Assembly (NCBI GenBank): GCA_963555705.1
Contig: OY743174.1
Coordinates: 24,617,608 to 24,681,607 of the forward strand
Direction of reading: 5' to 3'
DNA: 64,000 nt
Source of the DNA: Ligustrum vulgare
Taxonomy: Eukaryota; Streptophyta; Magnoliopsida; Lamiales; Oleaceae
In this document: positions 1 through 64,000 of the stretch, in pieces
Layout: each line of letters starts with the position of its first letter
How positions within the stretch are numbered: the first letter of the stretch is position 1
Made by a program: the position numbers and the translations under genes
Notes under the pieces: model-generated
What the model saw: the letters and a program-made list of their open reading frames with translations, nothing else
Databases searched by the model: none
Told to the model about the DNA's origin: nothing

Positions 1-925
1 GTTTTCCAGGTTGATGACCGGCGGCCTCACTTCGACGAAGGATAAGATCTCCCATTCTGAATTCCCTCTTCTTTACTCTGATATTAAACTTCTTGGCCAT
101 GGCCTGTTGATAAGCCGCTATTCTCAAGGAGGCATTTTCCCTGACTTCTTCCAGAAGATCCAGACTTTCTCTCTGTCTCTCAATCTGGGCGGGCGATTCT
201 GTGGTCATTGTACGGAAGCTGGGAATTGTTACTTCTACTGGAACAGCAGCTTCCATCCCAAAGGAAAGCATGAAAGGAGTTTCCCTTGTTGCAGTTTTGA
301 ATGTTGTTCGGTTGGTCCAAAGTATTTCTGGAAGGAGATCGGGCCAATCACCCTTGGCACTGTCAAGGCGAGTCCTCAAGTCTTGCAAGATGAGTCTGTT
401 CATAATTTCAGCTAATCCATTACTTTGCGGGTGCGAAACGGAAGTTAACATGTGTTCTATTCCAAGGTTCTTGCAGAACTGATTGAAGGCTTGGCACTTG
501 AACTGATGCCCAGTATCAGTGATTAATGTCTAAGGAAGACCAAAACGGCATATAATTGACTTCCATACAAATGCCTCCAACTTTTGTTCAGTGATTACGG
601 AAAGGGGTTTTGCTTACACCCATTTTGTGAAGTATTCCATAGATACTGCTAGGAACTTGACTTGACCAAGAGCTATGGGAAATGGCCGAAGCATTTCAAT
701 TCCCCATTGAGCGAAGGGATATGGGCACATAATTGAAGATAGTTCTTCTGCGGGTTGATGTAATCAGGCTGCAAACCTTTGGCACTTAATGCAAGTTTTC
801 ACATAGCTGAGTGTGTCCTTCTTCATGGTTGGACAATAGTATCCGTATCAAACTAACTTCATAATCAGTGCTCTTGCCCATGGTGTCCTCCACAAATTCC
901 TTCATGAACCTCGGCCATAGCAAGG
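1..925 (-). pseudogene. Tat-lineage Ty3/Gypsy integrase and pol C-terminal part (broken)
   Basis: Read on the minus strand this encodes the integrase half of a Ty3/Gypsy polyprotein, which would insert element cDNA into chromosomes. Recognisable pieces are an HEGICG-like start near 925, the SHPQSNGLAE signature of the catalytic core near 430-460, then the DLLPEILWTNRTTFKTAT stretch and a C-terminal part running off the left edge. Several in-frame stops (for example near 440, 530 and 720) and frame changes show it is dead. It is the downstream continuation of the RT-RNase H part at 27015-28897: the CACTA element 926-27014 split the gene after the LTPKEA motif and left a 3-bp AGG duplication. 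The 3' LTR lies left of the window. Confidence 0.85.
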
Positions 926-1215
926 TACTAGTACAGAAATGGAAAACGCGCCGATTGTAAAATGGAATACGCGTCGGTTGTAGAGGTGACGCTTATGATG
1001 CGACGCTTAAAGTCTAAAGTTCAAATTTAAGCATCGGTTGTAAGAATCGACGCTTAAAGTCGAACTTTAGGCGTCGGTTCTAAGTACAAACCGACGCCTA
1101 AAGTAAAAAAAAAATTAAAAAAAAAAACAACTTTGGGCGACGGTTCTAAATTTAGAATCAACGCCCAAAGTTAGTTTTAGGCGTCGGTTCTAGTTTTAGA
1201 ACCGACGCCTAAATT
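926..1215. repeat. CACTA left terminal inverted repeat and subterminal repeats
   Basis: The terminal motif is followed by repeats of GCGTCGGTT/GGCGTCGGTTCT in both orientations, forming small hairpins (for example around 1069-1100, 1132-1172 and 1176-1212) separated by A/T tracts. In CACTA elements such arrays bind the TNPA-type protein; here that role is inferred from position and pattern. Confidence 0.85.
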
Positions 1216-1254
1216 TTTATTTTTTTTTATTTTTTTTTATTTTTTTTTGCAGTA

Positions 1255-1560
1255 AAAATAATTCTCATGTCGTGACCTGCAATGACCCAAGCCACTGCAA
1301 GTCGTGGCCTGCAGTCACCTAGACGTGGACTGCAATGACTCAGGCCACTGCAAGTGTGGCCTGCAATGACCCAGGCAACTGCAAGTAGTTCCCTGCAGTC
1401 ACCTGGACGTGGCCTGCAGTGACCCAGGCAATCGCATGTCGTGGACTGCAATCACGTGGACGTGACCTGCATTGACCCAGGCCACTGCAAGTCCTAGCCT
1501 ACCAGGCCACTGCAAGTCCTATCCTACAATCACCTAGACGTGGCCTGTGGTGACCTGAAC
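1255..1560. repeat. Minisatellite inside CACTA left arm
   Basis: About ten degenerate copies of a unit around 25-35 bp, built from CTGCAATGACCCAGGCCACT and CACCTGGACGTGGCCTGCAG variants. It contains no convincing coding sequence; the 74-codon ORF across it is a by-product of the repeat. Part of it is repeated at 9058-9166. Confidence 0.8.
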
Positions 1561-1650
1561 ATTCTCCACATGCGTTTCACCAAATATATATATATAATCA
1601 ACATATACGTAATAAAATTAAATTAAAAACAATTATACTTACAAAATTGT

Positions 1651-1653
<3 letters not shown>

Positions 1654-1708
<55 letters not shown>

Positions 1709-1710
1709 TA
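1654..1710. repeat. (TG)n microsatellite with TA flank
   Basis: An uninterrupted run of about 20 TG dinucleotides (about 1663-1701) follows a TA run. From here to 2026 the CACTA sequence is AT-rich and I see no gene. Confidence 0.9.
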
Positions 1711-2026
1711 AATGCAAGTTTGATTACGCGTTAATTTACACAAACCTATGAACGAAGTATTTTGCCCATAAGTTTAGAAACTTGATGACTTCCTCCGTTG
1801 AATAGTATTCTTTAAATGCCTACAAACAATCAAAATGAATTATTAGTTATTTTTTCATAAAATATAAAGTCATAATTAAAAATTCTCATTTTCAATGACT
1901 TATACATTTTCTAACGAAGTAAGTTGAAAGTGTTCTGTGACTATCTCATACATATTTCTCATAACATAGTAGCCACACTCAGAACCTCCAGGTTGCTGAG
2001 GACACTGAAATTTTCACATTGAAAAC

Positions 2027-3420
2027 TGTTCACGCTCCGCAAGTGCACGGGTCGCGCAAGTAATAAAGTGGATTTTAAGTCCGAATATCGTTCCCACAGA
2101 GATTGTTTTAAATCGTATTTTAGACTACAAACCTTAACCGGAACGAGAAATTGTTTGGATTTGAAAGTTTTGAATTAAAATTAAACTAGAAGAAACGAGA
2201 AAATTTGATTTAGAGAAAATATGAGAAAAACATGCTAGAATTGAGAATCCACATTTATTCCATTAATTATGCATTAAATTAAACATCTAACAATAATTTA
2301 TGAGGTTTTGAAAATCCATATTCCTAATATTGTCAAGACTCCCTTTCGGACAAGAATCAACATCTATTTCTATACACAATCCGACTATATTTCTATGACG
2401 AATCTAAATGTATAGAAAAGCATTACAAATTTAGTGAATACTATAGCAGATAACACAAAGTATAGGGTTATATTTCTATCCCCTATCGGACTTTGTGGCA
2501 ATTTATACAAGTCTAATGAAATCTCAATCTTTCGAACTTAAGAAATCACAACCTAAAAGCATACAACTAGTGATCAAGTAATTGCATGATAAAAAAGTAT
2601 AAATCAATTGCTCAAACCCATGAATTATGAAATTAAATCATAATCAATACATAAAATCCGGAAATAAATGCTTCATCATAATTCTAACATTAAAAATCTA
2701 GCCTAGATACATAATTGAATATAAATCACAAAAGGAATGGATAGATGTCACCCTATTCATGCCCTTGATCTTCGTTCTTCAATTGTGTCTTGGCTTGGAA
2801 TGGATCCCTCCGCAGTCCGACAGCGTTTTGGCCTCTCTTTCATGAATTGGGAACCCCTAATCTCGTGCCTTTCGTCTGGTATTTATAGATTTCCTCGAAA
2901 ATTAGGTTAATTGAGGAGAAAACTGCTGAATTCCGCGTAAAAAGCCCAGCTGAGGCCCAGTCGAGACTACCGTGCGACCGCACGGTTCAAAAGTGCGCGA
3001 TCACATGACTCTGCAGGTAAACTTCAGTCGTTAAATTTTTTGACCGTGCGACCGCACGGTTATACGGTTTAAGGCCATTTCTGACTTTCAAATGTTACAG
3101 GTTGGTCCCTGTCTTTTAATTGCACAGCAAGCCCTCCAACTTCTGATTGTTGCAATTTAGCCCCTGAACTTCTGATTTCTTCCAAACTCGATTTTTTCTT
3201 CAAATTAACCATTTGATTGACTGCATCAATTCTTGATTTGCTCACTTTGACACTTTTTACATTCAATTGCTCAATTTTAGCTTCAATTCCTTTGTTTTCT
3301 CGACTTTGGGATTATTTCTGAAATGTAAACAAATAACACAAAATAAATAGCAAATATTCTAAAACAAACATATAAAATCCTACTTTTAGGATAGAATAAG
3401 TGTATAAAATACACTTATCA
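2027..3420 (-). repeat. Athila LTR, complete copy (3' LTR in minus orientation)
   Basis: 1394 bp, delimited by the AAAAC duplication on the left and by the polypurine tract on the right. Positions 2435-3420 match 18267-19254 with scattered substitutions. It contains two copies of a dyad ACCGTGCGACCGCACGGT (2969-2987 and 3043-3061). Confidence 0.9.
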
Positions 3421-3434
3421 ACACCCCCCAAACT
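3421..3434 (-). promoter_or_regulatory. Polypurine tract of the Athila element
   Basis: On the minus strand TAGTTTGGGGGGTG lies directly before the LTR start TGATAAG, the usual position of the plus-strand primer. Confidence 0.8.
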
Positions 3435-6400
3435 AGAACTATTGTTCGTCCTCGAACAAAATAAAACTAAACTGTAAATGTAAAACGGAAAATTAAATAA
3501 AAATTATGTTTTTGCTTTTGTCAACTTATTTACCATGCGCTTCAATAATCCAAATTGACGATTCACTTTAGAAAAAGAAATATGAACAACATAAAATATT
3601 TTCATTCATCTGATGCTCAACTTCACTGTGTGTGTGTGAATAGCCATAATCAAATGCAAACTTATGCAAAAACAAACTTGACAATGTGTGACTTTTTATG
3701 CAAGAGTAAGCCTGAATCCCGTGTGGTCAACAATGATTTTCTTTTGATTTTCCTTACCCTCTCATGGATGATCACAACCTTACTGCTTTTCTCTCATATC
3801 CCGAGGTCTTTCCTATTGATGTGGTTTCTAAAGATGTATAAATCGCATTTTTCCACACAAGGCAGTTAGTACTAGACAAGTATGCACGATAGACCAAGAA
3901 AAATTAACAAAGTGTTAGGAATTTCAACCAACAAAGCTTATACCATTTTATTCTATTTTTCTTTCATATGGACGACTTTTTCTTTTAATGTCCTTTTCTT
4001 TTACCATCTTTGTGCAATACTTTTCATACTTGCTTTCTATATGACCCCTGTAGCGAGCTTTAGGTCGACAGGTCCCAACTCAGTTGAGCTTAGGGTACTA
4101 GGTTCAGAGAACCCCTCAGACTTAATTACCCGAGTCATAAAGGCATAAACAAAAAAGTTAAAGATGTTTTAACGTCTTATGTGTAAGTCCACTCTCCGTA
4201 CTTGCTTTCTAGTTGACCCCTGTAGCGAGCTTTAGGTCGGCAGCTCCCAACTCAGTTGAGCTTAGGGTACCAGATTCAGAGAATCCTTCAGACTTACTTG
4301 CTCGAGTCAAAAAGGCATTTGAAGAGTAGAATAAGACCTTCAGCATTTTTCTGTTTTTATGCTGGTTATTATGGTTTATACTCGTTGATCGAAACCCCTT
4401 ACACTAAAGATGTAAAATTAAAAAGTTCAAATCCTCAATCTACCAATGCATACTCAATCTAACCTTCCCACCCCCAAACTGATTCTTGAACAGTTTGGTT
4501 CTACATTTCAGATCGGGATCTAATTTCTTAAGGTTTGGGATTTTACAGTCAGTTCTACGTTCAAATTGCACAAGTTTACCCCACAAATATCAAGTTTCTC
4601 CCTACACAAGTTTTTATTCGAAAATGGCTATGTGCTCAAGTTTGATTTAAGTCTTACATGGATGAATGTTAAGAAAAATTTAGTTTGCATGTTGTCCAAT
4701 TTTCTAACTAAAGCACAAAATTCAATTCAAGTCATGTCATAAGCAATAAATAAGTCAACAAAATTTTTCAAATTTTTCACTTTTTATGATTTTTTCACAT
4801 TTTTCAATTTTTTTGAATTTTCTGCCCAAAATCGAATGAATGTGTACATGAAAGCATATGAATGAGATTTCCACCCCCAAACTAGAATCATACATTGTCC
4901 TCAATGTATTCAAAGCAAATAATTAAATAAAAATACAAAATAACAAAGAGGGTGTTATGTACTTCCCAGGTTTGGAGAGATGGTGTTCTTAATTTGAAGC
5001 TTTGATCTTCATGTAGCTTGGATGATTCGACCCCTTTCTTACTTTTCCAAGTTTTGCTCCAAGTGTCCCACGATGATATCTTTCTTGTAAATAAGAGTTA
5101 TTTATCATTAGAAGCATGAATATCATATAGGATCTAAAACAAGTCAACACAACACACCCAAATTAGGACTTAGAAAAATTTTGAAAATTTTGAAATAAGG
5201 TCGACCACTGATTTTCAGCCCTTGACATCGCCTCGAAAAAGTGAAAATTTTCCGAGACATGTCCCGGGCATATAAAAGTACATAATTTGGTCTACAACAT
5301 ATCAAAAATTCAGTAAGTTTGAAGTTCATTTGGGTCATGAAAAGATGTGACAAAGTAGGTGCAGTGAAACTGAAAATAGGTGCTGTGATGCCTTGCAATG
5401 GCCTTGCAATGAAGTGCTTTGTAGTGCTAAGATGTTCATGTTGAGTTCTATGCCTTAAATCTGTGTAAACAATGAATGGATGATGCACAAATGATGTTTA
5501 ACATGTAGTGAGGGTGATCACCCAAAAAGATTTGCCAAAACTCAACAAAAACCTCATTGTGGCATTTTATCGAGCACCTTGAATGCATATAAAGAAATCA
5601 ATGAAAATCATAGAGTTGGAGACTTGAATTAAACCAAAATTTTGTACCTAATAAACATAATTCAATGTCTCCAAGTTCTAGCCTAAACCCATCACCATCA
5701 ATTCACAACATTCACCTTTCACAAAGAATTTGAAGAACACAAGAATTATGCACAATCATAGAAATTGGTGAAAAAATCTTACCTTTTTAATGTTTTGGAA
5801 GCAATGCAACACATGAATTGAAGTTAAAATGATGCGCAATCAATGGGGACCAGATGGGGACTCAATGCGGGATGATTTGGGGGAGGAAAACCGAGTTAAA
5901 AGTGGTTGAAAATGAAAAATAACAGCATTTTAAACATTCTGCCGAATCTTTCAGCAGAAGACCGTGCGACCGCACGGTTTAACTGGACAGTGACTTGTAA
6001 TTTTTTCATTTTTCAATTTTAGACCCCGTTTTCGACCCCTAAATGCTTTCAAATGCATGCAATCAACTTCTAAACTATATGCACATGTTCTAAGCTAGTT
6101 GATCAAGTGGAAGATTGTGATGATTAACAATTAAACAAATAGAAAGCAAGTAGATCCTAAAAATGCTTAAACATGCAAAATAGGTGCAATGAAATTTTCA
6201 ATGCCACTACCATGTCAAAATGTGAATTCTAAACATGCTAATGATCCTATAATGCAATGTAAAGTACCAAAACAAATACTAATGCAATGAAAACTAAAGA
6301 TGCTAAAACACTCACCCTAGAATACTAGAAGTACTTAGAACACATCACAAGTAAATGCATGCATTCTGAACATCCTAATGCTCCTAGATGAAATGTCTAG

Positions 6401-6543
6401 TAACTAAAAAAAAAAAACTAATAAGCAAATAAATAACTCAAAAGCAAATAAACAAGATAACAAAAGAAAAGGGTTTGAAGAATTGGGTTGCCTCCCAGCA
6501 AGCGCTTCATTTATAGTCTAGAGCTAGACTTTTTGACAAACTG
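3435..6543 (-). other. Athila internal region without pol
   Basis: About 3.1 kb between the protease end and the 3' LTR. No RT, RNase H, integrase or env-like domain is visible in any frame; the ORFs here are short and AT-rich. It holds a direct tandem duplication (4029-4317) and another copy of the ACCGTGCG dyad (5961-5979). Many non-autonomous Athila relatives keep only gag-protease followed by a long non-coding tail, which this resembles. Confidence 0.6.
4029..4317. repeat. Two-copy tandem repeat, unit about 170 bp
   Basis: Copies near 4029-4147 and 4201-4317 share TTGCTTTCTA, GACCCCTGTAGCGAGCTTTA, CCCAACTCAGTTGAGCTTAG and the CAGACTTA...CGAGTCA ending. Confidence 0.85.
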
Positions 6544-8793
6544 TCAAGGTGGTTTTAGATTGGATAGTGTAGCCTCATCATCCGCCCTTACCTTGTATTC
6601 ATACCTCTCCCAGTATTCCAATTCCATCTCGACATCTATCCTGGAGCAATTTTCTAGTTCTGGTTCATGGACATCAAATTGCATCATTGTTAAAGTCACT
6701 TCTTGATTTTCAGCCCGCAGCACTACATCTCCTTTTTCTACATCAATTAATGCTCGTGCAGTGGCTAGGAATGGCCGACCAAGTATCAAAGGAAAATTTT
6801 CATCTTCCTCCATATCTAAGATGATAAAGTCCGCTGGGAATATGAATTTGTGAACTTTTACCAATACATCCTCCACAACTCCATATGGATGACAGATTGA
6901 TCGATCAGCCAATTGCAATCTGATATTGCTTTCCTTTGGTTCACCCAATCCCAATTTCTTGTATAACGACAGGGATATCAGATTTATACTTGCACCTAGG
7001 TCACATAGGACCTTGTTGAATTTTAAATCACCTATAATGCAAGTTATTGAAAAGCTCCCTGGGTCTTTGAGCTTAGGTGGCAGCTTGTTTTGCAGGATTG
7101 CGCTGCATTCTTCATTCAAAGTGACCTCCTCAAGTTCTTCAAGTTTTTTCTTGCTAGACATCATCTTTTTTAGCAGCTTGGCGTAACTTGGGATTTGTGT
7201 GATGGCTTCCAAGAAGGGAATGTTTATGTGCAGTTTGCTAAGCATATTCACAAACTTGTTAAACTGCTTATCCTCTCTTGTTTTCTTCAGCCTTTGTGGA
7301 AATGGAATAGGAGACTCGTGAGGTTTAATTGTCAATTTGACCTCATTCTCCTCTTTCTTCTCAGTAGATTTTTTTTCAGGTGCCTCAACATGTTCTCCCT
7401 TTTCTTCATCTGGCTTTTGAACATGAATCTTAGGTAATTTCACTCCACTGCGTGTGGTAATTACATTTACTCCTTGTTTCTCTTTCCAACCTTTCAGTCT
7501 TTGGGGAAAAGGAGTGGGAGGGTCATAAACTCTGTCACATGGAGCAAAAGTGATCCTTCCTGGCACAAAATCTACCTCTCTTTCAACAGTTTTTATTGCC
7601 ATCACTTGCTCCCAAGGATTAACCTCAGTGTTACCAGGCAGTGTACCTGGGGCTCTGTTTGCTAAAGCCTGAGCTATCTGACCAACTTGGGTTTCCAAGT
7701 TTTTGATTGAAGCCTGATGATTTCACAATGTAGTTTCAGTCATCCTCATGAATTGGTCAGTTTTTGTCATGAATTGATCAGTTTTAGCCATAAACTGATT
7801 GGTCTGGCTCATGTACTGGTCAGTCTTCTCCATTAATTTCACAACCATCTCTTCAAGTTGAGATTTCTTCTCCACTACATGCTGTGGAGGGGCTTGCTGG
7901 CCAGTTCCATTTTGATTATCCCTCCATGAAAAGTTAGGGTGATTTCGCCAACCAAGATTATAAGTGTTGGAGTATGGATTATTTTAGCGATGTCCCCCTT
8001 GTACAAAGCTAACCTGCTCAGCTTGAGCTGCCAAAATTGGACAATCCGAGGTATTGTGATTGGCCCCACATTCCTCGCATCCAGTTACTACATTTTTCAC
8101 TGAATGATTGGTTTGTATGAAATTCATCAAAGAGTCCAATTTAGCAGACAATTCCGAAACATCATCCACTGCATAAACTCCTGCTGGTTTCTTTTGAATG
8201 GTCCTCTCAGACGCCCACATTGCATTGGTATTGGCTATTCTCTCAAACAGTTCAAGTGCTCCATCAAGAGTTTGGGTAGTTATTGATCCATTTGATGACG
8301 AATCAACAAGACTCTTGTATTGAGGGAGCAAGCCAATGTAAAAGTACCTTACCTGCTCATTTTTAGGTAATCCATGTTGAGGGCACTTCCTAAGCATGCT
8401 TTTAAACCTATTCCATGCTTCATCAAATGACTCAGACTCTTGTTGTTGAAGAATTGTTATCTCATGTCTGAGTTTAGAAACTTTGGCTGGGGGCATGAAT
8501 TTTGTGCAAAATTTTTGGGCCAAGTCATTCCAAGTTGTTATACTTACAGGAGGACGGGAGTCTAACCAATCTATTGCCCTATCTCGTAAGGTGTATGGAA
8601 GCAACGTAAGTCTTATGGCGTCATCTGACACACCCTGATATTTAAAATGTTCACACATGTCTACAAATTTAGACACATGTGCATGTGGATTTTCATCAGG
8701 TTTGCCATAGAATTGATGTCCATTCTGAAACATATTTATCACATTGGTCTTTAATTGGAAGTTTGCAAGACCAAAAGGTGGATATGGGCACAT
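6544..8793 (-). pseudogene. Athila gag-protease polyprotein (two stops, chimeric start)
   Basis: One minus-strand frame encodes Gag then aspartic protease. Gag shows the retrotrans_gag core (DWLDSRPPVSITTWNDLAQKF near 8600-8560), a cysteine cluster CEECGANHNTSDCP near 8060, and a run of TDQFM-like repeats around 7730-7850. The protease shows the DLGAS active-site motif near 6995 with ILGRPFL near 6785. In-frame stops lie at 7984-7986 and near 7722. The upstream boundary is not natural: at 8779 the frame passes into the duplicated Gypsy integrase segment, which supplies the apparent ATG at 8793. Gag would form particles and protease would mature them, but this copy is inactive. Confidence 0.85.
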
Positions 8794-9166
8794 AATTGAA
8801 GATAGTTCTTTTGCGAGTTGATGTAATCAAGCTGCAAACCTTTGGCACTTATTGCAAGTTTTCACATAGCTGAGTGTGTCCTTCTTCATGGTTGGCCAAT
8901 AGTATCCGTATCAAAATAACTTCATGACCAGTGCTCTTGCCCATGGTGTCCTTCACAAATTCCTTCATGAACCTCGGCCATAGCAAGGTACTAGTACAGA
9001 AATGGAAAACGCGCCGATTGTAAAATGGAATACGCGTCGGTTGTAAAGGTGACGCTTACAGGCCACTGCAAGTCCTATCCTACAGTCACCTAGACGTGGC
9101 CTGTGGTGACCTGAACATTCTCCACATGTGTTTCACCAAATATATATATATAATCAACATATACAT
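8779..9166 (+). repeat. Second copy of the Gypsy/CACTA boundary (719-1010 plus 1500-1610)
   Basis: Positions 8779-9057 repeat 719-1008, including the end of the Gypsy integrase, the AGG duplication and the CACTA terminus. Positions 9058-9166 then repeat about 1500-1608, with about 490 bp missing between. Differences are scattered substitutions, so this is not an identical assembly copy. The join at 8779 shares GGATATGGGCACATAATTG with 716-735, an overlap suggesting illegitimate recombination. Confidence 0.85.
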
Positions 9167-11648
9167 AATAATAGGCTCTTTGAAAATAGCTCTTTGAAAA
9201 CAGCTCTTTGAAAACCATATACTTATAAAAACATTTTAATTATGCCAAGCATAATTTCTTTTGAAAGCATAACATAAGATAGGATTGAAATCCTCATAAA
9301 CATAAATAGACACAAGAACTTTACCGAACTTAGGTGGCAAGAATTCTTATGCAGTAAAACCATAATAACAGTAAGATCATAATAACATAGGATAAGATCG
9401 AAATCCTCATAAATATAAGAATTTTACCGAACTTAGGTGGCAAGAATTCTTATGTAGTAAAATCATAATAACAGTAAGATCATAATAACAGTAAGATCAT
9501 AATAACAGTAAGTATACCAAAACATAATTCATGAAATTCATAGGGATCATTTCCATCATAACATAAGATAGGATCGAAATCCTCATAAACATACGCGACA
9601 GGAATTTTACCGAACTTAGGTGGTAAATCCTCATAAACATATGGAAAGACAGGAATTTTACCGAACTTAGGTGGTAAATCCTCATAAACTTATGGAGACA
9701 CAAGAATTTTACCGAACTTAGGTGGTAAGAATTCTTATGTGCATAGCAATGATCCAAAACATATAAAACATTATCGTAAAAACATAGGGTATACTTACTT
9801 TTCATAAAAACATAAGGTATATTTACCTTTCATAAAACATACTTAATTTTCTTGAAAATTGACTTTCACAAGTCACATGACATTCATATGAAATCATAAT
9901 TTAAATCAATTAATAAGTGCGAGTCTACCTCAAATCCGACGAGTGCAAAGTTGAGCGGGAATGACTTCAATTTCTTTAAATTCTCCGTACGCTTCGTCTT
10001 AGCCAATAAGTCACTTTAGTCTATCGAATATATAGTTCAAAATGATAAATTATAATTTGAGGACTAAAATTGATGTTTTGAAAGTTGAGGGACTAAAATG
10101 AATATTTTGAAAGTTAAGGGACTAAAATGAATACTTTTAAAACTTGGGCTTAAAATAAATCAGCAGGTACTGAAATAAAAGAGTTTAAAGTTAAAGGGCT
10201 GAAGTAAATCATTTTAAAGCAGTAGGGACTGAATTGATAAGTTTAAAACTAAAAGGGCTGGAAAAAAAACTCATTTTTGGAAACTGAGGGACTAAACAGC
10301 AATTTTCGAAATATATTAAAATATATCCTCAGATCTTTACTTTCTCTCTCTCTCACAACGTCACTCTAAATCAGTCCGAGAGAAAAACGCAGAGTTTGGG
10401 TCCGGCGGAGGTACTGCCGGCGATTTGCCGGTGAAACGCCGTGGTCAAGCGGCGGCTGCCAGGGTAGCAGTGGGGTGGTTGAAGGAAGTTATTTGGGTGG
10501 TTTATTGTGTGAAACCGAAACCAAATCAAAGCTGGAAATCGAAATCGGATTTGTGCTTTTCGGCCAAAATCTGTCCAATGGTGGTCTGAGGTGAGGTAAG
10601 TACTTTGTTTGGCTTATTCTTGGGTTTGGGTTGATTTTGGGTTCGAGGTGGCTGATTCGAAAATGGGTGATGAGGGTGCTGAGTTGGTGGCGGTTGAAAT
10701 GGTGAAGAAGGTAGCGATGGCATTGGGTGTTGACTTGGGGCTGCAAGCGGCGGCTGCAGTTTTTTTTGGCAGCTAGTTGATGGTCGGCGAACTGATGGTG
10801 AAAGGGGCGGATTGGTATTGAAAATAGCAGCGTTGGTGGATGATGGTTGCTGCTTGATTCGGTGGTGGTGAATGTATTGAATGGCTGCTTGATGAAATTT
10901 AGCAGTGGTTGGTTTTGGTGATTTAAAATTGAGTAGTGGTGATCAGAGGGAGTGATATCGTCTGCTGGTTGTAAATGATCAGCTGTGATGCAACTTGGTG
11001 GTGGTTTGATTGAGCGGCGATGGTGACGATGGTAGAGGGCAGTGTATGGTGATAGGCGGTAGATTGGTGGATTGGAGTGGTTGTCGAATGGTTCCGAAAT
11101 GAATTTGGTGGTGATGTTGAACATTGAAATAGGTGGAGTTGGTGATCAAAGTGGAGGCTATAACTTTGCTGGAAAGAATGGTTGGAATATGAGAATGGAG
11201 CTGGAAAGGGGAAACTGCACATGGAAGGTTTCAACTTGGCAGTAGGGACTGGAAATGGCTTTCGGCGATGCTGAGGATGATGAGAATGATGGTGTTTGCT
11301 TTGATGGTGGATATAGGTTGGAAATGAGGTGGAAAGGAGAATAAAGAGGAATGCAAAATGTGGGAAGTAATCAACTAAAAATTAGACTAAATTCGATCAA
11401 GAAACGTATTTAAAACAGATATATTTTGGACTGAAAATAATTTTGAAAATAATACTTTGAATAAATAATTAAAATAACATAATTTTAGAAATTCGGATTT
11501 TAATTTAAAATCGAACAAATTCGATATTTCTTGACTTGGCTAGACGAACACGTCGCGGCGTTAACTTCAAAACAATGGGTGAAATAGTAGCAACACAAGT
11601 TTCTAAATATTAAAATAATTATTAATTGCGTAAAAATTCTGGGTCGCT
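9167..11648 (-). repeat. Inverted 5' LTR copy (left palindrome arm)
   Basis: This is the reverse complement of 15265-17730 with few substitutions and small indels (for example one base in the T-run at 10760 and a C/T difference near 9937). It lacks the last about 535 bp of the LTR on its outer side, ending at AATAATAGGC. Long ORFs in both arms mirror each other and are low-complexity Pro/His/Ser translations, so I treat them as LTR sequence rather than genes. Confidence 0.9.
9300..9760. repeat. LTR-internal tandem repeats (mirror at 17180-17610)
   Basis: At least five copies of a unit containing TTTTACCGAACTTAGGTGG with CATAAACATA-type spacers. In the right LTR the same units appear as CCACCTAAGTTCGGTAAAAT. 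Confidence 0.85.
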
Positions 11649-11662
11649 AGTATCAGAGCTAG
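11649..11662 (+). promoter_or_regulatory. Primer-binding site (initiator-Met tRNA type)
   Basis: GTATCAGAGCTAGTCTGCG follows the inverted LTR directly, GGGTCGCTA|GTATCAGAGC. The normal order would be LTR end CGCTACA, then TGGTATCAGAGC, so about four bases at the boundary are missing. It fixes the element's direction as plus, opposite to the adjacent LTR arm. Confidence 0.8.
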
Positions 11663-12607
11663 TCTGCGTTTCTGTAGACTGGTAAAATTTTCAAAAAGAA
11701 TTTTCAAGAAATATTTTTCATTATAAGATTTTTATTGATGAAGATTGCCACTGCCATCATTTCGCTCCACCAACTCCGAGGTAAAGAAGTTTATAATGTT
11801 TAAAGTTATTTCAGTATTTCGAATACTCATTTTATTGATTTATGAGAAAGAATGAAGAGTATTTCGGATACTTATGATTTATGAGAAATAAGAATGTATT
11901 TCTTCGAAAATAATGATGTTGTTATGCTTTGTCATAACTTATATGCTTTAATGTATGATTATGAGAAATTTTTTTAAGAAAGAAAACGAGTGTTGAGCAT
12001 AATGGGAACAATATGATTTTATTGAAAATTAAGTAATGGATATTATGTTGAGTAAGTGAATTATTTCCTCTATTTTGAAGAGAAATTTATTATGAAGTTT
12101 GGCCTTGTGAATATTTTGGGAATATGATTTATGGCATATATTTATAAGTATGAGTTATCTTTTGAGCCATTAAGGTATCGAAGGAAGTGATATTGTGATA
12201 TTGAAAAAAATATAATTTGAAATTGTTATGTTGAGGAATTATGAATTGAATTATGGGATATTTTTGATGATATTGAAGTGTTGGAATCGTTTTCAATATT
12301 TTAGATCGTTGTGATCAAATGTGGAGTTATTTGTTATTGTGAGTTATGAAGTATGCTTATGTTTTGGGATAAGTCCAAATTACAAGGGAGACTCTGTTCA
12401 GAATTTTATCAATTGGAATTAAGAGCATGATATGATAAGCATCTACTAAAGAATTAAGGTTAGACATGCAAGTTCATTTACATCACAAACGAGATTTGGT
12501 TGATGATAGCAGAGATTTTATTATTTTCTCATAAGGAGAACACACAAGAGTCACACTGGAAAGGAAATACATGAAACACATGAAAGCATAAGAGAAAAAC
12601 ATGGAAA
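11663..12607. other. Tekay 5' untranslated-like region, no gene
   Basis: AT-rich sequence after the primer-binding site. It begins like a Tekay leader (CTGCCACTGCCATCATTTCG near 11748) but leads into no gag frame; stops occur in all frames. Confidence 0.6.
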
Positions 12608-12840
12608 GATCCTCAGAATGAGAGATGTGTTTCCGGAGTAGCCGTATCCTACCACCTCTGATCTTTTGAGGAAATAAAGAAACCTTCAAAGAGGTGTGTT
12701 TCGAGAGTAAGAATACTCCGTAATCTACCACCTGGAACCTTTGAGGTACACACAAGATTTAAACATTAAGGAAATCCTAGTAAATGGAGGGGTGTCTCGA
12801 GAGTGAGAATACTCCGTACTCTACCCCCACCTATTCTAAG
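12608..12840. repeat. Three degenerate tandem repeats downstream of the LOG gene
   Basis: Copies near 12616-12672, 12690-12752 and 12784-12835 share GTGTTTCGAGAGTAAGAATA, CTCCGTAATCTACCACCT and a TTTGAGG-type end. Relative to the minus-strand LOG gene they lie just past the stop and could be in its 3' UTR. Confidence 0.75.
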
Positions 12841-12902
12841 ATTCACAGAGTTAAGTTTACATTAACCGGACTCCATTTTCGCTTGATTCCCCTTCCTTGC
12901 GA

Positions 12903-13496
12903 TCAATCTATCTTAACCCCTGCTGGATCTTGTATTGAGATATATGACTGCAGCTTATCCAGTAGTTCATCAATAGTAGGAGCAGAAATAAGAAGCCTTC
13001 TGGAAAATGGAGAGATGAATCCCTGTTCCACAGCATAATCAAGAAAAGTTAACAAACCATCAAAGAAATTGTTAACATTCAGAAGTCCAATAGGCTTAGT
13101 ATGGAGATCTAGTTGAGCCCACGAGGTAATGTTAAAGATTTCTTCTAAGGTACCAAAACCTCCGGGCAGGGCTATAAAGGCATCAGAACCATATAGCATA
13201 CAAGTTATGCGTTCATGGATGGAAAATGTTTGAACTTCATGCCCTCGTGTTTTGCCTGCAACATCTACCAAAGGGACAGGTATGACACCGATTACTTTTG
13301 ATTTCTCTGCAAGAGCAGATTGGGAAACACAACCCATTAGACCACTGCTACCACCCCCATATACAAGAGTGATACCTTTTTCCCCCAGTTTCTTTCCAAG
13401 ATCTACAGCCGCTTCTAGATAACCGAAGCCTTTCCCCACTCTTGATCCACAAAATACACAAATAGTTTTGATTTGTCGAAGTTTTGGTGCTTCCAT
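12903..13496 (-). CDS. LOG: LOG-type cytokinin riboside 5'-monophosphate phosphoribohydrolase, captured copy
   Basis: An intact, intronless 197-codon ORF of the LOG (lysine-decarboxylase-like) family. These enzymes hydrolyse cytokinin riboside monophosphates to active free-base cytokinin plus ribose 5-phosphate in the cytosol. Visible features are a Rossmann start with CVFCGS (residues 13-18), YGGGSSGLMG (46-55), IHERI (93-97) where canonical plant LOGs have an H-x-R-K version, and the family signature PGGFGTLEE (111-119). The C-terminus stops soon after the last helix, so the protein is slightly shorter than the usual 210-220 residues. The ATG at 13496 is preceded by a TATA-like TTTAAATAG about 80 bp upstream. 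It lies antisense inside a Tekay-like retroelement, 328 bp downstream of another open ORF. Plant LOG genes normally have several introns, so an intronless copy suggests capture from mRNA. Activity is not proven. Confidence 0.88.
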   Translation of the reverse strand: MEAPKLRQIKTICVFCGSRVGKGFGYLEAAVDLGKKLGEKGITLVYGGGSSGLMGCVSQSALAEKSKVIGVIPVPLVDVAGKTRGHEVQTFSIHERITCMLYGSDAFIALPGGFGTLEEIFNITSWAQLDLHTKPIGLLNVNNFFDGLLTFLDYAVEQGFISPFSRRLLISAPTIDELLDKLQSYISIQDPAGVKID

Positions 13497-13565
13497 CTTT
13501 GATAGTATAGAAGAGAAAACTTACGAAGAAGATGTGATTTTGGGATGCCTGAACTATGAAATATG

Positions 13566-13578
13566 TTTGGCTATTTAA
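13566..13578 (-). promoter_or_regulatory. Putative TATA box of the LOG copy
   Basis: On the minus strand GCTTTAAATAGCC lies about 75-80 bp before the ATG. A nearly identical TTTTAAATAG precedes the neighbouring ORF, suggesting each ORF has its own core promoter. Confidence 0.45.
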
Positions 13579-13824
13579 AGCCGGAAAAATTTACTGTTTT
13601 TGATTGATTCTGAAAAAGTAAAGATTTATTTTTGACAAAATCGGCCAACTTTTGACTGTTTTACCAAAGATATCACCTTTCGGTGATTTATTTCCAGCTT
13701 TATCAAACCTCGAGAAAGGAAAATATATTTATTTCCAGCTTTTTTCAAAACTCGAGAAAGGAAAATATATTTTATTTCCAAAACGCGTGAAAGAAAAGCA
13801 ACAAAATATTTTAAAAGATTTACC

Positions 13825-14376
13825 TTATATCATTGCTGAACTGCCAGAAGCCTCATTTTGTAAAACAGACTGGCAAACAGGATCTTTCGATATTATATTT
13901 TGGAGACTATAACGATTTTTGTCCTCGTTAAACTGAGCGTATAGGGAGAGAAGTTCACGTTGTACATAACCACTTGGGTGCGTCTCAAGAGTCAGTCGAA
14001 TATCATCCAAAGACTCCTTACTCAGTCCACCCTTTATGAATTCGATTTTATCATCCCGATTAGTAGAAGAATATCCTACTGATTTGCAACGAGTATCACA
14101 ATTCCAACGAGCACATTTGTAGCAACCACCCAGCCTTTTTGCTCTTCGTTTCTTTGCGAACGTGCTTTTGCCTAAACCAGGCATGTGCTTTGGAAATGTT
14201 GATGGTATTTCACCAGATAGTCGAACCTTTGCTTCGATCAACCAGCGAACATCTTCTGGAATACCATGAGTCATCAGCAACCTCAATCTTTCGAGCCTTA
14301 TTCTATAGATCTTTCTCAGATCATTCATAGGAAGACTGGAATAATACTTGCGGATGTTTGTAAGGATGATATCCAT
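13825..14376 (-). CDS. Small basic zinc-finger protein resembling plant RNA-virus nucleic-acid-binding proteins
   Basis: An open 183-codon frame starting at the first ATG (14376). Its middle carries GKSTFAKKRRAKRL (residues 69-82), a basic patch directly followed by a compact cysteine cluster C85-x2-C88-x4-C93-x3-C97, then a charged DDKIEFIKGG segment (108-117). A basic patch plus small zinc finger plus this trailing segment is the layout of the viral nucleic-acid-binding protein family (Viral_NABP/Carla_C4 type) near the 3' end of carla-, viti- and related Betaflexiviridae genomes. Those proteins bind RNA and act in silencing suppression or symptom induction. The N-terminal 65 residues and the C-terminal 65 residues match nothing I recognise. 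It lies upstream of LOG on the same strand. Alternative: an unrelated host zinc-finger protein. Viral origin is an inference from motif layout. Confidence 0.6.
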   Translation of the reverse strand: MDIILTNIRKYYSSLPMNDLRKIYRIRLERLRLLMTHGIPEDVRWLIEAKVRLSGEIPSTFPKHMPGLGKSTFAKKRRAKRLGGCYKCARWNCDTRCKSVGYSSTNRDDKIEFIKGGLSKESLDDIRLTLETHPSGYVQRELLSLYAQFNEDKNRYSLQNIISKDPVCQSVLQNEASGSSAMI

Positions 14377-14407
14377 TGTTTGATGATTCAACCTCTTCCC
14401 AGCATGA

Positions 14408-14418
14408 ACTATTTAAAA
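14408..14418 (-). promoter_or_regulatory. Putative TATA box of the NABP-like ORF
   Basis: On the minus strand GCTTTTAAATAGTTC sits about 35-45 bp before the ATG at 14376, leaving room for only a very short leader. Confidence 0.4.
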
Positions 14419-14419
14419 G

Positions 14420-15105
14420 CGTAAAGGATCTGAGTGAATCCGCGTGATGTTGTGACCAGCAAGAAAGCGCAGGATTATTTTAATGAAAAGAGGAGACAGA
14501 ATTTATGCGCCGTTTACTTTATTGATAAAGGAAGAGTTGATGATAAGATTTGAGATATGAAATATTTTTCTTGGATTTTGGGTACTGATATTTTGATATA
14601 ATAATCAAGGTATAGAAATAATACGGGAATACGTGAAAGAGAAATAAGGACCGTATTGAATCAGAATTCATACGTATATACAAGTGAAAGAAATACTTTG
14701 CAGGAAATGTGGTGATATTTAAGTAAAGAATCTTAGTTTGGAAGATATTTGTTTAATGAATTTTTGGGTTACAAATATTGGAATGATAAGTTGATGATAT
14801 TATGTTGATATGTTTGGATATATTACGTAGAGAGAATATTCAGGTAATTCTTTGATTATTTTGGAAATATTCGATGATAAGAAGAAAGGAAAATTTTTAT
14901 GATATGATATATCAGTAAAGATTTGTTGAAATTTTAGAGATATATACGAATATTTGAGGTCACATGATACGATGATAAGTGACAAGTTACATGAATACTA
15001 CAAGATATGATGAAATATCACATACGATTGGGAATTTTCATTTTGATTCAAAAGAATTTATGAGTAGACATATGTCTATAGAAAAAGTCCATGTTCTTGA
15101 GAAAA
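14420..15105. other. Unassigned segment between captured ORFs and pol remnant
   Basis: AT-rich with stops in all frames. No recognised domain; it may be decayed pol or captured flanking sequence. Confidence 0.5.
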
Positions 15106-15107
15106 CA

Positions 15108-15165
15108 AATTGATGCATTTAGTCAAAGTCCAGTGGGTTAAATATGGTAGCGATGATGCTACATA
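15108..15165 (+). pseudogene. Remnant of Tekay/chromovirus pol C-terminus
   Basis: The frame reads KLMHLVKVQWVKYGSDDAT then a stop, matching the LVKVxW...EATWE stretch at the end of chromovirus pol. It lies 80-150 bp before the polypurine tract, as in complete elements, and shows the interior once carried gag-pol. Confidence 0.65.
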
Positions 15166-15227
15166 AGAAGAAAAAAAAAAGAGATTCTGATTAAGTATTC
15201 AGAAATCATAAGATCAAGTAAGTTTAA

Positions 15228-15261
15228 TTTCGAGGACGAAATTATTTTAAGGAGGTAAGAT
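15228..15261 (+). promoter_or_regulatory. Polypurine tract of the Tekay-like element
   Basis: CGAGGACGAAATTATTTTAA then GGAGGTAAGAT ends directly at the LTR start TGTAGCGACCC. This arrangement is typical of the Del/Tekay 3' end. Confidence 0.85.
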
Positions 15262-18200
15262 TGTAGCGACCCAGAATTTTTACTCAATTAATAATTATTT
15301 TAATATTTAGAAACTTGTGTTGCTACTATTTCACCCATTGTTTTGAAGTTAACGCCGCGACGTGTTCGTCTAGCCAAGTCAAGAAATATCGAATTTGTTC
15401 GATTTTAAATTAAAATCCGAATTTCTAAAATTATGTTATTTTAATTATTTATTCAAAGTATTATTTTCAAAATTATTTTCAGTCCAAAATATATCTGTTT
15501 TAAATACGTTTCTTGATCGAAGTTAGTCTAATTTTTAGTTGATTACTTCCCACATTTTGCATTCCTCTTTATTCTCCTTTCCACCTCATTTCCAACCTAT
15601 ATCCACCATCAAAGCAAACACCATCATTCTCATCATCCTCAGCATCGCCGAAAGCCATTTCCAGTCCCTACTGCCAAGTTGAAACCTTCCATGTGCAGTT
15701 TCCCCTTTCCAGCTCCATTCTCATATTCCAACCATTCTTTCCAGCAAAGTTATAGCCTCCACTTTGATCACCAACTCCACCTATTTCAATGTTCAACATC
15801 ACCACCAAATTCATTTCGGAACCATTCGACAACCACTCCAATCCACCAATCTACCGCCTATCACCATACACTGCCCTCTACCATCGTCACCATCGCCGCT
15901 CAATCAAACCACCACCAAGTTGCATCACAGCTGATCATTTACAACCAGCAGACGATATCACTCCCTCTGATCACCACTACTCAATTTTAAATCACCAAAA
16001 CCAACCACTGCTAAATTTCATCAAGCAGCCATTCAATACATTCACCACCACCGAATCAAGCAGCAACCATCATCCACCGACGCTGCTATTTTCAATACCA
16101 ATCCGCCCCTTTCACCATCAGTTCGCCGACCATCAACTAGCTGCCAAAAAAAAACTGCAGCCGCCGCTTGCAGCCCCAAGTCAACACCCAATGCCATCGC
16201 TACCTTCTTCACCATTTCAACCGCCACCAACTCAGCACCCTCATCACCCATTTTCGAATCAGCCACCTCGAACCCAAAATCAACCCAAACCCAAGAATAA
16301 GCCAAACAAAGTACTTACCTCACCTCAGACCACCATTGGACAGATTTTGGCCGAAAAGCACAAATCCGATTTCGATTTCCAGCTTTGATTTGGTTTCGGT
16401 TTCACACAATAAACCACCCAAATAACTTCCTTCAACCACCCCACTGCTACCCTGGCAGCCGCCGCTTGACCACGGCGTTTCACCGGCAAATCGCCGGCAG
16501 TACCTCCGCCGGACCCAAACTCTGCGTTTTTCTCTCGGACTGATTTAGAGTGACGTTGTGAGAGAGAGAGAAAGTAAAGATCTGAGGATATATTTTAATA
16601 TATTTCGAAAATTGCTGTTTAGTCCCTCAGTTTCCAAAAATGAGTTTTTTTTCCAGCCCTTTTAGTTTTAAACTTATCAATTCAGTCCCTACTGCTTTAA
16701 AATGATTTACTTCAGCCCTTTAACTTTAAACTCTTTTATTTCAGTACCTGCTGATTTATTTTAAGCCCAAGTTTTAAAAGTATTCATTTTAGTCCCTTAA
16801 CTTTCAAAATATTCATTTTAGTCCCTCAACTTTCAAAACATCAATTTTAGTCCTCAAATTATAATTTATCATTTTGAACTATATATTCGATAGACTAAAG
16901 TGACTTATTGGCTAAGACGAAGCGTACGGAGAATTTAAAGAAATTGAAGTCATTCCCGCTCAACTTTGCACTCGTCGAATTTGAGGTAGACTCGCACTTA
17001 TTAATTGATTTAAATTATGATTTCATATGAATGTCATGTGACTTGTGAAAGTCAATTTTCAAGAAAATTAAGTATGTTTTATGAAAGGTAAATATACCTT
17101 ATGTTTTTATGAAAAGTAAGTATACCCTATGTTTTTACGATAATGTTTTATATGTTTTGGATCATTGCTATGCACATAAGAATTCTTACCACCTAAGTTC
17201 GGTAAAATTCTTGTGTCTCCATAAGTTTATGAGGATTTACCACCTAAGTTCGGTAAAATTCCTGTCTTTCCATATGTTTATGAGGATTTACCACCTAAGT
17301 TCGGTAAAATTCCTGTCGCGTATGTTTATGAGGATTTCGATCCTATCTTATGTTATGATGGAAATGATCCCTATGAATTTCATGAATTATGTTTTGGTAT
17401 ACTTACTGTTATTATGATCTTACTGTTATTATGATTTTACTACATAAGAATTCTTGCCACCTAAGTTCGGTAAAATTCTTATATTTATGAGGATTTCGAT
17501 CTTATCCTATGTTATTATGATCTTACTGTTATTATGGTTTTACTGCATAAGAATTCTTGCCACCTAAGTTCGATAAAGTTCTTGTGTCTATTTATGTTTA
17601 TGAGGATTTCAATCCTATCTTATGTTATGCTTTCAAAAGAAATTATGCTTGGCATAATTAAAATGTTTTTATAAGTATATGGTTTTCAAAGAGCTGTTTT
17701 CAAAGAGCTATTTTCAAAGAGCCTATTATTTTCACAATATGTCTCGTGCTGTAATGCACAATATGAGTTTTATCAAGAGCAGTTTTATAAAGAAGCTCTA
17801 TCAATGCCCGTTTTATAAAGAGCCGGGATTTGTGTGTTTAATCATCTTATAAATTAAATTAATTTGCGATGAGTCTACTGAGTATTTCCCCCATGAAATA
17901 CTCACCCTACTTTTTAACAATTTTGCAGATTTCGGAGACGGTGGCGAGCGATGAATGATGGTGGCAATAATCGTTAAACAGTTGAAAGTTTGACGTTAAT
18001 GGTTTCCGTATTTTCCAAACAATCGAATAATTTAGAGAAGTTCATTTATTTGAGAAATTATGACATTGGCAATTTCTTTACAATATTAATGGTTCGATTT
18101 ACTATTTCAAATGGTTTCATAAATGTTTTCAATTTTATCGGCCATTACAGTTTATTTAATGTTGCAAAAAATGAATTTCAATTATTTCTTCCGCAAAAAT

Positions 18201-18266
18201 ATTATTCGAAAAATTTAGACAGAAAATGACGTAGTGAATCGGGTATACGGAACTCGGGGCGCTACA
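15262..18266 (+). repeat. Tekay-like 3' LTR, 3.0 kb, complete
   Basis: Begins TGTAGCGACCC and ends GGGGCGCTACA, so the LTR ends are themselves an imperfect 11-bp inverted repeat. It carries low-complexity ORFs (15679-16425), a GC-rich block near 16440-16520, several AGTCCCT-type repeats (16620-16860) and the CCACCTAAGTTCGG repeats. It is related in architecture to the solo LTRs at 45788-62752 and 58801-62236. The right flank begins TGAAT, the expected 5-bp duplication; the partner copy is deleted. Confidence 0.88.
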
Positions 18267-19254
18267 TGAATACTATAGCAGATAACACAAAGCATATGGG
18301 TATATTTATATCCCCTATCGGACTTTGTGGCAATTGATACAAGTCTAATGAAATCTCAATCTTTCGAACTTAAGAAATCACAACCTAAAATCATACAACT
18401 AGTGATCAAGTAATTGCATGATAAAAAAGTATAAATCAATTGCTCAAACCCATGAATTATGAAATTAAATGATAATCAATACATAAAATCCGGAAATAAA
18501 TGCTTCATCACAATTCTAACATTAAAAATCTAGCCTAGATATATAATTGAATATAAATCACAAAAGGAATGGATAGATGTCACCCTATTCATGCCCTTGA
18601 TCTTCGTTCTTCAATTGTGTCTTGGCTTGGAATGAATCCCTCCGCAGTCCGACAGTGTTTTGGCCTCTCTTTCATGAATTGGGAACCCCTAATCTCGTGC
18701 CTTTTGTCTGGTATTTATAGATTTCCCCGAAAATTAGGTTAATTGAGGAGAAAACTGCTGAATTCTGCGTAAAAATCCCAGCTGAGGCCCAGTCGGGACT
18801 ACCGTGCTACCACACGGTTCAAAAGTGCGCGATCGCATGACTCTGCAGGTAAACTTCAGTTGCTGAATTTTTTGACCGTGCGACCGCACGGTTATACGGT
18901 TTAAGGCCATTTTTGACTTTCAAATGTTACAAGTTGGTCCCTGTCTTTTAATTGCACAGCAAGTCCTCCAACTTCTGATTGTTGCAATTTAGCCCCTGAA
19001 CTTCTGATTTCTTCAAAACTCGATTTTTTTCTTCAAATTAACCATTTGATTGACTGCATCAATTCTTGATTTGCTCACTTTGACACTTTTTACATTCAAT
19101 TGCTCAATTTTAGCTTCAATTCCTTTGTTTTCTCGACTTTGGGATTATTTCTGAAATGTAAACAAATAACGCAAAATAAATAGAAAATATTCTAAAACAA
19201 ACATATAAAATCCTACTTTTAGGATAGAAATAAGTGTATAAAATACACTTGTCA
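18267..19254 (-). repeat. Athila LTR, part (interrupted by the Tekay element)
   Basis: Matches 2435-3420. Its right end is followed by AAAAC, the same 5 bp that precedes the left LTR at 2022-2026. The two ACCGTGCG dyads are present at 18801 (mutated) and 18875. Confidence 0.88.
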
Positions 19255-19748
19255 AAAACTAACAATATTAGTAATCAAACTAAATAGAATATAGAAATAA
19301 TTCAAAGGGTTGTAATAAAATTTAAATCTATGTTTTCATATCTTTACGTTTTTCCACGTTGTATTGGATTTCGTCCTCAAGCCTCAAATTGTCTAATACG
19401 TTTTGAAAGCCCTAAAGTTTCAATAAATTATATCAACAAGCTACAAATTAATAATAAGATTCAAATTCAGGGTCTCCCCTATAATTTGAACTTATCCAAA
19501 ATGTAGGGAGACCCTGCTATTCAAAACTATCAACTTTTCAACAATCACAACATAAATGCATCAATTTCACTACAACTCCACAATCAATTTCACTACAACT
19601 CGACAATCAGTTTCTCCAGAAATCCACAATTATTTCATGAAATTTTTCCTAACTTACGTGTTCAATATCGGATTGATATCTAATTAGGTAAAAAAATAGA
19701 GAATACCAATGGTCTTACTTCTAAAAATACGATGCTAAAATGAGTTTC

Positions 19749-22132
19749 TTAGTTTTCATTGCCTTCATGGTGTTGGCCAAGTAAGTTATAACACCATTTA
19801 CATTTGTTCTTACTGAAATCGACGCAATGTGTGTCGGAGACTGAATCCAATCGATTCAATACCGTATTCCTGACACAACTCATGGAGGTACCTGAAAAAT
19901 AATTAAACCAATAAATAGAAATAAAATAATGATTTAAATTAGAGTTATAATTTTTATGAGAAGTATTACAATGAAAACACTTGTAGGATAGATGTATCCA
20001 ACCATTGCATCGTAAGCAAGTCGGTGATGTCTCTGACTGTAACGAAAAAACCATCCTCGAACGCACAATTAAACATGGGGGCATCTACGGGCACCTGGTA
20101 GAAGTCATCACCAATAGGCAATTGAAGGAACGGAGTTTGTAACATTTTGCAATTATCACCCAAACGTTGCAACATCTCATCATCAACAATCGCAGGTCGC
20201 TGGGTAGATGACATTTCGAAACTCTGAGGCGTTTTTCCTTTATTAGATTTCTTTACCTGTTGTGGTGCCTCTTCCTGCAGCAAGACAATTTTTATCATCT
20301 TAACGTTTTATACAAATTTAAAAGAAATTAATATTGACTGAAACTTTTATATAACTAAACGTTATTACCTCTCCAAAAATCACCAACTCCTTAGGCCATT
20401 GTAAGAAGCTTCCAATAGCTTCCCCTACCGTGGTGTGGTGTTGATATGGTACTGGAATATAGAACGCTTCTGCACCATCGACAATGTGGTCAATGGACAC
20501 CTTAACATGATCAGGCCAAAGAGGTTGATGATGCACCACCCTCTCGGATCCGGCTAGATAAACCATCCCACTCGCACTATTTGTTTCACACCATTAAGAC
20601 TTATGGCGAGACGACAAGGAGTCGGCTTCTATTGTACAACATCATTGAACATATATGTTAGGCACTTTCAGTAGAAATAACATAATTAATGGTAAAAAGT
20701 TCTAAATAATTTAACATTACATACCTGAATTCCATTAAATGGATCTAGATCCACGGAGTGGCAACTGGTGCGAGTTGGTGGTCGGGCCTGTGGAGTTACG
20801 TCCACCTCGGCCTCAACATTTAAGCCTAAGCACTGGAGGATAGCATTGTATTTAGTCTGCATACTATGGTACTCCCTCTGCATAGTATCAAATTTACTCT
20901 GTATCTCCGACATGGTCTGATGCCTGACCCGCTCGGCAATACTATCCTCCATTTTGACCTGATCATCTCCTTAATATCGTCTACTGAGACGACCCCACAT
21001 GAATGTCTAATGTAATCATCAGGCCTACCGTAAACATCCCTCGTGGTCACATAGATGCCATACCCCCTCACCCTACCAGGGTGATCCGCCTCTCCAAGGG
21101 CTTCACTTAAGATGTCATGATGTCTACTTGCCACAAATGTCCCCTGCGTGGCCTGCTCAGCCTTTTCAACATATTAACAAAAAAATGAAAAGTAAATATA
21201 AGTATATATTTAAGTAAATTTGAATTTAAAGTATGAAAAAATAATGATGATATACTTACAATTTTGTCAAACACTCCCCTCGTTTTCTCGTTGGGGATGT
21301 AATAACTTCCATCTTCGTTCTTCTTAGATCTAGCTCGAATCCAATCTAAACTTCAATCCTCACTTACAATTGATGAGCTAATCATGTCGCATGAAGAACC
21401 AGAAGATAGTGGGTCACTAACAAGCCACTGTGGCTTCAACCAGGCATAATCAATTGAGCCCATATAATGTGGATGCTCGTTTTGCAATTGAGCATCCCTT
21501 GCCTTCTTACTTTTTTCCTGAAAAATGTCACATCATGTACTTAGTTTTAAACTCATTAAATCACATGCGTACATTTAAATATACCATAAATTTCTCCATT
21601 TGGCGTTCTTTCTTGAACGACTCACATTGCTCTTCCGTTATAAAATCATAAAGCTGCGTAGGAGATGTATATTTTGGGTGGTCATGTGTAATATAATCAT
21701 GAACCAGATGAGTCTTGAAATCTTTCCATTGCATCCTCGCTACTTTCATAACCTTTTTTTCTGAGTCATCAGGGATGTTGAACTCCCTCTGAAAGACAAA
21801 TATAATATGCGATGTTATAAAAAAAAATTACGAAACGTTATCAATTAACTATGTATGAATTGATAGTACCTTTATTTCTTCCCAAATCACGTCCTTAAGG
21901 TCGGGATCAACCTTGTGCCAATCGTTGATGTTTATGTCAACATGAATACGGACCAAACACCCAACATAATTTCGGAAGTTCTTCTTGCCTGGTCCGATTG
22001 GCCTCTTTTCTCATCGAACTCGATGACATTCACTTCCCTCGCCTTCTTCATGTTCTTGCACATTGTTGGTCCTCTAGTCCTTTTTGTGTGGGTAGTACGA
22101 TGATCATCTGAAGATGCTGAAGACTCGGCCAT
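19749..22132 (-). pseudogene. CACTA second gene: PTTA/En-Spm-type transposase-associated protein with Ulp1-like end
   Basis: Starting from the ATG at 22132 (MAESSASSDDHRTTHTKRTR), minus-strand segments encode a basic N-terminus, a PTTA/En-Spm-like region (21561-22100, containing HDYITHDHPKYTSPTQLYDF), a segment with DVYGRPDDYIRHSCG (near 21040), a coiled-coil stretch with QREYHSMQTKYNAILQ (near 20870), and a C-terminal part with FVTVRDITDLLTMQWLDTSI that leads in related genes into a Ulp1-type cysteine protease fold. Segments fall in different frames: some gaps carry splice-like GT/AG borders, others are probably frameshifts. The Ulp1 catalytic residues are not seen; the gene fades out toward the Athila insertion. 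Confidence 0.72.
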
Positions 22133-22309
22133 TATATTGAGACCACTGTACAAGGACATGCACATATAACAACGTATATATATATTTTTATATTTCAAAT
22201 TATTGTTATCAAAATCACAAATGAAATTATTCACAACGTATAGAGCATATATAAAGAATAAAAGAAAGTTATAAGCAAGAATGTGTAAATGAACTCACAA
22301 AATTAATAA

Positions 22310-25300
22310 TCAGGAACGACGGTCAATCCATAATCCTTCTTCATGATTCCAACGCATGTAATTTGATTCAATGTTATCTTCCCCTAAAGTTGCACTCCCT
22401 TGTATACCAACAGAAAATGGAGGGGTTTCATCAAAGTGATCATAATCTTCTTCATCTACTACATCACAATCCCAACAATGCGTCTCTTTCCTTGAAGGAC
22501 GACTGACCACTTAGTATCAGCAAGATCAAGAACATAAAATACATGTTTGGCTTGTGATACAAGTATAAATGGCTCGTCTAGATAACCCAGCCGTCCAAAA
22601 TCCACCATAGTGAATCCTAATTCATCCACCCGAACACCCCGTCAGTTATCAACCCATTTACATTGGAAGAGAGGAAACTTGAACTCCCTGTAATCAAGTT
22701 CCCAAATATCTTCAATGATACCATAATAGGACATCGAGGCATCTACTGGCATGGTATCTTTAGCATTTGAAAAATCTCGTGATAGTGCTACTTGTGTCAC
22801 TCCACTATTTTGCACCGCACTCTTATCATCTTGATGTTTAGTGTAAAGCGTATACCCATTAATCTCATATGCTTCATATGACCTCACAATCGTGCTAGGA
22901 CCGTACGCTAACCACTTTACCGTTTCAACAATGGTATTCGGCGTTTGTGACAATTCTTTCATGTCTTTATCTTTGAACCATTTTGCAAATGAACGATTAT
23001 GTTGATAAGTTACCCACCTTTCAAATTTTGAAGGATTCTACTGCCTTATGATGGACATATGCTCGTCCAAATATGGATGAACTTCAGAAAGGTGTTATAA
23101 TACAAGGAGGTGTGCTTTATCTCGCAATTCAACATTAGGGACGATTGACTATCCAATAGTACCTTTACCTTCAAGTCTTCCATCATGCCGAGATTTAGGA
23201 ACACCAATAGTCTCAACGTCATCCAGGTAATCAGTACAAAATTAAATAGCCTCCTCAGCAGCATAACCTTCAATGATACTACCTTCAGGTCGAAATCGAT
23301 TTCTCACATATCCTTTCAATATACCTATGTATCTCTCAAATGGATACATATACCTCAAGAATACTGGACCACAGATCTTAATTTCTCTCACCATGTGAAC
23401 AAGTAAGTGCACCATAATGTCAAAAAATGATGGCGGAAAATACATTTCAAATTGACATAGAGTGATAACAATATCGGCCTGCAAATCATCCAACGCCACT
23501 GGGTCAACAACTTTGCTGCAAATTGCATTGAAGAAAAAACAAAGTTTTATAATGACTTTTCTAACATGTTTTCGGAGAATGCCTCGAATTGCAACTGGTA
23601 ACAATTGTTGCATTAAGACATGACAATCATGAGACTTCATACTGACCAATTTTAAGTCCTTCATCGACACAAGACTTTTAATGTTTGATGAGTACCCAGA
23701 TGGAACCTTAATAGCATGCAGGCACTCACAAAAACTTGTTTTCTCTTTTCTCGACAAACTATAGCAAGCCAGGGGTAAATAAGTATATTTTTCCGACTCT
23801 TGCGGTGCTAATTGATCCCGTATCCCCATTTCTACCATGTATTTCCTGACTTTAATACCATCTTTCGTCTTTCCTGGAATGTTCAACAATGTCCCAGTGA
23901 TGCTATCACAAACATTTTCCTCAACGTACATTACATCAAGACAATGCCTTATAGATAAGTATTGCCAATAAGGTAGATCCCAGAATATGGACCTCTTCTT
24001 CCAAAGACTCTTCTGAGGAGGCTTAAAAGTTTTTCCAAACAAAACATCAATATTTTTAACTCATGCTTATACCTCACCTCCTGTTAACGGTAAGCGATCT
24101 GCTCGAGCCTCGATTTTTCCATTGAATGGCTTTTTCTTCTTGCGATAAGTGTGGTCAGTAGGGAGAAATCTTCTATGACTCATAAAGACATTTTTCTTAC
24201 AGTTTTTCAACCAAATATCAATCGTGTCTTCTTCACAAACGGGACATGCTTTAGGTCATTTGTTAGTATAACCCGACAAGTTCTCATAAGCTGAAAAATC
24301 ATATACGGTGTAAAATATCATAGCACGTAAGGTGAAATTCATCTGAGTATGTGCATCAAATACCGACACGCCTTCATCCCAAAAAAGTCTTAAATCTTCA
24401 ATTAATGGGGCTAGGTAAACATCTATGTCATTCACCGGTTGTTTAGGCCCTGATATTAGCAAAAACAACATGATATACTTCCACTTCATACATAACCAAG
24501 GAGGTAGATTGTAAATCGTCAAGAGAACCGGCCAAGTGCTATGTTGACTACTCATGTTACCATGCGGGTTCATCCCATCTGTATATAGTCCAAGCCTAAG
24601 ATTCCTATCCTCGCCCCCAAATTCAAGAAACAGCCTATTAATGTTCGTCCATTGAGGAGAATAGACCATGTGTCTTAGTTTTCCATCTTCTTTTCTCTCA
24701 TCGTCATGCCACTGCATGTTCTTCGCATCCTTTGCATTGGCAAACAAACGTTTAAATCTTGGTGTTACGGGTAGGTACCATAACACCTTTGCCAGAGGGC
24801 TTTTCTTATCCTCATCGTTCACGTTCTTTCGCTTGTACCGTGATGCCCCACACTTTGAAAAAATACGCAAGTCCTTATACTCATTTCAATACAGTATACA
24901 ATCATTGGGACATGCATGTATCCTCTCGATCTCCATACCCATCTGACACGACAATTTCTTGGCCTCGTAGATTGAACTAGGAAGCTCGTTATCCTCCGAA
25001 AGCATCTCTCATAAAAGTTCCAGTAATGCCGTGAAACTCTTATCACTCCACCTATTGTTTGCTTTCAAGTTATACAATTTCAACACAGCAGACAATTTTG
25101 TAAATTTGCTATAACCAGAAAACAAAGGTTTCTCAAAATCATTGAACAAGTTATCGAATAAATGAGGCTTTTCATTGAATTCCCTTTGTATATCACGACA
25201 TCATTTCGTGTATCATATCATTCTCGTCATTTTCCACATCATTCTCACCAAAATTGCTGAAATTATTCTCCTGCAATCCGCCATCATTGTCACCAGTGCA

Positions 25301-25552
25301 TGTCCTAGGAAGCATACTCTCACCATGCCATATCCATCTTGTATAACCTTCCTTAAACCCATGACGAATCACATGGCTCTTCACTTGCTCAAAACTACAA
25401 AACTTTCTCAAATTTTTACAATCACAACAAGGACACAAAATCATTGCTTCACCTTTCTCTCTCATGTGTTCGTCCGCACATTTCATAAACTCTTCAACAC
25501 CTTTTATATATTCATGCATATTACGCCTGCCATACATCCAACCCCGATCCAT
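22310..25552 (-). pseudogene. CACTA transposase TNP2 (broken)
   Basis: Minus strand, in order: a transposase-associated N-terminal domain (25193-25552, with CPCCDCKN and GYTRWIWHGE), the TNP2 core (24256-24870, containing AKVLWYLPVTPRFKRLF and LRLGLYTDGMNPHGNMSSQH), a CPVCEEDT zinc motif near 24245, DLPYWQYLSIRHCLDVMYVE (near 23960), a DUF4218-type part (23242-23600, with PPSFFDIMVHLLVHMVREI) and a DUF4216-type end (22310-22962). TNP2 binds the termini and catalyses excision and insertion. Several in-frame stops (near 24256, 23240 and 22640) and frame changes indicate an inactive copy. It starts about 1.5 kb inside the right terminus, the usual 5' side. Confidence 0.88.
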
Positions 25553-25559
25553 ATCTAAT

Positions 25560-26689
25560 GACCTATATGTGAAGATATAATTAAAAAAATATTACTTTTG
25601 AGTTAATATTTTTAATGATAGTTACTTAAACCAACTATATATTAATAATTGAAATCAAATATGATAATTTATTATATTGAATACTTCATAATTTTACTAG
25701 TGTATTATGTTTAGTTATATATTTAGTATGGTCAACTCTGTAATAGTGAAAATCGCCTAAAAACTAATATTTCCATTTTCTTTACAAAATCGTACAGACA
25801 TTTCGGCAGAGCCTCTCCTGTAAATTGGACTAAACCAACCTATAGGAGGATTCAAAATGCCACAATAAAACGAAAGTGTTGAACCTCAACATATTCACTA
25901 CTCAACCACAATTCAAGTCAAACTTCAACATCATCAACTACTCCAAAATTAATCCAAAATCAATTCTTAATTCCTAAGAACTCAAACTATGATTCCATAA
26001 CTTAACATCACATGCATAATTTCAATAGAACTTCAATAGTACAAATTTTACAATATATCTGTCTATTAACTCAAAATCAACAATATAAAATTAACATCCA
26101 AACTAAACTAATAAAAAATAATTCATCTACACCAATTAACATATAAAATCGTAAACTAAAAAATTAAATCAATTAACTATTTCCAATACCATATATATAT
26201 ATATATACACACATACATACACACACACACTTATATACATTTATATACAAACAAATTTTTATATACAAATAAATATATATAACACATACACACATACATG
26301 TACATATATATACATAGACACATACATACACATTTCACATTTTTACACATACACATACACATATACATACACACAAATATATATATATATATATCGTGGT
26401 ACTTACGGGTTGGGAGAGAGGGGCGGTGGTGGAGGTGGCAGCGCGGTGGTGGAGGCGATAGCGCGGTGTTGGTGGCGGCGGCTCGGTGGTGGATAGTGGA
26501 GGAAGTTTGTGAATGTGAGAGAGTTAGATGATGAAGAAATAAAGAGAGGAGAGAGGTGGTGGTGTCTATATACGGTGGTGGTGGCGGCGGGGGTAGGAGG
26601 AGGCGACGGCCAGTGGTCGTTCAAAGGAAAGAGAGAGAGGCGGGAGAGTGAAGAATATGAAATGTTCAGGGGTAAAAAGAGGAATATTA
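25560..26689. other. CACTA 5' region: AT-rich, microsatellites and GC-rich block, no gene
   Basis: 25560-26180 is AT-rich without ORFs. 26194-26395 is compound TA/CA/TACA microsatellite. 26400-26620 is a GGTGG/GCGGTGGTGG-rich block giving low-complexity ORFs on both strands. No recognisable protein. Confidence 0.7.
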
Positions 26690-27014
26690 AAAGGAATGGG
26701 CGTCTATTATCAAAAGAACCGACGCCTAAACGTCGATTTTAGGCTGTTCACTAAGAACCAACGCCTAAAGCCGGCCGGTCCAACTTTAGGCGTCGGTTCT
26801 TGGTGAACTGATGCCTAAAACCGATCCTTTAGGCGTCGGTTCTTTTGAGAACCGATGCCCATTCTTCACTGTTGACTTTCTCGCGTCGATTTCTTAAATA
26901 GAACCCGCACGTATTCCTAAATCATATTTACAAAAATGCCACTGTCCTTTTTTACACGTCGGTTTTTAAAAAACCGACGTGTATTCCCCTTTTTTATGCT
27001 GTTTTGTACTAGTG
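26690..27014. repeat. CACTA right terminal inverted repeat and subterminal repeats
   Basis: Repeated TTTAGGCGTCGGTTCTTTTG-type motifs and their complements form hairpins (26696-26868). The terminal region ends in ACCGACGTGTATTCC and the tip TTTTGTACTAGTG. The outer 50 bp pair with the left end (GGAATACGCGTCGG). Confidence 0.88.
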
Positions 27015-28897
27015 AGGGCCGCTTCTTTTGGAGTTAGGCATCGTAGGTAAGGAAGTGTAAAACTTTGACGGAACAAGGTATTCTGTAATAAGGTATACCT
27101 CGGGGACCTTACTTTGACTCTTCTTGCCTCTACTTCGTCATCTGGCAACTTTACTAATGTTAAATATTCAATGATCGGATCCATCCAACTGGGCTCATGA
27201 TCTGAAATACCCATGACATCAGGCTGATGCATAATACCGGGCTCACGAAGAGTTTGCACGAATACAAATCTCTCTAAGTGGTCAGGATTGGAAAAAGTCA
27301 ATCTTGACAGAGCATCCGCTTTATGATTAGCTAACCTTTGAATTTTGTCTATGCAGCAAGACTTGAACTTCCCTTGCAAGTCCAAAACCATCATCCTATA
27401 AGATGACATTTTCTCATCTTTCGCTTCAAAAGTGCCGTTCACTTGATCTACCACCAATTGTGAATCACTTAAGACCTTGACATGCTCGACCCCTAGATGT
27501 TGAGCTGCTTGAAGTCAGGCGATAACGGCCTCATACTCTGCATCATTATTAGTTGTTGGGAAGTCAAACCTTATTGCACACTAAATTTCCATTGTGCCAT
27601 CATCTTTCTTTAGTATGATTTCAGCCCCCAAACCAGAGGCGTTCGATGCTCCGTCAACTTGCAAAGTCCATGTGGCCTCTTCCCTGTCATGACCTGTTGG
27701 CCCCCGAGGTCTTGGGGTGAGTTCGGCGACAAAGTCAGCCAAGACCTGTGCTTTTATAGAAGGTCGAGGTTTGAACTCAATGTCATATTCCCAAAGCTCG
27801 ATTGACCATTTGAGTAGCCGACCAGAGACATCCGATTTCTGCAAGATCTGTTTTAAGGGCTGATTTGTGAGGACTGTTATAGCACGGACTTGAAAGTAAG
27901 GTCTTAACTTTCTGGATGTTGTAACCAAGGCAAGTGCAAGTTGTTCTGCTAGTGTATATCGGGTTTCTACGTCCAACATCATCTTACTGACATAATATAC
28001 AGGTTTTTGGGACTTCCCTTCCTCTTTGACCAAAACAGTGCTCACAGCATGATTTGAAACTGCTAGATACAAGAACATATTGTCTCCTGGATGTGACTTT
28101 ACCAATATTGGAGGAGTACCCAAATATTCCTTCAACTTCCTGAAGGAGATCTCACACTCTTCATCCCACCTAAAATCTTTGTTTCCTCTGAGAGTCTTGA
28201 AGAAGGGAAAACATTTATCTGCTACCCTTAACATAAAATGACCCAATGCTGCCACTCTTCCAGTAAGCTTCTGTATTTCCCTAATGTTCCTGGGAGGTTC
28301 CATTGATGTAAGGGCTATAATTTTATCTGGATTAACTTCAATACCTCTCTGAGTAATCATGAATCCCAAAAAAATTCCCGAGCTTACTCCGAAAGTGCAC
28401 TTGGCGGGTTTCAGTTTCATCTGATGTTCTCTGAGTGTAGAGAATATGTCTTCCAAGTCAACAATGTGGTCTTTCTTTCTCGAGCTCTTTACAACCATGT
28501 CATCGACATAAACTTCAATGTTCAGTACGATATGCTTTGAGAAGACCATGTTTACCAATCTTTGATAAGTAGCCCCGACATTCTTTAATCCAAAGGACAT
28601 GACTTTATAGCAGTATATTCCTTCATCTGCCATAAAGGAAGTTTTCTCTTGATCTTCCTGCGCCATACGAATTTGATGATATCCTAAGAATGCATCGAGG
28701 AAGCTGTAAAGCTCGGAACCTGATGTGGAATCCACTAATCTGTTGATCCGAGGAAGATGATAACTGTCTTTTGGACATGCTTTATTTAAATCTGTAAAAT
28801 CTATGCAGACTCGCCACTTCCCATTCAGCTTATTGACCAATACCACGTTGGCTAGCCATTCTGGATATTTTACTTCCTCGATGAACCCTGCTTTCAA
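27015..28897 (-). pseudogene. Tat-lineage Gypsy reverse transcriptase and RNase H
   Basis: Minus strand. The RT contains WRVCIDFTDLNKACPKDSYH (near 28820), the catalytic YVDDM (near 28505) and SFGLKN (near 28590), followed by thumb and connection. RNase H begins at TWTLQVDGASNASG (near 27655) with NNDAEYEAVIA near 27545. The D-L-N-K-A-C-P-K-D pattern is typical of the Tat/Ogre/Retand lineage. The RT frame is open over 438 codons, with stops at the RNase H entry (27581) and near 27515. It ends at LTPKEA where the CACTA element inserted; the rest is at 1-925. Confidence 0.9.
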
Positions 28898-29731
28898 AAG
28901 CTTATCTATCTCCTCCTTTATTATTTGCCTTCTTTCTGTGGCAAACTGCCTTCTTCACTGTTTTACAGGCTTCTTGTCGGGCATGACATTGAGTCTGTGT
29001 TCAACAAGTGCGGGTTCGATCCTGGGCATATCTTCTACACTCCATGCAAATATGTCGATATTTCTCTTTAAACATTTTGACAATTCTTCCTTCATTAATT
29101 TGGGGAGTTCTTTCCCAATCGTGAAACTCTTCCCTTCTGAAATTAGAACTTCTTTCAGCTCTTCCACTAGTGACATGCGCTCTTCTACAGGAAGTTCAAT
29201 TGACATCAAATCCGTTTTACTCTTCCCAATACAGTTGATATAACAACTTCTGGCCATTGACTGATTTCCCTGTACTGTTTCTATGCCTGCGGAAGTCAGG
29301 AACTTGATTGCCAGATGATATGTTGATACTATAGCTTTTAAACTGTTTAAGAATGGTCTTCCCAAAATAGCATTGTAATCCATAGGGGTCTTCACAACCT
29401 GAAACGGGTTCATCTTTGTCACCAACTTTTCTTCTGATCCAAGGAAGTATGAAGGTCAATTAAGCCTTCGGGTTTCACTGTTCCTCCATCGAAGCCAGTT
29501 AGCGGAGTAATGACCTGACGGAGCCAATCTTTAGGGAGCGGCATCTTGTTGAAGGTTTCCAAAGAAAGGACATTAGCTGCACTTTCATTATCCACGAGCA
29601 CCCTCCTTACATCAAAATTTGCAATTGTGGCTTGATTACAATGGCATCGTCATGGGGATAGGAAATTCCTTCCATGTCCGTGTTACTGAAACTGATGTTG
29701 CTTGAAACTTCATGGTCATGACTTCCCGACC
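28898..29731 (-). pseudogene. Tat-lineage protease and linker region
   Basis: Minus strand between gag and RT. It includes VLVDNESAANVLSLETFNKM (near 29600-29540), occupying the aspartic-protease place but with an asparagine version of the active-site motif, and NAILGRPFLNSLKA (near 29360), a conserved retropepsin end. There are frame changes near 29420-29460 and 29640 and a stop at 28955. Not functional. Confidence 0.75.
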
Positions 29732-31214
29732 TTATTCCTGATCACCCAGTGCCCGAGCATGGTTTTTCCTTACATTATTTGAATCGCCTCCAGAAGCTAT
29801 TCCTCCGACGATAAAATTTATGGTGCCAGCGGATCTGTTCTTCTCTTCACCTCTTACCTGATCTTTATCTTCTTTCTTTATGTAATGTCCCAGGAAGCCT
29901 CTTTTTATGAGGGCTTCTATCTCCTGTTTTAGTGTTCTGCACTCATCCGTGGTATGACCTGGGCTCTTGTGGAAGTCACAATACTTATGTCGATTATTTT
30001 CTTCGATCTTCCCCTTGATAGGCTTTAGCCAACGCAAATATTCGCGCCTTTGATTTCCATGAGGATGTAAGATCGAGGCGCATTTAATGGAGTTAAACTC
30101 TGATGCCCATAAGTGCTTCCCTTTGTGTTAGGTCGGGAAGAATTCTTTTCATCTTCTTGCCTTGATCTCTTATGCCCCTGTTTGACGGGTTCCGAAGACT
30201 GTATTATTGCTCCATGAACTTGATCTTGTGCCCTAACCGACAACAGTGTTTCTTCCATATTTATGTATTTATCGGCCCTTCTGAGAGGTTTTGTCACATT
30301 CGCAGGTGGATTCTTAGACAAGGACATTCTGAATTTCGGCCCTCGAATAGCTAAGGTCAGGGCTGAAGTGGCCGATGAGATGTGAAGATCTGGAATCTGA
30401 AGTTTTTCGGCATTGAAGCGAGTCATGAACTCCCACAGTGTTTCATTCTGTCCTTGCCTTAACTGCATGAGGGATGCGGCGGTTTTCTTGATCCTTTTGC
30501 TACTTGCAAAGAAAGCCGTGATTTCTCAATAAGATCAGCGAAGGAAGAAATTGATCCTGGGGGTATTGTAGAAAACCAGTCTCGAGCTAAATTTGTTAAG
30601 GTTTGCGGGAAGGCCTTACATAGAATCTGATCGGGAGCATTCTACATGTCCATGACATCAGTGTAGGTATTCAAGTGGTTGTTAGGATCTGTTGTTCCAT
30701 CATATTCCTTTATCCGAGGATATTTAAATCTTTCTGGTAAGGGGAACGACGTTGTTTCAGGAGTAAAAGGGGTTCTTCTTATGAAAGAGGTCCGACCTTG
30801 TGTGTTTTGCCTTATTCCATCAGCAATTCCTTCCTGAATAATTCTTGAGAGTTCTTGCTGTGTCAAGTTGGCAGATCCCTCAATCATGGGATGGGCACTC
30901 CCGATTCCCGGGGAATTGTCAGTTATAGGATTAACTGGCATGTCATCTTCCCTGGGAATCGTACCTGGAGTGTTTGGGTCAGGGGGCGCTTGACGATTAT
31001 TTTGTCGTTGAAGAGCCTGACGAAGTTCACGGAACTACTGCCGGAGTTCATTGAAATCCTCCCGACTAACCGGTTCACTGTCTGGTGTGATTTCTGGGTT
31101 TTGTTCTTCCCCAACTTCTTCAAAGGGCGGTGGATTATCTTCTTCAACTGAGGTATTGGCCGGAACAGAGAGTCATGTAGATGCGGAGGGACGAGCTTGA
31201 CGTCTATTAACCAT
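29732..31214 (-). pseudogene. Tat-lineage gag (broken)
   Basis: An ATG at 31214 (MVNRRQARPS) opens the polyprotein about 25 bp inside the primer-binding region. Recognisable parts are PLPERFKYPRIKEYDGTTDP (near 30745), the gag core (FMTRFNAEKLQIPD near 30430) and a zinc-knuckle-like CDFHKSPGHTTDEC (near 29960). Stops occur near 31172, 31036, 30642 and 30500. Gag would form the particle; this copy cannot. Confidence 0.82.
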
Positions 31215-31231
31215 GGCTAATTGTGTCTTTT

Positions 31232-31254
31232 CCTACAGACGGCACCAATTGATG
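31232..31254 (-). promoter_or_regulatory. Tat element primer-binding site region
   Basis: On the minus strand ATTGGTGCCGTCTGTAGGA follows the LTR end ACAGCA; it resembles the TTTGGCGCCGTC primer sites of Tat elements. Confidence 0.65.
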
Positions 31255-31933
31255 CTGTAAAAAATCCTAATCTTGACGTGGCAGGATCTGGTGATACTTA
31301 ATTGCTGGAAAAGAGGAATGAATTCGCCTTGGATGAACTGTAAAAAGGCGAGGAGGATTCTCCCCGTCGCTTCTCCGGTGTGAGAATTAGTATTCTGGAG
31401 AAAAGTAGAGAGAGAATATTTAACTGGAAAATGTAAAGAATATTGAATGAATAATTTGTCATCAAAGGAACTGTATTTATAGGGCTGAAAAGTTCATAAC
31501 CTTTTTAAGTGAAAGAGGGAGTTCTTTTGATATAAACTTACCTTTTAAAGAGAGTTCTATCACCACTAGATTTGATTTCCACCTTTTCATGAGATTTCCT
31601 TATTGATTGTGATTCTTCTTTGGAGGGACCCAAGAAGGTGGCCCATTGATGAGACTCACAAACGAAGAATACTTGGAGACTTGTTTGTGCCGGGCTTCTA
31701 GGCGTAATGTGACCGGGACATGCCGATCATGTAACATATCATAAACAAGATTTTGATAAAGTCAGGTTCCCCCGACCTCATCGGACATCCAAACCCGAGC
31801 ATTGATACAGGGTAAGTTTAAAACGGATCTGATAATATAATGAGCTCGGGTAATGATAGATCGGACAAGAAGGCCGGCCATATAATCAACATGGGCGGAC
31901 CTGTTTATATTTTAATCCCACGGCCCGCCTTCA
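31255..31933 (-). repeat. Tat 5' LTR (outer boundary approximate)
   Basis: Lies directly upstream of the primer-binding site. It contains a TATA box (31474-31481, TATAAATA on the minus strand). The outer end is taken at TGAAGGCGGGCCG, a plausible TG start, but its partner LTR is outside the window so this edge is a guess. Confidence 0.55.
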
Positions 31934-33059
31934 GACTACGTAAAATCATACTGATCACTTACCTTGTTCAGAACCTGAAAACAAAGAAAGAATCAAAAAT
32001 CAAACCTTTATTATTCTAAAAACTAATGAAAGTATCGATACATGTTCAAGCCATGATTCTTCATGTATCGACACTTGAGGAACTGTTTCTGCAGTTGATT
32101 TCTGATTTCAACAAAATTCTCTCATTTTTCCTTAAATTGTTGATTTAGAATCTTTGCAGAACTTTCCCAGCATTACGAACATGATTTAATACTATAAATC
32201 AAATCGAAACTACCTTTGAAATTTTAGAATTAGGGTTTCAATGTTTTGGCTTGTGTTCGGCTTTTGAATTGCCAAACGGTCCATTATTCTGTATTTCTCA
32301 TCCAAATTGAGGTCATATTTATAGCACAAATTTAGGAGTGAAATCAGATATGGTTAGCTTTAAAAATTGATTCCTAGCTTTCATGATTGCCTTTATTAGA
32401 CCAAATAATTCACCAAGGGTAGAAGCGGGTGTTGCTAAACTGCATGTTAACATGCCTGTACGTTCATGCTGGACAAGTAGCAAGATTTTATTAATCCAGC
32501 GAATTAAAACCCGTCACACGTAAAATCCTATCTGGCTTTTGCATGTATCGATACATGTTATACATGGATAAAAAATTTCAAAATTTTAATTTCCTTAAAA
32601 TTGGGGAAAATGGTGGATTGTTACATTGGAGATCGCTTGATTATAAGAGAGCCACTTTGGTCCACCTTATGAACCCGCAGGCAATCGCCTAGATTTTAAC
32701 TCAAGTCACCGCTTAGGGTAAATTCTCCAATTTCCTCTTTATTTCCACTGTTTGTAATTTGTATATTTAATTAACAAAGTGTCAGATTTTTTTGACATCT
32801 AAACAGTGTAGTGCCGGAAAATTATGAGGTTATCGCTATATTAAATTCAACTTTGTAGACTTATCTTGGTCGATAATTAAGCATTATGTTTACTTACGAA
32901 AGTTTTGATAAAACCCACATTTTTTGTACCTTTATTCCTGTAAATTAGTGCGTGTTTTACATGACCGACTAAGAACTAGGTATTACCAGAATCAAGTTGT
33001 GAATAAATATTTCCAGGAGTTGCACCCGATGTTTGTGCAACATGGAGGAGTGGATAAGG

Positions 33060-33098
<39 letters not shown>

Positions 33099-34326
33099 GT
33101 CCATTAATATGTCCATCTTCCACGTCTAAAAGTTCAGATTTCGTAATACAATTTTTTATCCAATTTAGCATCCGTTTAATAAAACTAATAAATCATAAAT
33201 ATAAATGGTCAAACTTGATTCAACCATATATTGTAATGAACGTACAAGTACTATCCGCTTATTAATTACTTATTCATCTGTACTTTTAATTAAATTGTTT
33301 GTAAATTGGATACAAACGATCCGTCAAGCCAGAATGCAATTTTTTCAATAAGAAGACATGTCTCGCGCACAAATGGATGACGATGAGACTTGAAACGAGA
33401 ACTTTGTCTGCTTTTGTAAGAATGTGTCTTTAATATGCTTAGTATAACATGGGTTTATATATTTTCTGTGAAACACGTCACATGCGCATTTTTATAAAGG
33501 GAGGATAACAATGAGACTTGAACACATTTTTCTTTTTAGTTATAGTTTCTCATAAGACAAATGTAACGTTCACATCTTTTATAAAAAGGATGACTAGAGA
33601 TTTGAACACAAGAACTTTGTTTTCTGATCTTTGATAATATGAACTACGCTCGATTGAGGGTTAATCGATTTTAAGAGTCTTTCTAAATTAAGGCACTGGT
33701 GCCTCTAAGGGTGTGCGAGAGATGTCACGTCACAGGACTTCAACATTATAGTGCACCAAAAAAAAACTTATTATTATATGACACTTAAGAAAAAAATTGA
33801 ATATAGGGCACAACGCACAGGCACCCAAAATCTCAAAGTCGACCCTTAATTAAGATGTCCCTAATTAAGATTTTAATGAAAACATATATGTATACTCGGC
33901 GGAGACTTTTACAGGATTTTAAGTTATATATTCTCAATAACTATATATAATGATTTATTAATAAAGAATTTTCTAGAGACTTAGATGGATTTCAAGTTTA
34001 AAAATACACATAACAAATTTGTTTGAAATTTCATCTTTTTTTAATGAGATTCTTATGGATTTAGAGGATACCTGAATCTAGAAGGACTTTTAAAATCCAT
34101 CAAAATTTTAGTTGAGGACAATATATATAGTGTGTTTGATATTGTTTAAAAAGAGTTTTTTTTTTTTAAATTAGTAATGATTTTTAGGAGAATTAATTAA
34201 TTATTGAAATTTGATTGAAAAGTCAAAGATTGCATTTTAATGAATTGTTGAGATTGAGTACTGTAATCCGTAGAAAAAGAGGAAAATTTAATGAAAACCA
34301 AACAATTTTATGAGTGGAATTTCATT
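31934..34326. other. Region upstream of the beta-glucosidase, no gene recognised
   Basis: 32030-32560 repeats a GTATCGATACATG dyad at 32034, 32061 (mutated) and 32546 and has a minus-strand TATA-like CTATAAATATG near 32317, so it may be an LTR fragment. 33064-33096 is a (TA)n microsatellite. Around 33350-33630 there are three degenerate repeats with GATGAGACTTGAA and AGAACTTTGT. The rest is AT-rich without coding signs. Confidence 0.5.
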
Positions 34327-34345
34327 CTATATATACTATAAAGGT
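34327..34345 (+). promoter_or_regulatory. Putative TATA box of the beta-glucosidase gene
   Basis: CTATATATACTATAAAGG lies 35-50 bp before the start codon at 34379. Confidence 0.5.
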
Positions 34346-34378
34346 AAAACTTAAAGGGATCGTAAGTAATAAGCGGAT

Positions 34379-41834
<7,456 letters not shown>

Positions 41835-41989
41835 ATCCATTTACTATATGTTTTATGAAATATCATTTTTTTAGCTAATACATCCTTAGCCTGGCTGGGT
41901 ATTTAGGCCACAGGGAATTGAGGATGAGCTGCCTTACGTCCATAAGGAAGCGTGCTTCATTATCAACGATGAATCTTGAAATTTTTTTA

Positions 41990-42234
41990 TTTTTTTTGTT
42001 TGTCCCACAAAAATTGACCACTTTCCTTTTTTAGCGTATATTAATGTCTTCATTTTCTAATAAATCCCTATTTAATATGCATTGTTATCATCAAATATGA
42101 ACAACTCATTATTTAATGTAGGGATGTATTAGGTAGAATGTTGATAAATTTATATTTCCAACATATATTAATTATGTTTTCTTAATCTGCGTGAAAATAG
42201 AAATAAATCTATCTCGGTGGGTCGGAGGGAGTAT
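41990..42234. mobile_element. Stowaway-like MITE, degenerate
   Basis: The right end, read inward, is TACTCCCTCCGACCCACCG, the standard Stowaway terminus with TA. The left end keeps only the inner part GTCCCACAAAAATTGACCAC. About 240 bp, AT-rich and non-coding, 160 bp downstream of the beta-glucosidase stop. Confidence 0.5.
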
Positions 42235-42289
42235 TTATTTTATCAAGTTCCACAATGTGACAGTGCACTGAGCAATAATATCAAACGAC

Positions 42290-42475
42290 ACAAGTTTGGT
42301 AATCGTATTTTTTAAGTTTATAAACCAGTTTATAAATTACACAATTTTTCAAATCACTTTTTAACCACATATATTTTTTCTCTCTAATTTTCATCCACTA
42401 CTTTTTACCTCAAAATCATAAATAAACAATTTATAAACGAAACAATGTTATCAAACCGAGGCAAAAGAAACAATG
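42290..42475. mobile_element. Possible small MITE
   Basis: Left AGTTTGGTAATCGTATTTTT and right AATGTTATCAAACCG are roughly inverted, with complementary TTTATAAAC/GTTTATAAA sequences inside. No coding capacity; target duplication not resolved. Confidence 0.35.
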
Positions 42476-43100
42476 TTACCAAACAGAGGCTTAGTTGTCA
42501 TTGTATTTAAATAAAATAAATAGAAGTAGTACTACTACTGGTAGTGAAAAAAGAATATAATAAGTCTTAAAATTTTAAATAGTTCAAAAGAGTCTCACTT
42601 GAAATCATTTAGAGTGTCATTAGCACAAAAAAGTTAAATTAAATCTTCCAAAAAAAAGAGGAAATTACAAGGCTACCCTGTTTTTTAGGAATTAGTTTCA
42701 AATATGAGATCAAATATGTATAAATCCAAATATCAGGTTGTAATTTGAATTTAATAAATAATTAATAAATTGAAATATTACAAAAGATATGAATAAAACA
42801 GCAATTAACGCCATATTCGTAAAAAACGGAAGAAGGAAATATTTTGAAAACAATAACACGATCTCATTATCCCTAAATATCCGGTCTTAATTATCGAAAA
42901 TTCATCCTAAAATCCTCCAAAATACATCAAATTCCTCCAATTTTTTACACTGATCTTCTCTCTCCCGTTCCATAATCTTGTTAGCATCAAAATCGATTCT
43001 CCATATAAGAGACTAGAACTACACTTTTCCAAAAAATTGTTGCAATGTTTGAGATACCAAAGTGTGGAAATCACCTTATTTTTCTGGGTGTTTGGAGAGA
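42476..43100. other. AT-rich intergenic sequence, no gene
   Basis: No coding signal or repeat that I can name, apart from a pyrimidine stretch near 42955-42970. Confidence 0.5.
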
Positions 43101-43103
43101 TAA

Positions 43104-43241
43104 ATGGATCGAGGAAAGATTGACATCAAGAAGATCGAGACTATAAACAATAGGAAAATAAAGTTCTCAAAGAGACGCACAGGCATGTTGAAGATCGAGA
43201 TTGTAAACAATAGGCAACTCACTTCTCTTTATATGCTTTAA
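43104..43241 (+). pseudogene. MADS-box fragment (first about 30 residues)
   Basis: The frame MDRGKIDIKKIETINNRKIK then FSKRRTGMLK matches the first half of a MADS DNA-binding domain, which binds CArG boxes. After the GMLK motif it does not continue with the usual KKA...LC-D core; instead the KIETINNR segment is repeated as KIEIVNNR and a stop follows at 43239. No K-box is seen downstream. It is a truncated fragment, probably carried by the GGTCACATG-rich mobile sequence around it. Confidence 0.75.
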
Positions 43242-45782
43242 TAAATGGGTTATGCTACATTCACTCCAAGCTTGGGGTTCAAATAGAATTTTCCTTAATG
43301 GATTATGAGTATGACTTTTTTAAATGCTTGCAATTTTACGCATTTGCTTTGGATTGTTAATTATGATTTTATTGGATTTATGTGTGATTCGACTTTGTTT
43401 AATTAGCTTTGTAATAAACTAGTGAAGATGCTATTGGGTTTTCTAGTCCAGAGTTTGGTTTTTTTAGGTATTTGTTGTAAATTTTATTTTTGAAATAATT
43501 GTTGACAATCTAAGGTGCCTCATTCTCTGCTAAGATTGAAGTTTTTGGAAACTTTTAAAATCTTGGATGCTGTTAATTGTTGAGTGAGTGTGTATATCAA
43601 TCTAATATAACTCTATTCTTTTTTGCAAGTTTGCGTGTTTCTTTTAGCAGAAGGATAAAACTTTTCTAACTGTGACCTCACGTATACAAAATGCATTTAA
43701 TATTCATTCAAAAAATTGTCTCATAGGCATTCATTGTGCATCGAGGAAGTGGTTTGAATTCATGAATGTGATGTTGTCTTAGCAGTGAAACCTCCCACCT
43801 GTGTCTTATGAATCATGCAAGCTATTCTGAAATGTGACCTCATTTTCTGTCACCTGGTCTTATAAAAGTGACCTCATGTTAGCTTACTTGAAATAGCAGG
43901 TAATTCTGGTCTTAGCAATGTGAACTAGTTTACATGAAATTGCATTTTCTTAATGGGACCCTACATATGAATTGTGACTCTTCTTGGATGTGTGACCTTA
44001 GGTTGAATTGGGGTTAAGTCATTTGAATTCAAGAAAATGTAACTCATATTACATGAAAACTTATCATAAATTTTTATTTTGATTTCAGGTTATCAACAAC
44101 AAACAATTAGCTGACTGTGACTTCACATATACAAAATGCATTTGATATCCATTCAAGAAACCTTTGTTCATATATTAATTTATATTAATATCACTTGTAT
44201 ATTTGTCATTAGGCATGATTGTGGAATACGCCCAATACTTTCTGCACATTGCTATCAAGTCCATGCCAAAGAATTATGATGCTATCCGTCAAGGATGGAC
44301 ATAGTAGTAACTTTTTACAAGTATAGATAGGTGAATAAGAGTACGGCACGTGGAAGGTAGAAAGTGTCGTGATCGATGACGAGTGAATGTATATGTACTC
44401 AAATTTCAAAAATCTGTATATTGCCCATGCTTCTATTTTAAACTTTATTCTGATAATTGTAATGGAATTGACAATATGCGGTGAAATACATTATTTTAAC
44501 TTACATATTCAAATTGCCTTGTGGAATTGATATTCACAGTAGTCAGTACTTTATATTTCAAATAGACCCATTTGATACGTCCGTTGACCGGGTCATATAG
44601 TTAGTTTATTAAGTGTTAATAGTTTTCGCATATTATCTTTACCAGGTCACATGTTATAATTATCAGGTCACATGTTATCTCCACCAACTCACATGTACAT
44701 GTAGGTCCTGACAAAATAACAATGTATGACACACTGTTAGTTTATTCAGTGTTAATAGTTTTCTCTTTACTTAGTGATTTGTTTTTCCAAATATAATTAC
44801 CAAGTCCTGCCAGAATTATCTAGTCGCATTATTAGTTTACTAAGTGTTAATAATTTTCACACATTATCTCTACAAGGTCACTTATACATGAAGGTAGGTC
44901 ACATGTACATGTAGGTCCTGGCAGAATACCAATACATGGCATACTGTTAGTCAATTCAGTGTTAATATTTTTTCATTCTCTCAATGATTTGTTCTTTCCA
45001 AATATATGTATCAGGTCACATGTTATCGCCACCAAGTCAAATGTACATGTGGGTCCTGCCAGAATACCAATGCAAGGCACACTGTTAGTTTATTCAGTGT
45101 TAATAATTTTCCATTTACTCAGCAATTTCTTCTTTCCAAATATAATTACTAGTTGCCTAATTATCGTTCAGGTCACAAGCTAAAATATTCATGTCACACA
45201 TTAGCTCATACAAGTCAAATCTTTTGCACGACCATTCCAGATATTTTTTCTTTACATAAATCACGTCACCAGTTCCAAGGAATTGGGTCTGGTTTGTTCA
45301 TATATTCAAAAAGTTACATTTGTTGTTTGTATTAATGCACACATGCCCCTACTTGTTCCAGTGACAAATCAAGAATACTAGGTCAAATTTTTATGATAGC
45401 ATTTGAGGGTGACCAAGTCACATGTTTATGCAATCAGATCACATGTTTATCAAATGTTATTACACGTAGGTCACATGTTAGCTCAATCAGGTCACATGAT
45501 TACCAGGGCAATGCCAGATTTATCTTTCAAATCACAGTGTCATGTCAATCAGTGATGCATACTTTCCAACAAGTTATTTGTGTAATGATTTTTTCTTTTG
45601 TTGTTTTGAGATCATATTTCTTTGAAAATGCATAATATGTGACCTAATAGAGAAAACAGGTGATCAACTTGGTCACATTATTCGAGGGTTCCTATGCTTT
45701 TTATAGTGTTACTAGCTGATCATCTCATGGGATAACATTACGCAAGGTTGCAACCACATTTGAATTTCTGAAAAGACGCGCC
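43242..45782. repeat. GGTCACATG-rich repeat field
   Basis: 43242-44560 has scattered GTGACCTCA-like motifs and no gene. About 44580-45180 is a run of roughly four direct repeats of 170-230 bp, each with TTAGTTTATTCAGTGTTAAT, TTTCCAAATATAATTA, CAGGTCACATGTTAT and ACATGTAGGTCCTGCCAGAA. 45180-45780 has further GGTCACATG copies. The function is unknown; a non-autonomous transposon is likely, because the same motif resumes at 62818 past the LTR insertion. Confidence 0.65.
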
Positions 45783-46025
45783 GACTATGTAGCGATCGAG
45801 AAATTTTCAAATTTAAAAGTTAGTTTTAACAAACTTGTCGCTACGAATCTCCAAATCTTAACTGTCAAAATTAGCGATCTCGTCTAGCCCTATTAATAAT
45901 TTTGAGACTTTAAGAAAGAAATTGAAATTCATAATTTAAGTCCAATTTTGCAATTGCAAAATTTGTTGAAAAATCATTATCTTATTTTAAACTCAATTTT
46001 TTATTTTAATTCAATATTCAATTTT

Positions 46026-46030
46026 TCTGA

Positions 46031-46075
<45 letters not shown>
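46026..46075. repeat. (ATT)n microsatellite
   Basis: About 16 ATT units within the solo LTR. Confidence 0.9.
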
Positions 46076-46285
46076 ATTCTCAAATCAATACAAAAAATTA
46101 TTCTCAGCCATATACAAAGTGTAACGAGAAAATAAATGAAAATACCCTTAAAAACTTATCAATTTTTGAAAATACCCTAACAATTTTATATCTTTTAAAA
46201 ATAGCCTTAAACACTATAAACTACCACACATACCCTTATATATCATATTTCAACTAAACTCATTAAGATTTAGAAAAGTTACAAC

Positions 46286-48054
46286 TGTTAGCCCAAGAGT
46301 AAACTAATCAAGAGGGGGGTGAATTGGCTTATAAAACTTTTTCGATAAATAATCTCAAACTTAAAAATCAATGGGTACAAGTATGAACACTTAGTGATGT
46401 AAGTAACTTAACTATCGATGTAGTGTGCTATAAATGTGTAAACTTAATTGATAAAGCAAGTATAGCACTTAGATATAGTATTGCACAATATAAATTGATA
46501 GAATAAAGTAAGTGCAATGTTAGTAAGTAAAAGGGATAAGAAAATGCAAACGCGATTTATGGAGGTTCAATCAACCAACGTGATCTACGTCCCCCGTTAC
46601 CGAGCACTCCGTCACGAGTAAGGCCAAATCCACTATATTGGTAACTTACAATAAAGAGTACCAAATCACTAGGCGACTTACAACAAGGAGCACCTATCCT
46701 TAACCAACAATCGAGTTTTCACAAGGCTCTCGAAACCACAAAATATAATGAATTGAATTTACAATTGAAATAACTCTCTTGACAAATGATATACTCAAAT
46801 TAAGTACCGAGAGAGTTAGGCTAACACTTCAATAGATAGCAATGAATTAAGCTCGAGTGTTATAGAAAAACTTTGATGCAAATGATAATGAAAAGTTCAA
46901 TGCAATCAAACAAAGTTTTTCAAATAATCTCTTATTAAAATATTGAATCAAATTAAGTACCAAGAGATGCCACACTTGAATAATTAACAACGAGTTGAGC
47001 TCAAAGTGTTTAGGCAATGGAACTTTGATGAATCAAAAGATAATGAAAAATGTAATACAAATAATCAAAGTTCCTTAATTGAAATTTATCTCTTTTAAAA
47101 GATTAAAACAAGTTTAGAACAAAGAGAGACTTACACTTCAATTCCAATATAGTGTGAAGATGTTGAAGAAGTTTAAACAATATAAAACCAAGAATCTTTA
47201 CAAAACTTTCTTCCAAAAACTTTGATGATTTGATAAAACAAAGTTTAGATCAATCAAAGTTTTATAATAATAATAGATGAATATAAACCAAGTAAGAATA
47301 ATGAATTTTCACAAGAAAGTTTCTATAAAATCTTTTCTATAATGTTAAAAATGAATGTAAATGAGATGGCTATTTATAGATCAAGATATTCAACTTCAGC
47401 AACTTTCGGTTGACCATTTCTGGAGTTTCGGTCGACCGAAACATGCATATAGCCGTTACAGATTTTCAACCGTTGAACTTTCGACTGACCGAAAGTTGAC
47501 TTTCGGTTGACCGAAATTGACTTTTGAAAAACATGGAAATTTAGGATTTTTAGGTTTCTAACTTGTTTTTCAAAGTGGTTTAACATAGTATAATCATGAT
47601 TTAAGATCAAATGACATTTGAAAAGCAATATTGACTTATATAAAAATATTTTATGCAAGTGATGAATTTTCAAGTAAGTTTCTTGATGCATAAAAATTAT
47701 TTTCGAGCTCATTGAATGTCATCGCTAAAAATTGAGAGTGTTATACATTTACATAGGTTAAATCAACTCTTGAACTTGAACTCTAATCTTGTATGCTTGA
47801 ATTCTTGATCTTCATGTCATGCTTTTCAACTTCAATTTTGATCTTTGAATATCTTCAATTCTTTCATGATCTTCTTTGTGTCTCATGTGTTTGATCACAT
47901 AGTTTTGATTTATATCTTTGAGAGACAATTTGAACATAGAGTACTTTGAATATTTATCATTACATGAAACACTTGAAGCACACTTGTTAATAACACAATA
48001 TATTCTTATTTGTTATGATCAAAACAATAAGGTTAAGTTAACCATAGGTCAACA
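46286..48054 (-). repeat. Copia 3' LTR
   Basis: Plus-strand ends TGTTAGCCC...GGTCAACA. It carries the dyad TTTCGGTCGACCGAAA (about 47426-47441) and several half-sites TTTCGGTTGACCGAAA around 47400-47520. A TATA-like TATAAATAGCC on the minus strand lies near 47370. Confidence 0.92.
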
Positions 48055-49021
48055 ATTTTCCCCTTTTTGATTATGACAAACAAGATGATTTGTAATGATA
48101 ATATCAGCAATTGAAGCATATAATCAAAGCATAGGGAAATGAGAATAATTGATAAGTTCAATTTTAGCATATATTCCCCCTATCTTATACAAACCAATGA
48201 GGCATAATCTAGCATATAAGCAAAAATATGGCATCTATTTCTTAATCATGAGCATAGGTGTGATAAGCATAATAATGAAGCACAAGTAGAATATCTTGAT
48301 TGTAATCATATTCCCCCTTAGTAAAGCATTCCCCCTTAGAAAAAATATTTGTAGCGTGAAATGACTTAAAGGGTATAATAATGCATATTGTCAAAGTATC
48401 AAAGTATTTTCAACTCATTGAATAGGTGGATCATGTGTGGATGAGTTAAAAAATTTAATAGTATCAAAACAATTTTGGTCAACAATCATATCACTCTTTT
48501 AATCAAAGCCAAAAATAAGTGATCAAAAGTAATGTAGTACAAGAGTTTTATGAAGAGGAGAAGATGATTTCAAGTCATTTAGGGATTGTGTATGAAAAAT
48601 CTGAAATTAAAAGAAAATCCCTAAGTCCAGCCACTTTCGGTTGACCGAAAGTATATTGGTCGACCGAAACTCTGCAGGAGTAAAAAACAGGTAGCTGCAG
48701 TCACGTTCGGCTGACTAATGGTCGACCGAAACTCTGGTTTTGGTCGTACAGTTGTTCGGCCGAAATTTCATTCGGTTGAACACTTGTTCGACCGAAATGA
48801 CACTTTCGATCGGCCAAATAGTTTCGATCGACCGAAATCTGCAAATATTGAAATTTACATGTGATTTCGGTTAAATTATGTATGTAACATAAAATTATGA
48901 ATAAAACACATATTAGCACCATGTTTCATATTCATACTCATACCTCTTTTCAATGTAAGAAATTTTTTATGAAGTGCAAGAGGTTTTAATCAAATATGTA
49001 GATTAATAGATCTTTAAATCA
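48055..49021 (-). other. Copia non-coding internal segment with polypurine tract
   Basis: The minus strand ends CAAAAAGGGGAAAAT directly before the LTR (polypurine tract, 48055-48069). The segment holds more TTTCGGTTGACCGAAA variants (48630-48840). No pol domain is visible. Confidence 0.75.
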
Positions 49022-50125
49022 TTAATCATTCAAAGTCCAAGAGGTATCAAAGAAATTTACCTCATCCTCAATAGTTATGAAGCACATATTAGCCACTTCA
49101 TCTTGACTCTCATCTTCATCTTGCTCATCATCAATTTCATCCCAAGTGGCTTGTAGAGCTTTCTTTTTGAAAAATATTTTCTTGCTTCGACACTCGTTAC
49201 TTTTGTGACCGGGTTTGTCACAATTATAGCAAACAATCTTTTCATCTTTTTCGTCTCTCTTTTGGATTTGATGATTGTTGCGTACGCCTCTCCACTTCTT
49301 TATAAGGATAGCAAGATCATCAAGTTCCTCATCACTTATGTTTGAGTTTGATGAGCATTTACCATGTGATGATTTAAGAGAAATTTCGCGCTTGGCCTCT
49401 TCTTTTCCTTTTCTTGTCATCTCCTTTGATTCGACATTGTTGAGCTCAAAAGTCATCAATGTTCCATAAAGCTCTTCCAATGGATGTGTGCTAACGTCAA
49501 TTGTGTTTTCGATCAACATCCTCAATGGATTCCAATCTTGGGAGAGAGACCTAAGAATTTTACTCACAAGTTCACCGTTAGTAAATTTATGATCAAAGCC
49601 TTTAAGACCATTGACAATATCGGTAAAACGAGTAATCATGCAAGTAATGGGCTCATCTTGCTTCATAAAGAAATTTTCCAAATCTTTAAATAAAACATTT
49701 GTCTTAGTTTCTTTCACTTTGCTTGTACCCATGTGTGTGATTTCTAATGTATGCCAAATATCAAATGCGGAATCACATGTGCAAATACGATTAAATTCAT
49801 TCTTATCCAAAGCACAATAAAGTATATTTTTTGCTCTAGCATTTAAGGTCAATTTTCTCCTATCATTATCATCATATTCATCTCTAGGTTTTGAAATAGT
49901 TTGATCCGATTTTCCATCAACCTTAATAACTTTAGTAAGCTTATGAGGACCTTCTTCGATGACTTCCCAAATATTATAATCTATTGATTGAACAAAAATC
50001 ATCATTCTAGTCTTCCAATAGTTATAATGTGTACCATCAAAGAAAGGAGGACGATTTGTAGAATTCCCCTCAAGATTATGGTTAGCCATTAACTCAAGAT
50101 TGTAAAATCTTTTAAAAATGAGCAC
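49022..50125 (-). CDS. Copia Gag protein (open frame)
   Basis: A 367-codon frame from 50125; the natural start is probably the internal methionine of MANHNLEGNS, 12 residues on, preceded by the primer site. Visible are the N-terminal FFDGTHYNYWKTRMMIFVQS motif (DUF4219/UBN2 type), the UBN2-like gag core with SLSQDWNPL (near 49525), and a CCHC zinc knuckle CYNCDKPGHKSNEC (near 49220-49190), followed by an acidic tail. Gag would package element RNA. The frame is intact, although pol is missing; expression would come from the LTR at 50144-51912. Confidence 0.88.
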   Translation of the reverse strand: MLIFKRFYNLELMANHNLEGNSTNRPPFFDGTHYNYWKTRMMIFVQSIDYNIWEVIEEGPHKLTKVIKVDGKSDQTISKPRDEYDDNDRRKLTLNARAKNILYCALDKNEFNRICTCDSAFDIWHTLEITHMGTSKVKETKTNVLFKDLENFFMKQDEPITCMITRFTDIVNGLKGFDHKFTNGELVSKILRSLSQDWNPLRMLIENTIDVSTHPLEELYGTLMTFELNNVESKEMTRKGKEEAKREISLKSSHGKCSSNSNISDEELDDLAILIKKWRGVRNNHQIQKRDEKDEKIVCYNCDKPGHKSNECRSKKIFFKKKALQATWDEIDDEQDEDESQDEVANMCFITIEDEVNFFDTSWTLND

Positions 50126-50143
50126 CTAAGCTCTGATACCAAT
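50126..50143 (-). promoter_or_regulatory. Copia primer-binding site
   Basis: On the minus strand TTGGTATCAGAGCTTAGG immediately follows the LTR, complementary to initiator-Met tRNA. Confidence 0.9.
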
Positions 50144-51912
50144 TGTTAGCCCAAGAGTTATCAACCAAGAGGGGGGTGAATTGGTTTATAAACTTTTTCG
50201 ATAAATAATCTCAAACTTAAAAATCAATGGGTACAAGTATGAGCACTTAGTGATGTAAGTAACTTAACTATCAATGTAGTGTGCTATAAATGTGTAAACT
50301 TAATTGATAAATCAAGTATAGCACTTAGATATAGTGTTGCACAATATAAATTGACAGAATAAAGTAAGTGCAATGTTAGTAAGTAAAAGGGATAAGAAAA
50401 TGCAAACGCGATTTATGGAGGTTCAATCAACCAACGTGATCTACGTCCCCCGTTACCGAGCTCTCCGTCACGAGCAATGTCAAATCCATTATATTGGTAA
50501 CTTACAACAAGGAGTACCAAATCATTAGGCGACTTACAACAAGGAGCACCTATCCTTAAACAAACAATCGAGTTTTCACAAGGCTCTCGAAACCACAAGA
50601 TATAATTAATTGAATTTACAATTGAAATAACTCTCTTGACAAATGATATACTCAAATTAAGTACCGAGAGAGTTAGGCTAACACTTCAATAGATAGCAAT
50701 GAATTAAGCTCGGGTGTTAGAGAAAAACTTTGATGGAAATGATAATGAAAAGTTCAATGCAATCAAACAAAGTTTTTCAAATAGTCTCTTGTTAAAATAT
50801 TGAATCAAATTAAGTACCAAGAGATGCCACACTTGAATAATTAACAACGAGTTGAGCTCAAAGTGTTTAGGCAATGGAACTTTGATGAATCAAAAGATAA
50901 TGAAAAATGTAACACAAATAATCAAAGTTCCTTAATTGGAATTTCTCTCTTTTAAAAGATTAAAACAAGTTTAGAACAAAGAGAGACTTACACTTCAATT
51001 CCAATATAGTGTGAAGATGTTGAAGAAGTTTAAACAATATAAAACCAAGAATCTTCACAAAACTTTCTTCCAAAAACTTTGATGATTTGATAAAACAAAG
51101 TTTAGATCAATCAAAGTTTTATAATAATAATAGATGAATATAAACCAAGTAAGAATAATGAATTTTCACAAGAAAGTTTATATAAAATCTTTTCTATGTT
51201 GTTGAAAATGAATGTAAATGAGATGGCTATTTATAGATCAAGATATTCAACTTCAGCAACTTTCGGTTGATCATTTCTGGAGTTTCGGTCGACCGAAACA
51301 TGCATATAGCCGTTACAGATTTTCAACCGTTGAACTTTCGGCGGACCGAAAGTTGACTTTCGGTTGACCGAAAATTGACTTTTGAAAAACATGAAAATTT
51401 AGGATTTTTAGGTTTCTAACTTGTTTTTCAAAGTGGTTTAACATTGTATAATCATGATTTAAGATCAAATGACATTTGAAAAGCAATATTGACTTATATA
51501 AAAATATTTTATGCAAGTGATGAATTTTCAAGTAAGTTTCTTGATGCATAAAAATCATTTTCGAGCTCGTTGAATGTCATCGCTAAAGATTGAGAGTGTT
51601 ATACATTTACATAGGTTAAATCAACTCTTGAACTTGAACTCTAATCTTGTATGCTTGAATTCTTGATCTTCATGTCATGCTTTTCAACTTCAATTTTGAT
51701 CTTTGAATATCTTCAATTCTTTCATAATCTTCTTTGTGTTTCATGTGTTTGATCACATAGTTTTGATTTATATCTTTGAGAGACAATTTGAACATAGATT
51801 ACTTTGAATATTTATCATTACATGAAACACTTGAAGCACACTTGTTAATAACACAATATATTCTTGTTTGTTATGATCAAAACAATAAGGTTAAGTTAAC
51901 CATAGGTCAACA
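50144..51912 (-). repeat. Copia 5' LTR
   Basis: Nearly identical to 46286-48054, with the same dyad TTTCGGTCGACCGAAA at about 51283-51298. It supplies the promoter for the minus-strand gag. Confidence 0.92.
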
Positions 51913-52002
51913 ACAACCTAGTCCTTGAAATTTTATATACTTTTATTAATTTTGTTTATGATTTTATTTGATTTTTGTTCGCTCATAGTAGCACCCCTCA
52001 CT

Positions 52003-52015
52003 TTGTATCAGAGTC
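52003..52015 (+). promoter_or_regulatory. Possible initiator-Met primer-binding site
   Basis: TTTGTATCAGAGTCA resembles TGGTATCAGAGC with two changes and stands about 5 bp before the first ATG (52018). Pararetroviruses use this primer, though usually further upstream in the leader. Confidence 0.4.
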
Positions 52016-52017
52016 AT

Positions 52018-52302
52018 ATGGCAGATCTAAAAAATAAATATTATATGACAAAAAATAAAAATGAATATATAATATATACATCAAGATTTATAATTATGCA
52101 TACATTAATACTATCGGATAATTATAAAATAGAAATCATGAACACTTTAAAAGATTTATTTAAAGATGTAAGAAGAGAAATATATGATCTAATAAATTTC
52201 GATATAATAAAAGAAGATTTTATCATAAACGAAATATTAGATTTAATCCACAAAGATATACTAGAAGAGTTATATAAAGATTATAGAAATGGATTATCAT
52301 AG
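52018..52302 (+). CDS. Pararetrovirus-like small ORF 1
   Basis: 94 codons from ATG 52018 (MADLKNKYYMTKNKN). Lys/Ile/Asp-rich, helical character, no recognised domain. It overlaps the next ORF by 14 bases, as in viral polycistronic RNAs. An upstream extension to 51925 would run through LTR-like sequence and is less likely. Confidence 0.45.
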   Translation: MADLKNKYYMTKNKNEYIIYTSRFIIMHTLILSDNYKIEIMNTLKDLFKDVRREIYDLINFDIIKEDFIINEILDLIHKDILEELYKDYRNGLS

Positions 52303-52714
52303 AGCGGATCCTCAATTAATTAGATATCTGGACATAGAAACAAATGAAAAATTAGATTTAATATTACAACAAAGAAGAAATTTAATGGACCAAATAAGAG
52401 AAGAAAGAAATATAAAACGACAAGAAAAATTAAGATTAAAATTATTGGAGAAAAAGAGAGAATATTTTTATAGAATTTTAAAACAATTACCAAAAATTCA
52501 AACAATTTTAGAAGACAAAGAAAAAACTAGAAAAGAAAAATATGATAAAACAAACACATTAGAAAACTATCTAAAACATTATAGAATATATCATAGAAAA
52601 TTAATGATTGGATCAATAGAAGAATATTGTGAATATCAAATAATGAATTATAAAGAAGCAAAATATGAAACAGAACTTATTCTAGAAATCGAACATATTA
52701 AAGGAAGAAATTAA
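52289..52714 (+). CDS. Pararetrovirus-like small ORF 2
   Basis: 141 codons, strongly charged, with long predicted helices (LILQQRRNLMDQIREERNIK). No enzymatic motif. Its stop shares a base with the following ATG (TAATGA at 52712-52717), a reinitiation-type junction. Confidence 0.45.
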   Translation: MDYHRADPQLIRYLDIETNEKLDLILQQRRNLMDQIREERNIKRQEKLRLKLLEKKREYFYRILKQLPKIQTILEDKEKTRKEKYDKTNTLENYLKHYRIYHRKLMIGSIEEYCEYQIMNYKEAKYETELILEIEHIKGRN

Positions 52715-53139
52715 TGAGAGAATTTCCAGAAATAAAATTTGAAAAACAAATAATAGAAAATATAAGACTTCCAGTTGGATCCTATCAAATAAAAGGAACC
52801 AATGCAACTATATTTCAACCATTAAGCTCATGGAGAGAATCTGATGGATTTCTTAACATGCAATTAAATTGGAAAAGTGCATTTTTATGGCAAACATATA
52901 AAAACATAAATTTACAAGATAAATTAGCTATCGAAGAATTACAACAATTAAATATACAGGACATGAGTATCAAATAAAAATTACAAAATATTCAAAATAA
53001 ACTAACAATACAATTTAAAGAATTAAAAGAAATGATAGGAGAAGTTAAAAATATAGATGAAGAAATCTTAAAAGAATTCCAAAGAAAATCAGGAGAATTA
53101 ATTAATCAAGATAAAATTGGAATAATTATAGAAAAATAG
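52714..53139 (+). pseudogene. Pararetrovirus-like ORF 3 with one internal stop
   Basis: Starts MREFPEIKFEKQI, contains RLPVGSYQIKGTNATIF and is interrupted by TAA at 52975; the same frame then continues as coiled-coil-like sequence to 53139. Size and position suit a small virion-associated-type ORF, but I do not recognise a named domain. Confidence 0.45.
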
Positions 53140-53166
53140 ATAGGTTAAATGAAAAAATAAGAAAAA

Positions 53167-53283
53167 ATGAAAATGAAAAAAATCATATCAATAGAAGAAA
53201 GAATTAAAAAGCTAGAAATAAAAATAGATGATATGTATGACATACTATTTAAGGTACAAAAAACTCAAAAACCAAGAGTATAA
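53167..53283 (+). CDS. Pararetrovirus-like mini ORF
   Basis: 38 codons (MKMKKIISIEERIKKLEIKI), helical and charged. Its stop lies directly before the ATG of the next ORF. It may be a decayed 5' part of that ORF in another frame. Confidence 0.3.
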   Translation: MKMKKIISIEERIKKLEIKIDDMYDILFKVQKTQKPRV

Positions 53284-53674
53284 AATGTCGATAAGTGAAT
53301 ATATTGAAGATCTAAAAATATTAATAAAAACATTAATAAGTGATGTACAAGAAGTAAGAAATGAATTAAAAGAAGTAAGAAATGGTATAAATATACTAAA
53401 ATTAGAGATTAGAGAATTCAAAGAAAATAATAAAAACAAAGATAAGAAAATAGACAAAAAACTCATAGAAAAAGAAATACTTAGAATAGGAAAGAAGCAT
53501 TTCGAACAAGAAAAGATTATAATAGAAGCAGGAAGTATGAATGATGAATTTATAAGAAACATATTACCAAAAATACTAGAGGAAGAATTAGAATTGCAAA
53601 AATCTATAGAAAAAATTTTAAGAAAATTAAAAGCTGAAGAAAAAATTGAAGAAGAACATGACAAAAATGAATGA
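53284..53674 (+). CDS. Pararetrovirus-like coiled-coil ORF
   Basis: 129 codons. Heptad-rich, with VQEVRNELKEVRNGINILKL and a Lys/Glu-rich second half. Position immediately upstream of, and overlapping, the coat-protein-like frame is that of the virion-associated protein in several caulimovirids. Function is inferred from position only. Confidence 0.45.
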
Positions 53675-54660
53675 AGAGTTAGATTTGATTATAGAAAATT
53701 TTGACCAGTTAAGCATTGAAAATTTTAATGAATACCAAGTTTTAATGAATACTGGAGAAGCACCTAATCCTGCTCCAATAAGAACTTCCAAACAAGAATT
53801 ACCAGATCCAGATAAAAGTTATGCACCCTTATATAGTAAACCACACCGGCAATATTATGATAGAGTCAGAGATAGACAACCACCTAGAGGGAATAAATAT
53901 AAAGATAGGTTTGAACCAAATGATAATTATGATAAACCTATTAATCATGGAAGAACATAATTAGATTAAGATTGTAAAATAGATACTAAAAAAGCCTTAT
54001 TAACTTGGACAGATTCAATGATACTATTCTTTTTATACAATAAAGATGATACATGGGAAAATACTGATAGAATGATAATTTTTTTAGTAGCATCTTTTGA
54101 AGGACATGTTAGAAATTGGTGGGAAGGAATAAGTAGTGATACAAAATCATTAATAAAAAGAAATGTACAGGCGGAACTAATAAAATCAAATAGAAATGGA
54201 ATAGAAAAGTTAGTAGATTATATTGCGGATGAATTTTTAGGAGAAAATTGGATAAGTAATTCTGAAGCAGAATCAATAAGTGAAAAAGATAATGCAAGAA
54301 TAAGATTAATAAATTTAACAATATATGATGTGTAAAATCAAAGAATATACTTGTGAATTTAAAGAATATTATTATGTCCAATTCTATAGTAATAAAAATC
54401 AAGAAGTATATAGAGATATGTATTACAATAAATTACCAGGTTCATGGGAAACTTCAGAAAAAGTTATATAAAACCTAAGAGGAGATATTACAAAAGAAAA
54501 TATAATCCAAAATAAAAAACAGAAAAATAAAACTTATAAGAAAGATAAAAACCAATGCAAATGTTGGAATTGTGGAGAAATGGGACATATAAGCCCTAAT
54601 TGTAACAAAAAGAAAGTTAAAATATTACAAAATGAATATCTAGAAATAGAAATGAACTAA
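53661..54660 (+). pseudogene. Caulimovirid coat-protein-like ORF with zinc knuckle (broken)
   Basis: From ATG 53661 the frame opens with an acidic segment and a Pro/Arg-rich part. It is cut by stops near 53958 and 53967, then continues with a capsid-core-like region (TDRMIIFLVASFEGHVRNWW near 54057-54120; YIADEFLGENW near 54220). A stop at 54333 and a frame change follow, then IKEYTCEFKEYYY (near 54345), a Cys/Tyr-rich motif typical before the RNA-binding domain. A CCHC knuckle CWNCGEMGHISPNC lies near 54561-54602 and an acidic Ser/Glu tail after it. This order is that of Caulimoviridae coat proteins, which package the genome. At least three breaks make it non-functional. Confidence 0.8.
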
Positions 54661-55690
54661 GTGAAATATCAGATATTGAAGAATACTATGATCAATAAGT
54701 CTATGTAAGTGAAACAGATTCAGAAAGCAATGAAACAGAATCAGAATAAAGAAATAGAAGATATAGAAAAAACATGTATGAGAAAAAATTCAAATGCATA
54801 TACCAGTACAATGGATGGACCCTACTAACTAATGGAGGAAAAGAAAAGTCAACAATCTTGCAAGAATACATCAATAAATTTGATACTCATCAAATCCATT
54901 GAAGCTTTGCCACTTTGCAAGAGGCGTGCATAGCCAGGAACTGCCCCACATGCCAAAGGAATTGATGGACAGGTGGAAGCCACTTGATGGATCTGCTTTA
55001 CACGCCAACAGAATTGATGGACAAGTGGAAGCTATAGATCTACTTTAATTCAACAATGCAGAACAATGTAGGGGTCATGTCAAGACCAAAAAATAGAAGG
55101 ATAAGTGTCCCTATAATGTAAGGGTCATGTGATGTAATAAATAATAGAGAGATAGGTGTGTCCTTAGGTGAGAAAAGCTGTGAAATTGTTAGGTCGATGA
55201 TGTAAGCAGTGATGTAATTGTGTCCAATGTAGTATTATAAATAGAGGCCTCCGGGCTAGTTGAAAGACAGAACTCTCTTGAGCACTCAGTTTATGAGAAA
55301 GCTAAAAATCTTTTGTCTTTGAAAAATTCTCATACCAATCATTTGTCAATCTTCATATTATCAATAAAATCTCAATTTACTTATCATATTTTGATGAGTT
55401 TCTAAATTCTTGTCTTCTAAATTCTATTTCCAAAAAAGAAAATATATTATTAAGAAAACTCTATACACTCTGTCCTAAAATATTTTCCATCTAAAGAGTT
55501 ATACAGGGAAGGCATCCAGGTTTAGCTAATAACCCGTGAAGGCAGGAAGCCATTGAAGGGTGTGAAGCAGAAACCTATAAGCCTGAAGGTCACTAACAAT
55601 AGAAGAAAAATACAAAGGTACTGAGAACAGGAAAAGAGGTTAGTATTCTTAATATATCTATCTTTACGGAATTAGGAGGAAGAAGAGCTT
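54661..55690 (+). promoter_or_regulatory. Pararetroviral intergenic region, promoter and leader
   Basis: No ORF of note. An as-1-like pair TGATGTAAGCAGTGATGTAA spans about 55197-55216, a TATA box TATTATAAATAG lies at 55233-55244, the inferred RNA start is near 55270, and AATAAA is at 55363-55368, about 95 bases into the transcript. A promoter closely followed by its own polyadenylation signal is the arrangement that gives terminally redundant pregenomic RNA. A two-copy repeat around 54920-55045 (GATGGACA.GTGGAAGC) lies upstream. Confidence 0.7.
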
Positions 55691-55695
55691 TTAAC

Positions 55696-56049
55696 ATGAC
55701 AAAATTCAGAATTATTAAATTTAATTATCAAAGCAGTCCTTATAATGACGAATATCATAGCATAATTGAACCTTTATTTATGTATAAACAGTTTACTAGA
55801 CCAAATAATGAAATAAAAAAGTTATATCACGTCTATATGCCATGTTTGTTAGCTATCTTTCTAACATTAAAAAGAATATTAGGATTAGAAATTACAAAAT
55901 CAATTATTTATTTTTGGCTTGATAGTTATAACACTGAAATAAATAATGAATTATATTTAGGATATGTGTTTAGTGGAAATAATGATTATGATCCTGTAAT
56001 AGATTATGACAGTGATGGAAGAGATGAATCTTTCTTTACCAGTTTTTGA
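55696..56049 (+). CDS. Pararetrovirus-like ORF after the leader
   Basis: 117 codons; the frame is open upstream through an extra about 30 codons without ATG (EVSILNISIFTELGGRRAF). It ends with an acidic tail (DYDPVIDYDSDGRDESF). No family recognised. It overlaps the next ORF by 44 bases. Confidence 0.4.
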   Translation: MTKFRIIKFNYQSSPYNDEYHSIIEPLFMYKQFTRPNNEIKKLYHVYMPCLLAIFLTLKRILGLEITKSIIYFWLDSYNTEINNELYLGYVFSGNNDYDPVIDYDSDGRDESFFTSF

Positions 56050-56416
56050 AAATTTTAATATCATGAATGAAAGTAATTATATCATGAAAAAACTCAGAAC
56101 TAAGAGAGGTCCATATAAAGTTAAAAAGAATATCAAAAGTAAAAAAGGTATTGAATATGAAAATGAAATTGATAAAATAGGATACCAAGAGCAACTCTCC
56201 GCATCACAAGAGATATTAAAAAGTTTTAAAGAAAATTTAATAGAAAACTTTGCTAGAGGAATTGTAAGATCTATAATGATACATGATATTCAAGAAGATA
56301 TAATTGATAAATTAGAAAAGAGAAAGAAAAGTATTTCAAAATATAATATACCATTTGAACCAAGTATAGATATCATGACTGGCATATATATTATCAATTC
56401 TCAAACAATGATATAA
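56006..56416 (+). CDS. Pararetrovirus-like ORF, basic central region
   Basis: 136 codons. LRTKRGPYKVKKNIKSKKG near residue 30-50 is a basic, possibly nucleic-acid-binding or nuclear-localising stretch; the rest is helical. No named domain. Confidence 0.4.
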   Translation: MTVMEEMNLSLPVFENFNIMNESNYIMKKLRTKRGPYKVKKNIKSKKGIEYENEIDKIGYQEQLSASQEILKSFKENLIENFARGIVRSIMIHDIQEDIIDKLEKRKKSISKYNIPFEPSIDIMTGIYIINSQTMI

Positions 56417-56465
56417 TTTGAAAAATTACTTGAAACTTTATAAATTATTTATCTCTGTGTTTATA

Positions 56466-56684
56466 ATGCCTGGATATACTATTAAAGGATTAGATAATTT
56501 GTTAGAAAAAATAATGGAAAAAATATATAACATTATATCTCATTTAATAGATATGGATGAATCATCTGAACAATATTATATACTTTCAGAAAATTATGAT
56601 CAATATATTATAGATTATTCTAATATATTACAGCTCAAAATGGAATTAGAAAATAAAAATACGACAAATACATTCCAAACTTAA
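56466..56684 (+). CDS. Pararetrovirus-like duplicated ORF, copy 1
   Basis: 72 codons from ATG 56466 (MPGYTIKGLDNLLEKIMEKI). It is a paralogue of the next ORF, sharing the GYTI..LDNLLEK start and the YDQYI-DY motif. The next ATG follows its stop directly. Confidence 0.45.
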   Translation: MPGYTIKGLDNLLEKIMEKIYNIISHLIDMDESSEQYYILSENYDQYIIDYSNILQLKMELENKNTTNTFQT

Positions 56685-56906
56685 ATGACAGGATATACAA
56701 TCGAATGACTTGATAACCTCTTAGAAAAACTGAAAGATAAAATGGAAGATATTAAACATCAAATGGAAAATGAAAACATATCTTCTGAAGAATATAATAA
56801 ACTCTTAGAAAAATACGAACAATATATTACAGATTATTGTATTTTACTAGATCAAAGAATTGACTTATACCAGAAAATTTTGTATAATAATTTATCAACC
56901 CAATAA
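56685..56906 (+). pseudogene. Pararetrovirus-like duplicated ORF, copy 2, early stop
   Basis: Starts MTGYTIE then TGA at 56706, and the frame continues with LDNLLEKLKDKMEDIKHQ and YEQYITDY to 56906. Clearly the duplicate of the preceding ORF, inactivated by one stop. Confidence 0.5.
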
Positions 56907-56909
56907 TCT

Positions 56910-57191
56910 ATGGATACTTCACAAGCATCAACTTCTAATAATTACGATCATAAATTATATTTAGAAAATAAAGAAATTTCATTTTTATTAACTATTGCTG
57001 AAAAATCTAAAAATATACATTCTATTGGACAATCTAAATTAAAAGAAATATACGAAGATATTGACTATGCTATCTTAAATAGAATAGAATTTAATTATGT
57101 TGAAACAGCAAAAAATATAAATACGGTTCATAAAATTATAGAAGAATACGAAGATATAGAAGATGAAGTTTCAGATGGAATAGCATTATGA
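56910..57191 (+). CDS. Pararetrovirus-like last small ORF
   Basis: 93 codons beginning MDTSQASTSNNYDHKLYLEN. The same frame past the stop still looks coding-like to about 57320 (KSFGKLSQYRAFLEELKRLK), so the stop at 57189 may be secondary. No domain recognised. Confidence 0.4.
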   Translation: MDTSQASTSNNYDHKLYLENKEISFLLTIAEKSKNIHSIGQSKLKEIYEDIDYAILNRIEFNYVETAKNINTVHKIIEEYEDIEDEVSDGIAL

Positions 57192-57344
57192 TATATAACT
57201 AAGAAAGAACATCCTAAATCTTTTGGGAAATTATCACAATATAGAGCATTTTTAGAAGAACTTAAAAGATTAAAAAATATGAATTTAATAAAAAGTATTG
57301 AATTAAATCAACCTGACTAATTCAGGAATATATCTTGCAAATAA

Positions 57345-58800
57345 AATAATGCAATTCATTAAGGGTAATAAATATATTTTGCATAAAAAATGCATTTTGA
57401 AAAACTATACCTTTGGAAAGGCTATTCCAACAAATCTCCCAAAGTGTAACTTCCAGCCAATTTCAGATTTTAAACTCCAGCCGTTCCAAATTCACAACTC
57501 CCCAATTCAATTTCCAAAATCAAAACTCCTAATAAATCATCAATTTTAAGTTACAGATTTCTTCAATTTCAGCTATGCATAAATTGTCTTGCCCTCTCAA
57601 TTTCCTTCCCACCTCACACATTGTAAGATTGGGTAAGTCTTCATTCCCATTAGTCCACGTAATTCACATTTTCACACATTTCTCAAACAATCAGACAACA
57701 TCATACACCAAGAGCCAACGAATCACTATCGACCAAATCGAACTTCATAGCCTCAACCTCCACACTACACACATGTTATCAGACTACACACACATTCAAG
57801 AAACACACCTCAGCCATTTGCATAAGCTGAAGCTTTCGTCCCTAAATAAACACAAACAATCGGAAACACCACAAAAGATCCGCCACTGCCCAGCTTCAAA
57901 TCCGACACCAACCTCGATCCCCACCATTGAATCCCCATTACAGATTAAAGTCCACACATCACAAGCTTCATCACCCCTAATGACGCCACAGAGTCGCCGT
58001 CGAACCATCAAAGCCGACCACCACCGCCAAGTTTCGAATCATCAAAATCAAACCCAAAATCAAAGCCCAAACCAAGAATAAACCAAGAAACATACCACTT
58101 ACCTTCGACCGCCGCTAGTTGATTGGAATAATGTCAGAATCGCAGCTCCAAATCACTACCCAACAACTTCAGTTTCGCCCATAACTAGCCCCAAATTCTG
58201 CCCAAATCATCTCCCTTCCGCCGTTGTTCCTTCCACCTCTACCACCGCCACATGCCGGTGGTGCTATCGCCGGTGGCGAGAAGGCGACGCCTTCGTAACC
58301 CGCCTCCTCTCCCTCTCTGTGTCATTTTTTTATGAGAGAGAAATGAGAGAATTATATTTTTAAAGTAAATGATTTTGAAAAATTACCCTTTGGTTCCCCA
58401 GTTTTAGAAAGTATTTATTTCGACCCCTCAGGTTTTAAAATCATTTAATTCAGTCCTAAAATATTTAATTTCAGTCCCAAGTTTTAAAAGCAATTATTTT
58501 AAGCTCCTCATTTTAAAATATTTTAGTCAGTCCCTGATTTCTTACAATTACACTATTTAGTCCCTAAAGCTTTCAAAACCCTTATTATTACACAAATTCC
58601 TCATTTAAGACCCGATCGTTCAAGAGTCTAATTTTAATTATATATTTATTTTATAGGACTAGACGAGACGCGAGAACATTAGAAGTTTTATCCCGTTTGC
58701 TCAATACTCGAGAAATAAGGTAGACTCTTATTTACAAACTTTATCTTTTCAAAATGCGCATCAATGACTATTTGGATTATAAATTTAGCATGTATGAATG
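57345..58800 (+). repeat. Solo LTR, third piece
   Basis: Continuation of the LTR that began at 45788. It holds a low-complexity ORF (57575-58081), a GC-rich block (58095-58320) and AGTCCCT-type repeats (58380-58570), in the same order as in the LTR at 15262-18266. I read no gene here. Confidence 0.7.
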
Positions 58801-61800
58801 TGTAACGCCCTGAAATCTGTAAAACCCGGGACGTCACTTCGTCTCTTTAAAACTCACTATTTAACAAATATTGCAGAAATATACTAAATTTTAAAACATC
58901 ACATTCATTTGAAAATTTGCAACGAAACTCAAATTTGAATAAATTCCCTTGAAAAACACTCCATATAATTCCAATCTCAAAGTAGAATAAACAAGTTTCA
59001 AAAATCTTGACTTTCAAAAAATAACTTAAAATTCATGCTTGCCATGGATGCCTCTCATTCGCCATCGCCTCCAAACTCTGCAAATATTGTTAAAAACAGA
59101 GTGAGCATTTCAAAAGAAATACTCAGTAGACTCATCGACAATAATTAATTTACAAAATAATTGATCACGTAATTATGCAAATAATACAATGACATTCTCT
59201 TCTTAATCATAGGCATCACATAGTGAATACAAATGAACATATTCTTATCTTATGCAAATAAAGCATAGAAGTTATGACATGCATAACAAAAATTTCTCTT
59301 CTTATCTCATAATAGATATATATTTTTGTCTTATCTCATAAGAGATATTCTTGTTTTGTCTCATGCAATTAAGCATATAAATCATGTAAATCCATATAAC
59401 ACATACAATTATAATATAAACTAATTAGTGGGGGCGGGTCTACCTCAATTTATCTCGAGTCACGTAAAAAGTGGAGCGGGAAGTAATCTCAATCTCTTAA
59501 TCGTCCGCACGTGTCGTCTAGCCAAAAATAGGGAATAAACCTTGAATTAGTAATTCCAAGTTTTAAGGTTTTTAAAATGATAAAGTAAAATTTTAGGGAC
59601 TTTCATGGAAATTTATTAAAATTGAAATTAGAAAAGTTTAAGGACTGAAATAGACTTTTTGAAAATAACGGGGCTGATTAGAAATACTTTAAAACTACAG
59701 TGGCTGAATAAAATGTTTTGAAACCAAAGGCTGAAATAACTAAATTTAAAAATAGAGGCTGATTTATTGGATTCAAAACATTTTGGGACTGCCCAATAGA
59801 ATATATTCAAAACAGCAGGGACTTTTTAAAACTTAAGAACGGAAATGAATGGCTTTTAAAAACTTGAGGCTAAAGAAAAAAATTTAAAAAAAATTTCAAA
59901 TATATAACATATAATATATCTCTCGCTCTCTCTCTAAAGACCGGATCAGAAGAGGAGAGAGAGGCGAGATGGGGGAGGCGAACCCTTCTTCGTTTTCAGA
60001 CCGCCGGCGAAAGGCGGGCATCAGCGCCACCACGATGGTGGCGCCAGCATGGGGTGAAGTGGCTTTGGGCAAAATGTGGTGTGAAGAATCGAAAGAAACC
60101 GGGACTGGAGGTTGCGATTTCAGGCAAAAAATCCGATAAGCAGGTGAGATGGTTGAAGGTAAGTGGTTGGGTAACTTTTTTTTTGGTTTTGTAGGATCTA
60201 GGGTTGATTTTGTGAGGTGGGCAGTGGCAGTTGTGGTGGTCCAGGTGGCAGCGTGGTGATGTTGTTGTCAAAATTTGTGGTGGTTGTCGAGGTGATGATG
60301 AAAGGGTTGCGTGATGGTTCGGGTTTGGACGATGGAGGTGGCTTGCTGTGGTGGGGCTTGATGTGGAAGCTGGTGGGGCGATTATGGTTGGCTGTGGGCT
60401 CAATCTTGGGTGATGGAGGTGGAAAGCTTACTGATTGTGGAAGTGTGGCTCGATTCTCCGGTGGTTGGGTAGGAGCCGTGAGGTGATAGAGGCTTACCCA
60501 AAATATTGCTTGGAGTTGGCTGCGTGTGTAGTGAAATCTAGGTGGGCCAAAATTTGGGGGCAAGAAAATTCATAATTGGACTAAATTGTAATGGAGCTTA
60601 AAATGATCAAAATCTGGACAACAAATCTTGGAGCCAAAATAATAAAATATGAGAAAAATAAATAAATAAGGTGTTTTAAAATCAAATTACAAAAATAAGG
60701 TCAAATTTATATTCTTTCAAAAATCAGGTTTAATTAGAATTAATTAATTAATTAAATTAAAGAAAGAAAATATTTTACCATATATATGAATGTCACAATA
60801 TTATATAATTACAGGTCACAAAGGACAAATGTGTTAAGGTCACAGTCCATCAATATTTTAGATCACAAATTATCAAAATAGGAGGTCACAAATCAAAATT
60901 ATTTTTAGGTTACAATCAAAAATTTCAAGGTCACAAGTTATCAAAATAGTAAAATCACAAAATGTCAAATTAATCAATAAAGTTACAACTTGTTAAATTA
61001 TTAGATCACAAAACCTATCAATTTATTAGGTCACAATTATTTTATCCTCATCAATTATTAGGTCACAAGATTCACAACATATAAAATTATTATATTTTAT
61101 TATCAATTATTAGGTCACAAGTTTCTTAGGTCACATTTATCAATTACCGATCACCATAAACCGCCGCCTCCTCGGTCTCACTACCACCACACACAAACCG
61201 CTGTGTCCCCTCCCCACCTCTGCCGTCAAAGTCTCCGGCGCGGCCTCCATTCCTCCGCCATCACCAGATCAGACCATCTCACAATAAACAATCGCAGACA
61301 CAATCTCAAATGTCCAAAACAATCAAACACACATCCACAATCACCAAGATATGCCTGAATATCCCCTCACCTCCGCCGCCCTAGTCACCGGCGCGGCCTC
61401 CAATGTCGTCGCCGCCAGAAAAACCAGACAAAAAAAAAAAATTGCAGACCATTTCCCAAATTCCAAACACAGGCGCACACAGGCAGGCGCCGCCAGAGAC
61501 ATAGCGCACGCAGGCGCCATCGCGACCGCTTCCACCATCGAGAGGTTTTGCTTCGTTCACAAGATCTGTGACATCGGGTGAATGGAGATGCAGAATCCAA
61601 TGAGTGAAGGGTCACATTTTCTACACGAAGGAGCTTCGTTTGTAGGCACCGTCGTCCGAATGCCGCCACTATCCGCCGCTGAGTAAGCCTGTTGTGGTGA
61701 TGTGCTGCGAGCGCTTATTTGGTCGAATGTGCTCATATGGTCGTCGGAAGGGAAGGAGAGGATATAGAGACAGATTAAGGAGAAAGTGAGGAAGATGAGG

Positions 61801-62236
61801 TAGTGCGAGAATGAGGAAAATATGAATTAGGGTTTAGAAATGATGGGTTGGATTTAGATAATTAATTAATTTTGTAATATTATTAATTAATTAATAAAAT
61901 ATTAATGAAACCTGAAAATTGAATATATATATATATATATATGTTTCACCTCATTCTTGTATTTAGATATTTAAAAGTAGGGGTAGGTGTAATTTCCACA
62001 TAAAATATTGGACTCAAAATTATTACAATTTGAATTTAAAAATAATAAGGAATTCAATACTTTAAAATATTTGAGATTGGACTCGACTCGAATAGGTTTA
62101 GATTTATTTTACAATGGCTAGACGAACATGCTTTCATTTTTAAAAAAAAAAAAAAAAAAAAATTAGTGTTAAATCTTAGCGACACGTTTTATGAGAAAAA
62201 CGATTTTATAATATTTAAAAATTCTCGGTCGCTACA
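58801..62236 (-). mobile_element. Second Tekay-like solo LTR, opposite orientation
   Basis: On the minus strand it starts TGTAGCGACCGAGAATTTTT and ends with a GGGCGTTACA tip; on the plus strand the left end is TGTAACGCCCTG. It is flanked by GAATG on both sides (58796-58800 and 62237-62241). It carries the GC-rich block (59930-60480) and GGACTGAAAT-type repeats (59590-59850) expected for this LTR family. At 3436 bp it is longer than its relatives because of an insertion near 60780-61870. ORFs within it are low-complexity. Confidence 0.87.
60780..61870. repeat. Insertion in the solo LTR with GGTCACA repeats
   Basis: At least eight GGTCACA copies occur between 60810 and 61140, then Pro/Ala-rich GC-rich sequence (61150-61700), bounded by TTAATTAATTAA-rich ends. 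It resembles the 43.2-45.8 kb field in motif only. No transposase or TSD was found. Confidence 0.45.
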
Positions 62237-62752
62237 GAATGTGTTCATGAGAATTACTTACTTTTCGAGCAAGAGACTGTATTACGAGAATTTACTTGCT
62301 TAAATGCATGAGATTTGGACTTATATTTATTTACTTGTTCATGAGACAACTTGTGATCATTAAACACCTGAAACTTGAATATCATGATTATGTATTTTAA
62401 TTTATAATGTCAAGTAATTAGTGTACGCGAGTCTATTGAGTATTCTTTGAAATACTCACGTTTTCCAAAAATCAATTTTGCAGATGATAGAGTTGGCAAT
62501 GAAGCGTACAATGGCGGCTATTATTAAGATTTTCGAAAAGTTTTTATTTAAAATTGAAACTTATTTATTTCAAATTTGTTCCAATTTTATTTTTTTTAAG
62601 ATATTTCAATATTCGAATTGTTAACCCTTTGAGTCAAATTTTATAAAATTACACGATTTGATATTTTAGTTATTTTCCATTTAATTATCATTTTAAAAGT
62701 TAGTTAAGACAATGAAGTGACGTTCTGGATATTTAGAACTTGAAACGTTACA
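62237..62752 (+). repeat. Solo LTR, 3' end piece
   Basis: Matches the 3' part of the LTR at 17850-18266 in landmarks (GAGTCTATTGAGTATT, AAATACTCAC, TTTTGCAGAT) and closes with CGTTACA and the GACTA duplication. Confidence 0.75.
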
Positions 62753-62757
62753 GACTA

Positions 62758-64000
62758 CATGTTTTAAAGGGTAACATATGCGTCCAAGGCACAAAGTAAA
62801 ATAAACATACTACAATGAGGTCACAAATACGCATTAACTGGGCATATTATTTCCTAGACCTCCCTTGTTGAGATAAAAGAGCAATCTGTCCTTCATTTTG
62901 AACATAAGAGAAGGCTGAAACATAGATTCGATGCAAATGAAGATCCTTGAAATAATTATCAAATTAATTCAGAAATATGAGTCATAATAAAATAAACATC
63001 AGATGGAAGAAACAACATTAAAAACACCTTTATCCACTGTAAAAGAGTTCCTACCACTTTACATTTTAGTGATTCAATTTTCATCCACTGATCTACTTAC
63101 AAATAAATCTTCTAAGAAACAGAATGTCTTCTATATCTTAAAGTGAATTTTATCTTCCCTTGAATCATTGAAGTTGGGCTTTGAAAACTCCCAGAAGTAT
63201 CAGAACTTCTGTTCTCTCCATTTCCATGTCATTTTACACAATCCACAACTTATCAAAAATTCTCCTCGATCGAGATGGTAGCAATTGTATGAGATCTTTG
63301 TTACTGCTACTCATATCCACTTACTGTTACTGATTCTTGATGATTTATGCTTTGTCTGAAAATCCAACCAGAGAAATTATTTTGGTATTGTGATAAAACC
63401 GATTCGGGTACCTTTGAGACTTGGTCTGCCTTCTATGCCGAAATGCTATAAACCCGATGTTGGAGGATGGATATTGTGCTCTCTAATCAATTTGTGCAAA
63501 TAATAAATTCTAGCTCCCCTCATAGAAAGCGTCATTGGAGAGACCAAGTTCACATGGAAAGGTTGTAGTAACTAGCAACGTGATTTCGGGCCCATAATTT
63601 TAGAGATTGATGTTACTATATATATATATATATATATGACCTGATTTGTGAATGAATTATATTTGTTTTCCAATTATGAATTGTTAATCTATAACAACCT
63701 GACGTGTATTTTTCTCAAAAAGAAAAAAAAAAAAACTCCGACGGCAGTCAAGCATGTTCTATGTACTGTAGCCCAGACTCAGATTCTACAAAATCTTCTC
63801 ATACCTTGCATTACTGTATTCTGCCGAGCAGAGTAGCCTTGGAAAAAATTGACATTGACGCGAGCATTTGATAAATCCTTCAAAATACCAGGCAATCATC
63901 GTTCGCGTACTGATCCTGTACACTCCACAGCGTCAATCCAAGCAGAAACACCTTTCTTGATCCAAATGTATCACAGATCCTCAACTCCGCTCCACTTTGC
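62758..64000. other. Right edge, no gene assigned
   Basis: Continues the GGTCACA-bearing sequence at 62818. A (TA)n microsatellite lies at 63616-63638. On the minus strand 63875-64000 has a frame reading SGAELRICDTFGSRKVFLLG that could be an exon continuing beyond the window, but I cannot identify it. Confidence 0.4.

What the first reader, a model, noticed from the sequence alone, without database searches (positions are those of the whole stretch)
12903..14376. LTR retroelement carrying an intact LOG gene beside a viral-NABP-like gene
Two open, intronless ORFs on one strand, each with a TTTAAATAG box, replace gag-pol in a Tekay-type element that still has PBS, PPT and a pol remnant. LOG enzymes release active cytokinin; the neighbour looks like an RNA-virus nucleic-acid-binding protein. 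Such cargo could make a mobile growth-altering or symptom-like module. I know of no described element with this pair.
Basis: partly seen in the sequence, partly recalled or inferred. Interest (0 to 1): 0.88.

Follow-up and report, generated by a model that had tools for sequence, protein, structure and literature searches.

The report
Gene-carrying jumping DNA without engine genes
A plant genome holds thousands of copies of a young jumping element that has lost its own copying machinery but keeps two genes, one resembling a plant-virus nucleic-acid-binding protein and one a cytokinin-activating enzyme, and the pattern of mutations suggests that both genes help the element to spread.

Summary
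Both ORFs are real: LOG (12903-13496, minus; Pfam 1e-33) and a viral-NABP-like zinc-finger protein (13825-14376, minus; 3e-7). They belong to a large, young LTR family of this 1.38-Gb plant genome: 36-mers of NABP and LOG hit 3,589 and 4,509 places, reversed controls 0. Canonical copies have direct LTRs, Met-type PBS, exact 5-bp target duplications (6 of 6 examined) and a 3.6-kb interior whose only ORFs of 120 codons or more are these two genes, antisense (4 of 4). No gag-pol. In 49 sampled copies, variants seen at two or more places are depleted in amino-acid changes (LOG 4:21, NABP 16:25; neutral about 2.7:1), so both genes appear selected during copying. The pair recurs in Orobanche and Citrus. 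Related LOGs end in a basic stretch plus LxLxL, an EAR-like tail (91 of 120). The window copy is aberrant: left LTR inverted and truncated, LOG about 20 codons short. LOG in Gypsy elements was already published; I found the pair as sole, selected cargo in none of my searches. What the genes do for the element is inferred.

The parts
12903..13496 (-). LOG-like ORF, 197 aa, YGGGSSGLMG at 46-55, Arg at 96, PGGFGTLEE at 111-119; lacks the C-terminal basic + LxLxL-like tail that most relatives and most sampled genome copies carry
13825..14376 (-). NABP-like ORF, 183 aa, basic KKRRAKR at 75 and C-x2-C-x4-C-x3-C at 85-97
13571..13579 (-). TTTAAATAG box, starts 83 nt before the LOG ATG (putative TATA box)
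14409..14417 (-). TTTAAATAG box, starts 41 nt before the NABP ATG (putative TATA box)
11650..15261 (+). interior of the element (3.6 kb), cargo genes antisense to the LTRs
   Evidence: matched at 92-99% over 3.1-3.6 kb in L034-L037, L039, L040 and L043
11650..11659 (+). remnant of the tRNA-Met-type PBS (GTATCAGAGC); six other copies read CTACA-AGT-TGGTATCAGAGC
15250..15261 (+). polypurine tract before the right LTR
   Evidence: sequence
15262..18266 (+). complete right LTR, TGTAGCGACC ... GGGGCGCTACA
9167..11649 (-). left LTR copy, inverted relative to the right one and missing about 535 nt of its 3' end; left junction shows short microhomology

Best explanation
This is a copy of a very abundant, recently active, non-autonomous LTR retrotransposon family of chromovirus (Tekay-like) build. 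It has given up gag-pol and codes only for two antisense genes: a zinc-finger nucleic-acid-binding protein related to the cysteine-rich NABPs of carla/allexi-like RNA viruses, and a type-I LONELY GUY enzyme whose C terminus (in most sampled copies and relatives) carries a basic stretch and an LxLxL-like EAR motif. Shown: family, anatomy, young age, absence of gag-pol in the copies examined, and depletion of amino-acid changes among variants that spread. Inferred: gag-pol comes in trans from an autonomous Tekay-type element; the cargo genes are expressed from their own TATA boxes; LOG releases active cytokinin (and its tail may recruit TOPLESS-type co-repressors) while NABP binds nucleic acid and dampens silencing or reprograms transcription, so that the element is copied more often in dividing, germline-bound cells. 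I give the functional step itself about 0.35. The window copy is an aberrant derivative with an inverted, truncated left LTR, best explained by end-joining of element DNA with loss of flank.
For: Copies: 3,589 NABP and 4,509 LOG 36-mer sites (up to 3 mismatches), reversed controls 0; the best 150 scored hits for each protein have no internal stop (NABP 97-100%, LOG 99-100% identity). Anatomy: direct LTR-interior-LTR and tandem arrays; 6 of 6 elements with both ends held have exact 5-bp target duplications; six LTR or tandem-LTR pairs, compared over the pieces held, differ by 0-4 substitutions in 974-2,939 nt. Only NABP and LOG reach 120 codons inside 4 of 4 interiors. Selection: 40 LOG and 45 NABP rows from 49 copies; LOG single-place N:S 33:17, at two or more places 4:21 (Fisher 6e-5); NABP 30:22 and 16:25; against neutral, shared variants p 8e-9 (LOG) and 3e-6 (NABP), still 8e-4 and 6e-4 without C>T/G>A. 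pN/pS 0.13 and 0.22 pooled, 0.19 and 0.22 in the set chosen on non-coding DNA. Window NABP versus the NABP of L002: dN 0.29, dS 1.33. LOG fold: Arabidopsis At2g37210 2a33_B, TM 0.83/0.94. Tail: 91 of 120 listed LOG relatives end in strict LxLxL, 98 in a loose form, 95 of those 98 with a basic cluster. Trees: window NABP with P0001 (0.94), then Orobanche (0.90); window LOG with P0121 (0.998), then a group of three Orobanche and four further proteins, one named as Diospyros (1.0).
Against: No expression, enzyme or silencing data. The autonomous partner was not found: my query for it did not complete. NABP's contrast between single-place and shared variants is not significant (p 0.096; 0.77 without deamination changes), and LOG's falls to p 0.15 without C>T/G>A. 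Only 49 copies of thousands were sampled, 30 by NABP identity (which favours NABP conservation; the window copy is one of them) and 19 by non-coding identity. A LOG lineage in Orobanche lacks the GGGxxGL loop in 21 of 21 proteins that keep PGG, while 17 keep the tail, which argues against enzyme activity as the shared function. Conversely the window copy and L070 lack the tail. The NABP structure model is poor (pLDDT 56).
Confidence: 0.72

Rival explanations
1. Passenger cargo: the two genes were picked up (perhaps from an Athila-type element) and hitch-hike in a non-autonomous Tekay-like element without function; ORFs are open only because the copies are young.
For: Six LTR pairs differ by 0-4 substitutions; of 19 non-coding-selected copies 5 do not have the 217-aa LOG (one of these, 214 aa, keeps frame and tail) and 3 have a shortened NABP; the 197-aa LOG of the window also occurs in L070.
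Against: LOG copies differ by 3.5-4% at synonymous sites but by 0.4-0.7% at non-synonymous sites; intergenic divergence is 4.2% in the NABP-chosen set and 1.9% in the set chosen for that stretch; shared variants reject neutrality.
Confidence: 0.15
2. The module's main role is transcriptional and not hormonal: LOG serves as a scaffold that carries an EAR-like tail and NABP acts as a nuclear zinc-finger factor, silencing or reprogramming host genes (for instance defence or TE-silencing genes).
For: Tail in 91 of 120 relatives; an Orobanche lineage without the GGGxxGL loop keeps it in 17 of 21; viral CRPs act as transcription factor and silencing suppressor (PMC12172455 and PMC8839810, passages read); LxLxL EAR motifs bind TOPLESS (PMC10942257, passages read).
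Against: In the window copy the catalytic motifs are intact and LOG non-synonymous sites are constrained across copies; the tail is missing from the window copy and a few others; in this genome it has only the loose form; binding to TOPLESS was not tested.
Confidence: 0.3
3. The window copy arose by a one-step autointegration or inversion inside the element and not by end-joining of broken element DNA.
For: The two arms are inverted and nearly identical.
Against: The left junction has short microhomology, lacks 535 nt of LTR, and 819 nt present in a related stretch of the window are missing there; whether those 819 nt were lost here or gained there is open.
Confidence: 0.3
4. The two genes are ordinary host genes or a chance endogenous RNA-virus insert that happens to lie between LTR fragments.
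For: Pfam names; LOG is also a host family.
Against: Thousands of sites, and the copies examined sit in the same LTR frame with target duplications.
Confidence: 0.02

Closest known systems
Athila-lineage Ty3/gypsy elements with extra 3' ORFs (Steinbauerova et al. 2011, abstract recalled; LOG/YgdH in Citrus and P. trichocarpa Gypsy consensuses in PMC9289625, section 12 read)
   Same: LOG domain carried by a Ty3/gypsy element; NABP lies 192 nt behind an integrase ORF (Athila-type by recall of its motifs) on the same strand in L002; NABP-LOG order on one strand in Orobanche and Citrus gene models
   Different: Here no gag-pol, genes antisense to the LTRs, Met-type PBS and Tekay-like ends, both genes as sole coding content
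Non-autonomous LTR elements (LARD, TRIM; recalled)
   Same: LTRs, PBS and PPT kept, gag-pol lost, high copy number, presumably mobilised in trans
   Different: LARDs and TRIMs are defined by lack of coding capacity; this family keeps two genes that appear to be under selection
Cysteine-rich NABPs of carla-, allexi- and mandariviruses (PF05515, PF01623)
   Same: Basic stretch followed by a Cys zinc-finger-like motif; both Pfam cut-offs passed
   Different: Spacing C-x2-C-x4-C-x3-C here against C-x2-C-x12-C-x4-C quoted for a carlavirus (PMC8839810, passage read); carried by a DNA element; function untested
Plant type-I LOG enzymes (At2g37210, At5g11950)
   Same: Fold and active-site motifs
   Different: Intronless, on a branch apart from these two in the tree (0.94), basic + LxLxL tail in most relatives; that canonical plant LOGs lack such a tail is recalled
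Orchid Ty3/gypsy elements with an m6A demethylase domain (PMC9289625)
   Same: Host-like domain kept by a Gypsy family
   Different: Those consensuses were found through their reverse transcriptase; other cargo

Membership tests
LTR retrotransposon | direct LTRs | tested here: met
   met in L037-L041 and L043; not met in the window copy, whose LTRs are inverted
LTR retrotransposon | short target-site duplication | tested here: met
   5 bp exact in 6 of 6 elements with both ends held; not seen in the window copy
LTR retrotransposon | gag-pol in the element (autonomy) | tested here: not met
   only NABP and LOG of 120 codons or more in 4 of 4 interiors; no Pfam match of note in 8 pieces of the window interior
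Tekay/Del chromovirus | tRNA-Met-type PBS | tested here: met
   TGGTATCAGAGC in 6 of 6 copies; that Tekay uses this PBS is recalled
Tekay/Del chromovirus | position in the RT or integrase tree, chromodomain | not testable with these tools
   the copies examined have no pol; autonomous partner not found
Athila lineage | Athila pol upstream of the extra ORFs | tested here: not met
   absent in the 4 copies examined, integrase present in L002
LARD | no coding capacity | tested here: not met
   two ORFs with depleted amino-acid change
type-I LOG | PGGxGTxxE motif, catalytic Arg and Glu, fold | tested here: met
   role of Arg and Glu from PMC8234997 (passages)
type-I LOG | release of cytokinin base from the ribotide | not testable with these tools
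   needs an enzyme assay
viral NABP (PF05515/PF01623) | profile score above Pfam cut-off | tested here: met
   31.3 against 23 bits, 27.4 against 20.9 bits
viral NABP (PF05515/PF01623) | encoded by an RNA virus | tested here: not met
   LTR element context
EAR-motif repressor | LxLxL motif | tested here: not met
   absent in the window LOG; in the copies that have the tail the ending is VNVNLTL (loose form only); strict LxLxL in 91 of 120 relatives
EAR-motif repressor | binding to TOPLESS | not tested
   needs a binding assay

The most novel reading that the evidence does not exclude
A retro-satellite: a replication-defective LTR element that lives on the gag-pol of another lineage and carries only host-manipulation genes, a viral-type nucleic-acid-binding protein and a cytokinin-activating enzyme with a nuclear, EAR-like repressor tail, which are selected because they raise the element's own transmission by pushing cells to divide and by blunting silencing.
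Probability: 0.33. Interest if true: 0.93.

Novelty: new variant of a known kind. Interest (0 to 1): 0.8.

Why it matters
Plant LTR elements are usually seen as carrying replication genes plus, now and then, inert captured genes. A family with thousands of copies that has dropped replication and kept two non-replicative genes under selection would show that elements can compete by acting on the host cell (hormone activation, nucleic-acid binding) much as viruses and their satellites do. It makes testable whether transposable elements use cytokinin and co-repressor recruitment to enter the germline, and why viral-type zinc-finger proteins recur in plant retroelements.

Tried and rejected
Viral contigs: NABP single sequence and alignment gave no relative; the LOG alignment gave one distant 30% match, L001, not followed. 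NABP against phage records: none. NABP against solved structures: none. NABP fold: model too poor to search, so no fold comparison with viral proteins was made. Similarity of the three repeats at 12630-12832 to the stretch between integrase and NABP in L002: best score 21 against a shuffle mean of 19.9 and maximum of 29, rejected. TTTAAATAG boxes as strong evidence of promoters: the exact 9-mer is expected in 0.16% of random 100-mers of this composition, but two such 100-mers share some 9-mer in 6% of trials, so they stay putative. Matching contig lengths between the NABP and LOG hit lists (8,723 and 4,511 nt) are only a hint and were not used. Papers: ten searches; most papers were seen as listings only, and I saw none that describes a retroelement with NABP, alone or paired with LOG; the library lacks most subscription papers, and Steinbauerova 2011 was not read (abstract recalled; seen only through PMC9289625). 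The plant was not identified; asterid affinity (nearest named relatives Orobanche and Diospyros) is from the trees, and an Oleaceae guess (about 23 large contigs) is recall, untested beyond a taxonomy look-up.

Full report
What is in the window. The two ORFs of the finding are real. LOG (12903-13496, minus, 197 aa) hits PF03641 at 1.1e-33 and TIGR00730 at 3.1e-48; NABP (13825-14376, minus, 183 aa) hits PF05515 at 2.6e-7 and PF01623 at 3.3e-6, all above the curated cut-offs. NABP has a basic KKRRAKR followed by C-x2-C-x4-C-x3-C. The LOG model (pLDDT 87) matches Arabidopsis At2g37210 with TM 0.83/0.94, and the motif PGGFGTLEE, the Arg at 96 and the GGGxxGL loop are present. The nearest flanks are a PBS-like GTATCAGAGC at 11650 and a purine tract before a 3,005-nt LTR (15262-18266). 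The left LTR (9167-11649) is inverted and lacks about 535 nt.

What it is in the genome. A search of the window's own assembly (1.385 Gb, 51 contigs) gave 150 scored NABP hits of 97-100% identity with no internal stop (8,796 first-look candidates), and 150 LOG hits of 99-100% (9,294 candidates); both lists are capped at 150. A 36-mer of NABP occurs 3,589 times and one of LOG 4,509 times with up to 3 mismatches; the reversed patterns occur 0 times. Of the twelve 9.9-kb stretches fetched, L037-L041 and L043 show direct LTR-interior-LTR, with LTRs of about 3-3.6 kb; L033/L034 and L035/L036 lie in tandem arrays and L042 holds part of a second interior in tandem; L044 is rearranged, with a broken interior and inverted pieces. 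In the six elements whose outer ends I held, the 5-bp target duplication is exact (6 of 6). Six LTR or tandem-LTR pairs, compared over the pieces held, differ by 0, 0, 0, 1, 1 and 4 substitutions. The interior holds no other stop-to-stop frame of 120 codons or more in 4 of 4 copies examined (L039, L040, L041, L043). It is therefore a non-autonomous, recently active LTR family whose examined copies code only for NABP and LOG, antisense to the LTRs.

The window copy is odd. Its inverted junction occurs once in the genome at up to 2 mismatches. Its two arms differ by 5 substitutions and two indels. Relative to a related stretch at 717-3421 of the window, which also differs by another gap, 819 nt are missing at the left junction, where a short microhomology is seen; which of the two stretches is ancestral is not known. 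Its LOG stops about 20 codons before the end found in P0121 and in most sampled copies; L070 has the same short form. Copies with the full frame exist.

Are the genes kept by selection? In the 30 copies chosen by NABP similarity (the window copy is one) NABP is open in 30, once with a longer frame, and LOG is 217 aa in 26. In the 19 copies chosen by non-coding DNA (19 of the 40 places listed) NABP is 183 aa in 16 and LOG 217 aa in 14. Using full-length ORFs only (rows dropped: 4 and 5 for LOG, 0 and 3 for NABP for other length; one further NABP row, L032, because its frame reads on to 217 aa), pN/pS is 0.13 for LOG and 0.22 for NABP pooled, and 0.19 and 0.22 in the 19 alone. With tandem neighbours counted as one place, LOG variants seen at one place are 33 N to 17 S, near neutral (p 0.34), those at two or more places 4 to 21 (p 8e-9 against neutral; Fisher 6e-5 between classes). 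NABP gives 30:22 (p 0.011) and 16:25 (p 3e-6), with no significant contrast between classes (p 0.096). Without C>T and G>A the shared classes still reject neutrality (8e-4, 6e-4), but the contrasts between classes do not hold (p 0.15, 0.77), and NABP variants seen at one place are depleted as well (p 0.003). Variants seen once in a sample of 49 out of thousands need not be young, which may blur the contrast. Dropping rows of other length removes nonsense and frameshift changes only. My reading is that both genes are needed, or at least useful, while lineages of the element spread. Between the window NABP and the NABP of L002, dN is 0.29 and dS 1.33.

Relatives elsewhere. NABP has 345 relatives at E<=1 (120 listed) in Orobanche, Populus, Xanthoceras, Acer and unnamed sources. 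LOG has 7,286 at E<=1e-3 (120 listed). Of 120 proteins listed for an Orobanche NABP-LOG gene model, 20 carry both an NABP domain and PF03641, all Orobanche; two Citrus models carry PF01623 with the SLOG domain PF18306. L002, a plant contig filed under a bacterial MAG, shows an integrase ORF (PF00665, PF17921), then 192 nt, then NABP on the same strand, and no LOG-like ORF among those listed in the remaining 0.98 kb. The label Athila for that integrase is from recall of its C-terminal motifs. In the NABP tree the window pairs with one unnamed sequence and then with Orobanche; in the LOG tree it pairs with one unnamed sequence and then joins three Orobanche and four further proteins. That is what one expects if the pair travels together.

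The tail. Of the 120 nearest LOG relatives, 91 end in strict LxLxL within three residues of the end and 98 in a looser form; 95 of the 98 have three or more K/R within five residues in the last 30. The other 22 do not have that ending; many look like shortened or altered gene models. In this genome the tail reads KRKWSPVNVNLTL, the loose form. In one Orobanche lineage 21 of 21 proteins with a PGG motif lack the GGGxxGL loop, while 15 keep the strict and 2 the loose tail; two proteins of another Orobanche lineage (P0265, P0268) keep the loop and end differently. LxLxL EAR motifs bind the co-repressor TOPLESS (PMC10942257, passages read). That TE-borne LOGs carry such a tail I did not see stated in the listings or in the passages read.

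How it may work. Shown: anatomy, young age, depletion of amino-acid change. From known families: LOG turns cytokinin ribotides into active bases (PMC8234997, passages); viral cysteine-rich NABPs suppress silencing, and one acts as a transcription factor that induces hyperplasia (PMC12172455 and PMC8839810, passages). Inferred: gag-pol in trans, expression from the TATA-like boxes, and a joint effect on cell division or silencing that raises copying in cells that reach the next generation. Two opposed hints remain open: here the catalytic site is kept, in Orobanche the tail outlives the loop.

Novelty. LOG in Gypsy elements is in print (PMC9289625, section 12 read; citing Steinbauerova 2011, not read). 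Additional ORFs, antisense ones included, are a known theme (PMC7264820 and PMC6317226, passages read; antisense from recall). New, as far as my ten searches reach, are the NABP partner, the pair as the sole and selected content of a gag-pol-less LTR family with thousands of sites, and the EAR-like tail. I file it as a new variant of a known kind.

Noticed in passing
46282-51913: Direct repeats of 1.78 kb, 97% identical, flank a short interior with a copia-type gag ORF (49022-50125, PF14223 and zinc knuckle) and no other ORF of 150 aa: apparently a second LTR element that keeps only gag.
   Followed up: partly
6544-8793: Gag and protease ORFs of an Athila-like element (PF03732; PF08284), minus strand; the element studied here lies between them and a repeat at 18267-19255.
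   Followed up: partly
23242-24870: Remains of a tnp2-type (CACTA) transposase and a DUF4218 piece.
   Followed up: partly
27581-28897: Ty3/gypsy reverse transcriptase and RNase H ORF, minus strand (PF00078, PF17919).
   Followed up: partly
G000 C9:10258304-10285519 and C22:15290865-15317298: Runs of five NABP copies spaced about 6.45-6.7 kb apart, as expected of tandem elements sharing LTRs.
   Followed up: partly
L002: Plant retroelement DNA filed as a contig of a Candidatus Nomurabacteria MAG, so evidently contamination.
   Followed up: partly
Orobanche proteins such as P0241 and P0259: LOG lineage without the GGGxxGL loop but with a conserved basic + LxLxL tail, often in one gene model with NABP.
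   Followed up: partly
whole genome G000: LOG 36-mer sites (4,509) outnumber NABP sites (3,589); the surplus may be decayed copies or LOG without NABP, or just a difference between the two patterns.
   Followed up: no
12630-12832: Three imperfect repeats of about 40 nt below LOG, role unknown; no match to L002 above shuffles.
   Followed up: partly
L038, L041 and L042, interior near position 370: About 275 nt extra in the interior of some copies, perhaps a mark of subfamilies.
   Followed up: no
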